From positions 24,039,489-24,103,488 of the forward strand of contig OX344756.2 of the NCBI GenBank assembly GCA_947034885.2: a stretch of DNA of 64,000 nucleotides. Direction: 5' to 3'. Position 1 is the first letter of the stretch, and each line of letters opens with the position of its first letter. Below are positions 1 through 64,000 of the stretch, piece by piece. Below the pieces are notes generated by a model. That model was not told the DNA's origin and ran no database searches. It saw only the letters and a program-made list of their open reading frames with translations. The stretch comes from Thuidium tamariscinum (Eukaryota > Streptophyta > Bryopsida > Hypnales > Thuidiaceae). A program made the position numbers and the translations under genes.

Positions 1-742
1 TATGGGCCATCATACACATTATTATTGTATGAAAGTTGTATGACAATGACAAGGATCCTTTTTATGAGATGAGATTGATTGTCTATGTCTCATATTGGAC
101 TCCAAAAAATTAGTCTAAGTAATGCCTTGACCACATACCTTCAATAAAAAAGAGGCTCTATACTAATTAATTTTAATTTGAAAATGGAGGAGTATTAAGT
201 TGAAAATTGGATAATTCATTAGAATTGTAAAACAAGGTGCCATGAGTATAAGACTCTGGTGAAGAATATTATTTATTTTAGTGTAATTTGTGTATATTGA
301 AAAGTATTTGACAATTATTACCTAACTTTCATTTGTATTGTCATATATAAGTGGCATATTTAATGGCAATGATATTAATGTTAGAAATCTACAACATGTA
401 AAAAATGAAGCCCCCAAATCAACCACATACCGAGCCACATACAGCATGAAAGGTTGGAGGTTTATGAAGTGACCATTAACTATATATTTTAGAGGGAACT
501 AAAGTCTTTTAAATATTTTTCTATAAAAATTTCTTGAAATGTAAATAAAATTTGCATCCAATCTATTGAGTCTTTTCTTTTAACTTTTTGAAATTAGTTA
601 TGAATTTTTGGAGCTAAAATATCATAGGGCTCTAAAATGGTATCCTCATCATAAATACATTATGAAAACTCCCAAATCATTTACCTATGTATTAAACAAT
701 GTTCTTTGAACTTAGGCACTTTATGGATCTTCACCAAATCAT
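1..742. other. AT-rich DNA, no gene seen
   Basis: Stops are frequent in all frames. No exon-like block or terminal repeat was recognised. Confidence 0.5.
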
Positions 743-1032
743 GAGAGGATTTTCAGCTTATGTAGAAGACTACGAGTTCTTGAACTCTGGGACTCGCTGA
801 AAGCTGCCACAGAGGCAATCTGATGTGGCCAAGAGACTGCCACATCAGATATTAATATTTAATTAATATTTTAATATTTTTTCAAAAAAATTATTTTAAA
901 ATTATTTTAAAAATTTAAAATAATATTTAAATTTTATTTATTTATTTATTTTTAAATTATTATTTAATCTGACGGGTTCACAAACTGGTGAATAGGGTTG
1001 AAACGGTCTCTCAAAGCCCTGGAAAATCCTCT
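743..1032. repeat. MITE-like element with short terminal inverted repeats
   Basis: The left end reads GAGAGGATTTTC and the right end reads GAAAATCCTCT, an inverted pair about 290 bp apart. The interior is a GC-moderate head (with the inverted words CTGATGTGG and CCACATCAG), a very AT-rich middle and a GC-moderate tail. A similar layout occurs near 26836-27062. No clean target duplication is visible, so the superfamily is open. Confidence 0.45.
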
Positions 1033-1080
1033 TATGAATCATTTTTAAGGTCAATAAATCATTAAGGTGGGAACACCGAT

Positions 1081-1187
1081 TCTCGTCCATGTATCCATTC
1101 CCATCTATATGAAGCAAGGGTGTACATTTTTCAAAGAAAAATGTGCACCCCTTCTACATATGGGCGGAAATGGATACATGAACGGGA
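1081..1187. repeat. Compact hairpin with 52-nt arms and a 3-nt loop
   Basis: The left arm (1081-1132) and right arm (1136-1187) are the same length and pair along their whole extent with roughly ten mismatches and no gaps. Only AAA (1133-1135) forms the loop. Pairing continues loosely outward (ACACC near 1072 with GGTGT near 1190). It could be a tiny MITE or a small-RNA-producing foldback. An 85-codon reading frame across it is a by-product of the palindrome. Confidence 0.7.
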
Positions 1188-1225
1188 AGGGGTGTTTTGC
1201 CCTTAGCATTCAATTGTTTGTGTTC

Positions 1226-2085
1226 TTAACCCCTAAAGGTCAGAGACTATGTCTTCACCAAAAACACACTAAAACTGCCATTTCTACTACAAGCACCAAA
1301 TTTTTGAAAAAAAACTTTTTTTGACACATGTAACCGTAGGATCTTGTAGCACACTGGTGTCAAAAGATGTGGAAAAAATTTCAGAAATTTCCACCTTGTA
1401 GATTGCAAGATATTAGCATTTGAATTGACAAAACCCCTTTTTTTGTCCTACAAAAAACCAGGCAGCTGCACTTCACAAGGTCACATTTCTATGAAATTTT
1501 TTTTTAAATGGTGGTGCTTCTTTGGATTCATTCTTCATGGCAAGAGAGTGGCTACAAGCTCAAAAAATTCGCATCATTTGAAATTGTACAACATATAGGA
1601 AAAAATTAATGAGTAGAAAGAAGTAGAGAGTGATTCAAAACACTAAATTGTTAAAAAAATATTTATAGAATTAAAAAAGAAGCCAATCACAATGGTTGTA
1701 ATGTTGTGACAAACAATCAACATCCAAAATTTTAATTTTTTTTCAAAAATATTTAAAATTGAGTAAGCTAAAGGCTTCTAAAGTTTATTTTAGAGTAGAG
1801 AATCCATAATTGCCCGCAAATTAAATCTCCTCATAACTTTCATCTCATAAATCAAAATGGAATGATTCAAATCTTTCTGCATATATATACATCTAGAAAA
1901 ACAATTTCAAATTATTAATTTTAAAAACAATGTTTTTATAAGAAATTTTTGGGGTGCCTGCCAACCATTGAAAACTACATATCATGCAATAACTTTTTGA
2001 CCATGTAGTCAAAAGTTATGAAATTTTTGGGCCTTCAAGATACTCCTCGGGCACATGTTGTGTGAAAATTTCAAATTAAAAAAAT
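1226..2085 (-). mobile_element. TTAA/CCCCTAAAGG TIR element, one end missing
   Basis: The left end reads TTAACCCCTAAAGG. The interior follows the copy at 59838-60767 closely: the same block on cytosine-rich repeats of AAAAACACAC, the same CTTCACAAGGTCACATTTCT word, and the same GTAGTCAAAAGTTATG word. Similarity stops near 2085, before the second terminus, so this copy is truncated. It has no coding capacity. Orientation is opposite to the copy at 55680. Confidence 0.7.
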
Positions 2086-2898
2086 AAAAATTCAAGTGCT
2101 TAGGAAATTAACAATCTTGATGAAAATCATAAAAATATTGTCATTTTTTACTATCCCACACAATCAAATATGTATATTAACTATACATTAGGAGTCTAAT
2201 CAACATGTTCTATTTAAACCAAATAATAATGTAATTTCTTAACTTGAAGTGGCTTCACGGAATTTTTTAAAATTATATTTAAGTAGCAAAAGGACACATT
2301 GGAAGTTATATGCCATGTTGGTCTTTGTATGCAACAACAAAATTAGAGGAAAGTAATTGTCTAAGAAAATATTTGTTACTACAATGTATATACTACAATA
2401 CCTTTTAATGCCCACATTTTGATATTGTTAGAATTGCGGTACCAATATAAATATTTCACTACTAAATTTGTATTAAATGCAATTTTGGTATTGCCACTTA
2501 AAAATTGCAATAGTGATTCTATATTTATAAATTTAGGTGTCTATAGACATTGACTTAATTTTATTTATACAATAAAATTGCTCCTAAACATTAAGGTTGT
2601 TTTGATATTTTGTTTGTCAATTGTCAAAAAATTATGTATTGTCTTCATATTTCAAATGCACAACAATGACAAAACTAAATGAGATATAATTGCTATGACA
2701 ATAAACCTCAAATGTAATATATTTTTGAACTTTTACATTTTGATTGACACAAAAAAATTGATATTTGTTTTGAATTGAAATTTGAAATTGTTCAAATGTT
2801 AGAATAATGAAACATTGCAACTTTCAAATAAAAATACATATTTCAATGATAAAACCCTAATCTATTTCAAGTTTATTAGAAGTTTTGAATTTCTTGAA
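2086..2898. other. AT-rich DNA before the candidate gene
   Basis: No gene is recognised. An open frame continues upstream of the ATG at 2899 to a TTG near 2815, but TTG is not a usual plant start. A TTATTAG just before 2880 could be a 3' splice site, so an upstream exon is possible. Confidence 0.4.
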
Positions 2899-5800
2899 AT
2901 GTATATTCACAAGGGTGGGCGATTTTTTCCTTACAATTGGGACTCTCTTGAAGAGGATTCAGATCTATGGCAACAAGTAGTAAATAGAAATAATGAAGTT
3001 GAAAATGAATCAATATCTAATTTTAATGAAAGCACCACATCATATTCATTGCATCCCAAAATAAATGATGAAATAAATTCTTATAAATCATCTATCCTAA
3101 AATTTGGTCAAAATCCTTCGAGAACTAATTTTCAAGTTGATCAACATGTTAATCTTGATGGAAATTCATTGCCTAATGAAAGTGTTGAAGAGTATTCTAA
3201 AAATATTTGGAAGTCACAAATGCATCAAAAAAGTAATTTGACATACCAAACTTCTATACAAGATAACATTGGTACTCAAAATGATCAAATAAGTGTTGTT
3301 TTGGAAGAACAATGTGTTCAAGATCATGATGCTACACCTAAAGAAGATACTCTAATAACATTTCTATTGCCTAAAATTGAAGAAAATATTATAATACAAT
3401 CTACATCAAATCTTCAACCTAGGATCTTGTTAAGAAAATCATTTCTTCCTCAAACATTAGAAAACGCACTATGCAAAGACTTTGAAAATTTGCATTTACA
3501 ATCTCAATGTGTAAATAATGACATGCATAATAGATTGAATAAAGATCCTTCATTAGAAACACCTTTATCTTTGCAAAGCAATTTGACATTCATGTCAAAT
3601 AAAGATGTATTTTCAACACAACAAAGTTGCTCAAATCTACAATTAGAATCAAATTCACCTTCTAATGAACAAAAGGATTTAATTTCTAGTGAAGTCATTT
3701 CCATACCTATGCAAGAAAGCAATATTCCTTCTAATCAACAAATAAATGTCTCTCAATTGCAAAATGTTTTACCTTCGAACCCAAAAAATAATCTACTCTT
3801 TAATCAACATGAAAAATTTATTCTTCAATCAAAAAATGAATCAATATCCAAGCAACAAAATAGTACAATTTCAAATCAACAAAGAAATTCTATTTCTCAA
3901 CCTTCAATACCTATCCAAGAAAATAATATACCTTCTAATCAACAAATAAGTATCCCTCTACTACATAATGTTTCATCATCAATACAAGAAAATGATTTAC
4001 TCTCTAATCTACATGAAAAATTTATACCTCAATCACAAAATGATTCAATGTCTAAGCAAGAAAACAATATAATTTCTAATCAAGAAAGAATTTCTATATC
4101 TCAACCACAAAATGATTCAACAACCAAACAAGATAGCAATTCACCTTCTCAACAACCAAACAATTTCATTTTTCAATCACAAAAAAATCCAACATCCAAA
4201 CAAGAAAATAATTCAATTTCCAATCAACAAAGGGAGTTTTCTATTGAACAAGAAACCATATTGCATCCTACACAAAAAGGATTTTCACTTCTTTCAAAGG
4301 AAAAGGAGTTGTCTAATAGTTTGCAAAATGAATCATTTTCTACAAAACCAATTTCAAAATTACAAGATTCACAAGCTAGTACAAGTACAACTTTGATTGA
4401 ACCTAATTTAGAATTAGAAAAAATCGCTTATTTACAATCTACAATGCAACTTGATGCTCCTAAATCTATAGATTTGAATATTGATACATTAAGTGAAAAT
4501 CCAAACAATGAAAAAGACTTTAAATCACCTATATCCTTAGGTTTAGAAAAAATTGGTAATCAAAATCAATCTAAACCATCTTGTAGATTACAAGAACAAT
4601 CTTCTAAAGCCTTTCATTTTTATAAACAAAACTTACATAAAATTTTACATTCTAAGTGGATTCAAAAATTAATAATTATTCCAGCCCAATGCAATGGTTG
4701 TTATAACATTACTCCTGTGGTAAAAATTTAGTAATATGAACAATAGTACATTAGTTATATTGGCCTCAATTTGTTTTATAACATGTAAGCTTTAAAGATT
4801 AATAAATTCAATATTTTTATATTTATTTGGTTTGTAAATTTTTTGATAGAATTTCTCTAAATTTACAAGATTTTCTATTTGACTTTCAATATTTTCTAGT
4901 TTTCACTTGCTATATTCAAAAGTATATATCAAATCTAATAATTACTATAAATATCATAAATTAAAACCTAAACTAATAACAAATCTATATGGATATATTG
5001 TAAATATATACAAATCTATTTCAAGATATTTATAATTCATTGACGTAAAATTCAAGTAATGTATATAATAGTTTATTAATAATAGCTTAATGTTTTAATG
5101 ATGAAGGTCTTTTGACATCTTGAAATAGAACTATTATATTTTAAATGTGGCCTTGCTCAATTATTTTGTAAGAAAATTTTGTTATTAGCTTTATATACTA
5201 TACTAAAAAATATATCAATTTTCATTTTTTTAACTATTAAAATAAAAGATAGAATGATGTTTATTTATTTATTTTTATTAATGAAGTTAATAGATAAATA
5301 TTTAAAATAAATTGAAGGTATCAATAAACATTTTCTGATTAGATGTTATATAATTTTTAAAATAGTACTTTATTATTATTTATTTAAAGGTTATTATTTA
5401 TTTATTATTTATTTTATTATGTCAAAAAAATTTCAAATCATAAATGTGGTCTTAAAAACTAGGGTGCCAAATTAATTTTAAAAAAATTGTAAATTACTAA
5501 GATCTAATTATGGATGTTTGCAAATCAGTACAACAATCAAGCGCATCATTAGCTATACATGAAAAATGTGATGGAAATAATACCTTTGGTTTGGTTGACA
5601 GTTCTGGAAATTACCTCAATAAATTAATTTCAGAGGTAATAGTCATCTTTCAATGCTATAATGAATCAAACAAAAGTACTAAATATAAAAAAGAATCCTA
5701 ATAAATTTACTTGCACCAATAAACAATAATTTAGATAATCTTTTGAGTATCATTTGAATAATATTTTAGTCATTTTAAGTGCATAAAAATTATCATATAT

Positions 5801-8438
5801 TTTATGAAATGACATCAATTAAAATTGAGATGAATGGTATTTGTTTGATGCAAATATTAAGATAATTTTGTTTCTTAAAGTTATGTGAAATTTAATTTTA
5901 AAGGTATCTATTAATTATTTTTCATTTATTTATTTATTCCATAAGTTGTCTTGTAGGATTTTCAATTTAATATGAGTCTAGAAGCTCTAGGTTAGAAGCT
6001 TGTTTATATTTGTTTGTTTTCAATATTTCTACCACTTTTACAATACTATCGAAAATAATAATGAAGTTTTTTTACAAATACATATTAATTTCATCTCATG
6101 TGTAGGAAAAAGAAATGCTATTGTTTGAAAAGCTTAAAGGTAAAATATCAAAACTTGTACAATTACTTTTATTAAAAAAAATTTAATCAAAATTATTTAT
6201 TTATTTCTATCTTTTAGAACTAAATCGATGTGATTGATTAAACAAATTTAAGGAAATAATTCAAGTTTGGGGACTTGATTACTAAAACAACTTTGGTTTT
6301 ATTTCTTTGTGTCATTATCTTTAGTACAATTATTTAGAAAGTTGCATACAAATTTTGCAGAAATGGACATTATACAAGCACAGCTAAAATCAATCATTTT
6401 TGGATGCTCCCTTATGTATGTAAACTTCAGTGTTGAAATTCACTATCATAGGTATATAAAAATTAATGTACATTGAAAAGGGATTTTAACCCCTAAAGGA
6501 CTGAAGTCCCCTAAAAGGACACTTGGAATTTCGGGCAGGTTTGTGTGACCTGAATTTTTTCTATGATTTTTTGAAACTTTTTTTGAAGATAGGAAATCAG
6601 GTTAGCTTTCCAAAAATATAATTTTTATTTCAATTGGTACTTGGAAGCAAAAGTTATGCCATTCTAAGTCCAAAAAGCAGTTTGCCGGGCAGGACAAAAA
6701 CAACACAAAAACATTTATTTTTTTATTCTTTATTTTTTATTCTCAAAAATTATTTTTGTTCTACATCTGAATCTTTGGTTCATTTTATTTGGACAAATAA
6801 TGAGAAAGTTACGGACAATCTTGTGTTTCGGGCAATCTAAGCACCTTCTTCAAAAAATAACTTATAGAATTCATTTTTGAATGCAATTTTTCAAATTTTT
6901 CAAATTTTCTTTTTTGATAGGATTTAGGATGTTTGCAAGAAAAAGCTCATCTTTGGGATCATGGTTTTTCAATTACATCTTGAAGTTATTAACAACTTAG
7001 TGTTTTGTTCAATCTTGGACCTACTTCTACTTAACAATTTTTTAATGAATGAAAATCAAGTAGTTTTTTTTTGAAATTTTTTCCTCTAATTTTCAACTCA
7101 AAAGTTCAACATAAAAAATTTTAACTTCATGGTCCATTGTGCAAAAAAATTCAACAAATGGCAGTCAAAGCCATTTGAAATTGCAAGTTAGAGTTCAAAA
7201 AAACTTTTTTTTTCCAACTTTGAATGTTAATATCTTCCAATCCATATGACCAAACTTCATGAAATTTTTACCACATGATTTCAGACAAGTAATTTACAAG
7301 ATTCTATGATAATATTTTAAGAAAATTGTTTTCTTTTGGTTTTTTTGGGAAGAAGTAGCAAACATGACAGTTTTGAGTGGTTTTCAAGCCAAAAAATGCC
7401 TTAGTCCTTTAGGGGTTAAGGGGACTAAAAAATTAAAAAGACTTATCGTAGAAAATTGTACTAGATGATTAAAATATGATGTACCCTCCTCCCTCCAAAC
7501 ACTTCAATAAATATTAATGTACAACAAAGGTAGATATTTACTTAGTGAAGGATGTTGATTAATTAGTATAGATCTCTTGAAAATCCATATTCAATGTAGA
7601 TTTAAATTCAATATATGATTAAATTCAATATATGATTAAATATAATATGTTTTTTGTATAATTTTACATTTCATAATGTATGATTATTTTGATAATTTTA
7701 ATTTCATAATTCTAATAAAAATATTCTTTTTTTTTATGAACATCAAATGATAATCTATATGTAGTTGCTAAATTAATTGTATTTATTTGTAAATAATTGA
7801 CTAAATTGGCATTATATAAAAAATCAAATTATATCATTAGATAATTATTTATTTATTTATTTTAGGATACCAATTACAAATGGAAAATTTAACCTTGGAC
7901 CACATCAAGTAAGGCATTTGATTTTCAATTTTAATGTTCTATAAATTGACTTTTTTTTAACCTTTATGAAAAGAAAAAAAACATTATTTAAATTAAATAG
8001 TTATCAAAACTATTACTTTGTTATCCTATTTTTACTATTTTTTGTATTGATACTTAGTATTTGTAAATCAGTACAAGGAGAGACATTGCTCAAAATAATA
8101 TGATTATATTTATTGATGTTTCAAATATAAATTGGTTCTATATTTAATTTAAATTTTTTAACATTATGATTTTTAGAATAATGTGAGATTAATAACATAC
8201 ATTCTTATACTACTTTAGAAATGCAATTAATTGAGGTTAACATAATGGAATTTTTTTTTTATTAGATTGTTATTAGTAATTTTTTCTAATATATGAGTGT
8301 ATCATGAAAAGATTGATAAAATTGTTAAAAATCTTGTGGCAGATAATTTGTTTAATAAAACATCAACAATTTGGGAATACATATAGTATTGTTGTAACAT
8401 TAAATGGAGACGGTTGTCTTCAATCTATGTCTCCTTGA
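2899..8438 (+). CDS. Candidate six-exon gene of unknown function, Q/N/S-rich N-terminal part
   Basis: I do not recognise the product. A 1.8-kb open frame runs from ATG 2899 to a stop at 4729-4731 in otherwise stop-rich DNA. It is dominated by Gln, Asn, Ser, Glu and Lys, and holds an imperfect 67-68-residue tandem repeat. A phase-consistent splice model is 2899-4555, 5502-5635, 6106-6139, 6361-6451, 7866-7908 and 8343-8438. It has GT donors and AG acceptors throughout and ends at TGA, giving about 684 residues. The last four junctions are the best: phases 0, 1, 2 and 0 agree in order with no stop. The first junction (ATTG|GTAATC to CTAAG|AT) is weaker, and the long exon could instead use GTG|GTAAAA at 4720. 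The C-terminal part (about 130 residues) is not low-complexity and has alternating Leu/Ile/Lys typical of a helix, then a short beta-like stretch. Intron 4 carries a TIR transposon (6486-7419). No RNA evidence is available; a decayed gene is the main alternative. Confidence 0.42.
3703..4104 (+). repeat. Two tandem ~200-bp coding repeats within the Q/N-rich exon
   Basis: Unit 1 (3703-3906) and unit 2 (3907-4104) each encode about 67 residues that align end to end. They share IPxQExNIPSNQQI near the start, NLHEKFIxQSxNxSxSKQ in the middle and SISQP at the end. A third, decayed partial unit follows to about 4240. The repeat keeps the reading frame, and many differences fall at conservative residues, which argues that it was translated while it diverged. 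Confidence 0.75.
6486..7419 (+). mobile_element. TTAA/CCCCTAAAGG TIR element, full length, diverged subfamily
   Basis: It starts TTAACCCCTAAAGGACT and ends AGTCCTTTAGGGGTTAA, a 17-bp perfect terminal inverted repeat. Length is 934 bp. The interior matches the other copies only loosely (for example CATGAAATTTTTACCACATG), so this is a diverged lineage. No ORF of transposase size is present. It lies in the predicted intron 6452-7865 of the gene above. Confidence 0.75.
7434..7580 (+). repeat. Short (~150-165 bp) MITE, copy 1
   Basis: It shares the words AAACACTTCAATAA and TGTACAACA, then GATTAATTAGT, in the same order and spacing as 55508-55672. It has no coding capacity. It sits just outside the right end of the TTAA element. 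Confidence 0.55.
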
Positions 8439-11400
8439 GCACTTGAATGTTACCTAAATTTGGTGAATTTTAAAAATAAGAAATTCTTATAAATTATTAG
8501 ATTACATATAACTAAATGTAGAAACCTACACTTTTAGATTTTATCTCAATATTAATTCATATGTCAATTATTTCAAACAATTTTTTGATGCATGCAAAAT
8601 CTATTGTATTGTGCAAAAGATTTTTTTATTGAAGTATTAATATATATACACTCATAACTTAAGTCCCGACTCAAGTATTATTTTGACAAAGTCTATACAT
8701 TATAAAAGTAGATACATGATGATATAGATGCAAAGTCAATAGAAACTTTAGTGTTTAAAGATTTGTTGGAAATTATGAACTTAACCATATTTGGCTAATA
8801 AGATTGCCTTTTTATGCTAGACATTAAATACAAAATTTAGAAAAATAAATTTGGTGAATTTTAAAAATAAGAATATTCTTTTAAATTTCATATTTTTGAG
8901 TATGATTTTTTTATAAGATAAATTGTTTGACATCATAGCACCTATTTTTAGATTTTTTTTTATCCTTGATATTTTGATACAATATATTGTATTATATTTG
9001 ACTTATAGAATACGGTATACAAACAAAAATGTGATTAGACTAGAATATACCATTTGGTTGAAAAAGAAGAAATATTTGTATAGTTTTGGTGTCATACATT
9101 GCATGCTTAATATAAAATTGAAGATAACTTTTAGAGATTATATTTATTACAATTGATATTAATGGTGCACAACAATGATACATTGCTAAAGACAGTTCAC
9201 ATTTTTGTATAACTTCTTAAAAGAAAACTACTATTTATTATTCATTCTTGTTAATTTGTTTTTTTGTTTTTTTGTTTCAGAGGGCCTTGGTATTGTAATG
9301 AGTTTGAAACAATGATTTCCTTTAGAAATTTGGAGGTTATGTTCCTCTCATCAATTTATAAAAACTTGACTAAGATATTCTAAGAAAAAAACTCTTATCC
9401 ACAAGATAAATGTAGATAAGATCCTTATGGCTTATCTTGGGTGGGTAATTTAGCATATTTAAAAAACTACATATAGCATAATATAGATAAGACTTAATTT
9501 TTTTTGGCATTATATTTATAAAAAGTTTATAAATAAATTAGGGAACATTCAAAGTGAAAAACATAGGTAGCCTACAAATTTGGTCCCTTATGATTTCTTA
9601 CATGTAATAAAGGGGGAGAAGTTTGAATTCTAGGTATTGTATTTAATATATGTTGTTGCATACAATTGGGTATTTAATGGGTTTCAAGGTTAGACTTGGA
9701 TTGGATAAAATACTATTGAATGAATGAAATTGTACGGATGAAAGCCTAATGATTTTGAATTGGTAGGGTTCTATCTAACTTGCCAATTGCTTGGTTGCTA
9801 AAACCTTATAAGAAGGAAGTATTTGGAAATGTTTGTATAAAATTTGAATTTGGAACAATGTTGAGTTTGGCAAAGAACTTACAGTTTTAGATTGTAGCAC
9901 TTTGATGTTGGTTGGTGCAAAACCAATTGTTGTTGGGTTGCTTGTGGCTAGGGTTAGTTTTTAATACTTGGTCTTAGTAGTTTCAAACAACAATGTCACC
10001 TTGACTGCTATTGTCTCTATTTTGTGAGTTAGATATCTCCAACCTACTTGAACTTTGCATGTGCTTGACAATGGATTTGGCAAGTGAGTTTCACATCCCC
10101 TATGGTCATTGGAACCCATTGGATCCTTTTGTTTGGATGGCCTTGGCTCCTCGCTCATGAAGGAAGTTTTGCAAATGCATGATTACCCATTGCTTTACAC
10201 GGCAATTTTGAGGTACTACGATTTTTCAATTTTGATAGAAATTTGAGTGTAACAATGAATTTATTTTTTGATATTCTTTGAGTACATTATTATAGTCATT
10301 GCTAACATTACATTGTGTGTTTTAGAAAAGGACAATTCTTATTAATTCTAAAATGCGTTCTTTTTTTGCAAATTGTGGGGTGTTTTTTCCTCTCTTGTTT
10401 TACATTTGTTTTGGTATGAGATTCATAAATCTGAAATAGAATTTGAGTTTAGATTCTACCTCCTGAAATTGTTTATAACATCTCTCATATGTCGATCCTA
10501 TAAAACACTACAAGTGGTTTTTTTATGTCTTAATGGCTTTAAGGTAAATTGTCTTAGGATTGTTGAGATCATCTTTACTAATTATTGTATCCCTTTTCTC
10601 ATACTTAGTTGATGGCTTTGTGTTTCTATTTTTTGATGTTTTAATTGAACAAATTTTCTATTGTTGTGCTAGAGAACAAAATCCATCAATTGAAAATCAA
10701 AACAACCAATATAACACATGATAATTAGTGATGTACGCAAAGTCCACTTAGGCCCATCAAAAGATATTTTCTTTGCCTCAAAGATCTTGAAGTTGTACCA
10801 TTTGATTATTTTTAGAAGACCTTGTATTCTATTTCACAAGGCACAATGTGAAAAGATGCAAGAAAAAGTTTGAAGTTGATTAGATATTGTCATGAGGTAC
10901 ATTGTCCATTTAACCTGAAGATGAACTTGGAACATAAACATACTTAAAATATTTTTGAGTGAATTTCTTACAAAACCAAATGAAATTGACACCTAATACA
11001 AGTTATTTTACATACTTTGAGCCTTGGGGACTTAGAATGAATTATTGAAGCTGAAATTGCATTATTGAGTCCTTCAATGTTTGAATTTTGAATATGCTCT
11101 CTATTTTTTGCTTAGATACATGACTATGACAAAATTTAATTGGAAAACGCATGAAAATAGGTTGAATTCCATGCATGTATTGGTTGTATTGCTTTCTAGG
11201 ATACTTTTGCTTTTACTTTACTTTTCAATTCACTTTTTTTCTTATGAATCAATATTGCTAAGATAAAAATCATGCTAATCAATTGTAGAGATACTTTATG
11301 AAAATTTTGTCCTATCTAATGGATGTTTTTAGTGTTATTAGAGTACTTATTTTTTTAAAATTGAAAATGTGGAAGTATGTCAAGTGGTTGACGAAATCAA

Positions 11401-13130
11401 ATTTGTATTGTCTCTAGTTCAAAACTAAAGTGCAAAAATGATGTTATAACTTATAAAATGAAAGGGAGAAAAAAATTCAAAAAATTACCATATCAAAAGA
11501 ATCTCATTCCAAATGAACCATTCCAACAAATTTTATTGAAAAAATGATTATATTTTGCTTGTAATTGAATTTCGAAGGAAATTTGAAATTTCCTTTCGAA
11601 ATGTATAAAAATTGGTGATAGCATTTGTGAGTCTATCCATAGAGATGGAATAAAACTCAAAATCTACAACTTTTATTTGAGTATCAATTCCAAAGTATTT
11701 CTCCAATCTACATTATGATGATTTTTGTCAAATTGTCATTTTCAAAAAAAGATTCCAATTAAGTACAAAAGAACTTATATGCAATTCTAAACAATATCAA
11801 AATCTAAATATAGAATTCAATATTTTATAAAGCTATCAATCAAGACCAAGTTTCAAGGTGTCGAATTTGTGAACTCATCAATTTGAAATTGCATCCTTAA
11901 AAGAACCATAGCTTGAAATCACTTGCTTGAACTTTTTTATATTCATTCACCCCCTCACTAATAGTATATTTGTATAGTTGAAAATTTGACTTCCTTATAG
12001 GAGCTCTATAAATTAATTCACTATTAAAAAATTATTTTGAGCTATACAATTAGAAATATATAGTTAAATGTTTATTCAAAAATTAATAATATTTAAGACA
12101 TGATGAATTATACAAAGAATTTCAATTTCAGTATGCAAAAATATGATGTTTAATGTTAGTAATTATAAATATAAAAATTAAATTCTTAATTCAAGTGATT
12201 TTAAGAGAATTCTATTTAATATTTTGAATCTTTTTTATTCAAGTGTTTTTGAAGGGTCATTTTTTTGACTAGAAAAGTAATTTTTCAAAGCATACACATA
12301 TTTATTTATAGATTATTTATAGAATGTTTTTGCCAAAATAAACTACAAGAATCTTCAAACATTTAGATTGATGAATAAACCAAGATTTTGTATTTTGGAA
12401 GAAGTTGACATTCATTTATTGTTCAAAATATGAATGCTAAGTCCTTAAGGGGTTAAGAGCACATTTTCATGAAGCAATTTACACAACACCTTGAAAAGTT
12501 GCCATTTCAATACAAATACAAGGTAGACAAAAACCAAAACTTATTGTTACCTATGATAATCCATTCTCGCATTGAGATTCTTATTTAGAACAAAGAAAAT
12601 TAGAAGGATGTTAGTCATTTTGAAGATGAATACCATATAAACTCTACCCCTTAGTGTTGATTTATGGCTCTCCTATTCTTAATAAATTGAAAATTTTCAA
12701 CTTATTCATATAGTGACCAAATAATGCATATTGAAGTGAATACATTTAGGAAAACATTGAGTGTCCAATGCATAACTTGAAAAAAATTGAAGAAATGAAG
12801 GATGCATTTAGTCATCTTACAATGTGGTAATTTTTTTTATCGTTTATTTTGGTAAAATGATAATGTCTTTCTATGATAACATTTAGTAGCCTTGAGTTAG
12901 GCTACATCTTCTTCTTTGGAGGTCTCATTTGCAAAATTCATCCACTCATCATTACTATAAGCTTTAGAATTGGAATAGTTGTAGTACACGTATAGTGCAT
13001 ACTCCAATTATTTTCTGCTAATTCTAAAATTAGATACTTTCATCCACAAAAGTTTGTGAAGAAAGAAGGTTTGCCAAAACTTCGTAGGATCTTGGTCAAG
13101 TATTGTACCAAAGGAAATTCCAACCATTTG
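8439..13130. other. Long AT-rich stretch without a recognised gene
   Basis: A slightly GC-richer block at 9960-10170 has a 65-codon frame on the - strand that I cannot place. It may be a decayed exon or transposon piece. GTCCTTAAGGGGTTAA at 12441-12456 looks like one orphan end of the TTAA element family. The rest shows nothing beyond A/T runs. Confidence 0.4.
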
Positions 13131-14220
13131 AGGGTGAATGCAAGAAACACTTCAAGCCTTTTGTCACACCCTAGTTTTTTATTTTTATTTTAGCCATAAC
13201 TTTTGTATTTTAGCTCCAAATGACTCAAAATTTATAGTAAAGATAATCATAGCTATTATGTATCTATAATGAATTTTAGATATTTTTCAAAAATAATTTA
13301 TTATTTTTAAAATAGACCCAAAAATTTCTCACAATACTCAATTTAGGGGTTTTTAGCACCATTTATCTCCAAAAAAACGAATTTTGACCTAAAATTTGGA
13401 GAACATGGTTTCTTAGTAGATTTATACCTAGTGTACAAATTAATTCTAAAAATACTTATTTTTAAGTGTTGCAAAAGTCCACAAAGAGAGCTTCATTTTG
13501 CATTTTTTTCCAAAGGTATAAAACATTACTTTGGTGAGTTTTTTGGTCAAATCTCATCACCAAAAAGTTTTTTGAAGTTTTGTATTTTTATGTATTTTTC
13601 AAAAAAATAATCTTATTTTTAACAAATAAAAATGTCACAAGTTGTATTTTCTTCACCGGAATTCTATGAGAATTCTATGTTCAAAGTTCCAGTGAAGGAA
13701 ATACAACTTGTGACATTTTAATTTGTTAAAAATAGGATTATTTTTTTGAAAAATATATAAAAATAAAAAACTTGAAAAAGATTTTTGGTGATGAGATTTG
13801 ACCAAAAAATCATCAAAATAATGTTTTATACCTTTGAAAAAAAATGCAAAGTGAAGCTCTCTTTGTGGACTTCTACAACACTTAAAAATAAGTTTTTTTA
13901 GAATTCCTTTGGACAATAGGTATAAGTCTACTAAGAAACCATGCTCACCAAATTTTAGGTGAAAATTCGTTTTTTGGAGATAAATGGTGCTAAAAACCCC
14001 TAAATTGAGTATTGTGAGAAATTTTTGAGGCTATTTATATAATAAATTATTTTTGAAAAATATCTTAAATTCATTATAGATACATAATATCTATGAGTAT
14101 CTTTCCTACAAATTTTGAATCATTTGGAACTAAAATACAGAAGTTATGGCTAAAAAATAAATAAAAAACTAGGGTGTGACGAAACGCAACAAATAGTAAA
14201 GTGTTTCTTGCATTCACCCT
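13131..14220. mobile_element. Long foldback element, AGGGTGAATGCAAGAAACAC ends
   Basis: The outer ends are AGGGTGAATGCAAGAAACAC and its complement at 14201-14220. Inward from these, arms of nearly 500 bp pair with each other (GTCACACCCTAG near 13163 with CTAGGGTGTGAC near 14169, and on through 13640/13720), so the element is almost a single hairpin. It is 1,090 bp long and codes for nothing. The flanking dinucleotide is TG on both sides. Two further copies lie at 17361-18096 and 57692-58504. Confidence 0.8.
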
Positions 14221-15019
14221 TGATATCAATAACTTATATTGACTTTGTCAATACACAAGTGAACCTGGAATTTTTCTAATATTTTCAAGCACCTTCTCTA
14301 AAATTTGTCCATGACTTTTGAGTGGAGACTGTGATCTCAATTTTTCCAAATTTTAATGTCAATTTGTCTTCCAAGTGTCTAATAGACTTGTAAATATTAA
14401 TTGAGACTTAAAAGGGTGTGAAATAGAAGGATTGGAAAGAAGTAATAGAAGAATTGGAAAGACAAGTTGATAATGTGCCCTATGCTGAAGTCTTCACATT
14501 TTGGGACTATATGTCCAAATGTCTAGTCATTTTGATTTTAATGTATACAAGTGGTATGACTCAAATGTATACTTGTTTTCAAATCGTCAATACATTCCTT
14601 GCTTTTGAATTGTCAAATTGTCAAATTGTGTGAGTGGGAGCTGAGATAGTAGGAGTTGAGAGAGTAGGTGGTTGTGAGTTCTTTTTGTTTCCTTGTCTAC
14701 TTGTTGATTTGCTTGTGTGTGTGTTATACCTCAGTTGGAGTTTGAAGCTTTGTCTAATTGCCATTGTCAAATCGCAGTTTAAATTATATTTATTGTTCTT
14801 CTCAATGTCTAGTGGTCAGTGTTATGGAGGGAGAGAAGATGTAGTTTGAAAATGCAAATTTGTAGTCCATTTGACTGAGCAGCAGGTGGCTAGGGAATTA
14901 TTAGAATTGTTGTATCTGTCAACTCAGTGAGAGAGTAAGATTTGAATGTGAGAATATGCAGTTTTGTCTAATTGTCAAAGCTGATGGTGTCTATATTGGA
15001 GTTTGGACAAATTGACTGA
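14221..15019. repeat. Word-repetitive region, left part
   Basis: Variants of TTGACTGAGCAG, TCTAATGGTC and GTCAAATTG recur at irregular spacing here, again at 15425-15823, and beyond the LINE at 23870-24700. The three blocks seem to be one old region split by two insertions. No gene is seen. Confidence 0.45.
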
Positions 15020-15424
15020 GAGCATCCCCACTGGCTACGCACAGGAGAGGCGCGGCCAGGGGATGCTTGCCGAGCCATTGAAGAAGGCCGGGCCCGAGCA
15101 AATGATTTTCCCCCACCCCAACACGCCAAACGAACACGGGGAACAATCAATTCCGGGTTTTGAGGCACTTTTCCATTGATTCCAAGAAAAGAAGCCGTTT
15201 GTCAATGGCAAAGCTTCTCGAAAAGAGGAATTAACTTTAAAAAAAGGCACACCAAGCCCGGCCAAGGTTTCTCCATTTGGCTGTACCATCCTTAAATTTG
15301 GCCGGGCCCGACCTTTTTTTTTGTTTGGCCGTGCCTCCCGTGGGGCAATTTATTGGCCCGGGCCCGGCCATTCCCCAAGTTGGTCCGCTGCCAGAGTCAC
15401 TCCCTGAGGCCCGTGGGGATGCTC
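15020..15424. mobile_element. GC-rich 405-bp MITE with GAGCATCCCCAC ends
   Basis: Terminal repeats are GAGCATCCCCAC (15020-15031) and GTGGGGATGCTC (15413-15424), flanked by a 3-bp direct repeat TGA. Base composition is far richer in GC than the surroundings. Several overlapping open frames are only a result of that composition. The ends and 3-bp duplication would suit a PIF/Harbinger- or CACTA-related non-autonomous element, but I cannot fix the superfamily. Removing it restores TTGACTGAGCAGG, a word that recurs nearby. Confidence 0.75.
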
Positions 15425-15823
15425 TGAGCAGGTTGCTCGTTGTTCTTCTTGAATGGTGGTAAGTTTTTATCAAATGGCTCGATTAATTTTGTAATCACTT
15501 AAACAGTGTATGTGTGAAATTATAGTCTAATTGATTAGCACAATGTGCTTAAATAAAATAAGCAAGTTTTGTAAATGTGTTGTATCAACGTCAAATTAGC
15601 AGTTGGATTAAGGAAAACTTGTATATCTTGTGTTGAATTATTTGATTAATGTTTGCTGGTCAAATGGATGTGTGGTACTATTGGGTGATCATTGAATTTT
15701 TAATTTATCAAATTGTTAATTAGCAGTATAGATAAATTTAAGTGATTCTAATTGATTGTAATTGTGTAGAAAGTGTGTCAAATTGACTGAATGTATGTTT
15801 GCATTCCCACTGATCTATTTGAA
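15425..15823. repeat. Word-repetitive region, middle part
   Basis: Continuation of the region at 14221-15019, between the GC-rich MITE and the LINE tail. It is AT-rich, with variants of TCTAATTGATTAG. No gene is seen. Confidence 0.4.
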
Positions 15824-15970
15824 ATTTTTTTTTTTTTTTTTTGAACAAATGGGCGAGCCCACTGCATTAAAAAGAGAACCAAGAACAAACAGCCAAGCCA
15901 AAACAGCAGGCCAAGGAAACACAGAAAGACAACCTAAAAGCCACTAAAAGGAGGAGAAGAACCACAAAAA

Positions 15971-18900
15971 CTACGAAAATAAAGCCACAGGAGGACCTTC
16001 CCTATTCCAACAAATGTGGCTATCCCGTTTAAATGCAAAGACACCTGCTTGAAGCCATATGCGCTCAAATTTGTCTTTGATCTCGTCTCCTCTATTTGGA
16101 TGACGTCGGGTGTGACTTTGAACTTTGGTATATGCAGCCCTTCCATATTCTAGCATGGCATTCCACAATGCTTGTTGAGTGACCTCCCGGGGCCATCCTG
16201 CTTGTGAGAAAACTTGACTATTTCGACCAATCCATATGACCCAGAGAGCAACACCTCTAAGTAGTGTCCAAATTATGCGAAGGTTGCGGAATCTGCTAGG
16301 GAGTGGGTCACCAAAGATACATTGCCGAGCTGTGAATCTGTTGGGATGTCTAGTCAAAGAGGCTGGTCCTCGAATGAGCTGTATGATCGTCTGGGCATAA
16401 TCCCACACCTCTTGTGCCTGTTTACATTCAAAGAACCGATGACTTGGGCTTTCTTCTACCATATCATTACAACAGGTGCATAGGGTGTCAATACCTGGGT
16501 TGATACATGCTCGCCATGTATGCACGGCCACTGCGTTGTGCCAAACTGTCCACATGAAAATAGCTTCTTTAAGCGAACGTGATCCATGCCACAGGTCTCT
16601 CCAATCAGGTTCATAGCTCAGTGGAAGCTGAAGAGGCCACTTGGATGGAATAGAGCGATTCAATTGTTGGGGCCCGGATAAAAACTGCCGCCCGAGTGAG
16701 GTTGAATAAGTAGTTAGTTTGAAGCCGTTACTCCATACCCAACGATGGGGGTCGAATTTTAATGAACGTGTAACGCCTACGAATGTGAGTACTGTGGGTT
16801 TCTTTTGGTGATGAGCTTTCTCCAAGACCCGAATTCTTTGAATGAATCCTTTGTAGCTGTCCCTATGATCAGATGCTGAAATCAGTGAGAGATGACTGGA
16901 TAACTGCCCGATTCTTGCTATGATAGTTGCCGCTGGTGGAGAAATAGTTTGGCACTTGTATGGCAAAAATTGCAACTCACGGCCTGTGATCTTCATTGCT
17001 AGTTGTGGTACTGTGTCATTTTCTTGTTGAAAAACTCCCACCCATTGGCCAACTTGAACCACCTGCATGGGAAGAGAGATCATATTGATCCAATCACGAG
17101 GGATGTGAGTTGTGAGGGTCCTCCAGTGGGCAAAGTCCTCATCTCGTAACTGGTATTCTGCCCTCATAGTGCTCCATGTTTTGAAAGAGAGAGTCTTCTC
17201 GTTCTAAAGGTCAGCAATTGTTCTGAGGCCGAGTTGCGCAAGTTCCCTAGCTCTCTTGATAGGAATGTTGAAATTAGTCCCAATGTATGTCGAAGCCCAC
17301 CAGAGGCTAGTTGTTAAAACTTCGTCCGCGTTGGTTGGCGGCAATGGATCAATATGCTTAAGGGTGATTGCAAGAAACACCTGTCCTATTTGTTGCGTTT
17401 TACTACAGTACTCATGACTTTTTCTGGAGTACTTTAAAATTAGAAAATTAATTTGAATTTTTTTAAAAAAATATGAATAATGTATACACCCCTAAAATGA
17501 AGGTTTTCACCGAAGGAAATTGATAGAAAAATTCTCTAAGTAGGAGAACTTAAAAAGCGCCAAATCTCAAGAAAATACATACCTTCATGTTTTAATTCGG
17601 GAAAATTAGTAAAAATAAGTAAATACAAAAAATAAAAAGTGGCCATTTGCAACAACTTTATGGAGATGGTCATTCATCAAAAAAATCACTAAAATAATAC
17701 TTTATATGTTTCAAAATGCAACCAGAAGGAAGCTGACTTTGTGGACTTCCACACGTCATAAAAATAACTTTTCTCAAAATCCCTCATGTGGAGAGCTATA
17801 AGTCTATTAGGAGACCATCTCATCCAAATTTCATCTCAAAATCATTAAAAAAAGGTACTCCTTAGTGACTAAAAACCCCTAAACTGCCAAGTGTGACATT
17901 CAATCACTAGTACTATTTTGAAATCAAAATATTTTTGAAAATTATGAAAAAATTAGAGAATGTTTATGGTACCTATGAGTATCTTCTCTATAAATCTTGA
18001 GTCATTTGGAGCCAAAACGTAGAAGTTATGGCCAAAAAACAAATCAGCACATGAGGTGTGACAGAAAATAGGACAAGTGTTTCTTGCAATTGCCCTTAAC
18101 CAATTTCTTCCATGCGGCAATAATACGATTCCAAATGCGGGAGCCCCGTGATGCGGATGGAGAGTGCACCATAAGCCAAGTCTCTGAGGGGTACCAGTAG
18201 CCACCTTTCGATTGTGGTTTCATTTTATAGATTCGATGTTGAAGAAGGATCTTCAAATTTGAAATGCCTGGTTCAATGGCATACAGGATCCATTTAGCTA
18301 ACAATGCATGCAAAGAAATCTCAGGATCCATCAATTTTAGCCCTCCTATCGATTTTGGAAGGCAACAATCATGCCAATTTACCCGAGTGCGAGATGTGAA
18401 TTCTGAACCACTCCAAAGATAATTGCGCAGCCTTGTGCGGATTGATCGAAGGGCATGTAGCGACCCGCACCAAATGGCAATGAAATAGTATAGGGTTGAC
18501 AATAATACTGCATTGATGATCGTAACTCTTCCTGCAAGTGATAACCTTTGCGTGGTCCAATATGAAAGTTTCTTTGCCACCTTTTGAACTAAGAAATCAT
18601 CGATGTCGGTAGTTTCCAATGTAATACCGAAAGGTGCACCCAGGAGCTTTGTAAGGGAGCCAGGTGGTGCCCATGTTAATTCATAATTATTGGTCCACTC
18701 TGGGCGGGCAAGTTTAGAGAACCAATAGCCAATACTCTTCGGCCAATTTATAGTGAGGCCCGTTGCCGATCCAAAGCGTTTGAGGAGGGATATGGTATTT
18801 CGCAAGTCTAATTCTTGCCCCCAGATGGACATCCCTGTGTCATCAGCATATTGCGAAGCCAACTGTTCTGTCGCGTTGTCAGGTAGGGTGATCCCGTGAA

Positions 18901-20973
18901 TCCTTCCCAACGTTTGTTCTGCTGCTACTGCCATATTGAGAGTCTCCCCTATGATCAAGAAAAGATAAGGTGCCAGTGGGCAGCCTTGTCGAACACCTTG
19001 ACAAATATTAAACTGATTTGTAGGTTTACCATTGAGTAAGACGGAGGCTGAAGCACCCTGTAGAAGCATCCTCACAAGGTGAGCAAAGGAATCTGGGATT
19101 CCAATTTTTGTCATTGCGTGAAGAAGATAATCCCATGACACCACATCATATGCCTTTGTAAAGTCGAGTTTAAGAAAGATAAGATCTTGCTCAGACTCCA
19201 GGGCCCAATCCACCGTTTCATGTTGTAGTAAAATATTGTTGAGTATATGCCTGCCTGGAAGAAAGGCTGATTGCTCGGGACTAATCACCTCCTTTAATAT
19301 GCTTTGCAATCTAATCTACAAAGCCTTGGCTAAAATTTTATATGAAACATTGAGCAATGTTATAGGCCGCCAGTTGGAAAGATCAGCATGTTCCCCAGCT
19401 TTGAATAAGAGTACGATGGTACCAAAGTTCATACCATTTGGAAGATGCCCGTTGATGATGGCTTGGTGAATCATGGCTGTGAATTCTTCCCCGAGCATAT
19501 CCCAGAAACAGCAGAAAAATTCCATCGTTACTCCATCTGGCCCTGGGCTTCTACCTTTAGACATCTGTAACAGTGCCTGATGTAGTTCTTTGTATGTGAG
19601 AGGGGCCTCTAGCTGTTGAGACATATCTGGTGAAAGTTTGTTGGAGACGGTTTGAAGAATCGAAGCCCGATCTCTCTCTTCTTGCCATGAGGATGGAGGT
19701 TGAGCATATAAATGAGAATAGAAATTGAGGCAAATCTGTTCTAGGTCAGATCGATCATACCTCAGTGAGCCTTGACTGTCCTTTAACGCTGTGATGGATG
19801 CAGCGTTCTGGGGTGCACGAACTGCGTTGAAAAATTCCGCAGATATTCGGTCTCCAAACATTCTCCATTTTACTCGCGATCGTATTTTTTGGCCCTCGAT
19901 TTTCTTTGCCTCCAAGTTTGCAAGCTTCGTTCGAAGGGAATTGACGGTCTCTTGGAGACTAGTACACTGAGGTTGTACTTGCAATTGGCTAGTTTGGTGT
20001 TCCAGCTCCTTGCATAGTGCCGTTTCTTCTTCCTGACAGCGGCGTGCTCACTGGATGCAATAGCCACGATAGAACCTGGTCACCCTTTTCATTTTGGCAA
20101 AGAATGATGTTGATTTTGGAGCTGCAGCCCAGGTTTCACGAATTTGAGCCTCTGCTTCATCGAGGTACAACGACAACATAACCCATCTACTCGGTCGAAC
20201 TGGGTTTCTTCAAACTCAATTATCACAGATATCGGGCAGTGATCCGATCTAGTGTGATCACCCTTAATTTGATACTCTAGTATCTTCCTATGCCCGGGGT
20301 TCGAATCCTGAAAGATGTAGCATCGATCTAAACGAGCCATGATTCTGTCTCCGTTGCCCCGAGCATTGTCCCATGAGAATTGAAGCGAAGGGGATGTTAA
20401 TGGGCCTTCCTCTACCTGAAGTGTATCTTTCAACCCAGTGAAGGTTAAGTGCTCAATTGCTGAAATAGCTTTGCCGCATGCGTTAGATTTGTCCTTTTGG
20501 TACTCTACCATATTGAAATCCCCGAGCATCACCCATCTGCATGATGTAGGTAAATCCCTAGCTAGAGTTTCCCACATGATTCGTCTGGAGTACGAATCAT
20601 GCGGAGCATATAAATTTAAAAAACCTAGATCTCCCCCTGGTATTCGGGACATAATAAACCATTGCGCCCGGCTTCCTAGCAGGGTCCCGGATTGTGTAAT
20701 TAATCTTGCCCATCGTGGTGAGATGAGGGCAGCAACGCCACCTTTCCCTGCGTTCCTCCCATCGATCGTGTACCCAGGTTCAGCTTCAGAAACGAATGTG
20801 GTAGCATGTTTCCAAACTTTGTTACCGAGTTGCAAGGCGCTGGAGCCTCGCAATTTGTGTTCTTGTAAGAATAGCATATCTACGGGGTTGCGTTTTAAAT
20901 AGTGTCGTAAGTTATCGATTGCACTAGGGTCGTTCAGCCCTCTAATATTCTGGGAGAGTAGGCGTAACTTCAT
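15971..20973 (-). pseudogene. LINE ORF2: endonuclease, reverse transcriptase, zf-RVT, interrupted
   Basis: The N-terminal part (20973 to about 20200) is an exonuclease-endonuclease-phosphatase nuclease: SQNIRGL, LQEHK, GDFN and SDHCPI are all present. The reverse transcriptase follows, with GRSPGPDG, DFTKAYD, GVRQGCPLAPYLF and the catalytic YADD at about 18842-18853. A zf-RVT-like Cys/His block (CTCC...HRFFEC) lies near 16430-16490. There is no RNase H domain. Damage: a frameshift near 20200, stops at about 20048-20050, 19316-19318 and 17204-17206, and the foldback insertion at 17361-18096. Without that insertion the frame would continue across its site. The element cannot make a whole ORF2 protein but looks only moderately old. 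Confidence 0.85.
17361..18096. mobile_element. Foldback element inserted in the LINE, TA duplication
   Basis: It starts AGGGTGATTGCAAGAAACAC and ends with the complement GTGTTTCTTGCAATTGCCCT. TA flanks it on both sides (17359-17360 and 18097-18098). At 736 bp it is shorter than the copy at 13131-14220 but shares ends and arm motifs (GGTGTGAC, CCAAAACGTAGAAGTTATGGCC). It has no coding capacity. It is younger than the LINE it interrupts. Confidence 0.85.
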
Positions 20974-23471
20974 CGAGATTTTTTGTGGAGAGTTTTCCTA
21001 GCGCTCTCATCGCAGTCTTGAATAGCTAAGGCCTTATTTTTCTTGTAACCCCATGCTTCTAATAGTTGGCTATTGGGAACTACTTCTATTCGGACTTGAT
21101 GGGGTAGATTCGGTTCCACCAATTTCGTTCTCGCTGAGGCCCTGATATTTCTCAACGATCGATCCCTGTTTGGTAGGATGTCCGCATGAGTTGGTTCGAA
21201 GGCTAGCCATTGTGGCATCACTCCTGACATCTGGTTGAAGACGTCAAGCGCAAAGGATGTCCCTGGGTCCTTAGCAGGGGATGAAGGGTGTGATTGGAAT
21301 TGGTTATATGGGAGCTCAGGCTGCGCATCGACAAAAAGATCGATGTCGATATTAGTATCTAGTGTCTCAGGGATAAAGGTGGAGCATCCGGGGTTCATAC
21401 TATTAGTTTTCCTTTGTGGTGTGGCACTATTTTGAGGGGAGGAAGCTAGATGAGGATTGAGTAAGTGAGGAGTGGGATTCCGGGGGGACGAAACAGTATG
21501 GTCAGACTTGCTGAAAGCGTGGCCTTCCATCAGTTCGTGACTAGGGGGTGTTGGTGTGTGTTTATCGTAAGTTTGAGGACTGCTTTGTGATACCCGATTT
21601 GGGGAGCTACCATACTCTTGGTCAGGTCGTTTGTGATTGGGTTCTGTCTGCGGGAGGAAAAAAGGCTCGGGGGCTGCACTGTCTGCAGGGTGCTGACCAC
21701 TGAGGTCGCTTTGTTCTAAATTTAATGGTGATCGATCTAGTGGTGGGAACTCCGAGATGTGTACTGGGTGATCGTAAGACCTTAAGGTTGGGGGAGAAGG
21801 TAGCTGTTCAGATGGCGAATTGTGAGCGCGGTTGGGAGCTGAGGTTGGAGGTTCTGGGGGGAGAACTGCATGGGGGTCAGATGAGAATTTATGTGAGCTA
21901 GAGGTTGGATCAGGAACCCCGACTTTAGAAGTGGCTGACATCGAATTTCTCTGTTCGAGCTGGTCCCTATGTCGTTCCATCGATATCCGACGCGCCCAAT
22001 AGTGACTGGAGCTTGCTGGAGTGGCAGCTCTACGAGCGACATGACGAGATCTGCGATTTCTAACAGGTAAAAATCCATCCTCGTCTGGGATGGGTGGAGG
22101 AGGACGATGGGGTTGGCGGGCACGATTACTGTGCCTGTTATAAGGTCTAGCTCGATGGTGCCTATTTGGAGAGGTGTAGGTTGAATTTTGCCCGCTAGAC
22201 TTAATAATATCAGGTTGAAAAAATTGCGGTCGCGGTTCCACTGACCTAAAGCGAGGGCTGCTTTGGGTGAGTATCGTATCGTGATCTGCACTATGGTTTG
22301 GACAGATTTCAGTGGGGTGGTCAAGTGCCTTGCATATGGCGCAGTTCAAGTTGGGATCATCGTATACCACTCGGATAACCGCGATTCCCTGTCTATCATC
22401 CTCCACATGAATTTCTGAGGTCCAACCCTTGTGAAGGTCTAGATCTATGCAGTATCTGTATGGGTGAAGTGCCAAGTTGGGTATGTCGATAGCAACGACC
22501 CTTCCTAAGGTATCTGCGATTGTTTCTGAGAATGGGATATATTCGAGTGGGAGATTTTCGAGGGTCAGCCAACACGGGTGGAAGAGCCCTGATGGAAGCA
22601 AGGGATTGAACGATGGTACCCATTTGTGGTACAACGCTTCCCCCCCTTGGAATCTATGACGATTCAAGCTAATGGCCTTCTCAACCGCTTCTCTACCATC
22701 TAGTTTCACATATCGATACCCACTTCCTGCTAGTTTATGTAGAACTATGCGGTTTGGCTGAATCAATTTCCCTAAATCTTCGATCCACGCAAGCGTGGCT
22801 GAACCATCCAAGGCTCCTCCGACAAAACTGGCTATTACGACATGGTCTTGAATGTGAATAACTTCTCGCGATAAGGCAGCGGAGTTGAAGGCGGAGGACG
22901 GTAGTACCTTTGAAGATTGGACGAGGTGGCCTGACCAGTTACGTTTGCAAGTCGACGGTAAAGCTTCCCCTTCCTCTGCGGCGAATGGGTTGAATGTCAT
23001 GTGGGCTTGAGCTGGCATCTCCGCTGCTCGATAACGCTCGTGCTGGGACCACCCACCGACCTCCGATCTTGCACGGTCAGGTTCTGGAAGTTTTCCTTTC
23101 CCGTGAGTGCTGGCGTGCGGCGCCCTGTGAAGACTGGGTTCGGAGGCGAACTGGACGTGCTGCGGGGCCCTTCTCAGGTTAGATCCGGAAAATCCGGAAG
23201 CTGGATCGATGTGCTGCGGCGCCCCCCTCAAGCTGGATCCGGAAACCAGATCGGGGTGCTGCAGTGCCCTTGCCATGTTAGAACTGTCATCGAGATCGAC
23301 GTGTTGGGGTCGCCTCTGTATTCCCTGCCACCCCTGCACCTGGCCCACAGATCTAGTGTTGTTAACATGAATAGATCTAACGATATTTTTTGCATGTGTA
23401 CGGTGTAGATCCAAGTATTGCTCCGCGGAGTAGTCCCTGCCTCTCTTCACTACATCTCTGTACGACTCCAT
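20970..23471 (-). CDS. LINE ORF1, nucleic-acid-binding protein with CCHC knuckle
   Basis: This is an open frame of 833 codons. In plant L1 elements ORF1 encodes the RNA-binding partner of the retrotransposition particle. Residues about 205-340 resemble the plant DUF4283-type region of such proteins (GYRYVKLDG, then a WLTLENLPLEY block). A zinc knuckle CAICKALDHPTEIC (C-X2-C-X4-H-X4-C) follows at about residues 377-391. The second half is rich in Pro, Ser, His and Gln and looks disordered. The stop TGA overlaps the start of ORF2 as ATGA, so ORF2 may be reached by reinitiation. It is intact here although ORF2 is not. Confidence 0.8.
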   Translation of the reverse strand: MESYRDVVKRGRDYSAEQYLDLHRTHAKNIVRSIHVNNTRSVGQVQGWQGIQRRPQHVDLDDSSNMARALQHPDLVSGSSLRGAPQHIDPASGFSGSNLRRAPQHVQFASEPSLHRAPHASTHGKGKLPEPDRARSEVGGWSQHERYRAAEMPAQAHMTFNPFAAEEGEALPSTCKRNWSGHLVQSSKVLPSSAFNSAALSREVIHIQDHVVIASFVGGALDGSATLAWIEDLGKLIQPNRIVLHKLAGSGYRYVKLDGREAVEKAISLNRHRFQGGEALYHKWVPSFNPLLPSGLFHPCWLTLENLPLEYIPFSETIADTLGRVVAIDIPNLALHPYRYCIDLDLHKGWTSEIHVEDDRQGIAVIRVVYDDPNLNCAICKALDHPTEICPNHSADHDTILTQSSPRFRSVEPRPQFFQPDIIKSSGQNSTYTSPNRHHRARPYNRHSNRARQPHRPPPPIPDEDGFLPVRNRRSRHVARRAATPASSSHYWARRISMERHRDQLEQRNSMSATSKVGVPDPTSSSHKFSSDPHAVLPPEPPTSAPNRAHNSPSEQLPSPPTLRSYDHPVHISEFPPLDRSPLNLEQSDLSGQHPADSAAPEPFFLPQTEPNHKRPDQEYGSSPNRVSQSSPQTYDKHTPTPPSHELMEGHAFSKSDHTVSSPRNPTPHLLNPHLASSPQNSATPQRKTNSMNPGCSTFIPETLDTNIDIDLFVDAQPELPYNQFQSHPSSPAKDPGTSFALDVFNQMSGVMPQWLAFEPTHADILPNRDRSLRNIRASARTKLVEPNLPHQVRIEVVPNSQLLEAWGYKKNKALAIQDCDESARKTLHKKSR

Positions 23472-23755
23472 ACTTAGATCTAATCGGGATTAAGTTGTAG
23501 ATAACACGTATTAGCTCGTCACACTGCTGAGCTTAGGGTTCGAGAGAAGAGTAAAACCGGCTAGCGATCTAGGTCTGAGTGGGTCGATATTAGATCTAAA
23601 CCACCAATCGCACCCCCTGGGCGTACGCAAACCTGTACTGATAGCACCACTCTCACTCGGATTCTCGCAATGTTCTCAACTAGAAGAGAAGATCTGCAAA
23701 ACGGAGACGCTCATGACGCCGCCTGCGATCCGCATCGCGAACCCAACCAATTGAT

Positions 23756-25193
23756 TAGATTTTGAGGCACTAATCGAGAAAACAAAGCAAGCATGCAAGT
23801 AATGAAAAATTATGTAAGTCTAATGTACTGGAAGTATGTTGCTTGAATAAAGCATCTGGTTTTTTGTTGTTTTTGTTTTTGTGTTATCCCATGTCTAATG
23901 GTCAAACTAGCATGGTGTTGAAGTTCAGTTGACTGAGCAGTTGGGATTTCTAGTTGTTATAATTGGAATAGTATTCACAGTCTAATGGATTAGTGAATGT
24001 CAATTTAATTGAAACCATGCTTGTGTATGTAAGAAATCTTGAATGATTTAATGAATAATTTAAACTTTAAGTTTGATAACAAGAAGTATGACTAATGGTC
24101 TGTAAAGAATTCCAGTCTTACTTGGTAAAGTCTAGTTGATTGAGCAAGATGTGGAATTAAATCTGAGTTATCATATGCTGGATCAACAAATTAAATTGTG
24201 GATATTAATTGTAAATTGAATTATTTGTGATTGTGTTAATGACAAATTGATTGTGAGGGCATGCTAAGATAAGTTATCATATTGCATTTGTCCTAAAAAT
24301 ACTGAAATTGGCTGGTCAACTGGATACTTTGTCATGAGTGATTATATTAATGAATTTTGCATAAGTCTCGTAGATAGAATAAAATGTGGGTAGAAACTGA
24401 ATTAAGTCTAATAGATTGTGACCATTTTGATGTTGACTAAATTATACATATAGAAATCTGATCAAGTTGATTGTTATATAGAGTTAAATTGTAGATTAGA
24501 AGTGCAAATTGCAAATGTGCCCAAACTACCAACATATCTAGTAGGTGGGATTTGTTTTGATTATAAAACTAAGTCTATTTGTTGTTAGAAGATAGCCAGG
24601 TCTATTAGATGAAATAATTAGCATAAATGGCTATTTGACATGATTCAAATCAAATGGAATGACTAAGACTATTTGCCATGCTAAAGAGGATCAACTTGGC
24701 AAGTTAAAGAAATAAAACATAAGGAAAGAATTTGAATTTTTTAAATTTGAAATTAAATTATAAAATCATAATTAAAATTAAAAGTGATAAAATTGCCATA
24801 CGAAAGAGCAAAAGAGAAATTAAATTATAAATAAATATATAAATTACATTAAGTGGCTAGAACATGCATAAGACAACTTGACCACCCAAGACAAATTGAC
24901 GACGAAGATTTGACATGACTACTTACTAGACAGGATTGGAATGCCATACATATGGTCTATACTATAGCATTGGGTTTGTGGACTGTGGCAATTTGACTTA
25001 GAGATTTTCCTTGGGTTTATTTAATTTAAAAGAAAACCAAAAACGACATAAATAAGTACTCAACATATGATTATAATGACTTTAGTCATACAAACGATAA
25101 ACTTATCGACCTTTCCATGGAAATAACCCCCTAGTAGGTTGTCTTGGGATTTTTGTCAAGTAGGCAAAATCTACATCACAAAGACTCCAAATC
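23756..25193. repeat. Word-repetitive region, right part, then AT-rich DNA
   Basis: GTTGACTGAGCAG (about 23922) and TCTAATGG/GACTAATGG words continue the region seen left of the LINE. After about 24700 no structure is recognised. Confidence 0.4.
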
Positions 25194-26114
25194 TTAACCC
25201 CGAAAAGACCAACAATCATGTGTTTTTTGGCTATATAGAAATTTTAGATAGGTACGTGTGACTAGAGATTTCCATATTTTTGACCCAAATTTTTATAGAA
25301 GGTAGGGGCAAGAAATATCTTTCATATGCACTAGATTTCATGCCATTTGGAAAGACTAGTCAAATGTCATGGCCTTGTATGTTTTGTTTTTTATAAGTAG
25401 GTAGATTAGGTAGATTTGAAAAAATCACTTTTTTCAAAAACATAAATTTGAAATTGATTTTCTAGAGTTATATATGCGTGGAATGCTTTGAATCATTCCA
25501 TTTTGATCAATTAGTCAAAAGTTATGAGGATTTTTTGTTTGCGGGCAATTACTCTGAAATAAACTTTGAAGTCCTTTATCTTGTTTAATTTTCAATATTA
25601 TTTGAAAAATATAAAATCATAGAATGTAGATTGTTTATTACAACATTGCAACCATTGGAATTGACATTTTTCAATTCCATAATTCAATTCTTAACAATTT
25701 AGTATCTCTAATCATTCTCTACTATTGTCTCCTTTTTTTCCCCTATATATTGTACAATTCCAAATGATGTGAAATTTTTCAAACATGTGGCCAACTTGTA
25801 TAGGAAAAAGAATTAAAAGAAGAACTATCCAATTTAGACATTTTTTCATAGAAAAGTGAGCTTGTAAAGTACAAATGCCTTGTTTTTTCAGGGCAAAAAA
25901 ATGATTTCAGTGGATTTGAATGCTTATATTTTTCAATCCACATGGTGGAAATGTCTGAAATTTTTATTTCATATTTTCAAGTCAGCATACTACAAGATCC
26001 TATGGTTACATGTGTCAAAAAAAGTTTTTTTTCAAGAATTTGGTACTTGTTCTAATAATGACAATTTTTGAGTGTTTTCGGTGAAAACATAGTCATGAAA
26101 CTTTTAGGGGTTAA
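25194..26114 (+). mobile_element. TTAA/CCCCTAAAGG TIR element, full length
   Basis: It starts TTAACCCCGAAAAGAC and ends CTTTTAGGGGTTAA, 921 bp in all. Its interior follows 55680-56636: CAAAAGTTATG, CATGTGGAAAATT-like words, and GTGAAAACATAGTCATG close to the right end. A 63-codon frame at 25880-26071 has no transposase-like motif and is not considered coding. Confidence 0.75.
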
Positions 26115-26129
26115 ACAAACTTTTGAAGG

Positions 26130-26300
26130 TGAAGTTTAACATTATTTTCCAACTTTTTTTAGTTCAATATCTCTAAATGAGATCTGAAATTATCATTTTA
26201 ACACAATTCATGTTTTTTACTTGACAATGATTGTGAGTGGTTGAGCTCTTTCTAATTTTCATTACAAATCCCACATTATTTATTTTACCTCCTACCACTT
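26130..26300 (-). repeat. Single arm of the foldback family found at 47400-47880
   Basis: Read on the - strand, this stretch runs parallel to the left arm at about 47366-47500. It shares GTGGTAGGAGGTAAA, GTGGGAT, CTCAACCACTCA, then AATTGTGTTAAAATG and a TCAGATCTCATTT-like word, in that order. Only one arm is visible. Confidence 0.5.
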
Positions 26301-26536
26301 CATATCTATTTAAAAAGTTCTCTACTCAAGTGAAAATACAAACCATGAATAGATTTACCAAGGAGGTAAATACTACTTAGCATCATAAACTTCAAAGAAC
26401 TGAATGCTAATTGTTAAAAGTTTTATTTAAAATTTCTTATTTTGCTACTAAATAAAATGTGTAGGTAGTATAACCTAGACACCTAGCCCAACATACTTCA
26501 CTTCTTTGACACGTATTAACATGTGTATTTAGTTAC

Positions 26537-26635
26537 CGTTATAAGAAAACATTGTCAATTTGGACATTTTTTTGTCAATTTGGACACAATTAGTTAATTG
26601 AAATGCGTCAATTTGAATGATGTTTTCTCATAGTG
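26537..26635. repeat. ~99-bp CACTA-like MITE
   Basis: The right end is CTCATAGTG, whose complement CACTATGAGAAAACAT is matched by GTTATAAGAAAACAT at the left. The words TGTCAATTTGGACA repeat inside. The end sequence resembles the CACTACAAGAAAA termini of plant CACTA (En/Spm) elements. A relative lies at 27385-27515. Confidence 0.5.
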
Positions 26636-27384
26636 GCACCTCTAAAGTAACTACACCCAAAATAGTATAAACAAGCAATTCAACATCGTTCTTATTAATA
26701 TTATATTCCAAAAAAATTGTTGGATGTTGTTGGTAGTCAAAAAGGGATTCTAAATTCTCTTAAAATGAAACAATTTAAAAGTGCTAACAATAGGCATTAG
26801 ATGAAATTTGAAGCCATTAGAAAACTGCGGGTTCCCAGACTATAGGAATGCAGTTTCTACCACGTGAACATGAATCCTACTTGGTTAAGAGAGTGCCATG
26901 TTATTAAATTTTATTTTGTTTGAAATTTTTTTGGGCTTCTTTTCATATTTCAGGATCCAAAAAAAATTATTTTATTTTTTTGGCTAAATGCTGGCTTGAT
27001 AGTGACCAGCAGTTATGGGAACAGTTTCGGGAACAACCCTGAAACAGCCCTTTGGAGGCCTCAAGTCCCTTCTAATGTCTTTTTAAAATTGACTATAAAC
27101 TCTTGTAAATAGTAGAGTTTATTTATGTAAGAATATATGGTGGTTGGTTTTAATATCAATTGGAATTAGATATAGTTACCGTAACACTATTAAATGCAAT
27201 TGAATAAAGTAACAATTACAAGACAATCTATTATTCTTATTATTCTTTGCAAGAAGATTTTAACCTTTAAGACCTTCAATAGCATTAAATGGGACTACCC
27301 TGTATTGAATGGAATAGTGTGGAATACAATGCACCATATCATCCGAGGGATGAAATGGTGTAGTATATTCCAAACCTACATCAT
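26636..27384. other. AT-rich DNA with a possible small MITE
   Basis: The block 26836-27062 has inverted CATTAGAA/TTCTAATG near its ends and a GC-moderate head and tail like 743-1032. Support is weak and no gene is seen. Confidence 0.3.
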
Positions 27385-27515
27385 ATACTATGAGAAAACA
27401 TTGTCCAAATTGACAAGTTCCAATTGACTAATTGTATCCAAATTGACCAAAAATGTCCAAATTGACATGTTATAGTCTACAAAAAATGTCCAAATTGACA
27501 GTATTATCTCAGAAT
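27385..27515. repeat. ~130-bp CACTA-like MITE
   Basis: ACTATGAGAAAACATTGTCC at the left pairs with the complement of GACAGTATTATCTCAGAATG at the right. The word TGTCCAAATTGAC occurs repeatedly inside in direct orientation. It is the same family as 26537-26635. Confidence 0.45.
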
Positions 27516-28390
27516 GACACATAACTTATTAAATCAAAATGGAGTGCTTCTTCTATATACTATCCTAGATGAGAATCAAATTCAATATAAATTAAATAAT
27601 TTCTAGTAGATAAATGCCATGTGTTATTTTGTAATTGGTGTGAAGTAACATTAACCTTTATGAATTTGTCCTTAAAATTTGGCTAGGGAGGGTTGACCCC
27701 CTTCTTGCCTTGTCAAAAGATAAATGTAAAATTACCTATATTTTGTGTTATGTACATTGTGTACTTTGTCTCCTCTTCATATTAACCCTACAATGTTGCT
27801 CCGGATACTAAGTGTCCAATGGATGGCAAAGAATTCTTATATTTAAGATAAAATTGCAATTGTTCATCCTTGAAATTTTGTGCAAAAAGGCAAGGTTTTG
27901 GTCTCCAGTGAATATTTTTGAATTTTTAAAGTAGATGATTCCCAAGGTTTCAAAAAGCATAATTTTCATGGAGACCAGCCCATCCTCACAGAAATAATTT
28001 GGGGCCTTTGATTGCAAATATGAATTCAAAATTTTGCAAATTTTATCATAGGTGGCAAATAAAAAAACTCTCTAAGGTAAAAAAAAAGCCGGGACAAGCA
28101 GAGGATCAATCCTCCCTGCCTCGGAAATTCAAATGCGAAACTCTTGAAGATGCAGAGAAATCGTAGATTTCAGGAATCCATGCGAGAAGAATCTCGAATA
28201 TTTCATGCACTTCGTAGACTATGACTTCGTAATATTTGCACAAATCCTAGATGAAGGTTCAGCAATGCAACTGTTCCTGAATTCTAGAACCAGCTCCCCC
28301 AACCTGGAGCAAATTCCGGGAAGCAGGCTCCATGTCCGAATATCTCCCCGGTTGGTAGATATGATATCTACGTTTTAGTAGATTTGTCTG
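27516..28390. other. Flank upstream of the Smr gene
   Basis: Composition rises in GC from about 28080 on, as expected for a plant promoter and leader. No specific promoter element can be defended. Confidence 0.35.
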
Positions 28391-28947
28391 TTGCATTGGA
28401 CGATTCTTCTTCTTTCCCCTTCTTCTCGGCTCTCTGTGACCAGTACCCACCTAGAGGTGAGCTGCCGAGGTTTGCCCGCGTTGCTTCTGCGTCGGGAAAG
28501 AGCTTCTGTGCTAGATTTGCGGCTGCGTGGTCGTTGCGGTTTCGTTAACTGTGGAGATCTTGCTCTCGTGATTCCGTGGATCTTCTCCTTTGAAGTTTCG
28601 GTGCTGTATTGCGCACGATCGATGCTTTCAAAGATCTCTGCCGAAGTTAATTGCGCTTTTTCTTGGGTGAGAATCGCATGCTTTCTCGTGTTTTTTTTTG
28701 TTTCGTTCGAGCGCATGATGAACTTACCGTGTGCTTTTTAAGATGAGAGAGTAGGACGGTAGAGACTTTCCCGTTTGTAGACATGCAAGGGGGCTTGGTT
28801 GGGGTAATTGGCTGCGTTGTTCAAGTTGACGTAGTTTGTGTGGAGCGGCTGTGTCTTAGGGTTTGAGGTTTTGAAACGACTGTGTTGACGTCCAGAATTG
28901 AGTTCGCGGAGATCAGTTCTGTTTGCTTGTGACGCCATTTTGTGGAA
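28391..28947 (+). promoter_or_regulatory. Probable 5' leader of the Smr gene
   Basis: A CT-rich tract (28404-28432), common near plant transcription starts, is followed by GC-richer sequence up to the ATG at 28948. A GTGAGA at about 28669 could be the donor of a leader intron. Open frames on both strands here are not supported as coding. Confidence 0.4.
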
Positions 28948-31900
28948 ATGGCTTTGAACAGGTTTGGGGTAGGGTTGCGTTGCAGAGTGTGGAGAACAGG
29001 TCGTGAAGAGTGCGAGTTTTGCAACATGTTCGATCAAGTGCCTACCTCAACAAGGACGCGAAACACCTCCGGACCCTTAGACGCGTATGGCCCCGTAAGA
29101 ACTGTGACAATGGAGACGCAGGGGGTTGAGGAAGTGGAGACGAGAGGTTTGCTAGAACTCTTGAATGCTTTTCCGGGATTTTCTCTGGAAGATATAGCCC
29201 AGGCGTACACGGAGTCAAACTCGGATGGAAATGCTGCTGCGATGTTGCTTGTTACGAGGCAGCCAGGCATGAGATCGAATGCTGTCCATGAAGGTTGGAC
29301 AAATTCGAGGAAGATGGACGGATATAGCAGACAAACGGCTGAGCAGCTGGTGGTCAAATCTGATGACCTGTTGCTGGAAAAGTTTGGTAGAGGTGTTGGA
29401 GAGCTTATTAATCAAAGACAAAGTAATTCCTTGTTGCATAATGTACAATCTGCAGCGCGTGATGGAGCGTCTCATAATGAATTTCATTTCAATAATCAAA
29501 CAACACATGGTTTGCGCGGGGCCTTAGACAAAGATGTAAAAGTGGTGGATACTAAGCGCCAGGCTGATGAGGAGTTTTTGCTCTCTATGCTTGGAGAGAG
29601 CTCCGAGATTGGGATTGGAGTTGTTAGGGACATCTTGGGTACGTTACTTCTGGTCACTAAAATTGTATTAATTTCGATTTTGCTGTTAGTAATGCATATT
29701 GCAGCATTATTTTTCGTCTTACTCTGACTTTGAAAAGAGTGCCTTATTCATGAAGCATCCATTTGCAGTCCAATTTCGGGAGTAGGTACTTGGAACACAG
29801 TATGCAGCTTGTGTTTGTATTCTCTCGTCATCAGTGTTGACTGATGATTCAGAGCTTGGTTTCGGTCTCGATGCTATTTTTAATGAATGTGACTGATCCA
29901 GGGTCCTAGTATGGGACAGTTGTTTGTTGGGATGGAGGTGGATCACTAGAAGGATTGATTTACCATTTATTATCTGGGATAGCTATCAGACGTATTGGAT
30001 GATGCTTTTTCCTGTCCTCACCGTATATTCATCAGGCAAATGTCAATGGGTGCATTGATAGTTCTCTCATGTGTAGTTGGTTCGAAATCTTATAAGACGT
30101 TTACGTGTATTTGCAGATAGTTTTAAGGGTGACATGCAAGAGGTATGTTTCTGCTATCATTAATTCGGCATTGGGAAGCAGGCTCGTTAGGGCCGTTTGA
30201 TGTTTTCCATCTCACAAGATAGTTGTAGTTACCAATATGGTGTCGTCTTAGAGCCTCTATGACTTGGACCTGTATTTCTATCTTATGGGAAACCGCTTCT
30301 GTCGAAGAGGACGAGAGTTTCTCAGTTGTATATATCTCAAGGACGTGCTCACAGAACATTATCTCTTACAGTCACAAAGTATTTCGAAAGAGTTCTCAGC
30401 GTTCGTTTTTTTTATTGATTTGACAATTGCTACTTTCTTTGAAATGTTAGAATTTCTGAAATGTTTGGATCACAGAGTTTGGAAGTTCTCCTGCAAATGT
30501 CATCATCTACTTCTCCTCAAGCACAGAATGTTGACTCGACAATCAACCAAGATGGGAATTACTGTGATGACAAAAAGCTTTATGATAGAAAACACTCATA
30601 TTTTCAACGGACGGAATCACATGTGGATAAAGCTCCTATGCAGACATCCATGGAATACCAGGTAGGTACCACGAGAATTTAGTCACTCTGGTTATCACTA
30701 CGAATCTCTCACCGTATGCTCCTCTGTGGAGCTCTCTCTGTAGAGTGCCGTGCAGTTTACAGCATGCTATGTACTATTCCGAGAGGACTGTTTGCGTTCT
30801 TCGAAGCAAGGTGAATTTTGTTGCTCTTGGTTCGTTATGATTACAAGTACAGGGTCTTTCGGTCTAATTAGCCGTTTCTTTGTTTTGTCAGAAATGCCCC
30901 GAAGGTTTCCGGAACAGGCCTAGTTTGCTTCCAAAAGCTGGCAATATCGTGAACGGTTACACTCACCAGAGATCAATTAATGATAAAGCAGATCATGATC
31001 ATCACAATGTAAGTGTGAGAAATTGAAGTGCTGATTCCGTTGGAGGAAGGAGTCTTAATTCGCTCCATCGTGTTTGGCTCTTGGATGTTTCCATTGGCCT
31101 GCTTTGATTGGCATCATGACAAAATTTGGTATATTTGAGAGCGTGGGTTGAAATGACATTTTAAATTTGCTGTAAATGAGTGAGCCAGAAGCCAATCTGC
31201 ACTTCTTTCTGCGTTGCATGCAAGTTGTAGGACGTGCAAGGCATTTTCAAGTTTAGTGAGATGTTTTTATCTGATGCGATTCAGTCTGTTTATTTGATGA
31301 GCAGTGCAAGCAGTTATTGCGAAAAAGTCAGCTAAGCTTTGGCCGGTGTCTTTACCAGGTTTCTTTGAAGCAGCTGAAAGAATGTTTTCCACATATTCAC
31401 AACAGTGATTTATTTCACGCACTCCAGTCAAGTAACTTCGTATTGGGGTAGTTGCTCTAAATTTGTTGATGGGTTTACTTATTTGTTATTTAAATCTTAT
31501 GGTTCTATGGTTATCATTTTAATGCAGTGTCTTTATCCTAGTTGTGATGCACACCTAAAAGATAGCTACATTTTTTCTTTTGCTAGTTTGGGTTGGTATG
31601 TTCTCTCTGTGGAGAGAAGTTACACATGCCTACGATGGAACATGACTCTGAGAGATGCGATTCTTTAGTGTTTGTTGAAGGTTAACATTTTACATAGTTT
31701 TTTGTTGTATGATTTCTGATCAATCATACCTCAGATGATTTTCCCGAGGATATTTTTACGCAAACAAATGTTGATGAAACAAAGGCTTCATAGATGAAAA
31801 CTCTATGAACTAATTTCTCTAAGTTTGGAAATGCAGCGATGCGGTGCAAGTTCTTTTGGATGCAACTGCCAACAAGAACTTGACAAGTTGCCCTGCTGAA

Positions 31901-34039
31901 CCAAATGTTAGCCTTATCAACCGGGCAAATACATTCAAACCCAATGTGCTCAAAGAAAATGATTTACTTGGGACCGCTCGGCCGCCTCCATTGAAAGCAG
32001 CGTGGACCGATGTTAAACGAATCAGAACACCGCTGAAGCAAAACGGGGCGGATGTAAAACATGGGTTAACCGAAAAAGCATCCGAAGGTAAGAATGGGTC
32101 TTGCGGTATACACTTATGCCTTGCTATATATTTATTAATGTCTACATTTATCTTGCTTCGACTGTACTTCAGAGTTATTGACTGTTGCTTAGGAGACTGT
32201 CTACCTTCTGAGAGTGTTTTCAGTTTTGATTATTTATCGCAGGTTATTGATGCTGGGTTTCATAAATCCTTGATTGCAATTGTTTTGATCATCTTCTGAA
32301 GCTGGCCACATCCAGTTGTGCTTCCCAAATGTGTAAGTCACATGCATTATTACCTCATGAAGACTCGAAAAAATTGATTTCAGAAATGTTGACATGAGAG
32401 CTGGGTGTATCTGCTGGGCTTAGGTAACAGAGATGACTATGGGCGTCTTCGTGGCGATGCTCATGAACTTTGGCGCACGATGGACTACTATTTCAAGGAG
32501 GTTATATTTTGCCGGTCTTATTGTAAATTATCCATTTAATCTATATTCATTAATTAAGATCTTACGAAATGTGGATGGAATCCTTGAATGGAGGCTTTAG
32601 GTGCCTGTTTTATTCGGGCCGGATTTCAACAATTTTTGCGCAGTGACCTAGTTGAGGTTGGGTCTGGCACTCTTTTAGTTGGGCTTGGACCTATATTTTG
32701 GTGTTGTTTCATGCGTCATGTCGGCGGGTTCCGTTTCCAATCTGTTGACCTTCTGCCCCAATGTTAGTCGATTTCAGCTTGACTATGACCGGTGCCCAGG
32801 CCGTATTGTAAAGTCTTCCTGAGTCTCTTATGCTGGGACTTAGATGCTTCAGGAGGTCTCAAACTTACTTATTTTTTGGCTTCTGTCAGGCTGCTGCAGC
32901 TTATAACCGTGGAGAGCGCTGCCGGGCTGCCACTTTGGCCGGAAAGGTTGTAATCTTATAACTTGGGGTTCGGCGGAGGTGAAATACAAAATTCAAAACA
33001 TTTGGTGGTGGAATTATTTCCTCTTGAGAGGTATCCTATGTGTATTGCCACTAAGCGCTAGAAGAATTTATGATGTTTTTGACTCTCCTCTCGTATCATT
33101 CTCAGGGTAAGGAATATAAACAACGTGCTCAAGAAGCTGATGGGCGCGCTAGTCAGCGCATATTCCAGTCTAGGTGAGCTGGGGCAATCATGATAATTGG
33201 ATATCTATCCATACGAATTTGCCATCTTCAGATTGACTGGCATGGGCATACCGTTGTGTTTGCCTGGTATTGATCGTTTGTTGCCTTCTGTGGTCAGGAA
33301 CAAAGACATTGTAAACAACATCACCATAGACTTGCATGCTCAGCACGTTAAAGAGGCCATCAGTGTTTTGAAACGTCATCTTCAAACTTTGTGTTCTGTA
33401 CCCTGTATGTTTGGTGACTCTTAATTCCTGAGTTTATATTTTATCTCCTTCAATTCGTGGTTTATTGTTAAGATATCGTGTCACCATCTTTCAATTGATA
33501 CACTTTAGACTCCCCTTCTTACTTCGTGTTTTATTCTTCTATCTTAATGTCCTTGTGCGGTAAGGATCGCCCGAGCGCTGACTTTTACACTTAAATGCTT
33601 GTGCAGCTGTGCATATTTTGACTGTGATCACGGGATATGGCTCTCACAGCACAGACGGACGCGCTAAGATCAAACCTGCGGTAAGCAGTCTTCCTTGTAG
33701 CGAGATTGGGCGTTTTCTTGTTATGAGTTTTATGTGCAGTCTTAGTCATGTTTTTTCACCTTTACAGAATGAAGTCAGCAAGTATATCTTAAAGTCCTCC
33801 ATCTGTCAGAGGTCGTAGTGTTTTTTCTATTTTATCACAATATTTTGTTTTGACTTTATTTTGCTAAGTATCAGTTTGTACTAATACTATCCTCTCATCA
33901 CTGTTTTCTACCGTCTGTGCAGGTAACTAATTTTCTTGCTAGAAGTGGAATACCCTGGGAAGAGTTAAATGAAGGGTGCTTGACCATCAAGATGGTAGAT
34001 GCACGAAACAAACAACTGGACATAAGTGACGGGGAATAA
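28948..34039 (+). CDS. CUE / DUF1771 / Smr domain protein, 12 exons
   Basis: Predicted exons: 28948-29638, 30117-30142, 30476-30661, 30892-31008, 31305-31431, 31824-32087, 32424-32500, 32890-32946, 33106-33173, 33298-33404, 33607-33680, 33923-34039. All introns are GT-AG and the phases agree, giving about 636 residues. A CUE-like helix bundle lies at residues 65-102 (LLELLNAFPGFSLEDI), a second starts near 211 (LLSMLGESSEIGIGVV) and continues over the next two junctions, and a third starts near 358 (LKECFPHI). DUF1771 spans about 470-537 (DDYGRLRGDAHELW, AAAAYNRGERCRA). The Smr domain starts near 545, with DLHAQHVKEAI, TGYGSHS and a C-terminal VTNFLARSGI. Plant relatives are the CID7/SDE5/At5g58720 group, linked to poly(A)-binding protein or small-RNA pathways; Smr domains bind or cut nucleic acid. 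No PAM2 motif was seen, so CID7 itself is doubtful. The exon 5/6 junction is the least certain. The first ATG is GC-rich-leader proximal and was chosen because it precedes the first CUE in frame. Confidence 0.85.
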
Positions 34040-34736
34040 TCTGGATATTGATGAGGATGGCATGGTCTCAGTTATTGCTTTTGGGGGATAAACAGGGCCC
34101 AACGCACAACAGTCAGTTTCCAGTATTTAATTCAGGCAGGTTCTTGTATGTTCACTATTTGTAGATTTTTTTTAATGAATTGCACTAGTTTGAGTGTTAG
34201 TAGTGGCTGGTATTTGGTTTGTGTCTTCTTACTTTACATGTCTATCATATCTGGAACTTATATTTGTAAAGTGATTGTACAGGACTCTTATAAATATTGT
34301 GAACTTTGAGTTGTGAATGTTCGTTCACTTGACGTGCCTTGTCGGTAATGTGTTTCGGGGTAGATGAACCAGTCACAGTGACTCATTAAACTGAGTCTTA
34401 GTTTGACACATTCAGTGTATTCAATAACGCATAGCCCATAGAAATTATGAAAGTACGTGCACAGTTTTAAGGTTGGATTGTCGTCCTCTCCGTTCGTTGT
34501 TCTGTTCATATTCGAGATTTCATTTTTCAATAGAACGGCAATTCAGATTTTCTTTCACATGTATTTCAAGTCCTCTCAATTCTGTTTAAAAAGACACATT
34601 AGAGGTGGTCAATGCAAAAAACAAATGTGTACTTCCAATTGTTGTCCCTATGGGAATACTTTTGTCCATTTGGATTCTAATGTGGTTCTTTGGACTCCCA
34701 AAGAGTGGTCCTTTCAACTTTTAGAATGCAACTAGG
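34040..34736. other. 3' flank of the Smr gene
   Basis: Likely 3' UTR for the first few hundred bases, then AT-rich DNA. No clear polyadenylation signal could be singled out. Confidence 0.4.
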
Positions 34737-34985
34737 GTGGCCCGTGCCGTTGCCACGGTCGAAAAGAAAAGAAAAACAACAGAATAAATAGTTTTCTAAT
34801 TTTTTTAATGTATAGGAACTTCAAAATTCAATAACTTTTATGCCGTAGGTTGGAACACCACGAATCAAAGCCTGTGCACCCCTCCTTGCCGAGGGCTTTC
34901 CGATAGTACCAAACACACACCCGGGGGACTCACGGTCCGGGAGATCTCAACGTAACAAACAAACATCCAAACAAACAAACAACTT
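34737..34985. repeat. Unclassified GC-rich repeat-like block with an (AAAC)n tail
   Basis: It opens with a small hairpin CCGTGCCGTTGCCACGG (34742-34758), holds a GC-rich patch (34860-34945) and ends in CAAACAAACAAACAA. A retroposon-like tail after a GC-rich head would suit a SINE or a LINE tail fragment. No second copy is in the window. Confidence 0.3.
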
Positions 34986-36052
34986 ATCTTCATAGGAGGA
35001 TGTGTAAATGTTCTTCCCTATGTCTAAACTGCATGGTGGTGTTTTCTGAAGTTAAACCATGACTTTTTTAATCTAATTCCAACCCTTTTAACTCTAATTT
35101 TGATATTGGAAAGTTGTTATTTAACCTTTTTTAGTTTCCACTACATCAAAATGTAAGAGAGGGTGTAATTGGGCATAATGGTGGGGTCATAGTTGAGTTG
35201 GGGGCAATTTTGGATATGTTAATCATAATATGTGACGTATTGCATACTTCTATTCAACTATGAAGCAAATTATAAATTTTCAATGAACCTCAAAGTTTTC
35301 AATTTTAGATTTGGATTCAAACTTCTTTTCCCAAAGTACTTCAACAAATTGTATAATTTTTTTTTTGCTGTCACAAAATTAACCAAATATCTTGGCATAT
35401 CTTTAGACACTGAATGATAAATTTGACTATTACACAATCGTTTGAAAATTCATTTGATACTTATAGGAAAAGAATCATTATTTTCATTTCTTTTTGACTT
35501 GGTATTTTCTACAATGTATTTCATGCTTTTCCACTTGTCTATAATATTATACCTTGATTGTATTGGCTTAAATTTGGATGGCATGTTTAGGCAAAACAAT
35601 CAAATTAGGCAATATATCACTAAAAAAATCCTCCATGGTTCTTTCTTTCTTTCCCAATTTGCAGGTAAAGTATAATCTTTCTTCTAATACCTAGGGAAGA
35701 TTTTAGTTATAATGTAAGTCAATCTTCTCTTGCTTGGGGTTTAAAAAGAAATCCATATTCGTTAAAATGAGACTATTTGTAGTTCCATAATATCTTTGAC
35801 TTTATATTTAAACAATAATAAGTATTTGATATTCAAAAAAATTTGAGGATTGAAACTTTAATATCCTAATATATTTACTAACCTTTGATTTTATATAGGT
35901 TGATATATTTATAAATTTTTGATTTGTTAGAATAAAGGTCTCAAAGAATTGGCTTGGCTAAAGTCTCAAAATGTCTATTTTGTCTCAATTTAAGAAATGT
36001 GGCCTAAAATATATGCAACAATCTAAAGTATTATAGTGGATTGTCTTATTCA
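34986..36052. other. AT-rich DNA, nothing recognised
   Basis: Short open frames only, with no homology or terminal repeats seen. Confidence 0.45.
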
Positions 36053-36854
36053 TTAATCCTAAAGATTTTTTACTAAGTTTTCACCAGAAACACTCGAAAA
36101 TTGCCATTTTTAATATAAGTATCAAATTTTAAAAAGAAAATATTTTGAAACACATATAACTATAGGGTCTTGTATTACAATGGTTTGAAAAGATGCAGAA
36201 AAAATTTCAAAGATGTCCGTATAGATTGCAAGATATTAGCATTTGAATTAACAAAAATCTTTTTCTTAACCTTGCAAACAAAAAAAGCAGTTGCACTTGA
36301 CAAGGTCACATACTCACATTTGTATTGAAAAATGTTCAAATTGGTGGTTAGTCTTTGGATTTGTTCTTCAACTCAAGTTGGCTATATGCTTCAAAATTTT
36401 CAAATTATTTGGTATTGTATAACACAAAGCAAAAAAAATTAAATTAAAAGAAGTAAAAAATGATTCAAAATACTAAAGTGTTAACAATTTATTTATGGAA
36501 TTGAAAATTGCCAAATGGCGTATTTTGTTAAAATGGTAGTATTCCATTAGTTTGACACTTTTGACAGTTCAGACCTCACGATCTGAAATCTAAAACTGCC
36601 ATAGATTTTTGAAATCTACATGTATTGTAGATCTCTGAAATCTATACATTTCTAAGATGTTTCAAACCATGTGGTCTGAAATCTAAATGTGTCATAGATT
36701 TTGAAAATCTACATGTGTCCTAGATGTTTGAAATCTTTACCATTTCTAGATGTCAGTTTTTGGTTCAGACTGTGCGGTCTGGAAAATGACATAAGGAATA
36801 CTACCATTTTAACAAAATTGGCCATCCAATCCTAATAATTGTAATGTTGTAACT
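36053..36854 (-). mobile_element. TTAA/CCCCTAAAGG TIR element, interrupted and incomplete
   Basis: It starts TTAATCCTAAAG and follows the 59838 copy (TTTTCACCAGAAACACTC, AAGATGCAGAAAAAATTTC, CACTTGACAAGGTCACAT). It is split by a 0.3-kb MITE (36517-36823) and resumes with CCTAATAATTGTAATGTTGT. It then stops where the copia fossil begins. Its other half is not found on the far side, where a different copy in opposite orientation starts. Confidence 0.65.
36517..36823. mobile_element. ~307-bp MITE with 28-bp terminal repeats, inside the TTAA element
   Basis: Left end GGCGTATTTTGTTAAAATGG (36517 on) pairs with the right end up to 36823, and the pairing covers about 28 bp with two mismatches. CCAAAT and CCAAT on the two sides suggest a target duplication. 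The interior holds two direct repeats of roughly 85 bp (about 36588-36675 and 36676-36755), rich in TCTGAAATCTA. Confidence 0.75.
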
Positions 36855-39800
36855 ATTGAGAATAGGAAATGAAACAAAACCAATGCAAGAAGAAAAGTAA
36901 TTCTTAAGAAGGAGGTTTCAAACATATATGGAGAAGAGAAGGAAAGTAGCTTTTTTCCCTCCTATTGGTCTAGAGGATTCTAATCTTATCCCTAGTTGCC
37001 TTCATGACTAAAGTGAACTGCAGATAACTATAGTAGAGAGTGTTTTAATAGAATACTATTCTTAATACTCCTCCTCGCTCAACATAATATTGTTAAAAAT
37101 ATTATAATCTTAAAGGATTTACAATTGTTGCCTTATTAAAACCTTATCCTCGAAAACCTAAGTTAGAATCAAGCACAAAACCAAAGATGAAGGAAAAAAA
37201 GTACAACACCTTCATCACTCCATTCTCATGGTTAAATTCAATGGGAAAAAAAATCCAAAGAAGGAAAAACAAAGGTTTTTACAATAACTATGAAATTTCT
37301 TGCTCCAAAATACTAAGTCATAGCATTCCAATACCTTAGACAAGTCGACAATGAATAATCAATGGAAGAGCCTTGGTGAAGAGATCCACAAGATTATTTG
37401 CTAAAATAATTTTCTTGGTTTCAAGTGCTCTAACTACAACAAGGTATAGGTATTGTTCCCCAATGGTTCCTCCTACTCCTCACAAAGGTAATAAGCTCCT
37501 CACCCAATACCAACTTGTATTCAAGAAATTCAAAAACTTGTCTCTTTTGCAAAGTAGCATACTCCTCCTTGATGGCAGCTTTCCACTTCAACTAATCGGA
37601 GCAACGCATCACTTCACTAATAGTACATTGATCAAGATCATCTTTCTCACAAAAAAGATTTTTTGCAATCATAGAAACAAATGATTCATTCAATTCAATT
37701 GTTGTTCTATCCCAAATATCACATGTATTACAATACATCATAAATAATTATATATTCAATTTGGACTTTTCTTGCTCACAAGCAAGAGTTCCTCTTGTAG
37801 GAATTGCAGTGGTATGGGGCAGAGATCCCGGTAAAGTAGAAGTGGTTGTTGTAGATATATAAGAAATATTATTAGACATTGTCTTGCACTTGCGTGATTG
37901 TTTGTCAGGTCTATGAGTCTATTTGCTCAGTAATTGAAAAACTGGAGCAAAAATAGTTGCTAAAATTTGAACTTAGGTAGGAACATTTTGAGCTTCATAT
38001 AACAGAGTCTTGATAATCCTTGGTGCATTGTTGAAGCCATCAAGTGTCTTTGTCTTCCCTAGTGAATTGTTCTTGAACAACTATTCATCCATTTAAAGAT
38101 GGAAATTTGTCTCCTTCAATTTGACAATTAATAAAATATTAAAATGAGTACAAAGCAACATATCAATGGAAGGATTGATATAACAAAGAATACTTGGAGA
38201 ATCAAACCCAATATAAATGTCTTCTTGTCAATGAGCTACAATTGTATAACATTGAGATTCAAGGATAGGAACCTATATACAACATCCAAATACTCGCAAG
38301 TGAGATACATTTGATACACATCCAAAAAGAAGCTCTTAAGGAGAAACGATATCAACTGATGAAGGACAAAGCCAAATCAAAGTTGTAGCATATGAAACAA
38401 CATGAAACTGAATCCATTCTTTGAAAGATTCTGCCAATCCATTTTGAGCTTGTTCGTATGGAAGAGATATGTTAAGTCAGTCCTTATTGTAGTGCAATAA
38501 TTTTCAAAATCTCTTGATCGGAACTCTTGAGCATTATCCATTCATAAATCTTGATTGGATAATTAAGAAAATGACCCTTGAAACAAATCAACATAGATAA
38601 TAAATTAGAAAAAGCCAAGTTTCTCATTGATAATAACAAGATATGTGATTGTTTGCTTGATAGATGAATTAAAATCATAAAATATTCAAATGGTCCAAAG
38701 ATAGAATTTATGGGACCATAAATATCACCCATATATAGTTTTGAAAACATTGGTGGTAAAAAATTGCAATAAAATAGTTGGGCAATTAATTTACCTTGTA
38801 TGTATATTTGGCATAATGTCATTGAATTAACAATTACTAGTTGTGAATTATATTCAACGACACATAGAAGGAATTTTAATTTATTTTTATGTAAATAAAA
38901 TAAAATAGAGTCTTTGTGGCTATATCTTCCATATCAAAGGAAAATACTATTATAAAATAATATAAAACTGGATAAACCAAGTGGTTAGATTTCAATCTTA
39001 TACAAGTCATTTGCTGCAGCAAAGGCTATTTCCTCAATATTATCGTTTGGTACAAAAACCAAAGCCTCTTGCCTATCTAGAATTTTATATCAAGAGGTGG
39101 AAAAGATTGGTGTATACATTCCAATAGTTGATCAGACTTTGGAAGGCATAGGATGAATACATAGCACCCATGCATGTAACTTTGTTTATCCCATAGGATT
39201 GTGTTTGTAATAACAAAGTCAAGGATTGCACACAAGACTTATGAATAGATTTGTCATCAACAATTCATAGACATCCCACAACATTTTACTTGTAATTATA
39301 AAGTCAAGGAACGCATTACAAGACTTATCAATGAAAATATCATTAATAATTTATGTATATTGTAGGATTGTATTTATAAATATAAAATGAAGCTGTGAAG
39401 GAATGCATCTCACCAATGGACATCTCCAGGTGTGCAACTCCAATAAATCCATGGATGCATCTATGATGTGGGCTTCTCAAGTTTGTAATCAGAGCTTTTC
39501 ATTTTTCTGAAATAACTTTGCAAAATACATTGATGTCTAATAAACATTTGTTAAATGGCCTACTATGCCACATTTGTAGGAAAAATGCATCTTCAATGGA
39601 CGCTTAGTATGGTTGTTAAACAACCTACATCTATTGTAGTCAAGTAGATTTTTTTGTTTTTGACTACTTGTCATTTTCTATATAAAATGAGACCAATTAT
39701 CAAATTGTTTTCACATTTATAGAAGATAATTGGCTAATAGTCATTTTACACACCTTAGATATAGAAAGCTCTATAAAGACTAGATTAGAAAGGTGGCAAA

Positions 39801-41991
39801 TTCTCTTGGAGTCCTTTCAAGGCAAATAGTTATCTTGTTGTATAGATATATAGGTAAGACAAACTGACATTCTCCTAACCCTCTCTCTTGATTTGTTTTT
39901 GGAGCTAAGAAATTGATTGTTGGAGCTTGTAATAAAATTTATTATTCTTGTGGTTGTGTTTGATTTGTGTTTGGTTTCATATTCTTTGACAATTTGTAAT
40001 GGCCAATGTGTCAAATCTAATGATTAGTTTATATTATTTATATTTTTTTCATAATTTTTCCTATTTGATTACAAAATTCCTAGCGAATGAACCTTTGCTA
40101 CTTTATTACAAGAAAAATGGACAATCCTATCTAGTTTGTTATTTTTTGTGGCTTGACATCTATGATGTTAGTAAAAGAACTATTATGCTTCCTTTGTATA
40201 TATTGATTATTACAATATCACAATTATTGATAACAATTAACATTTATAATGTCAATTTGTCTATAATTATCATTAAAAACCTCAACAGTATATGATTAAG
40301 GAAATATAGATCCTATTGTAATTAGACTTTGTTTTGCTTTTCAACAAGGAACATCTCCTCCTCATCTATAGCCTATGACTATACAACCTCAATTATAATA
40401 TAGTGCAATATATTTCACTATTAAAAGAGATGAATGCTAAAAGACAATAGAACAAAATCAATATTCTTAAAAAAAATAGAGGTGAAAGTAGAGATACTTA
40501 CAATAGAAGGATTGTGAAACAAAAATTAAAAAATTGTAATAAAGGCTCCCCAAATAAAACTTGCTCTTGCAATTCTCACCTGTGATAAATAAATATTGCC
40601 ATAAACTTCCTCTAAAGCAATAAGACTAATAGGTTGAAGTCTTCAACCAACAACATAATGCTCCTGCCTTTAGATCTAAACCACCGGAGAGTGATGAAAT
40701 ATTAAAAAAAAAAGTGAAACTAATTAAAGAAGAGCACTAGAGGAGGATGAGCAAAGAAATGTGTACGTTCTAAGCTAGAATTAGAGGAAACTAGACTTTG
40801 GGTAAATGCATGGTTGAGTGGCTCAAATCATGTCACACTTTCAATTTCTACACAAAACTAATTTTCCAATGCCTAGAAGGTATATTGAAAAAATAAAAAA
40901 TAAAAAATAAAATCATTTTTGAGGCTTAAACTTCATTTTTGATACAGCCATGTTGTTGAATAATTTTTAGAGCATTTAATGAAGGTTTAGGAGACTTTTA
41001 AAAATTCATGGGTGTGATGAACTTGCTATCAACAAATTTTTTAAGGACTTTTTAAAGATGATTTTGGTACTTAAAATCATAGAAGAGACTATGATTATAG
41101 TAGCTATTTGAGTAAATTTTAAAGAAATTATAATCTTGTTGTACAGACATGTATTGAATGTTTGCAAAGGACTTTTTAATGACTTTTTAAAGCTTGAATT
41201 TTATGAAGTCTTTTTCTTATAGCTAATTTTTTTTTTCAAAAATTATTTTTTTCAAAGTATAATAATTTTCAAGGTCTAGGGGTGCTCAAAAACCTAGATA
41301 CTTTTAGATTTAAAAAAAAATTGTTTCTTATAGAATAAACTGTCAAACATTTTACTTGCAAAAAAGGACTTTTGGACTTGGACTTTTGCCAAAAATGACT
41401 TACTCAACCATGCATTTTTCCCTTTGTGGAAGTAAATTAGATGAAACTAGACTCTATGGAAGTAAAGTAGGTGAAATTGAAGCTTGTAAGAAAGCATCAT
41501 GAGAAAAGGTAATCAAAAACATTGTGTCTAAACTAAAAGAATCGTTAAAAATAATATTGAATCAAAGCTAATGAGATGTAGATTGGCACTTAGGGCCCAT
41601 AACACTAAAGAGAGAGGTTGTAAATGGAACTCAAAAACAAAATCAAAATTGAAAATTTTGAAACATAAGAAACTGGAAGACAAAAGGTGACCTCCTCTAA
41701 GACAAAGAATAATTGAATGATAATTGTATATATGAAGCTCAAAACAAAGACTATGAAAGAGTGTGCTGATAACGTATTAAGAATAGGAAACAAAACAAAA
41801 CCAAAATATGCAAGAAGAAAAGTAATTCTTAAGAAGGAAGTTTCAAACATATATACGGAGGAGAGAAGAAGAGTAGTTCTTCTCTCCTATTAGTCTAGAG
41901 GATTCTAATCTTATTCCTAGTTGCCTTCATGACTATATTGAATTGTAGATAACTATAGTGGAGAGCGTATTAGTAGAATACTATTCTTAAC
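36855..41991 (-). mobile_element. Fossil Ty1-copia-like LTR retrotransposon, about 5.1 kb
   Basis: Two direct repeats of about 215 bp (about 36855-37066 and 41775-41991) are closely similar, with small differences that suggest moderate age. Beside the right LTR, the - strand reads CGTTATCAGCAC, a primer-binding word common in plant copia elements. Beside the left LTR, a purine-rich GAGCGAGGAGGAG on the - strand fits a polypurine tract. Both set the orientation as - strand. Between them are decayed pol-like remnants on the - strand; no whole gene survives, and there are many breaks. A 0.6-kb MITE is inserted at about 40801-41421. Confidence 0.75.
40801..41421. mobile_element. ~0.6-kb MITE nested in the copia fossil
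   Basis: The left end GGTAAATGCATGGTTGAGT pairs with the right end ACTCAACCATGCATTTTTCC with one or two mismatches. CTTTG flanks both sides (ending at 40800 and starting at about 41422), a likely 5-bp target duplication. The interior has no ORF. The superfamily is not clear from a 5-bp duplication alone. Confidence 0.7.
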
Positions 41992-41996
41992 AATAA

Positions 41997-42955
41997 TAAC
42001 CCCTAAAGCTTTAAATTGCCTTTTTTTGACAACATAGTGATTTTGGGTAGCTCATTACGAATGCAATTTTTTCTTTTTTTTTCTTTGAAATTTTCACAAA
42101 ACATTTTCTCAAGGAGTAGCTTTAAGGCCCAACAATTTTCATAACTTTTGACTACATAATGAAAAAGTTATGGCATAATATGTTGTTTTCTTTACTCGGT
42201 GAATTGGCAAGGAGACAAGGCAGCTAAAAAAAACTTCTTTAAAATGATTCTTTTTAAGAAATAAATTTTGAAATTGGTTTATTAAATTTATATCTATGTG
42301 GAAAGCTTTTGAAGCATTCTATTTTGATGAATGAGTCAAAAGTTATGAGAAGTTTTAGTTTGAAGTAGTTTGCAGGTAATTTTAGAGTGTCTATTCGACA
42401 AAAAACAGTTGGAAATTCTTTATTTTAATTCAATTTTTAATAATTTTGAAAAAAATTAAAACATAGGTGAATATTATTTATTAAAATGTTATAAACATTA
42501 GGATTGGAATTTTTCATTTCTATAAAAAAATTCTTTACAATTTAGTATTTTGAACCATTTTCTACTTCTTTCTACTTACCATTCTTCTCCTATATTTTAT
42601 ACAATTTCGAACGATTTGAAATATTTTGAGCATATAGACAACTTGCATTGAACAATAAATTCAAAGAGTAATCACCATTTTGAACATTTTTTCATACAAA
42701 TGTGACCTTGTGATGTGCATTTACATAGATTTTCATAGGGATAAAAAATCGATTTTTGTCAATTTAAATGTTAGAATCTTGCAATATACACAATGAAAAA
42801 TTTTGAAATTTTTTCCACATGTTTTCAAACCATTTTACTAGAAGAGCCTATGATTACATGTGTCAATATTTTTTTTTTCTAAAACTTTGCATTTGTTTTA
42901 GAAATTGCAATTTTGGAGTGTTTTTAGTAAAAACATAGTCAAAAACCTTGAGAAG
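41997..42955 (+). mobile_element. TTAA/CCCCTAAAGG TIR element, worn ends
   Basis: It starts TAACCCCTAAAG and parallels 55680-56636 throughout (GACAACATAGTGATTTTGGG, GTAGCTTTAAGGCCCAAC, GTGACCTTGTGATGTGCATT). It ends near GTAAAAACATAGTC with a degraded terminus. A 93-codon frame at 42905-43186 crosses the right end and is not supported as a gene. Confidence 0.65.
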
Positions 42956-45900
42956 ATAAACAAGCTAAACCTAAATTTTTTAATCTATTTTTCCAAAATA
43001 TTAAGAATTGAATTAAAGAATGGATTTCAAACCTCTTTGCAAAGTAGAGATTTTGTAACTAATTGCAAACTACCCCACACTAAAACTCTTTGTCACTTTC
43101 ATCTCATCAATCAAAATGGAATGATTGAGAGCTCTTTAAATAGATATAAATTCAAAAAAGATTTGTTTCAAATATTTATTTCTTAAAGAAATAACTTTTG
43201 AAGAAGTTTTTTAAGTTGTTTAGGTCGCTTGCTAAACAAATAAAGCTTAAAGATAGATATGAAATACACAAATCTCAACAATGAGATCATTGAAGTAAGA
43301 GACTATCTAATAACCTTAACCTTTTTTTCTTTTTAAACTGTAAAAATTGACTTTAGGGATGAATACAATAAGTAATTTTTAAGAAGATGCTTTAATTGCT
43401 TGAACAACAAGATTGTCCAAAATATTCATGTAACTAATCCAAATGGAATGAAGCAAAGTTTCCATGTAGATAAGAATATATAATCTATGAAAAACAAATT
43501 CTTGAAGTTCAATATTTTAATTTTTTGTGGAATTTTTCTTTGTCTACAAAATATAATTTGGACTTATTGTACAATATATTTTGTTCAAGGCACAAGTTTA
43601 CATAAAAATTATATTCCAAGAATGCTTATATTTTTTCTACCCATACAAAATGTCTTAAAAGTCATGATGATAAATATTGAGACCATAGAAACATATCTAA
43701 AATCCAATTTGTCTTCAATAGGCAATGGATTTTTAGAGATAAAATACAACTTTTTTGGTATTTTAATTACACTATAAAAATGAAAAGGAACAAGTTTACA
43801 TTCTTGCAATTTTTTTAACTCACTAAATTATTGAGTTATAAGCTTTGTGTATTATAATTCAAATAACTTAATATTTAATAATTTTATGGCTAGTACAAAC
43901 CTAGAGACATTTGTTTCTAAAATTCAATGCAATCAAACACTAATTGTTGATAGTAGACCATGCAAAAGTAATTAAAGAACTTGAAAAAAATTAACAAAAA
44001 ATACAATAAGTATAGAAAAAAAGATATTAACATTACATTAGTTCAATGACTCCCAATGTTTTAGTATACCAACTCTCTGATCAAACGTGCTCATATTTTA
44101 TCCTTTGACATGTTAATCTTTGTTTAGTTTTTGCAAATTTTTCTTATGCCTTAGCTTTAGATGTCAAGGACACTATGTGTCCTATAAAAAGTCAACAAGA
44201 CTTTGTGCATTTTGAAGAACAAATGATTTCTATGTGATTCTTTGTAAACAACTTCATTGACATTGTATTCATGTCATTGAGTTATATTCAAGATGTTTTA
44301 ATTGGTTTTTGATTTTACATGGGTAGTTTATAGAAATATGGTATACTATTAGTGGTAGTGTATTTCAAAATTTTGAGCTTTTCTATCCTAGAAATCCTAG
44401 AAAGGCCCTTCGGATTTCTCTATATGATATATATTTAGCTTTATAACTCTATGATTGTGATATAATATATCAATTGTAATAATACATTGTTATTTATGTA
44501 CTATCATGACCATTAATTTACTTCATACTAAAAAAATATTTAGTCAATGTTTTTCTAATAATACCATTGTGTTCATAATATACAATGTGCCGAAAAGTAG
44601 AAATCACTTCCTAGCTACATTAGTTCCCTCCCCTCTTTTCAAAAAATCACAAGCCATTGATTTTTCTTTAAAAAAAATGATATCCCTTCCTATATGCCAT
44701 TGATTTTCAAAAAATTAAAGGCCAATGATCTTGGTGAAACTTAATTTGAGCCATCTAAATACAAAATCAAAATATGATATTGAATACAAATATAGACACA
44801 AATACTTGATACAATATGAATACAATTTACAGATATGGAGTGGATGTAGATAGTATATATAGGATATGGATATAGATATATACACATATCTTAGTATATG
44901 GATATGGATATACCATTCTCACTATCCCATATTAATTGTACAGAACCCCACCTTCTCAAAATTATAAGAAGGGGTGGGGAGTACATAAAAATCAAAATTA
45001 ATAAAATTCTGATATTTAAATTTAAGTATTTAAATTAGCAAAGGGAAGGGGGATTGGAAATAATTTAAATTTAAGTTCTAAAATTTTTTAGCACTTTGTG
45101 ATAGTTTGTCATAATGTGCTCAAAAGAAGAAGTTATTGCCTACCTAGTTACTACTATACAACCATAAAAGGCTTTCTAACCCTATTAGAATTAAAAATTG
45201 GTTCTGACATTCAAAACAATTTTTTTGTTTTTAAGCAAAACAATCAAAATGAAACTTGTGCAATTTCTAATCCACTTAGAAATTTTGGAAAATCCATTAA
45301 AAACAAGTAGTTTAGTGAAGTTTGTAGTTGAAGATTTATAACCAATTTTCTAAATATAGAATAATACAAAAATTCTTTATTCCACAATGTTCTACACTAT
45401 AATGTACTTTTATTTTGAAGGTTTTAGATTTTTTTGAACATAATTTGTATTTGTATAAATTTGATTCATTTAAAAAAATCATGGTAACTTGAAATCATCA
45501 CAAATAAATTTAGTAATTTTATGACAAATAATGGACAATTGATTTCATCACTAAAAAGGTAAGACCAAAGAATTTTACTCCAAAATAGAGAAGAAATAGA
45601 GGATACATAGGAACTTTCAGTCCATCCCTTACTAGCTTTCTTTTTTGCATTTCTTATGAAGTACCTAAGTGGTGATGTTAACATTGTAGTAGTGCTTCAA
45701 ATTCAGCATTGATCTAGACATTTGATAGAATATATCACATATTTATATTTCTAATTCCATCCTCAATTTGGCAATTTCATCTAATATTGAATTTTTTAGG
45801 CCATTTTCTACCCTTTCAATATTAATTGTGCTCCAAGAGCATTGTGCAAGGCCCATTACTTTAGTGCAAATGGCTACTAAATTGCCAATAGTAAAAATGT

Positions 45901-46762
45901 TGAAAAGACAAGACCTATCACTAATATTCTTAATAAAAAATGATACTTGAATATGGCTTTTGGACCAATAAGTGCATTCTTCATTTCTACAAATATGTGA
46001 AAAGTCATTTACTACTCACTTTCAATTTCAATGTTTGTACATTGAGAAATAGGTTCAATAATAGATCCTCACTTGTATAACATTTGCATTTTAGCATTCT
46101 TGTTGAACAATACATTATGTCTTTTTTTTTTGTAATTTAACAAAAAAATGTCAATGATATTAGCTAAAGTAGTAGGTGGTAAACCAATTGCAAAGCAACA
46201 TGAACAAATTTCTACATTTTTACCTAAACAAATTCTTGCCAAAATCCAAACATCTTTAACCCTGAAAGTACAATTGTTTATTGAATAAACAATTGAAAAT
46301 CTAAATAGATTCCTACAAAGTCAATTTTGTTAGATGTTCATCAAATTTTGACACATAAGATGTAAGCATATATCCCTTTAGTAGGAATATTAATTTTTTT
46401 TAATTAGGTGCCTAAATCAAAAGTTACGTTGCTCCAAATCTTTTTTTTAGATTGGGTGCCTTCTGCAAAACCTTTGTTTTAGGGTTGAAATTTGACAAGT
46501 ATGTAGTTTATATAATACAAGATGCAAATCTATACAAAAAACATATGTAGTGCAAAAATGTCACTCTAGGAGGAATGAAGGGTTGCTGACTTTGTTGGGC
46601 AAGGTTTAAAAAGAAATTCTTTTACTTTCAATATTATAATTTGTCAATCTATACACTCAAAGTTTCTAAAGTTTTTTTCCAAGCACTTCTATAGTAGTCT
46701 AGTATTCCCTCTATTCGACTAAAAGCCTCCAAAAGTCTTCCCCTTGAGAAATTAACTATTTT
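42956..46762. other. AT-rich DNA, no gene recognised
   Basis: A degenerate GATATG/TATATA-rich patch lies at about 44770-44930. From about 45.7 kb on, the - strand has a mildly coding-like look with no intact frame. Nothing else was found. Confidence 0.4.
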
Positions 46763-46991
46763 TTAACCCCTTAATGATAAGCTAGTGGCTGTGGAATTGA
46801 GGAATTTTGACACCGTGGGAATCATTGGTTCAAAAAAATCTAAAAATACTCGTTGGAGGTCAAAGCACTATAGAAGATCTTCCTTTTCCACCCCTAATTC
46901 TGAGGATGAATGATTGCAATTTTGTCCTACATAAGAAGATTCTCTTGTATTCATCAACTAAAAATTCGCTTCAACATTGTTTAAGGGTTAA
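46763..46991. repeat. Short element with TTAACCCCTTAA / TTTAAGGGTTAA ends
   Basis: The ends resemble those of the 0.9-kb TTAA family, but the interior does not. About 46850-46940 is instead similar to 56640-56730 (AGAAGATCT, then GATGAATGATTGCA / GATGAATAGTTGCA, TTTTGTCCTACA), which lies next to the right end of another TTAA element. It may be an internal-deletion relative or flank captured between two ends. Confidence 0.4.
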
Positions 46992-47399
46992 GTCATAGTA
47001 TAGCAATACATGCATTGAAGAACAACAAACTCATCCCTAACCAATGTACGAGGAGATCCGGTTGCTAATAGAAAATCATCCAAATGAAATCCTTGAATTA
47101 TCGATTTAATTCTTGCATTTTAGGTCATATAACCGAATGAAAAATTAGGAGTATAGGAAATGAATTGTTTAGGAAAGTGAGATGATGGATTTTCATGCGT
47201 CCATCATTTAGTAGAAGCAGATTTCAACTGCCCTATAAATGCACCTACCGGTTCTTAGTTGGAGAACCCTAGGATATATTCAACTTAAACTTTAAGAGAA
47301 ATAAATGTCCATCAATAGTGTATTGTAGAATGAACATGAAGGAGAAGACAAGCTCTTTATACAAGTGGGTGGTAGGAGGTAAAACAATCCATGTGGGAT
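46992..47399 (-). other. Decayed coding-like block, origin unknown
   Basis: Composition is less extreme, and the - strand gives protein-like stretches, but no intact frame remains. It may be a fossil element or pseudogene; I cannot name it. Confidence 0.25.
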
Positions 47400-47880
47400 A
47401 TGTAAAGTAGTATTAGGAGAAGCTCAATCACTCATAGTGAAGTAAAAAGCAGGAATTGTGTTCAAAGTAAAATTTCAGACCTCATTTTAACATAGTAGAA
47501 TGATTTTTTTTAAACTTTGAACTAAAAAATGTTGTTGAATTATGCTACATTTTAACTCCAAAAATCCGTTTGAGGTTTTGAGACTTCAACTAAAAGTTAT
47601 GGACAAAAATCAGAATGTGTCTTTGAAAATGTCAAAAAAAATGTCCCTTCAAACTCCTCTCTGAAAATTGCCCATAACTTTTAGGAGGAGTCTCAAATTT
47701 TCATATAAATTTTTGGAAATAAAACTTAGCTTGATTCATCAATTTTTTTTAGTTCAAAGTTTTTTGAAAAATATATTCTACTATATTAAAATGAGGTCTA
47801 AAATTCTACTTTTAGCACAATTCCTATGTTTTTGACAATGAGCGGTCAATCTCTCATCTTTAAATTGTCCATATCTTCTA
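47400..47880. mobile_element. Foldback element with long imperfect arms
   Basis: AGGAATTGTG (about 47453) pairs with CACAATTCCT (about 47817), and CAGACCTCATTTTAA with its complement TTAAAATGAGGTCTA. Pairing goes on inward (ACTTTGAACTAAAAAAT with TTTTTTAGTTCAAAGT) and in the centre (GAGACTTCAACTAAAAGTTATGG with CCATAACTTTTAGGAGGAGTCTC). One arm also occurs at 26130-26300. The outer borders are approximate. Confidence 0.6.
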
Positions 47881-49319
47881 AAGATTCATGACAAACAATG
47901 AGAATTGTTTTAAAAAGTCTTCTTTACTATTGTTTTCAATGAAGTAACTCCTTCAAATTTCCATCAAAAAATCTCTTAATAGTAGAAGGTTAAATGGTAG
48001 ATTTATCTTTAGCTTAATGGATTGTAATTAAATTTCTTAGAATTTATAATGGATCATAATTTCATTTATTTGCAGATTTGGCTATGTGGTCCTAGAATTA
48101 GCCAAAAAAATTCAGCCCTTTTTCTCAACAAATTTATTCTAAATTGACCATCCAAGTATGGTAATGTATAAAAAATTGCCTTGAACTTAGTAATTAAATT
48201 GTAGATTGTATTCTAATTATATATTTTGTATTCCGAAATCTTTTGGAAACTAAAAGAAAATGACCGGAATGCTAAGAAGAAACAAGGCTTTTTACCAAAT
48301 TAAATGACTACGCTTAGGCAACATCCGAATGACAATGGTGAACTACCAAATGACATATCAAAAGAACGGCAAAAAATTGAGTCATCGTGTAAATTCCCCC
48401 ATTCATTGCCCCTAACTGCCCAAGGCACCAAAATCTGGTGCTTGCAAAACTTTCAAGTTAAATAGAACCTAACCAAGTTTCTATTTTTAATAGTTTGTAT
48501 TTTTGAAAAGTTCTTCTAGAAGTCTAGTTTTAGTGTCAAAAATCCGATTTGGAAAATGAATGATAGTGATTTTTCTATACAAGATTTTGTGCAAGGGTAC
48601 CCATTGCAATCTTGACTTCCCGTAGTGTTGAGAGTTCTTAGAAATGAGCCTCAAATACACTAGATCTTGGATCAAAAAGCACATTCAAAATTCATTTAAA
48701 AAAATTACCGAGTAGTTTTTAAAAAGCCATAAATTGATTGGGGTTATACATGTTGGATTTTTTGGTCACTATTGTTTTAGATTTCACTTGTGAAAAGAGG
48801 ATTGAAAGTTTTTTAAAGTTTTAACACCCTCAAGGTCAAACATTATAATCTTTCACTCCTTAAGTGATATTATTGTGTTTTCTTTTCCCATGAGATCTCT
48901 AACTTGTCTAGTTTAAATGTATATGGTTATAATTCAAAAAAAATTGATATAACTTATCAAAATGTTGGTATTTTGTTCAACTTAGATCAAATTCCAAGAA
49001 ACTCAAAACAAGCCTTGGGCATTTAGGGGTTAAATCTATGCATAATGTCTAGTTTAGGTGCTATCATTTAGACATTCAAAATCCATATGCAAAGTATGAT
49101 TTTTTAGCATAGTTTGGAAATGTTGCTGCTATTATTATTTTACATTATTTAAAGGGTGGTGGCAACACTAAGATTTTGGAAACTTCTTTCCTAACCTAAA
49201 TATCCAAACAAATAAAACCTTATTTAGTTTATAATCAAATTTGCATAGGAATGACATGGTCACTTCATGCATTGTTAACACTAGTATTTGAAGGAGAAAT
49301 TCATACAATGAGCTTTAAA
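47881..49319. other. AT-rich DNA with one orphan TTAA-family end
   Basis: GCATTTAGGGGTTAA at 49019-49033 resembles a right end of the TTAA element family, but no matching left end was found. There is no gene. Confidence 0.4.
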
Positions 49320-49472
49320 CACTATAAGAAAGTGGGGGTACAAATGACATGTCCACAAGGATTACATCAACAACAATGACTACAAAATAATCATTTTGTA
49401 GTCATTTTGCAATCATTGTTGTTGGTGTAGTCATTGAAGACAAATCATTTATATCGTCATTTTCTTGTAGTG
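49320..49472. mobile_element. 153-bp palindromic CACTA-type MITE
   Basis: Ends are CACTATAAGAAA and its near complement TTTTCTTGTAGTG, the classic CACTA (En/Spm) terminus. They are flanked by a 3-bp direct repeat AAA (49317-49319 and 49473-49475), the duplication size of that superfamily. The interior is nearly palindromic around AAAATAATCATTTT. Confidence 0.8.
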
Positions 49473-49765
49473 AAATGGGCAAGGCCAAACTTGCAAATCT
49501 TAAGATTTCCTCCCACATTGTTTCACTTGCCCTCACAAGGTCATTCAATACAAATGGTCCAAATTAAGAAACAAAAGTTTTTAGTGGAACAAAAGGAGTA
49601 CAAATTTGTATAGGTGAATAATGAAAAAAAAACACTTTTTTTTCATTTTTTTTCACTGCCCTAAAAAGTGGCAGTTTTTCAAAATTTCTGCCCAAAATAT
49701 GCCTCCAACCTACAGGTAACGCCAAGCCTGGGGTCACCTATTATCACCAATTTGAAAATCCATAA

Positions 49766-49771
49766 TTTATT
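49766..49771 (-). terminator. Possible polyadenylation signal of the methyltransferase gene
   Basis: TTTATT on the + strand is AATAAA on the gene strand, about 270 bases after the stop codon at 50038-50040. The intervening stretch is less AT-rich than the outside, as expected for a 3' UTR. Confidence 0.4.
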
Positions 49772-50037
49772 CAGACAGAATCCAAAGAATAGATGGTATG
49801 ATGCAATAGAATCCACTTTCAAATGGCGAACAGACGCAACTGCAGTAAATTCAATAACGAGATGTTCATCCTACACCTGCACCCGCCTGCAAAACTACAA
49901 ATGTCGTAAATCGCACCTCCACGGTACCGTATAATGCGGATGAATAGCCATCTTTGACTAAAGGAGAGGATCTCTACACTAGCAATTCCAAATTCGAAAA
50001 TATTTCGGAATTGGGGTATTAGCATACCACAGGGAAT

Positions 50038-53000
50038 TTACAAAGAAGTATCAGGTCGCCAGAACCTCTTCTGCGCAATAAGGATCCTTGAGTCGCCCTC
50101 TGCAGACGAGAGGACAATATCCCAGTGCAGGGATTTCACAAGAGCTTCTACTTTGATCATCGTATCCGCACTGTCTCGGAAAATAGCCCACCCATCTGGC
50201 CTCAAAATGCGATCCATCTCCATAAGAACAGTTTCAGTTTTGCATCTGCACCATCCACAAATTAAAGATGTAAGAAAAATTACATTTAAAACACCTCTTA
50301 AAATTTGCACAATGAACATAGTAACCAGGATAATGATGAGCAGTAAAAGACGATACAGTGAAACATAATGCGTACCTCTTTGTGAGCGTGCTCAGCAAGT
50401 GATTACTGTGCATAAGGTCGTATGAACGAGGATAAGTGCTGTGGGGTTCGCACCAATCATGGTACATTCCTATTAATCCACGGTCAAAGATAATGGGCAG
50501 TGTGTCGGGTTCAGTAACTGGCACAATGTTCATCACCCACAGTGGGTAGCTCATCAGCGCAGCCGCAAGCCTGGATATTGAACATTGAAAAACGTAAGTA
50601 GTGCATTACAACATGTATGTATAACGTAGATGTAAAACAAATGGGTAATTGCAAGTGTCTATACCCCAAATAGATATGTATAGATTTGAAGTCTATTTCA
50701 ATGTAATCTTCAACACAATCCTTGGTATAGGATATTACTACTCCAACATCCAAGTGTAACAAATTGTAAACCTCGAACATGCCACTATTGCTTTCCATAC
50801 AATTCTCGTTTTCATGTGCACCGTAACTTTCTACATTTTCGAATCATGGCTGAGTCTCTCCTTGGTGTGACACAACAAGCATCAAAGTAAACATTCCCTT
50901 TGAGTTACCTGCTATAACCCCTTTTAAAATATTTCTTTAAAAAAAGAGTTGTGGAAGTGCGTACCCTCCATAACCAGCGTTCATATCCATCACCTTCCGG
51001 ACGGAGCTCCAATCAATATCTGACCCTTCAATGTAAGACTTCTTTACAGCAAGCTCCCAGTGAGCTGTGTCTGATTGAAAGGCCGTAGCAGCTGGTTCGC
51101 CTTTCTCAGTAGAATTCAACCAGGATGGCGTTGATTTCACACGGATGGGCCATTCCGCCGGCCAAGTGGTGGCTCGTGCACCTTCTCCCGTAGGAATCTT
51201 GTGCATGCACGCCTTCATAGGCACATACCTGCCCACAGAACACCCCACAAACATGTAGTTAGAGAAAGCATAACCCAGCTTGATGACCCCAGATATTGTG
51301 CCAAAGCAACCTCCATAAAAAATCCTTTAGGCAGTTCAATGAGAGATTGATGGAGAGTGTAATACCAAGCTGCATCTGGCTTGTCGTCCGATTCACAGAA
51401 TGGTGGAAGAGTATCCTCACGCTTGTCATAAAGAGTGTTATCACTTGGTTTCTGGAAAATGGCAACCCCAACTTTGGTATCCGGATCGGTTGACCTAATC
51501 AGCATTTTCCATTGCATTCTTTTCAGGAGGGCGGACGTCTCTGCATTTATTGGCCAACAACGATCAGTTCATGAAAACAATATGGTTTGGCGAATTGTAC
51601 AAAAAAAATGGTCCCACAATACTTACCCTGCTTCTGAGTACAACAAATACAAACAAAAATCAAAAGAATTGAGGTGAAGCAAAAAGCATTAAAATGTATG
51701 TAACTGCAGAATAACGGACCTTCCCAGATTTTCACATCCTCCTCATTATCCCAATACACAGGTGTTGCAGACCACACGAAGAATCCGCCTGGCCTTAAAA
51801 GTCGGTTCAACTCGAGCATAAGCATTCCACCTGTCACGAACTCCAGTCAGTAACAAAAATACGAAATGGTATGACAGTTTCCAAAGCTCAAAGAACACTT
51901 CAAAATACACATCACACCAAATTGGGCACATCCATTAGTCAACAAATGTTACAATATGAGATACTCTTCAGCATTTAATCTGCACAGAGTATCACATGAA
52001 AGAAATGACCAAGTAAGACTAGTAAATTACATACTAATAATCAGTATCCGAGACATATTGCAAATATGACGTGGCAGAGAAGAAAAATCACCTTCCTTCT
52101 CCCACGGAACACGACACCTGGCACAATGCACGACATCGTAAACATTGCTCGGAAAGACAAGGCGTTGCGTGCCCATCACACCAGAAATAGCGGGAATCCC
52201 TCTCTCCAATGCAAACTGAATTTGAGCTTCATGTTCGTCCTTTGGGGCCAACGACATGGTAAGCACATTCTTCTCAAACAGATACCCTCCAAAGCTGGCA
52301 ACGCCGCAGCCCACATCCAGAACAACTCGAACGTGATTTCCCCATGATATTTCAGGGACGACCTGAAATAAGAAAATGGGAAACAGGTTAAATCCACTTC
52401 TATATAAACCGTAAGCCTAAAGACGGAAGAATAACCTGCAACATTTACATTGCTGCAACCCTTACGAAGAACCCACTAAATAGTGCAACTTCAACACGCT
52501 ATGACATTCTCCAATCCAATGTCAACAGATCCTCAAATCATGAACTGCGGAAAACGCTGATACCTTCTGGATGTACTCAATGTAATGCAAGGCTCCACCT
52601 TCTGTCTTAAACTGTGTGCCACCACCTGGAAATATAAGCTTCTGCTTATCACCTGACACTTTAACCCAGTTCTGATCAGACTTATACGAAGCCAGTTCGG
52701 TATGAGGGACGTTGCTAAACCAAACCTGCAAAACGCCAAAGTAGAAACAAGAAATCTCAGGTCGCAATCCTCATTCAAATGGCGAAACCTTTCCAGAGGT
52801 CGTCTGGAACCGCAGATCTATAACAGTCTAGTTAGTAGACACTTGGCCAGTCGAATATCAAAAAATTGGTGCTCCACAACGATTACAACAAACATGATCG
52901 GTAACACCCTACGGTGGCGATCAGATCCAATCCTCCCACCAAATTTTAACCTTACCAATACTGATGCAATGTCATCAAATTATCAAGAATGCTGATATTG

Positions 53001-53728
53001 ACCAAAGCGTTGAGAGGAGTAGCATCCCATACCGCGTCTCTGCTGGCCGGCCACTTGACTGGCACTTTGTATCCCGCAGGCAAAGGCAGCAGACACTTCG
53101 GAAGCTCCTCCTCGGTCGGGCAATGCCTCTCCCTGTGCTCATAGTGCGCAGTCGTGGTGAGCTTCTTGACAGCATCCTTGTTGTCGAGGCAAGGAATGTA
53201 ATCTTGCGCGCCCTCAAAGCTGCACAGCTTCCACTCGGCCACCTCATCCACGGTTTCCCGCAACGCAGAAGTCTCCGTCGAGTCCCTTTCCTCGTTCGAT
53301 TCCTGCACCTGTGTCTCAAACTTCGTCGCATTCCGCCCCTCCGTCTCAGGCGTCAGCTCTGTAGTTGTCGTTGGCTCAGGGTCTTCCGTGGCAGGAGTCT
53401 CATCTGCTGGGGTCTCTTTCTCCGAGGTGTCTAGCACATCACTAGGAGTTTCCTCCGCAGGAGACTCTTTCTCCTTGACATCACTGGAAGTGTCGTCCGC
53501 AGGGGATTCTTTCTCCGTGTTGTCGGGGACTTCACTAGGGGTGCGGTCAGGAAGCTCCACGGGCCCTTCTGTGTTCCGAACCGACGCACCATCATCGGGA
53601 ATTGCAGCGGGGCTGCTCATCACCCACACCGCGACCAAGAGAGTCCCGACCAGCACGGAGCCTAAGATGATGAGGGTAGAGGAAGGACCCTGCCTGTCCC
53701 CAGGCCGGCTACCTCTGGGTATCGCCAT
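50038..53728 (-). CDS. Putative SAM-dependent methyltransferase, QUA2/PMT family (PMT24-27-like)
   Basis: Eight exons on the - strand, all GT-AG and phase-consistent: 53728-53033, 52725-52564, 52362-52092, 51830-51720, 51540-51366, 51228-50965, 50570-50376, 50245-50038; 693 residues. Plant proteins of this family (PF03141) sit in the Golgi as type II membrane proteins and are implicated in pectin methylation. A membrane anchor lies at residues about 18-37, after a short basic N-terminus. Next comes an acidic, Pro/Ser/Thr/Glu-rich stem (to about 160) with repeats of the [12 protein letters not shown] type. The catalytic part opens with [18 protein letters not shown] and has [16 protein letters not shown], a SAM motif [15 protein letters not shown] at about 300, [41 protein letters not shown] and a C-terminal RILRPDGW. 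The long repetitive stem points to the PMT24/25/26/27 branch. The gene looks intact. Confidence 0.92.
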
Positions 53729-53752
53729 TGGCGCCTACAATGCGCTCGCTCC

Positions 53753-54039
53753 CTGCACAAAAGCAGATCTAGCGATTCACTTCGCAAGTAACGACGGGAA
53801 ATGCTCAGCTGACAGGCTTCCAAATACTAAAGCGGACGATGAAACCGCATCTAGAGCACAAACACCTCCTACCATGCCCAACCCCAAGATGACACCCTCA
53901 TATGGCCGTCGATCGAGCAGAAGAGGACCGAATGCAACCTACAAGGCCAATTCAGCTCAAGCCTCGCATTCCAAATCCACTGAGACTGAGCTCGAATGCT
54001 ACTACCAAAAGAACAAAATGCTGAGAACAGAAAACTTAC
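53753..54039 (-). other. 5'-UTR intron of the methyltransferase gene
   Basis: On the gene strand a donor ATTG|GTAAGTTTTC lies at 54040/54039 and an acceptor TTTTGTGCAG ends at 53753, 24 bases before the ATG codon. The sequence from here to about 54330 is GC-rich and ends in a CpG-rich promoter-like stretch. Confidence 0.6.
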
Positions 54040-55507
54040 CAATCCAGTCCACCAACGGTGACAAATCGCCGGAAGAAGGCGTCTGAAAACGGATCCCGGC
54101 AGCCCAGCGGCGGGGCTTGCAACTGCAGGCAATCGCAGATCTGAGCGACTCACGCAAGACTGCGAGGCCCCGCCCGTGGACCGAACAGAAGGGAAGCGCA
54201 GATGAGCGGAACTCTTGCGGCTGGATCTGGGATCTGCGAAGAGGAGAGGAAGCGAGCGAGGCCTTAGTTACTCGGAGACCACGCGACCGACTCTTTCATC
54301 ATTCCCGCACCCCGCCCTAACTTCCCTCTGTCCCATCAATGTGGTCGGGTATCCGTCACGGTTATCAATAATTCGTCGGGTGCCGCGAATAATTCCAGGC
54401 TAGATCCAGCTCACGGGTCTCAACCGCGTATGGGAATCAGTGCACAGGTCAACTTGGCCTTCTCCGCTCAGGAGAGAATAAACACCCACCATTTTGTGCA
54501 ATGATTGGGGTATGCAAAGGTAGAGGGACCCATTCCCGACCAGGGACCCATACCCAACATGGAGAGGCTGGAACATATTTTCAACAGAAACTTGGAATGC
54601 ATTTTTTCCTCCATTTCAAGCCTGGGTCCAATAAGATCATGACTCATGTCCCAAATTAGTGACAATGAAAGTAAGAAGTAGTGAGCTCGCGGGAAAGTAC
54701 TTAGTTTATGACTGGAATTGGAAGATTTTAAACATCAGCTACTACTAGTATCATATAACTTTTTGGCTTCCAAAAACCATCGTAATGTCAATTTTGAGAA
54801 TAAAATTTCTGAAAAATGTATGATCTCTATATATCCTATCTTACTACTTGGCAAAAATTTCACTTGCTTTGTACTACTTACAATCTGCTTAAAAATCACT
54901 TAAGTGATTGACTATGGGTACTTCTACCTTATATATGGTAAGTGTCAGCAATCTCAGAACGGATTCAAGGTTTTTAGCCAAATGTTCATTTTTTAAAGAT
55001 TATATTTGAATTTACACTTAGGACATGAAAAAATTAAGTAGAAACCAAGCAAAATTTAGCTAGTTTTGGGATCTCGCTAAGCATAGGTCTTAGGAATGAC
55101 TTTGGTAGACTTGAAAAGCAAGAAGAATAACATTCATTAGAAAAAGCTGAGCCATTGTAATTTGATGCCGTTTTGACATTATAGACCATTTACGTTTCAT
55201 TTTTTCAATCACTTTGATACTGGATTGGCACAGAAGGTGGCACGAAATTATCTTTATAGCATTCCAATGGACAATAGTATCATGTCATGCAGTTCATGAT
55301 GGGCTAAGCAAACTTGAACAAGAAGAAAAATCAATGAAGCATTTGTTGGGAATGGTTCAACTATCTAATACCTTAGTAATCATCGAACGACAGACTAGTA
55401 ACTATGGAAATCATCTATTTTGATACATTGGTATAAGAAAAATTCAAAAGCACCTATTAGAAGTTAAAGTATTGTACAAAGAATAGGAATATCAAGGGGT
55501 TTGAAAA
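54040..55507. other. Methyltransferase leader/promoter, then AT-rich DNA
   Basis: 54040 to about 54450 is GC-rich and is the likely leader and promoter. Open frames on the + strand here are antisense to the gene and unsupported. From about 54670 on nothing is recognised. Confidence 0.45.
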
Positions 55508-55672
55508 ATTAAAGGGACTTTTCATAAAAAAAAACTATAGGTGTTTGAAGTATGATTTACAAACCTCAAACACTTCAATAACTATTGATGTACAACAAAT
55601 TGATGTACAACTATTGAGTAGATACTTATATAATGTGAGATGTGGATTAATTAGTGTAGGTCCCTTTAAAAA
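55508..55672 (+). repeat. ~165-bp MITE, copy 2 (undisturbed)
   Basis: It begins TTAAAGGGACTTTTC and ends GGTCCCTTTAA, so the terminal repeat is about 10 bp. AAAAAT occurs on both outer sides. Inside it reads AAACACTTCAATAACTATTG at about 55567-55586, the empty version of the site where another copy was hit by a TTAA element. Confidence 0.65.
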
Positions 55673-55679
55673 TACCTAT

Positions 55680-56636
55680 TTAACCCCTAAAGGAACAAAC
55701 TACATTTTTCGGCAACATCGCAATTTTGGGTAGCTCACTACAAATGGAGTTTATATTTATTTTTCTTTGAAATTTTCACACAACGTGTATCCAAGGAGTA
55801 GCTTTAAGGTTCAACAATTTTCATATCTTTTGAATACATGGTTCAAAAGTTATGGCATGATATTGCACTTTCTTTACTCGACAGGCAATCCAGGCAAGAA
55901 AAAAAACTTCTTTAAAAATGATGTTTTTAAGATCTTTTTTCTTGTAATTGGTTCATTAGATTTTTATCAAAGTGGAAAGCTTTGAATATTTTCATTTCAA
56001 TCAATGAGTCAAAAGTTACAAGGAGTTTTAGTTTAGAGTAGCTTGTGGCTAGTTATAGAATCTCCACATTATAAAAAAAAAGTTTGAAATCCATTGTTTA
56101 ATGCAATTTTTAATATTTTTGGAAAAAATCAAATGAGTAGGCATGGAAATTTTATTACAACACTTTAACCATTGGGATTGACATTTTTCAATTCCATAAA
56201 TTAATTGTTTATAATTTTGTATTTTAGTTCATTTTCTACTTCTTTCTACTCACTATTTTTTTCCTATATGTTGTACAAATTGGAATGATTTGAAATTTTT
56301 TGAGCACATAGACAACTTGCCTTTAAGGATGAATTCAAAGAGTTGCAACTAATTTGAACTTTTTTTCTTACAAATGTGACCTTCTGAAGTGAAGCTGCCC
56401 AAAATTTTGTAGTGGTAAAAAAAGGCTTTTTGTAGCTTCAAACACTAAAATCTTGCAATCTACATGGTGGAAAATTTTGAAATTTTTTCCTCATCCTTCA
56501 AGGAATCTTACTATAAGATCTAGTAATTTATATGTGTCAAAAAATAAATTTTTTCTCAAGTTTTGGTACATGTATTAGAAATGGCAGTTTTGAAGTGGTT
56601 TTAGTGAAAACATAGTCATTGTCCTTTAGGGGTTAA
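55680..56636 (+). mobile_element. TTAA/CCCCTAAAGG TIR element, best-preserved copy
   Basis: It starts TTAACCCCTAAAGGAAC and ends GTCCTTTAGGGGTTAA. It is 957 bp long, with TTAA at both extremes. Shared interior words with the other copies include GGGTAGCTCACTACAAATGG, CAAGGAGTAGCTTTAAGG and GTGAAAACATAGTCAT. No transposase-like ORF is present, so it is non-autonomous. Confidence 0.8.
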
Positions 56637-57691
56637 TATAGAAGATCTACTCTTTCTATTCCTAATTTCAAAGATGAATAGTTGCACTTTTGTCCTACAC
56701 AAGAAAATTCCTTGTCATTCATAACACACCAAATGTCTACCTTGATGTTTATGGATTAACTCCTCAAGGGCCAAGGGGACATAATGTGTCTTCTTCAAAT
56801 TTTCAATGGCAAGTCTTCAATAGGGTGAAACACATCTCAATATTTTGTAAACTAGGATCTTGTAGAGTAACAAGTTTACATATTTGTTGCATTGTGTGAT
56901 TTTTAAAATTTGAATATAAAAAGTATTTAAAATCTTTTATATATATAATGTTTTTTCAATGAAAGGAGTAGTAGAGATGGAAAAATATTTTCTTTGATAT
57001 TTTTGGCCTTTATAGTTTATTCTTTATAAACAAAGAAGATTTGAAGAATTCTTTTTCAAATTTTTATTTTTAACAACTTTCAAAATAAAGGTTCAATTTA
57101 GTGTGATTAAGAATACAAAATAATTAGAATAATTTCCAATTTTTTTGAAGAAGTTCCAAAAAATATTGTTGTTATTAAATTAAAAAAATTTATACATATC
57201 TAATTTTTTTAATTTTAGGATTTAACTTTGTCAATTTTGGCTTCCTAATCATTTTGTTTGAAAATGTATGCATATTTGAGGGATATTTGAATTTTTGAAT
57301 TTTAAAATAAGAAATACGACATTAGCCTTAGATTCTAAGACAACTTTTTTTTGGGGGGGTGATAAAAAAAGTATTATTCATCTTATTATAAAGCTTTTTC
57401 AGCAAAATTTGCGTTTTTTGCCTATAAAGTTGATCATCCATAATTGTTATAATTTAAAAATCCGAAGGTCAAAATTTTCTACAAATAATTTCATGTATTT
57501 TGTACAAAATAGTCTTCACTTTTATACAATTGAAATTATAAATTTCAAGCACATCTATGTGCAAAAAATATCAATGTAGCACAATTCATTAAAAAAACTT
57601 CATTGGGCCTTGAAGGGTTAATCCTTCATTAGCAAAGGGAACCAAAAGTGTCTTTACATAGTCTTGGAATCTAATTCAAAGTGCAGTTCTA
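56637..57691. other. AT-rich DNA with a short block shared with 46.85 kb
   Basis: 56640-56730 resembles 46850-46940. GGGCCTTGAAGGGTTAA at about 57605-57621 looks like an orphan TTAA-family end. A 69-codon frame at 56690-56899 is not supported as a gene. Confidence 0.4.
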
Positions 57692-58504
57692 AGGGTGATT
57701 GCAAGAAACACTTGTCCTATTTTGCATCACATATTACAGAAGTTGTTTCATTCCATAAGTATAGCAAAAGTAATGGAATGAATGTGAAATTTGGACTGAA
57801 GCTTCTTTTGGCATGGGACATTTTATTTTATTTTTTTAAATCTTTCAAAAATGATTAAGTAGGGGGTATTGAATTTTGAATGTTTGTTACAAATGTGATT
57901 TGGGTGGTTCTTTTTTTACTATTGAATACCTTTTTTTTAAGAGCTATGTTGTGGAATTTAGTGGCTAGCTTGTCTTATAGAAATACACCTTCATTGAAGA
58001 GGATTTCCAAAATCATGTTCAAAGTGTGATTTATATTCACCTAAAGTGTTCTATATGTAAGTTGAATTTATATCAAAGTAAAAATGTTTTTTAGCTCTTA
58101 GTTGGCAACAATGGTCACTTTCAAAATGAATTTTTTAAAGAAATTTTTTTATTTAAAAAAATAAAAATGTCAAAGTCTCATTTTCTAGCATAAATTGTAG
58201 CATGTGGCTCAAAATAACATTTCAAGGTACACAAAAAGAATCATTAATAAATTGAAGGCCCATAGTGCCTTCAATTTGTTAATGTAAATTTTGTTCTTAA
58301 GGCAAATTATGTATTGCCATCTATCCTTGCCATCCATCAATAAACATCACAAGTTGTTAAAATAGTAGATTTGAAATCCAATCAATCATCAAAATTTCAT
58401 ATTCTATGCCCTAATAGTATTGAAGGTGACTTATAGTACAAAAAGTACTAAAAAAATGAAAATCAAGAATGCAACAAATAGTACAAAAGTTTCTTGCAAT
58501 CACT
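57692..58504. mobile_element. Foldback element, third copy, worn right end
   Basis: The left end AGGGTGATTGCAAGAAACAC is identical over 20 bp to the copy in the LINE. The right end reads TTTCTTGCAATCACTT and has diverged. It is about 813 bp, AT-rich inside and non-coding. Confidence 0.65.
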
Positions 58505-59564
58505 TGAAGCTTTTGCATCCAATGTCCAAATTCAATAAAAACTTTTTGTCAAATATAAGCTCTATCCTCTTTTTTATATAGTAAAATTTTAGATCAATCC
58601 TAAATGTATTGATTTCTTGAAAACAATTCAAAATTCACAGTAGGTTCAAGTTGAGTTCACCAAACTGCATTTTGATGGCTACAACTTTGGAGGCTTGTGT
58701 CTTTTTCATGCAATGCTTGTTTTCAATAAATAAAAATTGGTTGGATTAAATTATTCTTGAAGCCTAATTATGAAGAAATTTTTTAATGTCAATCTAAGTT
58801 GTTCTAAATGTTTGGGAGCAATTCAAAGTTTAAAATCTAGTCACTTTTATATTACAATGAACTTTGGCAACCTATTTCTCCTTCATACAATGTCTTAGTA
58901 CAATGTTCATTTTCAATATAAATAAAGTTTGAAAAAGTTGCACATATTAGTCTAGTTTGTGTAAAATGAAGTTCTAAAATTTCATATCAGTCCAAAAAGT
59001 TATGAGTAACTAAGATGCATTTTAGTAGAAGGATGTTCAATTGTAGATGTATTTCTTATAATTTTTTTCAATGTTTTTTTTGACATTTCAAAACAATTCT
59101 ACAAACACAATGAGTCAATTGAATGATATTCTCTCACCAATGTGTTTGTATCTAGTTTTGAATCACTTCATATATAGTTTAAAGTTTTCCATCAGAGTTG
59201 TTTCGGAAATCAAATTTCACCTCCTAATTTTTTTTCTTGAAAAATTTCAGTTTTTTTTAAACACTAAAATATTATAATCTTGCAATCTATGCAACTAAAT
59301 GACGTCAATTTTGATTCTTTTCATCTACAACATACACACCACAAGATTGTACAATTAGAATTTACATATTTTAGTGGCATTTGTATTTATAACACTTGAA
59401 AAGCAAGGATGTTTTTAAACACAAAAAGGACTTAGGCATTCAAGAGTTAAGTCTCATGGAATTAGGTGGCTGATTCTATTTTCAATGCCTCTATTTACAA
59501 ATTAGACCTTATAAAGAATCAACATAATCTCTTCTTATGAAGGCGAGACCATTTGTCCCAACTA
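58505..59564. other. AT-rich DNA, partial TTAA-family sequence at the end
   Basis: About 59230-59455 resembles the right-hand part of the TTAA family (ACACTAAAATATTATAATCTTG, ending AGGCATTCAAGAGTTAA), without a left end. No gene is seen. Confidence 0.4.
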
Positions 59565-59640
59565 TAGCTTAATAGATTAGAACAAGTATTGTGTCAATGT
59601 CTGAGTTTGAATTTGTGACCAATTTACTTATGTGTAAAAT
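59565..59640 (+). repeat. tRNA-derived SINE-like sequence or decayed tRNA
   Basis: TAGCTTAATAGATTAGAAC (59565-59583) resembles a polymerase III A box. GAGTTTGAATTTGTG (about 59603) resembles a B box, at the right distance. Both have drifted from consensus. The sequence on either side does not fold as a whole tRNA, so a SINE head is more likely than a functional tRNA. Confidence 0.4.
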
Positions 59641-59764
59641 TCATAAGCCATTGAGCCAAGGCTAAAGGTGCCTCACTAGGACAAGATATCTTGGTTAGAA
59701 ACAAGACTTGACATTATCTAAAGTGATAGGTTGAATTATTTAAATTCTACACTAAAGAAGTGTA

Positions 59765-60828
59765 TTAAAAGGATCCATACTAATTAATTGACATTTTTCA
59801 TTAGAAAATATCTACTTTTGTGGTACATCAATAGTTATTAACCCCTAAAGGTTCAAAGACTGTCTTCACCAAAAACACACCAAAACTGCCATGTCTACTT
59901 CAAGCACCAAATTTTAAAAAAACAACATGTTTAGACACATGTAACCATAGGATCTTATAGTACACTTGTGTGAAAAGATGTGGGAAAAATTTCAGAATTT
60001 TCCACCATATAGATTGCAAGATATTAGCATTTGAATTGACAAAAACCCTTTTTTTGTCCCTGCAAAAAAGCGGGCAGCTACACTTCACAAGGTCACATTT
60101 CTATGAAAAAATGTCCAAAATGGTATTGCTTCTTTGGACTCATTCTTCACGGCAACTTGGCTATATGCTCAAAAAATTTCGCATCATTTGGAATTGTACA
60201 ACATATAGGAAAAAATTAATGAGTAGAAAGAAGTAGAGAGTGATTCAAAATACTAAATTGTTAAATTTTTATTTATAGAATAAAAAAATGTCAATCCCAA
60301 TGGATGTAATGTTGTGATAAACAATCAACATCCAAAATTTTAATTTTTTTTCAAAAATATTTAAAATTGAGGAAAATAAAGACTTTCAAGGTTTATTTTA
60401 GAGTAGAGAATCCATATCCGCCCGCAAACTAAATTTCTTTATAACTTTCATCTCATAAATCAAAATGGAGTGATTCAAATCTTTTTGCATATATGTACAT
60501 CTAGAAAATCAATTTCAAATTTCAAATTTTGAAAAAAAAGTTTTTATAAGAAATTTTTGGGCTGCCCACTAACCAATGAAAACATATCATGCAATAACTT
60601 TTTGACCATGTAGTCAAAAGTTATGAAAATTGTCAAGACTTAAAGCTACTCCTTGGGCACATGTTGTGTGAAAAATTCAATGAAAAAAAACACTCCATTT
60701 GTAGTGAGCTGCCTAAAATCACCATGTTGCCAAAAAATGCAGTTTGGTCCTTTAATTTAGGGGTTAAAGTTTCTAGAAGCTAAACATCATATTTTAAACA
60801 TTTTCGTACTCCATAACAAGTCCCTTTC
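59765..60828 (-). repeat. ~165-bp MITE, copy 3, split by a TTAA element
   Basis: Read on the - strand, AAAGGGACTTGTTATGGAG (from about 60828) leads to GAAAC at the right border of the TTAA element. TAACTATTGATGTAC then resumes past its left border and continues to GGATCCTTTTAA (about 59765). Together the two pieces match 55508-55672 in order. Confidence 0.65.
59838..60767 (-). mobile_element. TTAA/CCCCTAAAGG TIR element, full length, nested
   Basis: It starts TTAACCCCTAAAGG and ends TTTAGGGGTTAA, 930 bp, in reverse orientation to 55680-56636, which it matches along its length. A small internal duplication near the right end (CCTTTAATTTAGGGG) slightly alters that terminus. It is inserted in the short MITE described above. 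An 88-codon frame inside has no recognisable motif. Confidence 0.8.
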
Positions 60829-63800
60829 ATTTCTTGGTCCTCTTAAAATTCCTACTCATTGTAGTTAGTTACTAAAGTAGGTTTTGGATGATTGTATATA
60901 TGGAGGATATACAAGTGCACTTGTAGTTAATACTAATAGTAACTGACTATATATACTATAATAAAATATAAATTATTTCTATTGAATCTTATTAACAAAT
61001 TAAAGAGAATTTCAATGCACTTTAATACACTTTGTTTGGTCACTTTATAAAAAAGGTTATTAAATTTTAAAGTATCATTTGTTAGTGTGTGTACCAAAAT
61101 TTAATACTAGACTCTCCTAGGTTGTCATAATTTGCTTGTGTACATCTTATATCATTGAATTTAGGTTTAAGTGTCATTTTTAGTCCAAATATGGTGTCTC
61201 ATTTTGAATGCACATGATTATAGTGCATGTACTTTGTTTGTATTCACTATGGCCCTTCTTTCAATTATGTCCATTGTCTATGTTTGTCCAAAATTTGTAG
61301 CTTGAAATTTTGAACAAATGTAGACAAAAGATGCAATTGATAAGGGACTTGGGTATAAGAGACTAATAATTATGTGTTTATTAGTTTGGGTTTGATTCCC
61401 ATAGACTTGCTTTTTATTACTTAAGTTGTAGGTGCTTTCTTGATATTTAGCTAGGGTTGTAGTTTCTTCACTTTCTTGCTACTTCATCACACATTTATTA
61501 AAGTTTTGAATTTATAGTTTTTATTATTATTATTATTTTGTATGTTTTTGTTTTTTTAGACTTCAAACCTTACATCATGTTTTTTGCAAAGAAAAGATCA
61601 CAAGAAAGAATAAATTCATCTTTAGTAAGTCTTTGGGGGATGTGATTTAAAATGGATAACAAATACTAAAAAGCTAAATAGTAAAAATGTGACCTTATGA
61701 CTTATTTCTATAACACATTTTGACTCCAATGTCTCAAAAAGATATTACTAAAGGATCTTTTTAATTTTTTTAAATACCCCTAAAGTTCTTTGACTATGCT
61801 ATTCTAAAAAATAACATTCAAAATGGGTTGTTTTGATGGCAAAGGCCCCCCCCCAAATGAAAACTGAAATCTTATTACATTTGACCATAAGATCTAATAG
61901 TAGAATACTTTATTTTATTGTAGTAAGAAAATGGAAGGTTTTGATTGCACAAATTAGGAGATAATAGCATTTGAAGTTGAAAAATATGTTTTGGGGGAAC
62001 ATTCAAATTTCAGGTGGTTTCAATTTAGAGAGGCTTTTGTACAAGTTAATTTGCTTGAAATTTTTTTCTTTCTTTTGTGGAAAAGTTGATGAGATGTCCA
62101 AAAAAATTCATAACATTTCAAATTGGGGAACATGTACCAAAAAATTCCTATAGGACACTAGCTTTAAGAAATATCTTGTACAAAGCTCTTTTTTCAACAA
62201 TTTATAGCTTGCACATATAGTAATTTTTTCAAAATGTAAAATATAGGGTTCTAGATTTTAGCTAGACCTAGAAGAATAAAAAATAAAAATAAAAGTTGCC
62301 TATAATATCAAATTTTGGCAAGCTTGATCATTCCTTGTCCAAGTTGAAAGAAAGGGAAATTCAACATATTGGGCCTAACACGAGAAGAGGCTTAGTGAGG
62401 GTTATTGAAGCCTAGCTCATCTTCAGTCTCTGACATTGTTCCCAATGACTAATACACATTCCCCTCAATTTACAATTTGTTCCCCTATTCCATGGAATAT
62501 AGTAGAAAAATCTTTATATTATTCAATGCAATTAAACACAAAACTTCATAAAGCACTTTACATTCTAGTTGAATGTTCTATATTTGTATAGTACCACCAA
62601 GAGTACCACATTGGAATTGATACTATAAACCCTATAAATATTGAAAACATAAATGAATAAATCATTGAGGTTTACATATGAAGTACATTTCAATAATCAC
62701 ATTCAAAAGGATTTGAAGGTCAAATATATTTCATACATAGCACCAATGTTTTAAAGTATGTCATGCAAGATTTAAAAGTAGTTTTAATTTAGTATTTTTA
62801 AATTCTAGGATTTAGGATATAGGGTTTAGGATTAATGGATAAAATTTGTGGAGGAAAAAATAGAATTACCCTTTCCTCCACACATTTCATCTAGTCATAT
62901 TAAACTTGAGGATCTTGCACACTTGATGTAGACTAGGATAAAAATGCGTACATTGAAATTAAAAATTTCTACTAACCTTGTAGAAATTTCTCTTTATATT
63001 CAGAATGTATTCAGTTTTTGTAACCAACTAAATTTCTCTTTGTATTTTTTAGTTTATAAAAGAACTTGAATATGATTTTGAAGGGATGAGTTAGAGAGAC
63101 AAAGATGTGCAAACCATCCAAAATTTAATTTATATTACGATTAGATTTTTATGTTGGTCCATGATTTTTGAATTATCAAAAGTATTACACATAGTGCACT
63201 TGGGACACAAAATGTATGTCATCCTACTATGCATTCATCCTACAATGAAAGTAATTGTATGAAAAGGAATTATACTTGGCTTAGAGCGATTACAAATTTT
63301 TTTTTAAATAGTTGCAAATGTGTCAAAAGAAAATAGTTGCAAATCTTTTCCTTGATTTTTGATTATTTTTTATAATATTATTATATACAAAATATATTAT
63401 TGATGTCATTGTCATCAAATTAGTTATAAAGAATTTTATTTTTAAGATTCAAGATTTTCTTTGGATAAAGAATTCAAACTTGTTTGGAATTTGGATACAA
63501 CATTGCTTTGAAGCTTTTATACAATACAATTGAGTTATTCGTAAAGTACTCTAAACCCAGGCTTAAATCCATGAGTTTTGTGAAAAATTCGGTTGAGTTA
63601 AAAAAGTCAAAATAAAAGTGGATATAAAACTTATTTTTCTAGCAAAATGGTGCGTAAAAAATTTTGGTCCTCACTTTTGAAGTTGTGTGACATAAGTATC
63701 TTGCAAAAAAATTTGACGCTTCAACTATAGTTGCCTTCTCAACTTCAAAAAAAGTCATGCCCAAAGTAGGGGGACTTTACAAATAACTCAAATACCCAAC

Positions 63801-64000
63801 AACTTTCAAACATCCTCTTTATTTTTCCATTCAAAAGAAATTTATATAATATGGAATAAAGATGACACTTTTTTGGCTTGCATTATGAACATTCTATTTT
63901 AATGCAATTCCAATAAAGCATACTAATTTTGGATTTCTTAAAAATAAATATTTATTTTTGAAGAATTGTCTCATTTAAAATTCATAGTTTTCATGAAAAT
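60829..64000. other. AT-rich DNA, nothing recognised
   Basis: A run of C at 61848-61855 and several A/T tracts are present. There are no exon-like blocks, terminal repeats or RNA genes that I can support. Confidence 0.45.

Follow-up and report, generated by a model that had tools for sequence, protein, structure and literature searches.

Old, non-coding TTAA-bounded elements, probably of piggyBac type, in a genomic window of the plant Thuidium tamariscinum

PiggyBac elements are DNA transposons whose autonomous members encode a DDD transposase (Pfam PF13843, DDE_Tnp_1_7), and a survey of them was reportedly made by Bouallegue et al. 2017. Their mechanism is described as a 4-base staggered hairpin cleavage at TTAA that is followed by seamless repair (PMC7351741). 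The terminal inverted repeats (TIRs) are given as 12–19 bp long and carrying the motif CC[C/T]T in one account (PMC2872659) and as 4–24 bp, in a large share of cases with CCC as the first bases, in a survey of animals that also records rare elements with duplications such as TCAA, CTAA and ATTA (PMC10813416). The piggyBac families characterised in the literature used here are animal ones, to judge from the passages drawn upon. Among the closest described systems are the coral CMITE families, which are non-coding, duplicate TTAA and have a short TIR that begins with CCC; their family III starts with CCCCTCAG, that is, with CCCCT (PMC2872659). In plants, the comparable small non-coding elements with TIRs are the Stowaway (Tc1/mariner) and Tourist (PIF/Harbinger) MITEs, for which the targets TA and TWA are given (PMC12595863), as against TTAA in the elements described below.

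The elements lie in a window of 64,000 nucleotides of Thuidium tamariscinum contig OX344756.2 (33.4% GC); the term window refers to this whole stretch. They are about 0.93 kb long and have ends of the form TTAA-CCCCTAAAGG...CCTTTAGGGG-TTAA. A family profile was built from six copies (A, C, D, E, F and G), and at a cut-off of E 1e-3 it gave nine matches in the window: the six input copies, element B (E 1.6e-46) and two partial matches on the reverse strand at 42955-43246 and 61776-62149. Full-length copies, measured with both TTAA included, are F (55680-56636, forward strand, 957 bp; profile match 55681-56636), at the edge of copy Q2 of a dispersed repeat Q, G (59838-60767, reverse strand, 930 bp; profile match 59838-60766), inside repeat copy Q3, and C (25194-26114, forward strand, 921 bp; profile match 25195-26114), which is flanked on its right by a copy of the foldback repeat T. 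Element B (6486-7419, forward strand, 934 bp; profile match 6487-7419) lies inside repeat copy Q1. Copy A (1226-2099, reverse strand, also the span of its profile match) is short of some 60 positions of the model at the far end, keeps a TTAA end at 1226 and is 88% identical to G. Copy E (41996-42959, forward strand; profile match 41997-42958) is near full-length and has a decayed right terminus, and D (36053-36852, reverse strand; profile match 36056-36555) is partial, with TTAA kept and the C-run shortened. The match at 61776-62149 is a weak partial copy, K (E 8.7e-11), whose CCCCTAAAGT terminus is preceded by AATA and not by TTAA; the match at 42955-43246 is a partial inverted internal copy that adjoins E, and a further partial copy, which matches B, is located at 43338-43713 on the reverse strand.

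Pairwise identity among A and C–G is 68–88%, and B, itself of full length, is 53–56% identical to them; on these values the copies are taken to be old. The first-pass annotation had listed near full-length copies at 6486, 25194, 55680 and 59838 and had counted 41997 among the pieces. The family is real, and the last three of those copies stand as near full-length; the copy at 41997 is itself near full-length, and the one at 6486 has the full length and the same ends but is a distant relative. Other repeats have inserted in or lie beside two of the copies. D is interrupted by another inverted-repeat element at about 36528-36817 with ends of about GTATTTTGTTAAAATGGTAGTATTCC (judged by eye), and it is cut by a copy of an LTR-like repeat that starts at about 36848-36850. 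The two copies of this repeat (41766-41992 and about 36848-37066) are some 88% identical over 218 aligned bases, and the one at 41766-41992, by eye a probable solo LTR, abuts E.

The C-rich terminus is what sets these elements apart from the background of the window. With up to three mismatches, TTAACCCCTAAAGG matches 21 times in the window; the same count in 100 shuffles was 6.67 +/- 2.66, with a largest value of 17, and 21 or more was reached in 0 of 100. TTAA stands directly 5' of CCCCTAAAGG in all six exact occurrences of this 10-mer in the window, and directly before its variants in three of six cases with one mismatch, five of 32 with two and three of 231 with three. For the model-matching copies 13 ends were tallied, and TTAA lies directly outside 10 of them (one end each of A and D, and the two ends of each of B, C, F and G). 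The claim that the family is always bounded by TTAA therefore holds for these ten ends and for every exact CCCCTAAAGG, and fails for the other three, which are both ends of E, with ATAA on the forward strand, and the end at 61777, where AATA precedes CCCC. This tally leaves aside the internal partial match, which has no ends, as well as the isolated ends at 12456, 46763 and 49033 and the pair of ends of an element J, which belong to other or unassigned sequences and are discussed further on. All nine ends that have both TTAA and an intact C-run start with CCCC. Inward of TTAA, the inverted repeat is perfect over 13 bases in B and 11 in F; in G it is perfect over 8 bases and is then broken by a small insertion, and in C over 4, with 9 of the first 10 bases matching. 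A blind scan for bounded inverted repeats over all 256 tetramers returned 18 pairs for TTAA, 29 for AATT, 9 for TATA and 44 for the top tetramer, TTTT; since TTAA is not at the top, the scan by itself lends no support, and the signal lies in the specific C-rich terminus.

The same termini bear on Kolobok-type elements, the other superfamily considered here that duplicates TTAA. A 4-base TTAA duplication would suit Kolobok as well, and such elements are recorded from chlorophytes and rhodophytes (PMC9587614), but Kolobok termini are described there as 5'-RR...YY-3', whereas the elements of this window have CC...GG and start with CCCC at all nine intact ends. An assignment to Kolobok is accordingly improbable.

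Whether TTAA is a duplicated target or a part of the element was addressed with empty sites, for which uninterrupted paralogous repeats inside the window served; B, C, F and G had two paralogs each. A comparison of flanks places B and G in separate copies of repeat Q and F at the edge of Q. Three copies of Q were found with a profile; each contains or adjoins a TTAA element, and the three sites differ. The part of Q1 to the right of B (7420-7627, forward strand; profile match from 7413) provides an empty site for F and G, Q2 to the left of F (55457-55679, forward strand) one for B and G, and Q3 (reverse strand) one for B in its part to the right of G (60768-60876) and one for F in its part to the left of G (59719-59837). 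For C, the two arms of foldback repeat T (47453-47826, boundaries by eye) are weaker empty sites. When B is removed and one TTAA is kept, the joined sequence reads ...GGGATT TTAA GGGGACT..., and its counterparts are ...GGAATA TCAA GGGGTTT... in Q2 and ...GGAATT TTAA GAGGACC... in Q3. Removal of G likewise leaves ...AATAGTTA TTAA AGT..., for which the counterpart in Q2 is ...AATAGTTA TTGA AGT....

Two joining tests were applied to the resulting eight element–paralog comparisons, and because the paralog windows were picked from earlier matches, both address the number of bases and not homology. In the gapped test, which compared five types of join (zero, one or two tetramer units and two odd-length controls), the single-unit join scored best in 8/8. 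In the ungapped test, in which 0–12 duplicated bases were allowed, four bases were uniquely best in five of the eight (B twice, G twice and F against Q3), tied with 12 for the first arm of C, and were not best for the second arm of C (0 and 2) and for F against Q1 (7); the sum over all eight peaked at four bases with 222 matches, the next value being 197. For B and G, which have homology on both sides of the insertion, all four comparisons fit exactly one 4-base unit (TTAA, TCAA or TTGA) in both tests. C has only about 13 bases of support on its left, and F is a weak case since on its right side the match to Q extends only about 6 bases beyond TTAA and then gives way to another repeat (46869-46994). 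That most of the unoccupied counterparts of B and G carry TCAA or TTGA fits an enzyme that requires TTAA and that hit the copy bearing it, and the intact TTAA found in Q3 at the position of B would also fit a site that was never occupied.

A single 4-base unit at the empty sites means that TTAA is the duplicated target and not a part of the inverted repeat. The alternative raised in the first-pass annotation, that TTAA is the outer portion of the inverted repeat of a hAT, Mutator or PIF/Harbinger element with a different target duplication or none, draws on the presence of TTAA at most ends (10 of 13), as would be expected of a TIR. It fares badly in the joining test, where the join with zero TTAA scored below that with one in all eight comparisons. 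Nor did any of B, C, F, G and J show a direct repeat beyond TTAA that exceeds three bases when lengths of 1–12 bases were tried; among the four family copies that keep both ends, B and C have none, G has a single base and F has TAT. The direct repeats that flank hAT and Mutator elements outside the TIR are 8 bp and 9–11 bp long, respectively, and both superfamilies were rejected on that count. The 3-bp TWA duplication of PIF/Harbinger was rejected as well, since a left TTA or TAA would face its complement on the right, so that no direct 3-base repeat is possible. TTAA is thus more than the outermost stretch of a TIR whose element has some other target, and a placement in any of these three superfamilies is extremely improbable. 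The empty-site check that had been proposed earlier, with zero or two TTAA or a longer repeat as the contrary outcomes, has in this way come out in favour of one unit on the paralogs of the window, in four of four comparisons for B and G.

The joining tests do not separate four duplicated bases from two, since the empty sites would look identical if TA were duplicated within a strictly required TTAA. This is the ground for a Tc1/mariner reading, in which Stowaway-like elements with a strong preference for T-TA-A would duplicate TA inside TTAA and yield the same joined sequence, the inner A/T belonging to the TIR (ACCCCTAAAGG); Tc1/mariner MITEs are, moreover, among the five superfamilies that plant papers list in the parts drawn on here. 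The reading would, however, need a T before and an A after the TA at 10 of 13 ends. It would also need an extra change at copy E, which has ATAA on both sides on the forward strand and CTTC instead of CCCC at its right terminus. The Stowaway TIR is CTCCCTCC, and none that starts with ACCCC is known for these elements; the termini of Stowaway and Tourist both differ from the CCCC ends. E is the sole pointer between the two lengths, and a hint at most: its flanks would suit a duplication of four bases, from one variant target, better than one of TA, and two separate changes are possible at E given that its right terminus has decayed. Taken together, these points make a Tc1/mariner origin hardly probable. 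Sola elements make 4-base duplications as well.

The coding capacity of the elements was examined in twelve intervals, which comprised the copies, J, the interval 46763-49033 and the stretch to the left of 12456. These hold 52 stop-free stretches of at least 45 aa, the longest of 99 aa. No transposase was matched in Pfam among the 20 of the 52 that were queried, which include all 17 of at least 64 aa, and the earlier statement that no copy encodes a transposase agrees with this result. Weak matches to MutH (E 0.01), SNAD3 (E 0.2) and DUF6814 (E 0.0041) fell below the curated cut-offs and were taken as chance. As no transposase-like frame is found in them, the copies are considered non-autonomous. 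Wider searches gave no match to Rfam at the gathering threshold in the window, none to plasmids by distant blastn with F as the only query, and none of the terminal pattern in viral contigs. An internal 19-base pattern matched once in genome contigs, in a Thiodiazotropha MAG, with about two matches expected by chance on our estimate.

On this evidence, the copies are probably old cut-and-paste DNA transposons of piggyBac type, non-autonomous and without coding capacity; their membership is argued from their ends and their target. The C-rich terminus and the piggyBac-like TTAA duplication noted in the first-pass annotation find support at the level of sequence, in ends of the form CC...GG and in the B and G comparisons (four of four, with C and F weaker, and with a TA-only duplication giving the same sites). 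The start of the short TIR, CCCC at nine ends, corresponds to the published CCC or CC[C/T]T start. With T. ni piggyBac and its autonomous relatives, the elements share, as far as these are described, the TTAA target, its duplication and a short C-rich TIR; they differ from autonomous piggyBac in having no transposase gene. Relative to the coral CMITEs, compared like the other animal families by their description, they are longer, at about 0.93 kb versus about 0.1 kb, and their host is a plant.

In the proposed mechanism, a transposase supplied in trans would bind the short C-rich inverted ends and make a 4-base staggered cut at the TTAA at each end of the element. Joining of the element into a new TTAA would then leave TTAA duplicated on both sides, and excision would restore a single TTAA. 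An enzyme of the piggyBac superfamily, hairpin chemistry and seamless excision are proposed by analogy with the known piggyBac mechanism. An alternative is a plant-specific, so far undescribed cut-and-paste superfamily that duplicates TTAA, has C-rich ends and is unrelated to piggyBac. The host is a plant, some standard lists of superfamilies omit piggyBac in the portions available, the copies contain no transposase, and ends alone cannot prove homology; yet a new superfamily is not needed, since the target and terminal features that were tested match the piggyBac signature as published in the passages drawn upon. We consider this alternative unlikely and retain the piggyBac-type assignment as the probable one.

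Further TTAA-bounded stretches are present in the window. Element J (56756-57621, 866 bp, strand not assigned) has the ends TTAACTCCTCAAGG ... CCTTGAAGGGTTAA, with 3 mismatches in the 14 bases next to TTAA, and its interior has no match to the family model; J is possibly a further TTAA-bounded family. It starts at the same TTAA at which a repeat at 56637-56759 stops. This repeat has another copy at 46763-46991, and in both places its right end falls on TTAA or no more than three bases from it; the copy at 46763-46991 is possibly a small TTAA element of 229 bp with the ends TTAACCCCTTAATG and TTAACCCTTAAACA. The blind scan pairs position 46763 (TTAACCCCTTAATG) with an end TTAACCCCTAAATG at 49020-49033 on the reverse strand with 1 mismatch, over an interval of 2271 bp (46763-49033) that holds no open reading frame of at least 110 aa. 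For an isolated end TTAACCCCTTAAGG at 12443-12456 on the reverse strand, no partner was found in the window.

Several features of the window lie outside these families. Its Pfam matches are Methyltransf_29, zf-RVT and RVT_1, with DUF4283 and the At5g58720 UBA-like domain below the curated cut-offs; families of this kind point to a land plant. A LINE occupies 15971-23489 on the reverse strand, where fragments of a reverse transcriptase, of zf-RVT and of a DUF4283-like domain are spread across several long open frames. An open frame of 642 aa at 2803-4731, in which Asn, Ser and Gln look abundant by eye, contains a 204-base tandem duplication (3699-4106, 81%) and has no Pfam match. At 13156-14187 there is a very large foldback with nested inverted arms (13156-13304/14039-14187, 13292-13376/13970-14054, 13372-13543/13804-13975 and 13539-13661/13687-13809) of 89–93% complementarity around a 25-base gap, possibly a foldback transposon or a locus that gives rise to hairpin RNA; the stretch 17926-18066 matches one of its arms at 74%.

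The kind of element described here is already known, and for its plant host there is precedent on paper, although it is under-documented. The first-pass annotation had held that piggyBac elements are not normally reported from plants. Two plant papers do list five other superfamilies without piggyBac in the text available, and that of PMC12595863 mentions neither piggyBac nor TTAA. Other papers state the opposite: PiggyBac is listed among angiosperm MITE superfamilies in a 2023 review (PMC10004981), is named among plant class II superfamilies in another (PMC10794571) and is said in passing to occur in plants in three papers, including PMC10813416, and 1230 copies labelled PiggyBac are tabulated for the Ceratopteris draft genome (PMC6890710). 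The passages drawn on also include ones from PMC8086355, PMC2528002, PMC12550479 and PMC10140906. Among the matches listed from open-licence titles and beginnings of abstracts, none characterised a plant piggyBac family with its transposase; among the matches listed from titles and beginnings of abstracts, none resolved a plant TTAA case by empty sites.

Elements that are specific for TTAA and end in CCC are the hallmark of piggyBac, which underlies widely used tools for seamless gene transfer (PMC7351741). Because some plant surveys, in the parts drawn on, use the five other superfamilies, families that duplicate TTAA can go unseen in them. The window is also an example of how a target duplication can be resolved within a single stretch of DNA when repeats serve as empty sites. 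As a tentative and somewhat doubtful possibility, the land plants of this lineage may carry, or may have carried, a long-lived TTAA-specific transposase of their own, either of piggyBac type or independent, that amplified several non-autonomous families (that of F and G, that of B as its distant relative and perhaps also J, which is unrelated), which schemes of five superfamilies would have missed or misnamed. If its transposase were found, such a native plant TTAA system would provide a test of descent versus horizontal transfer of piggyBac into plants.
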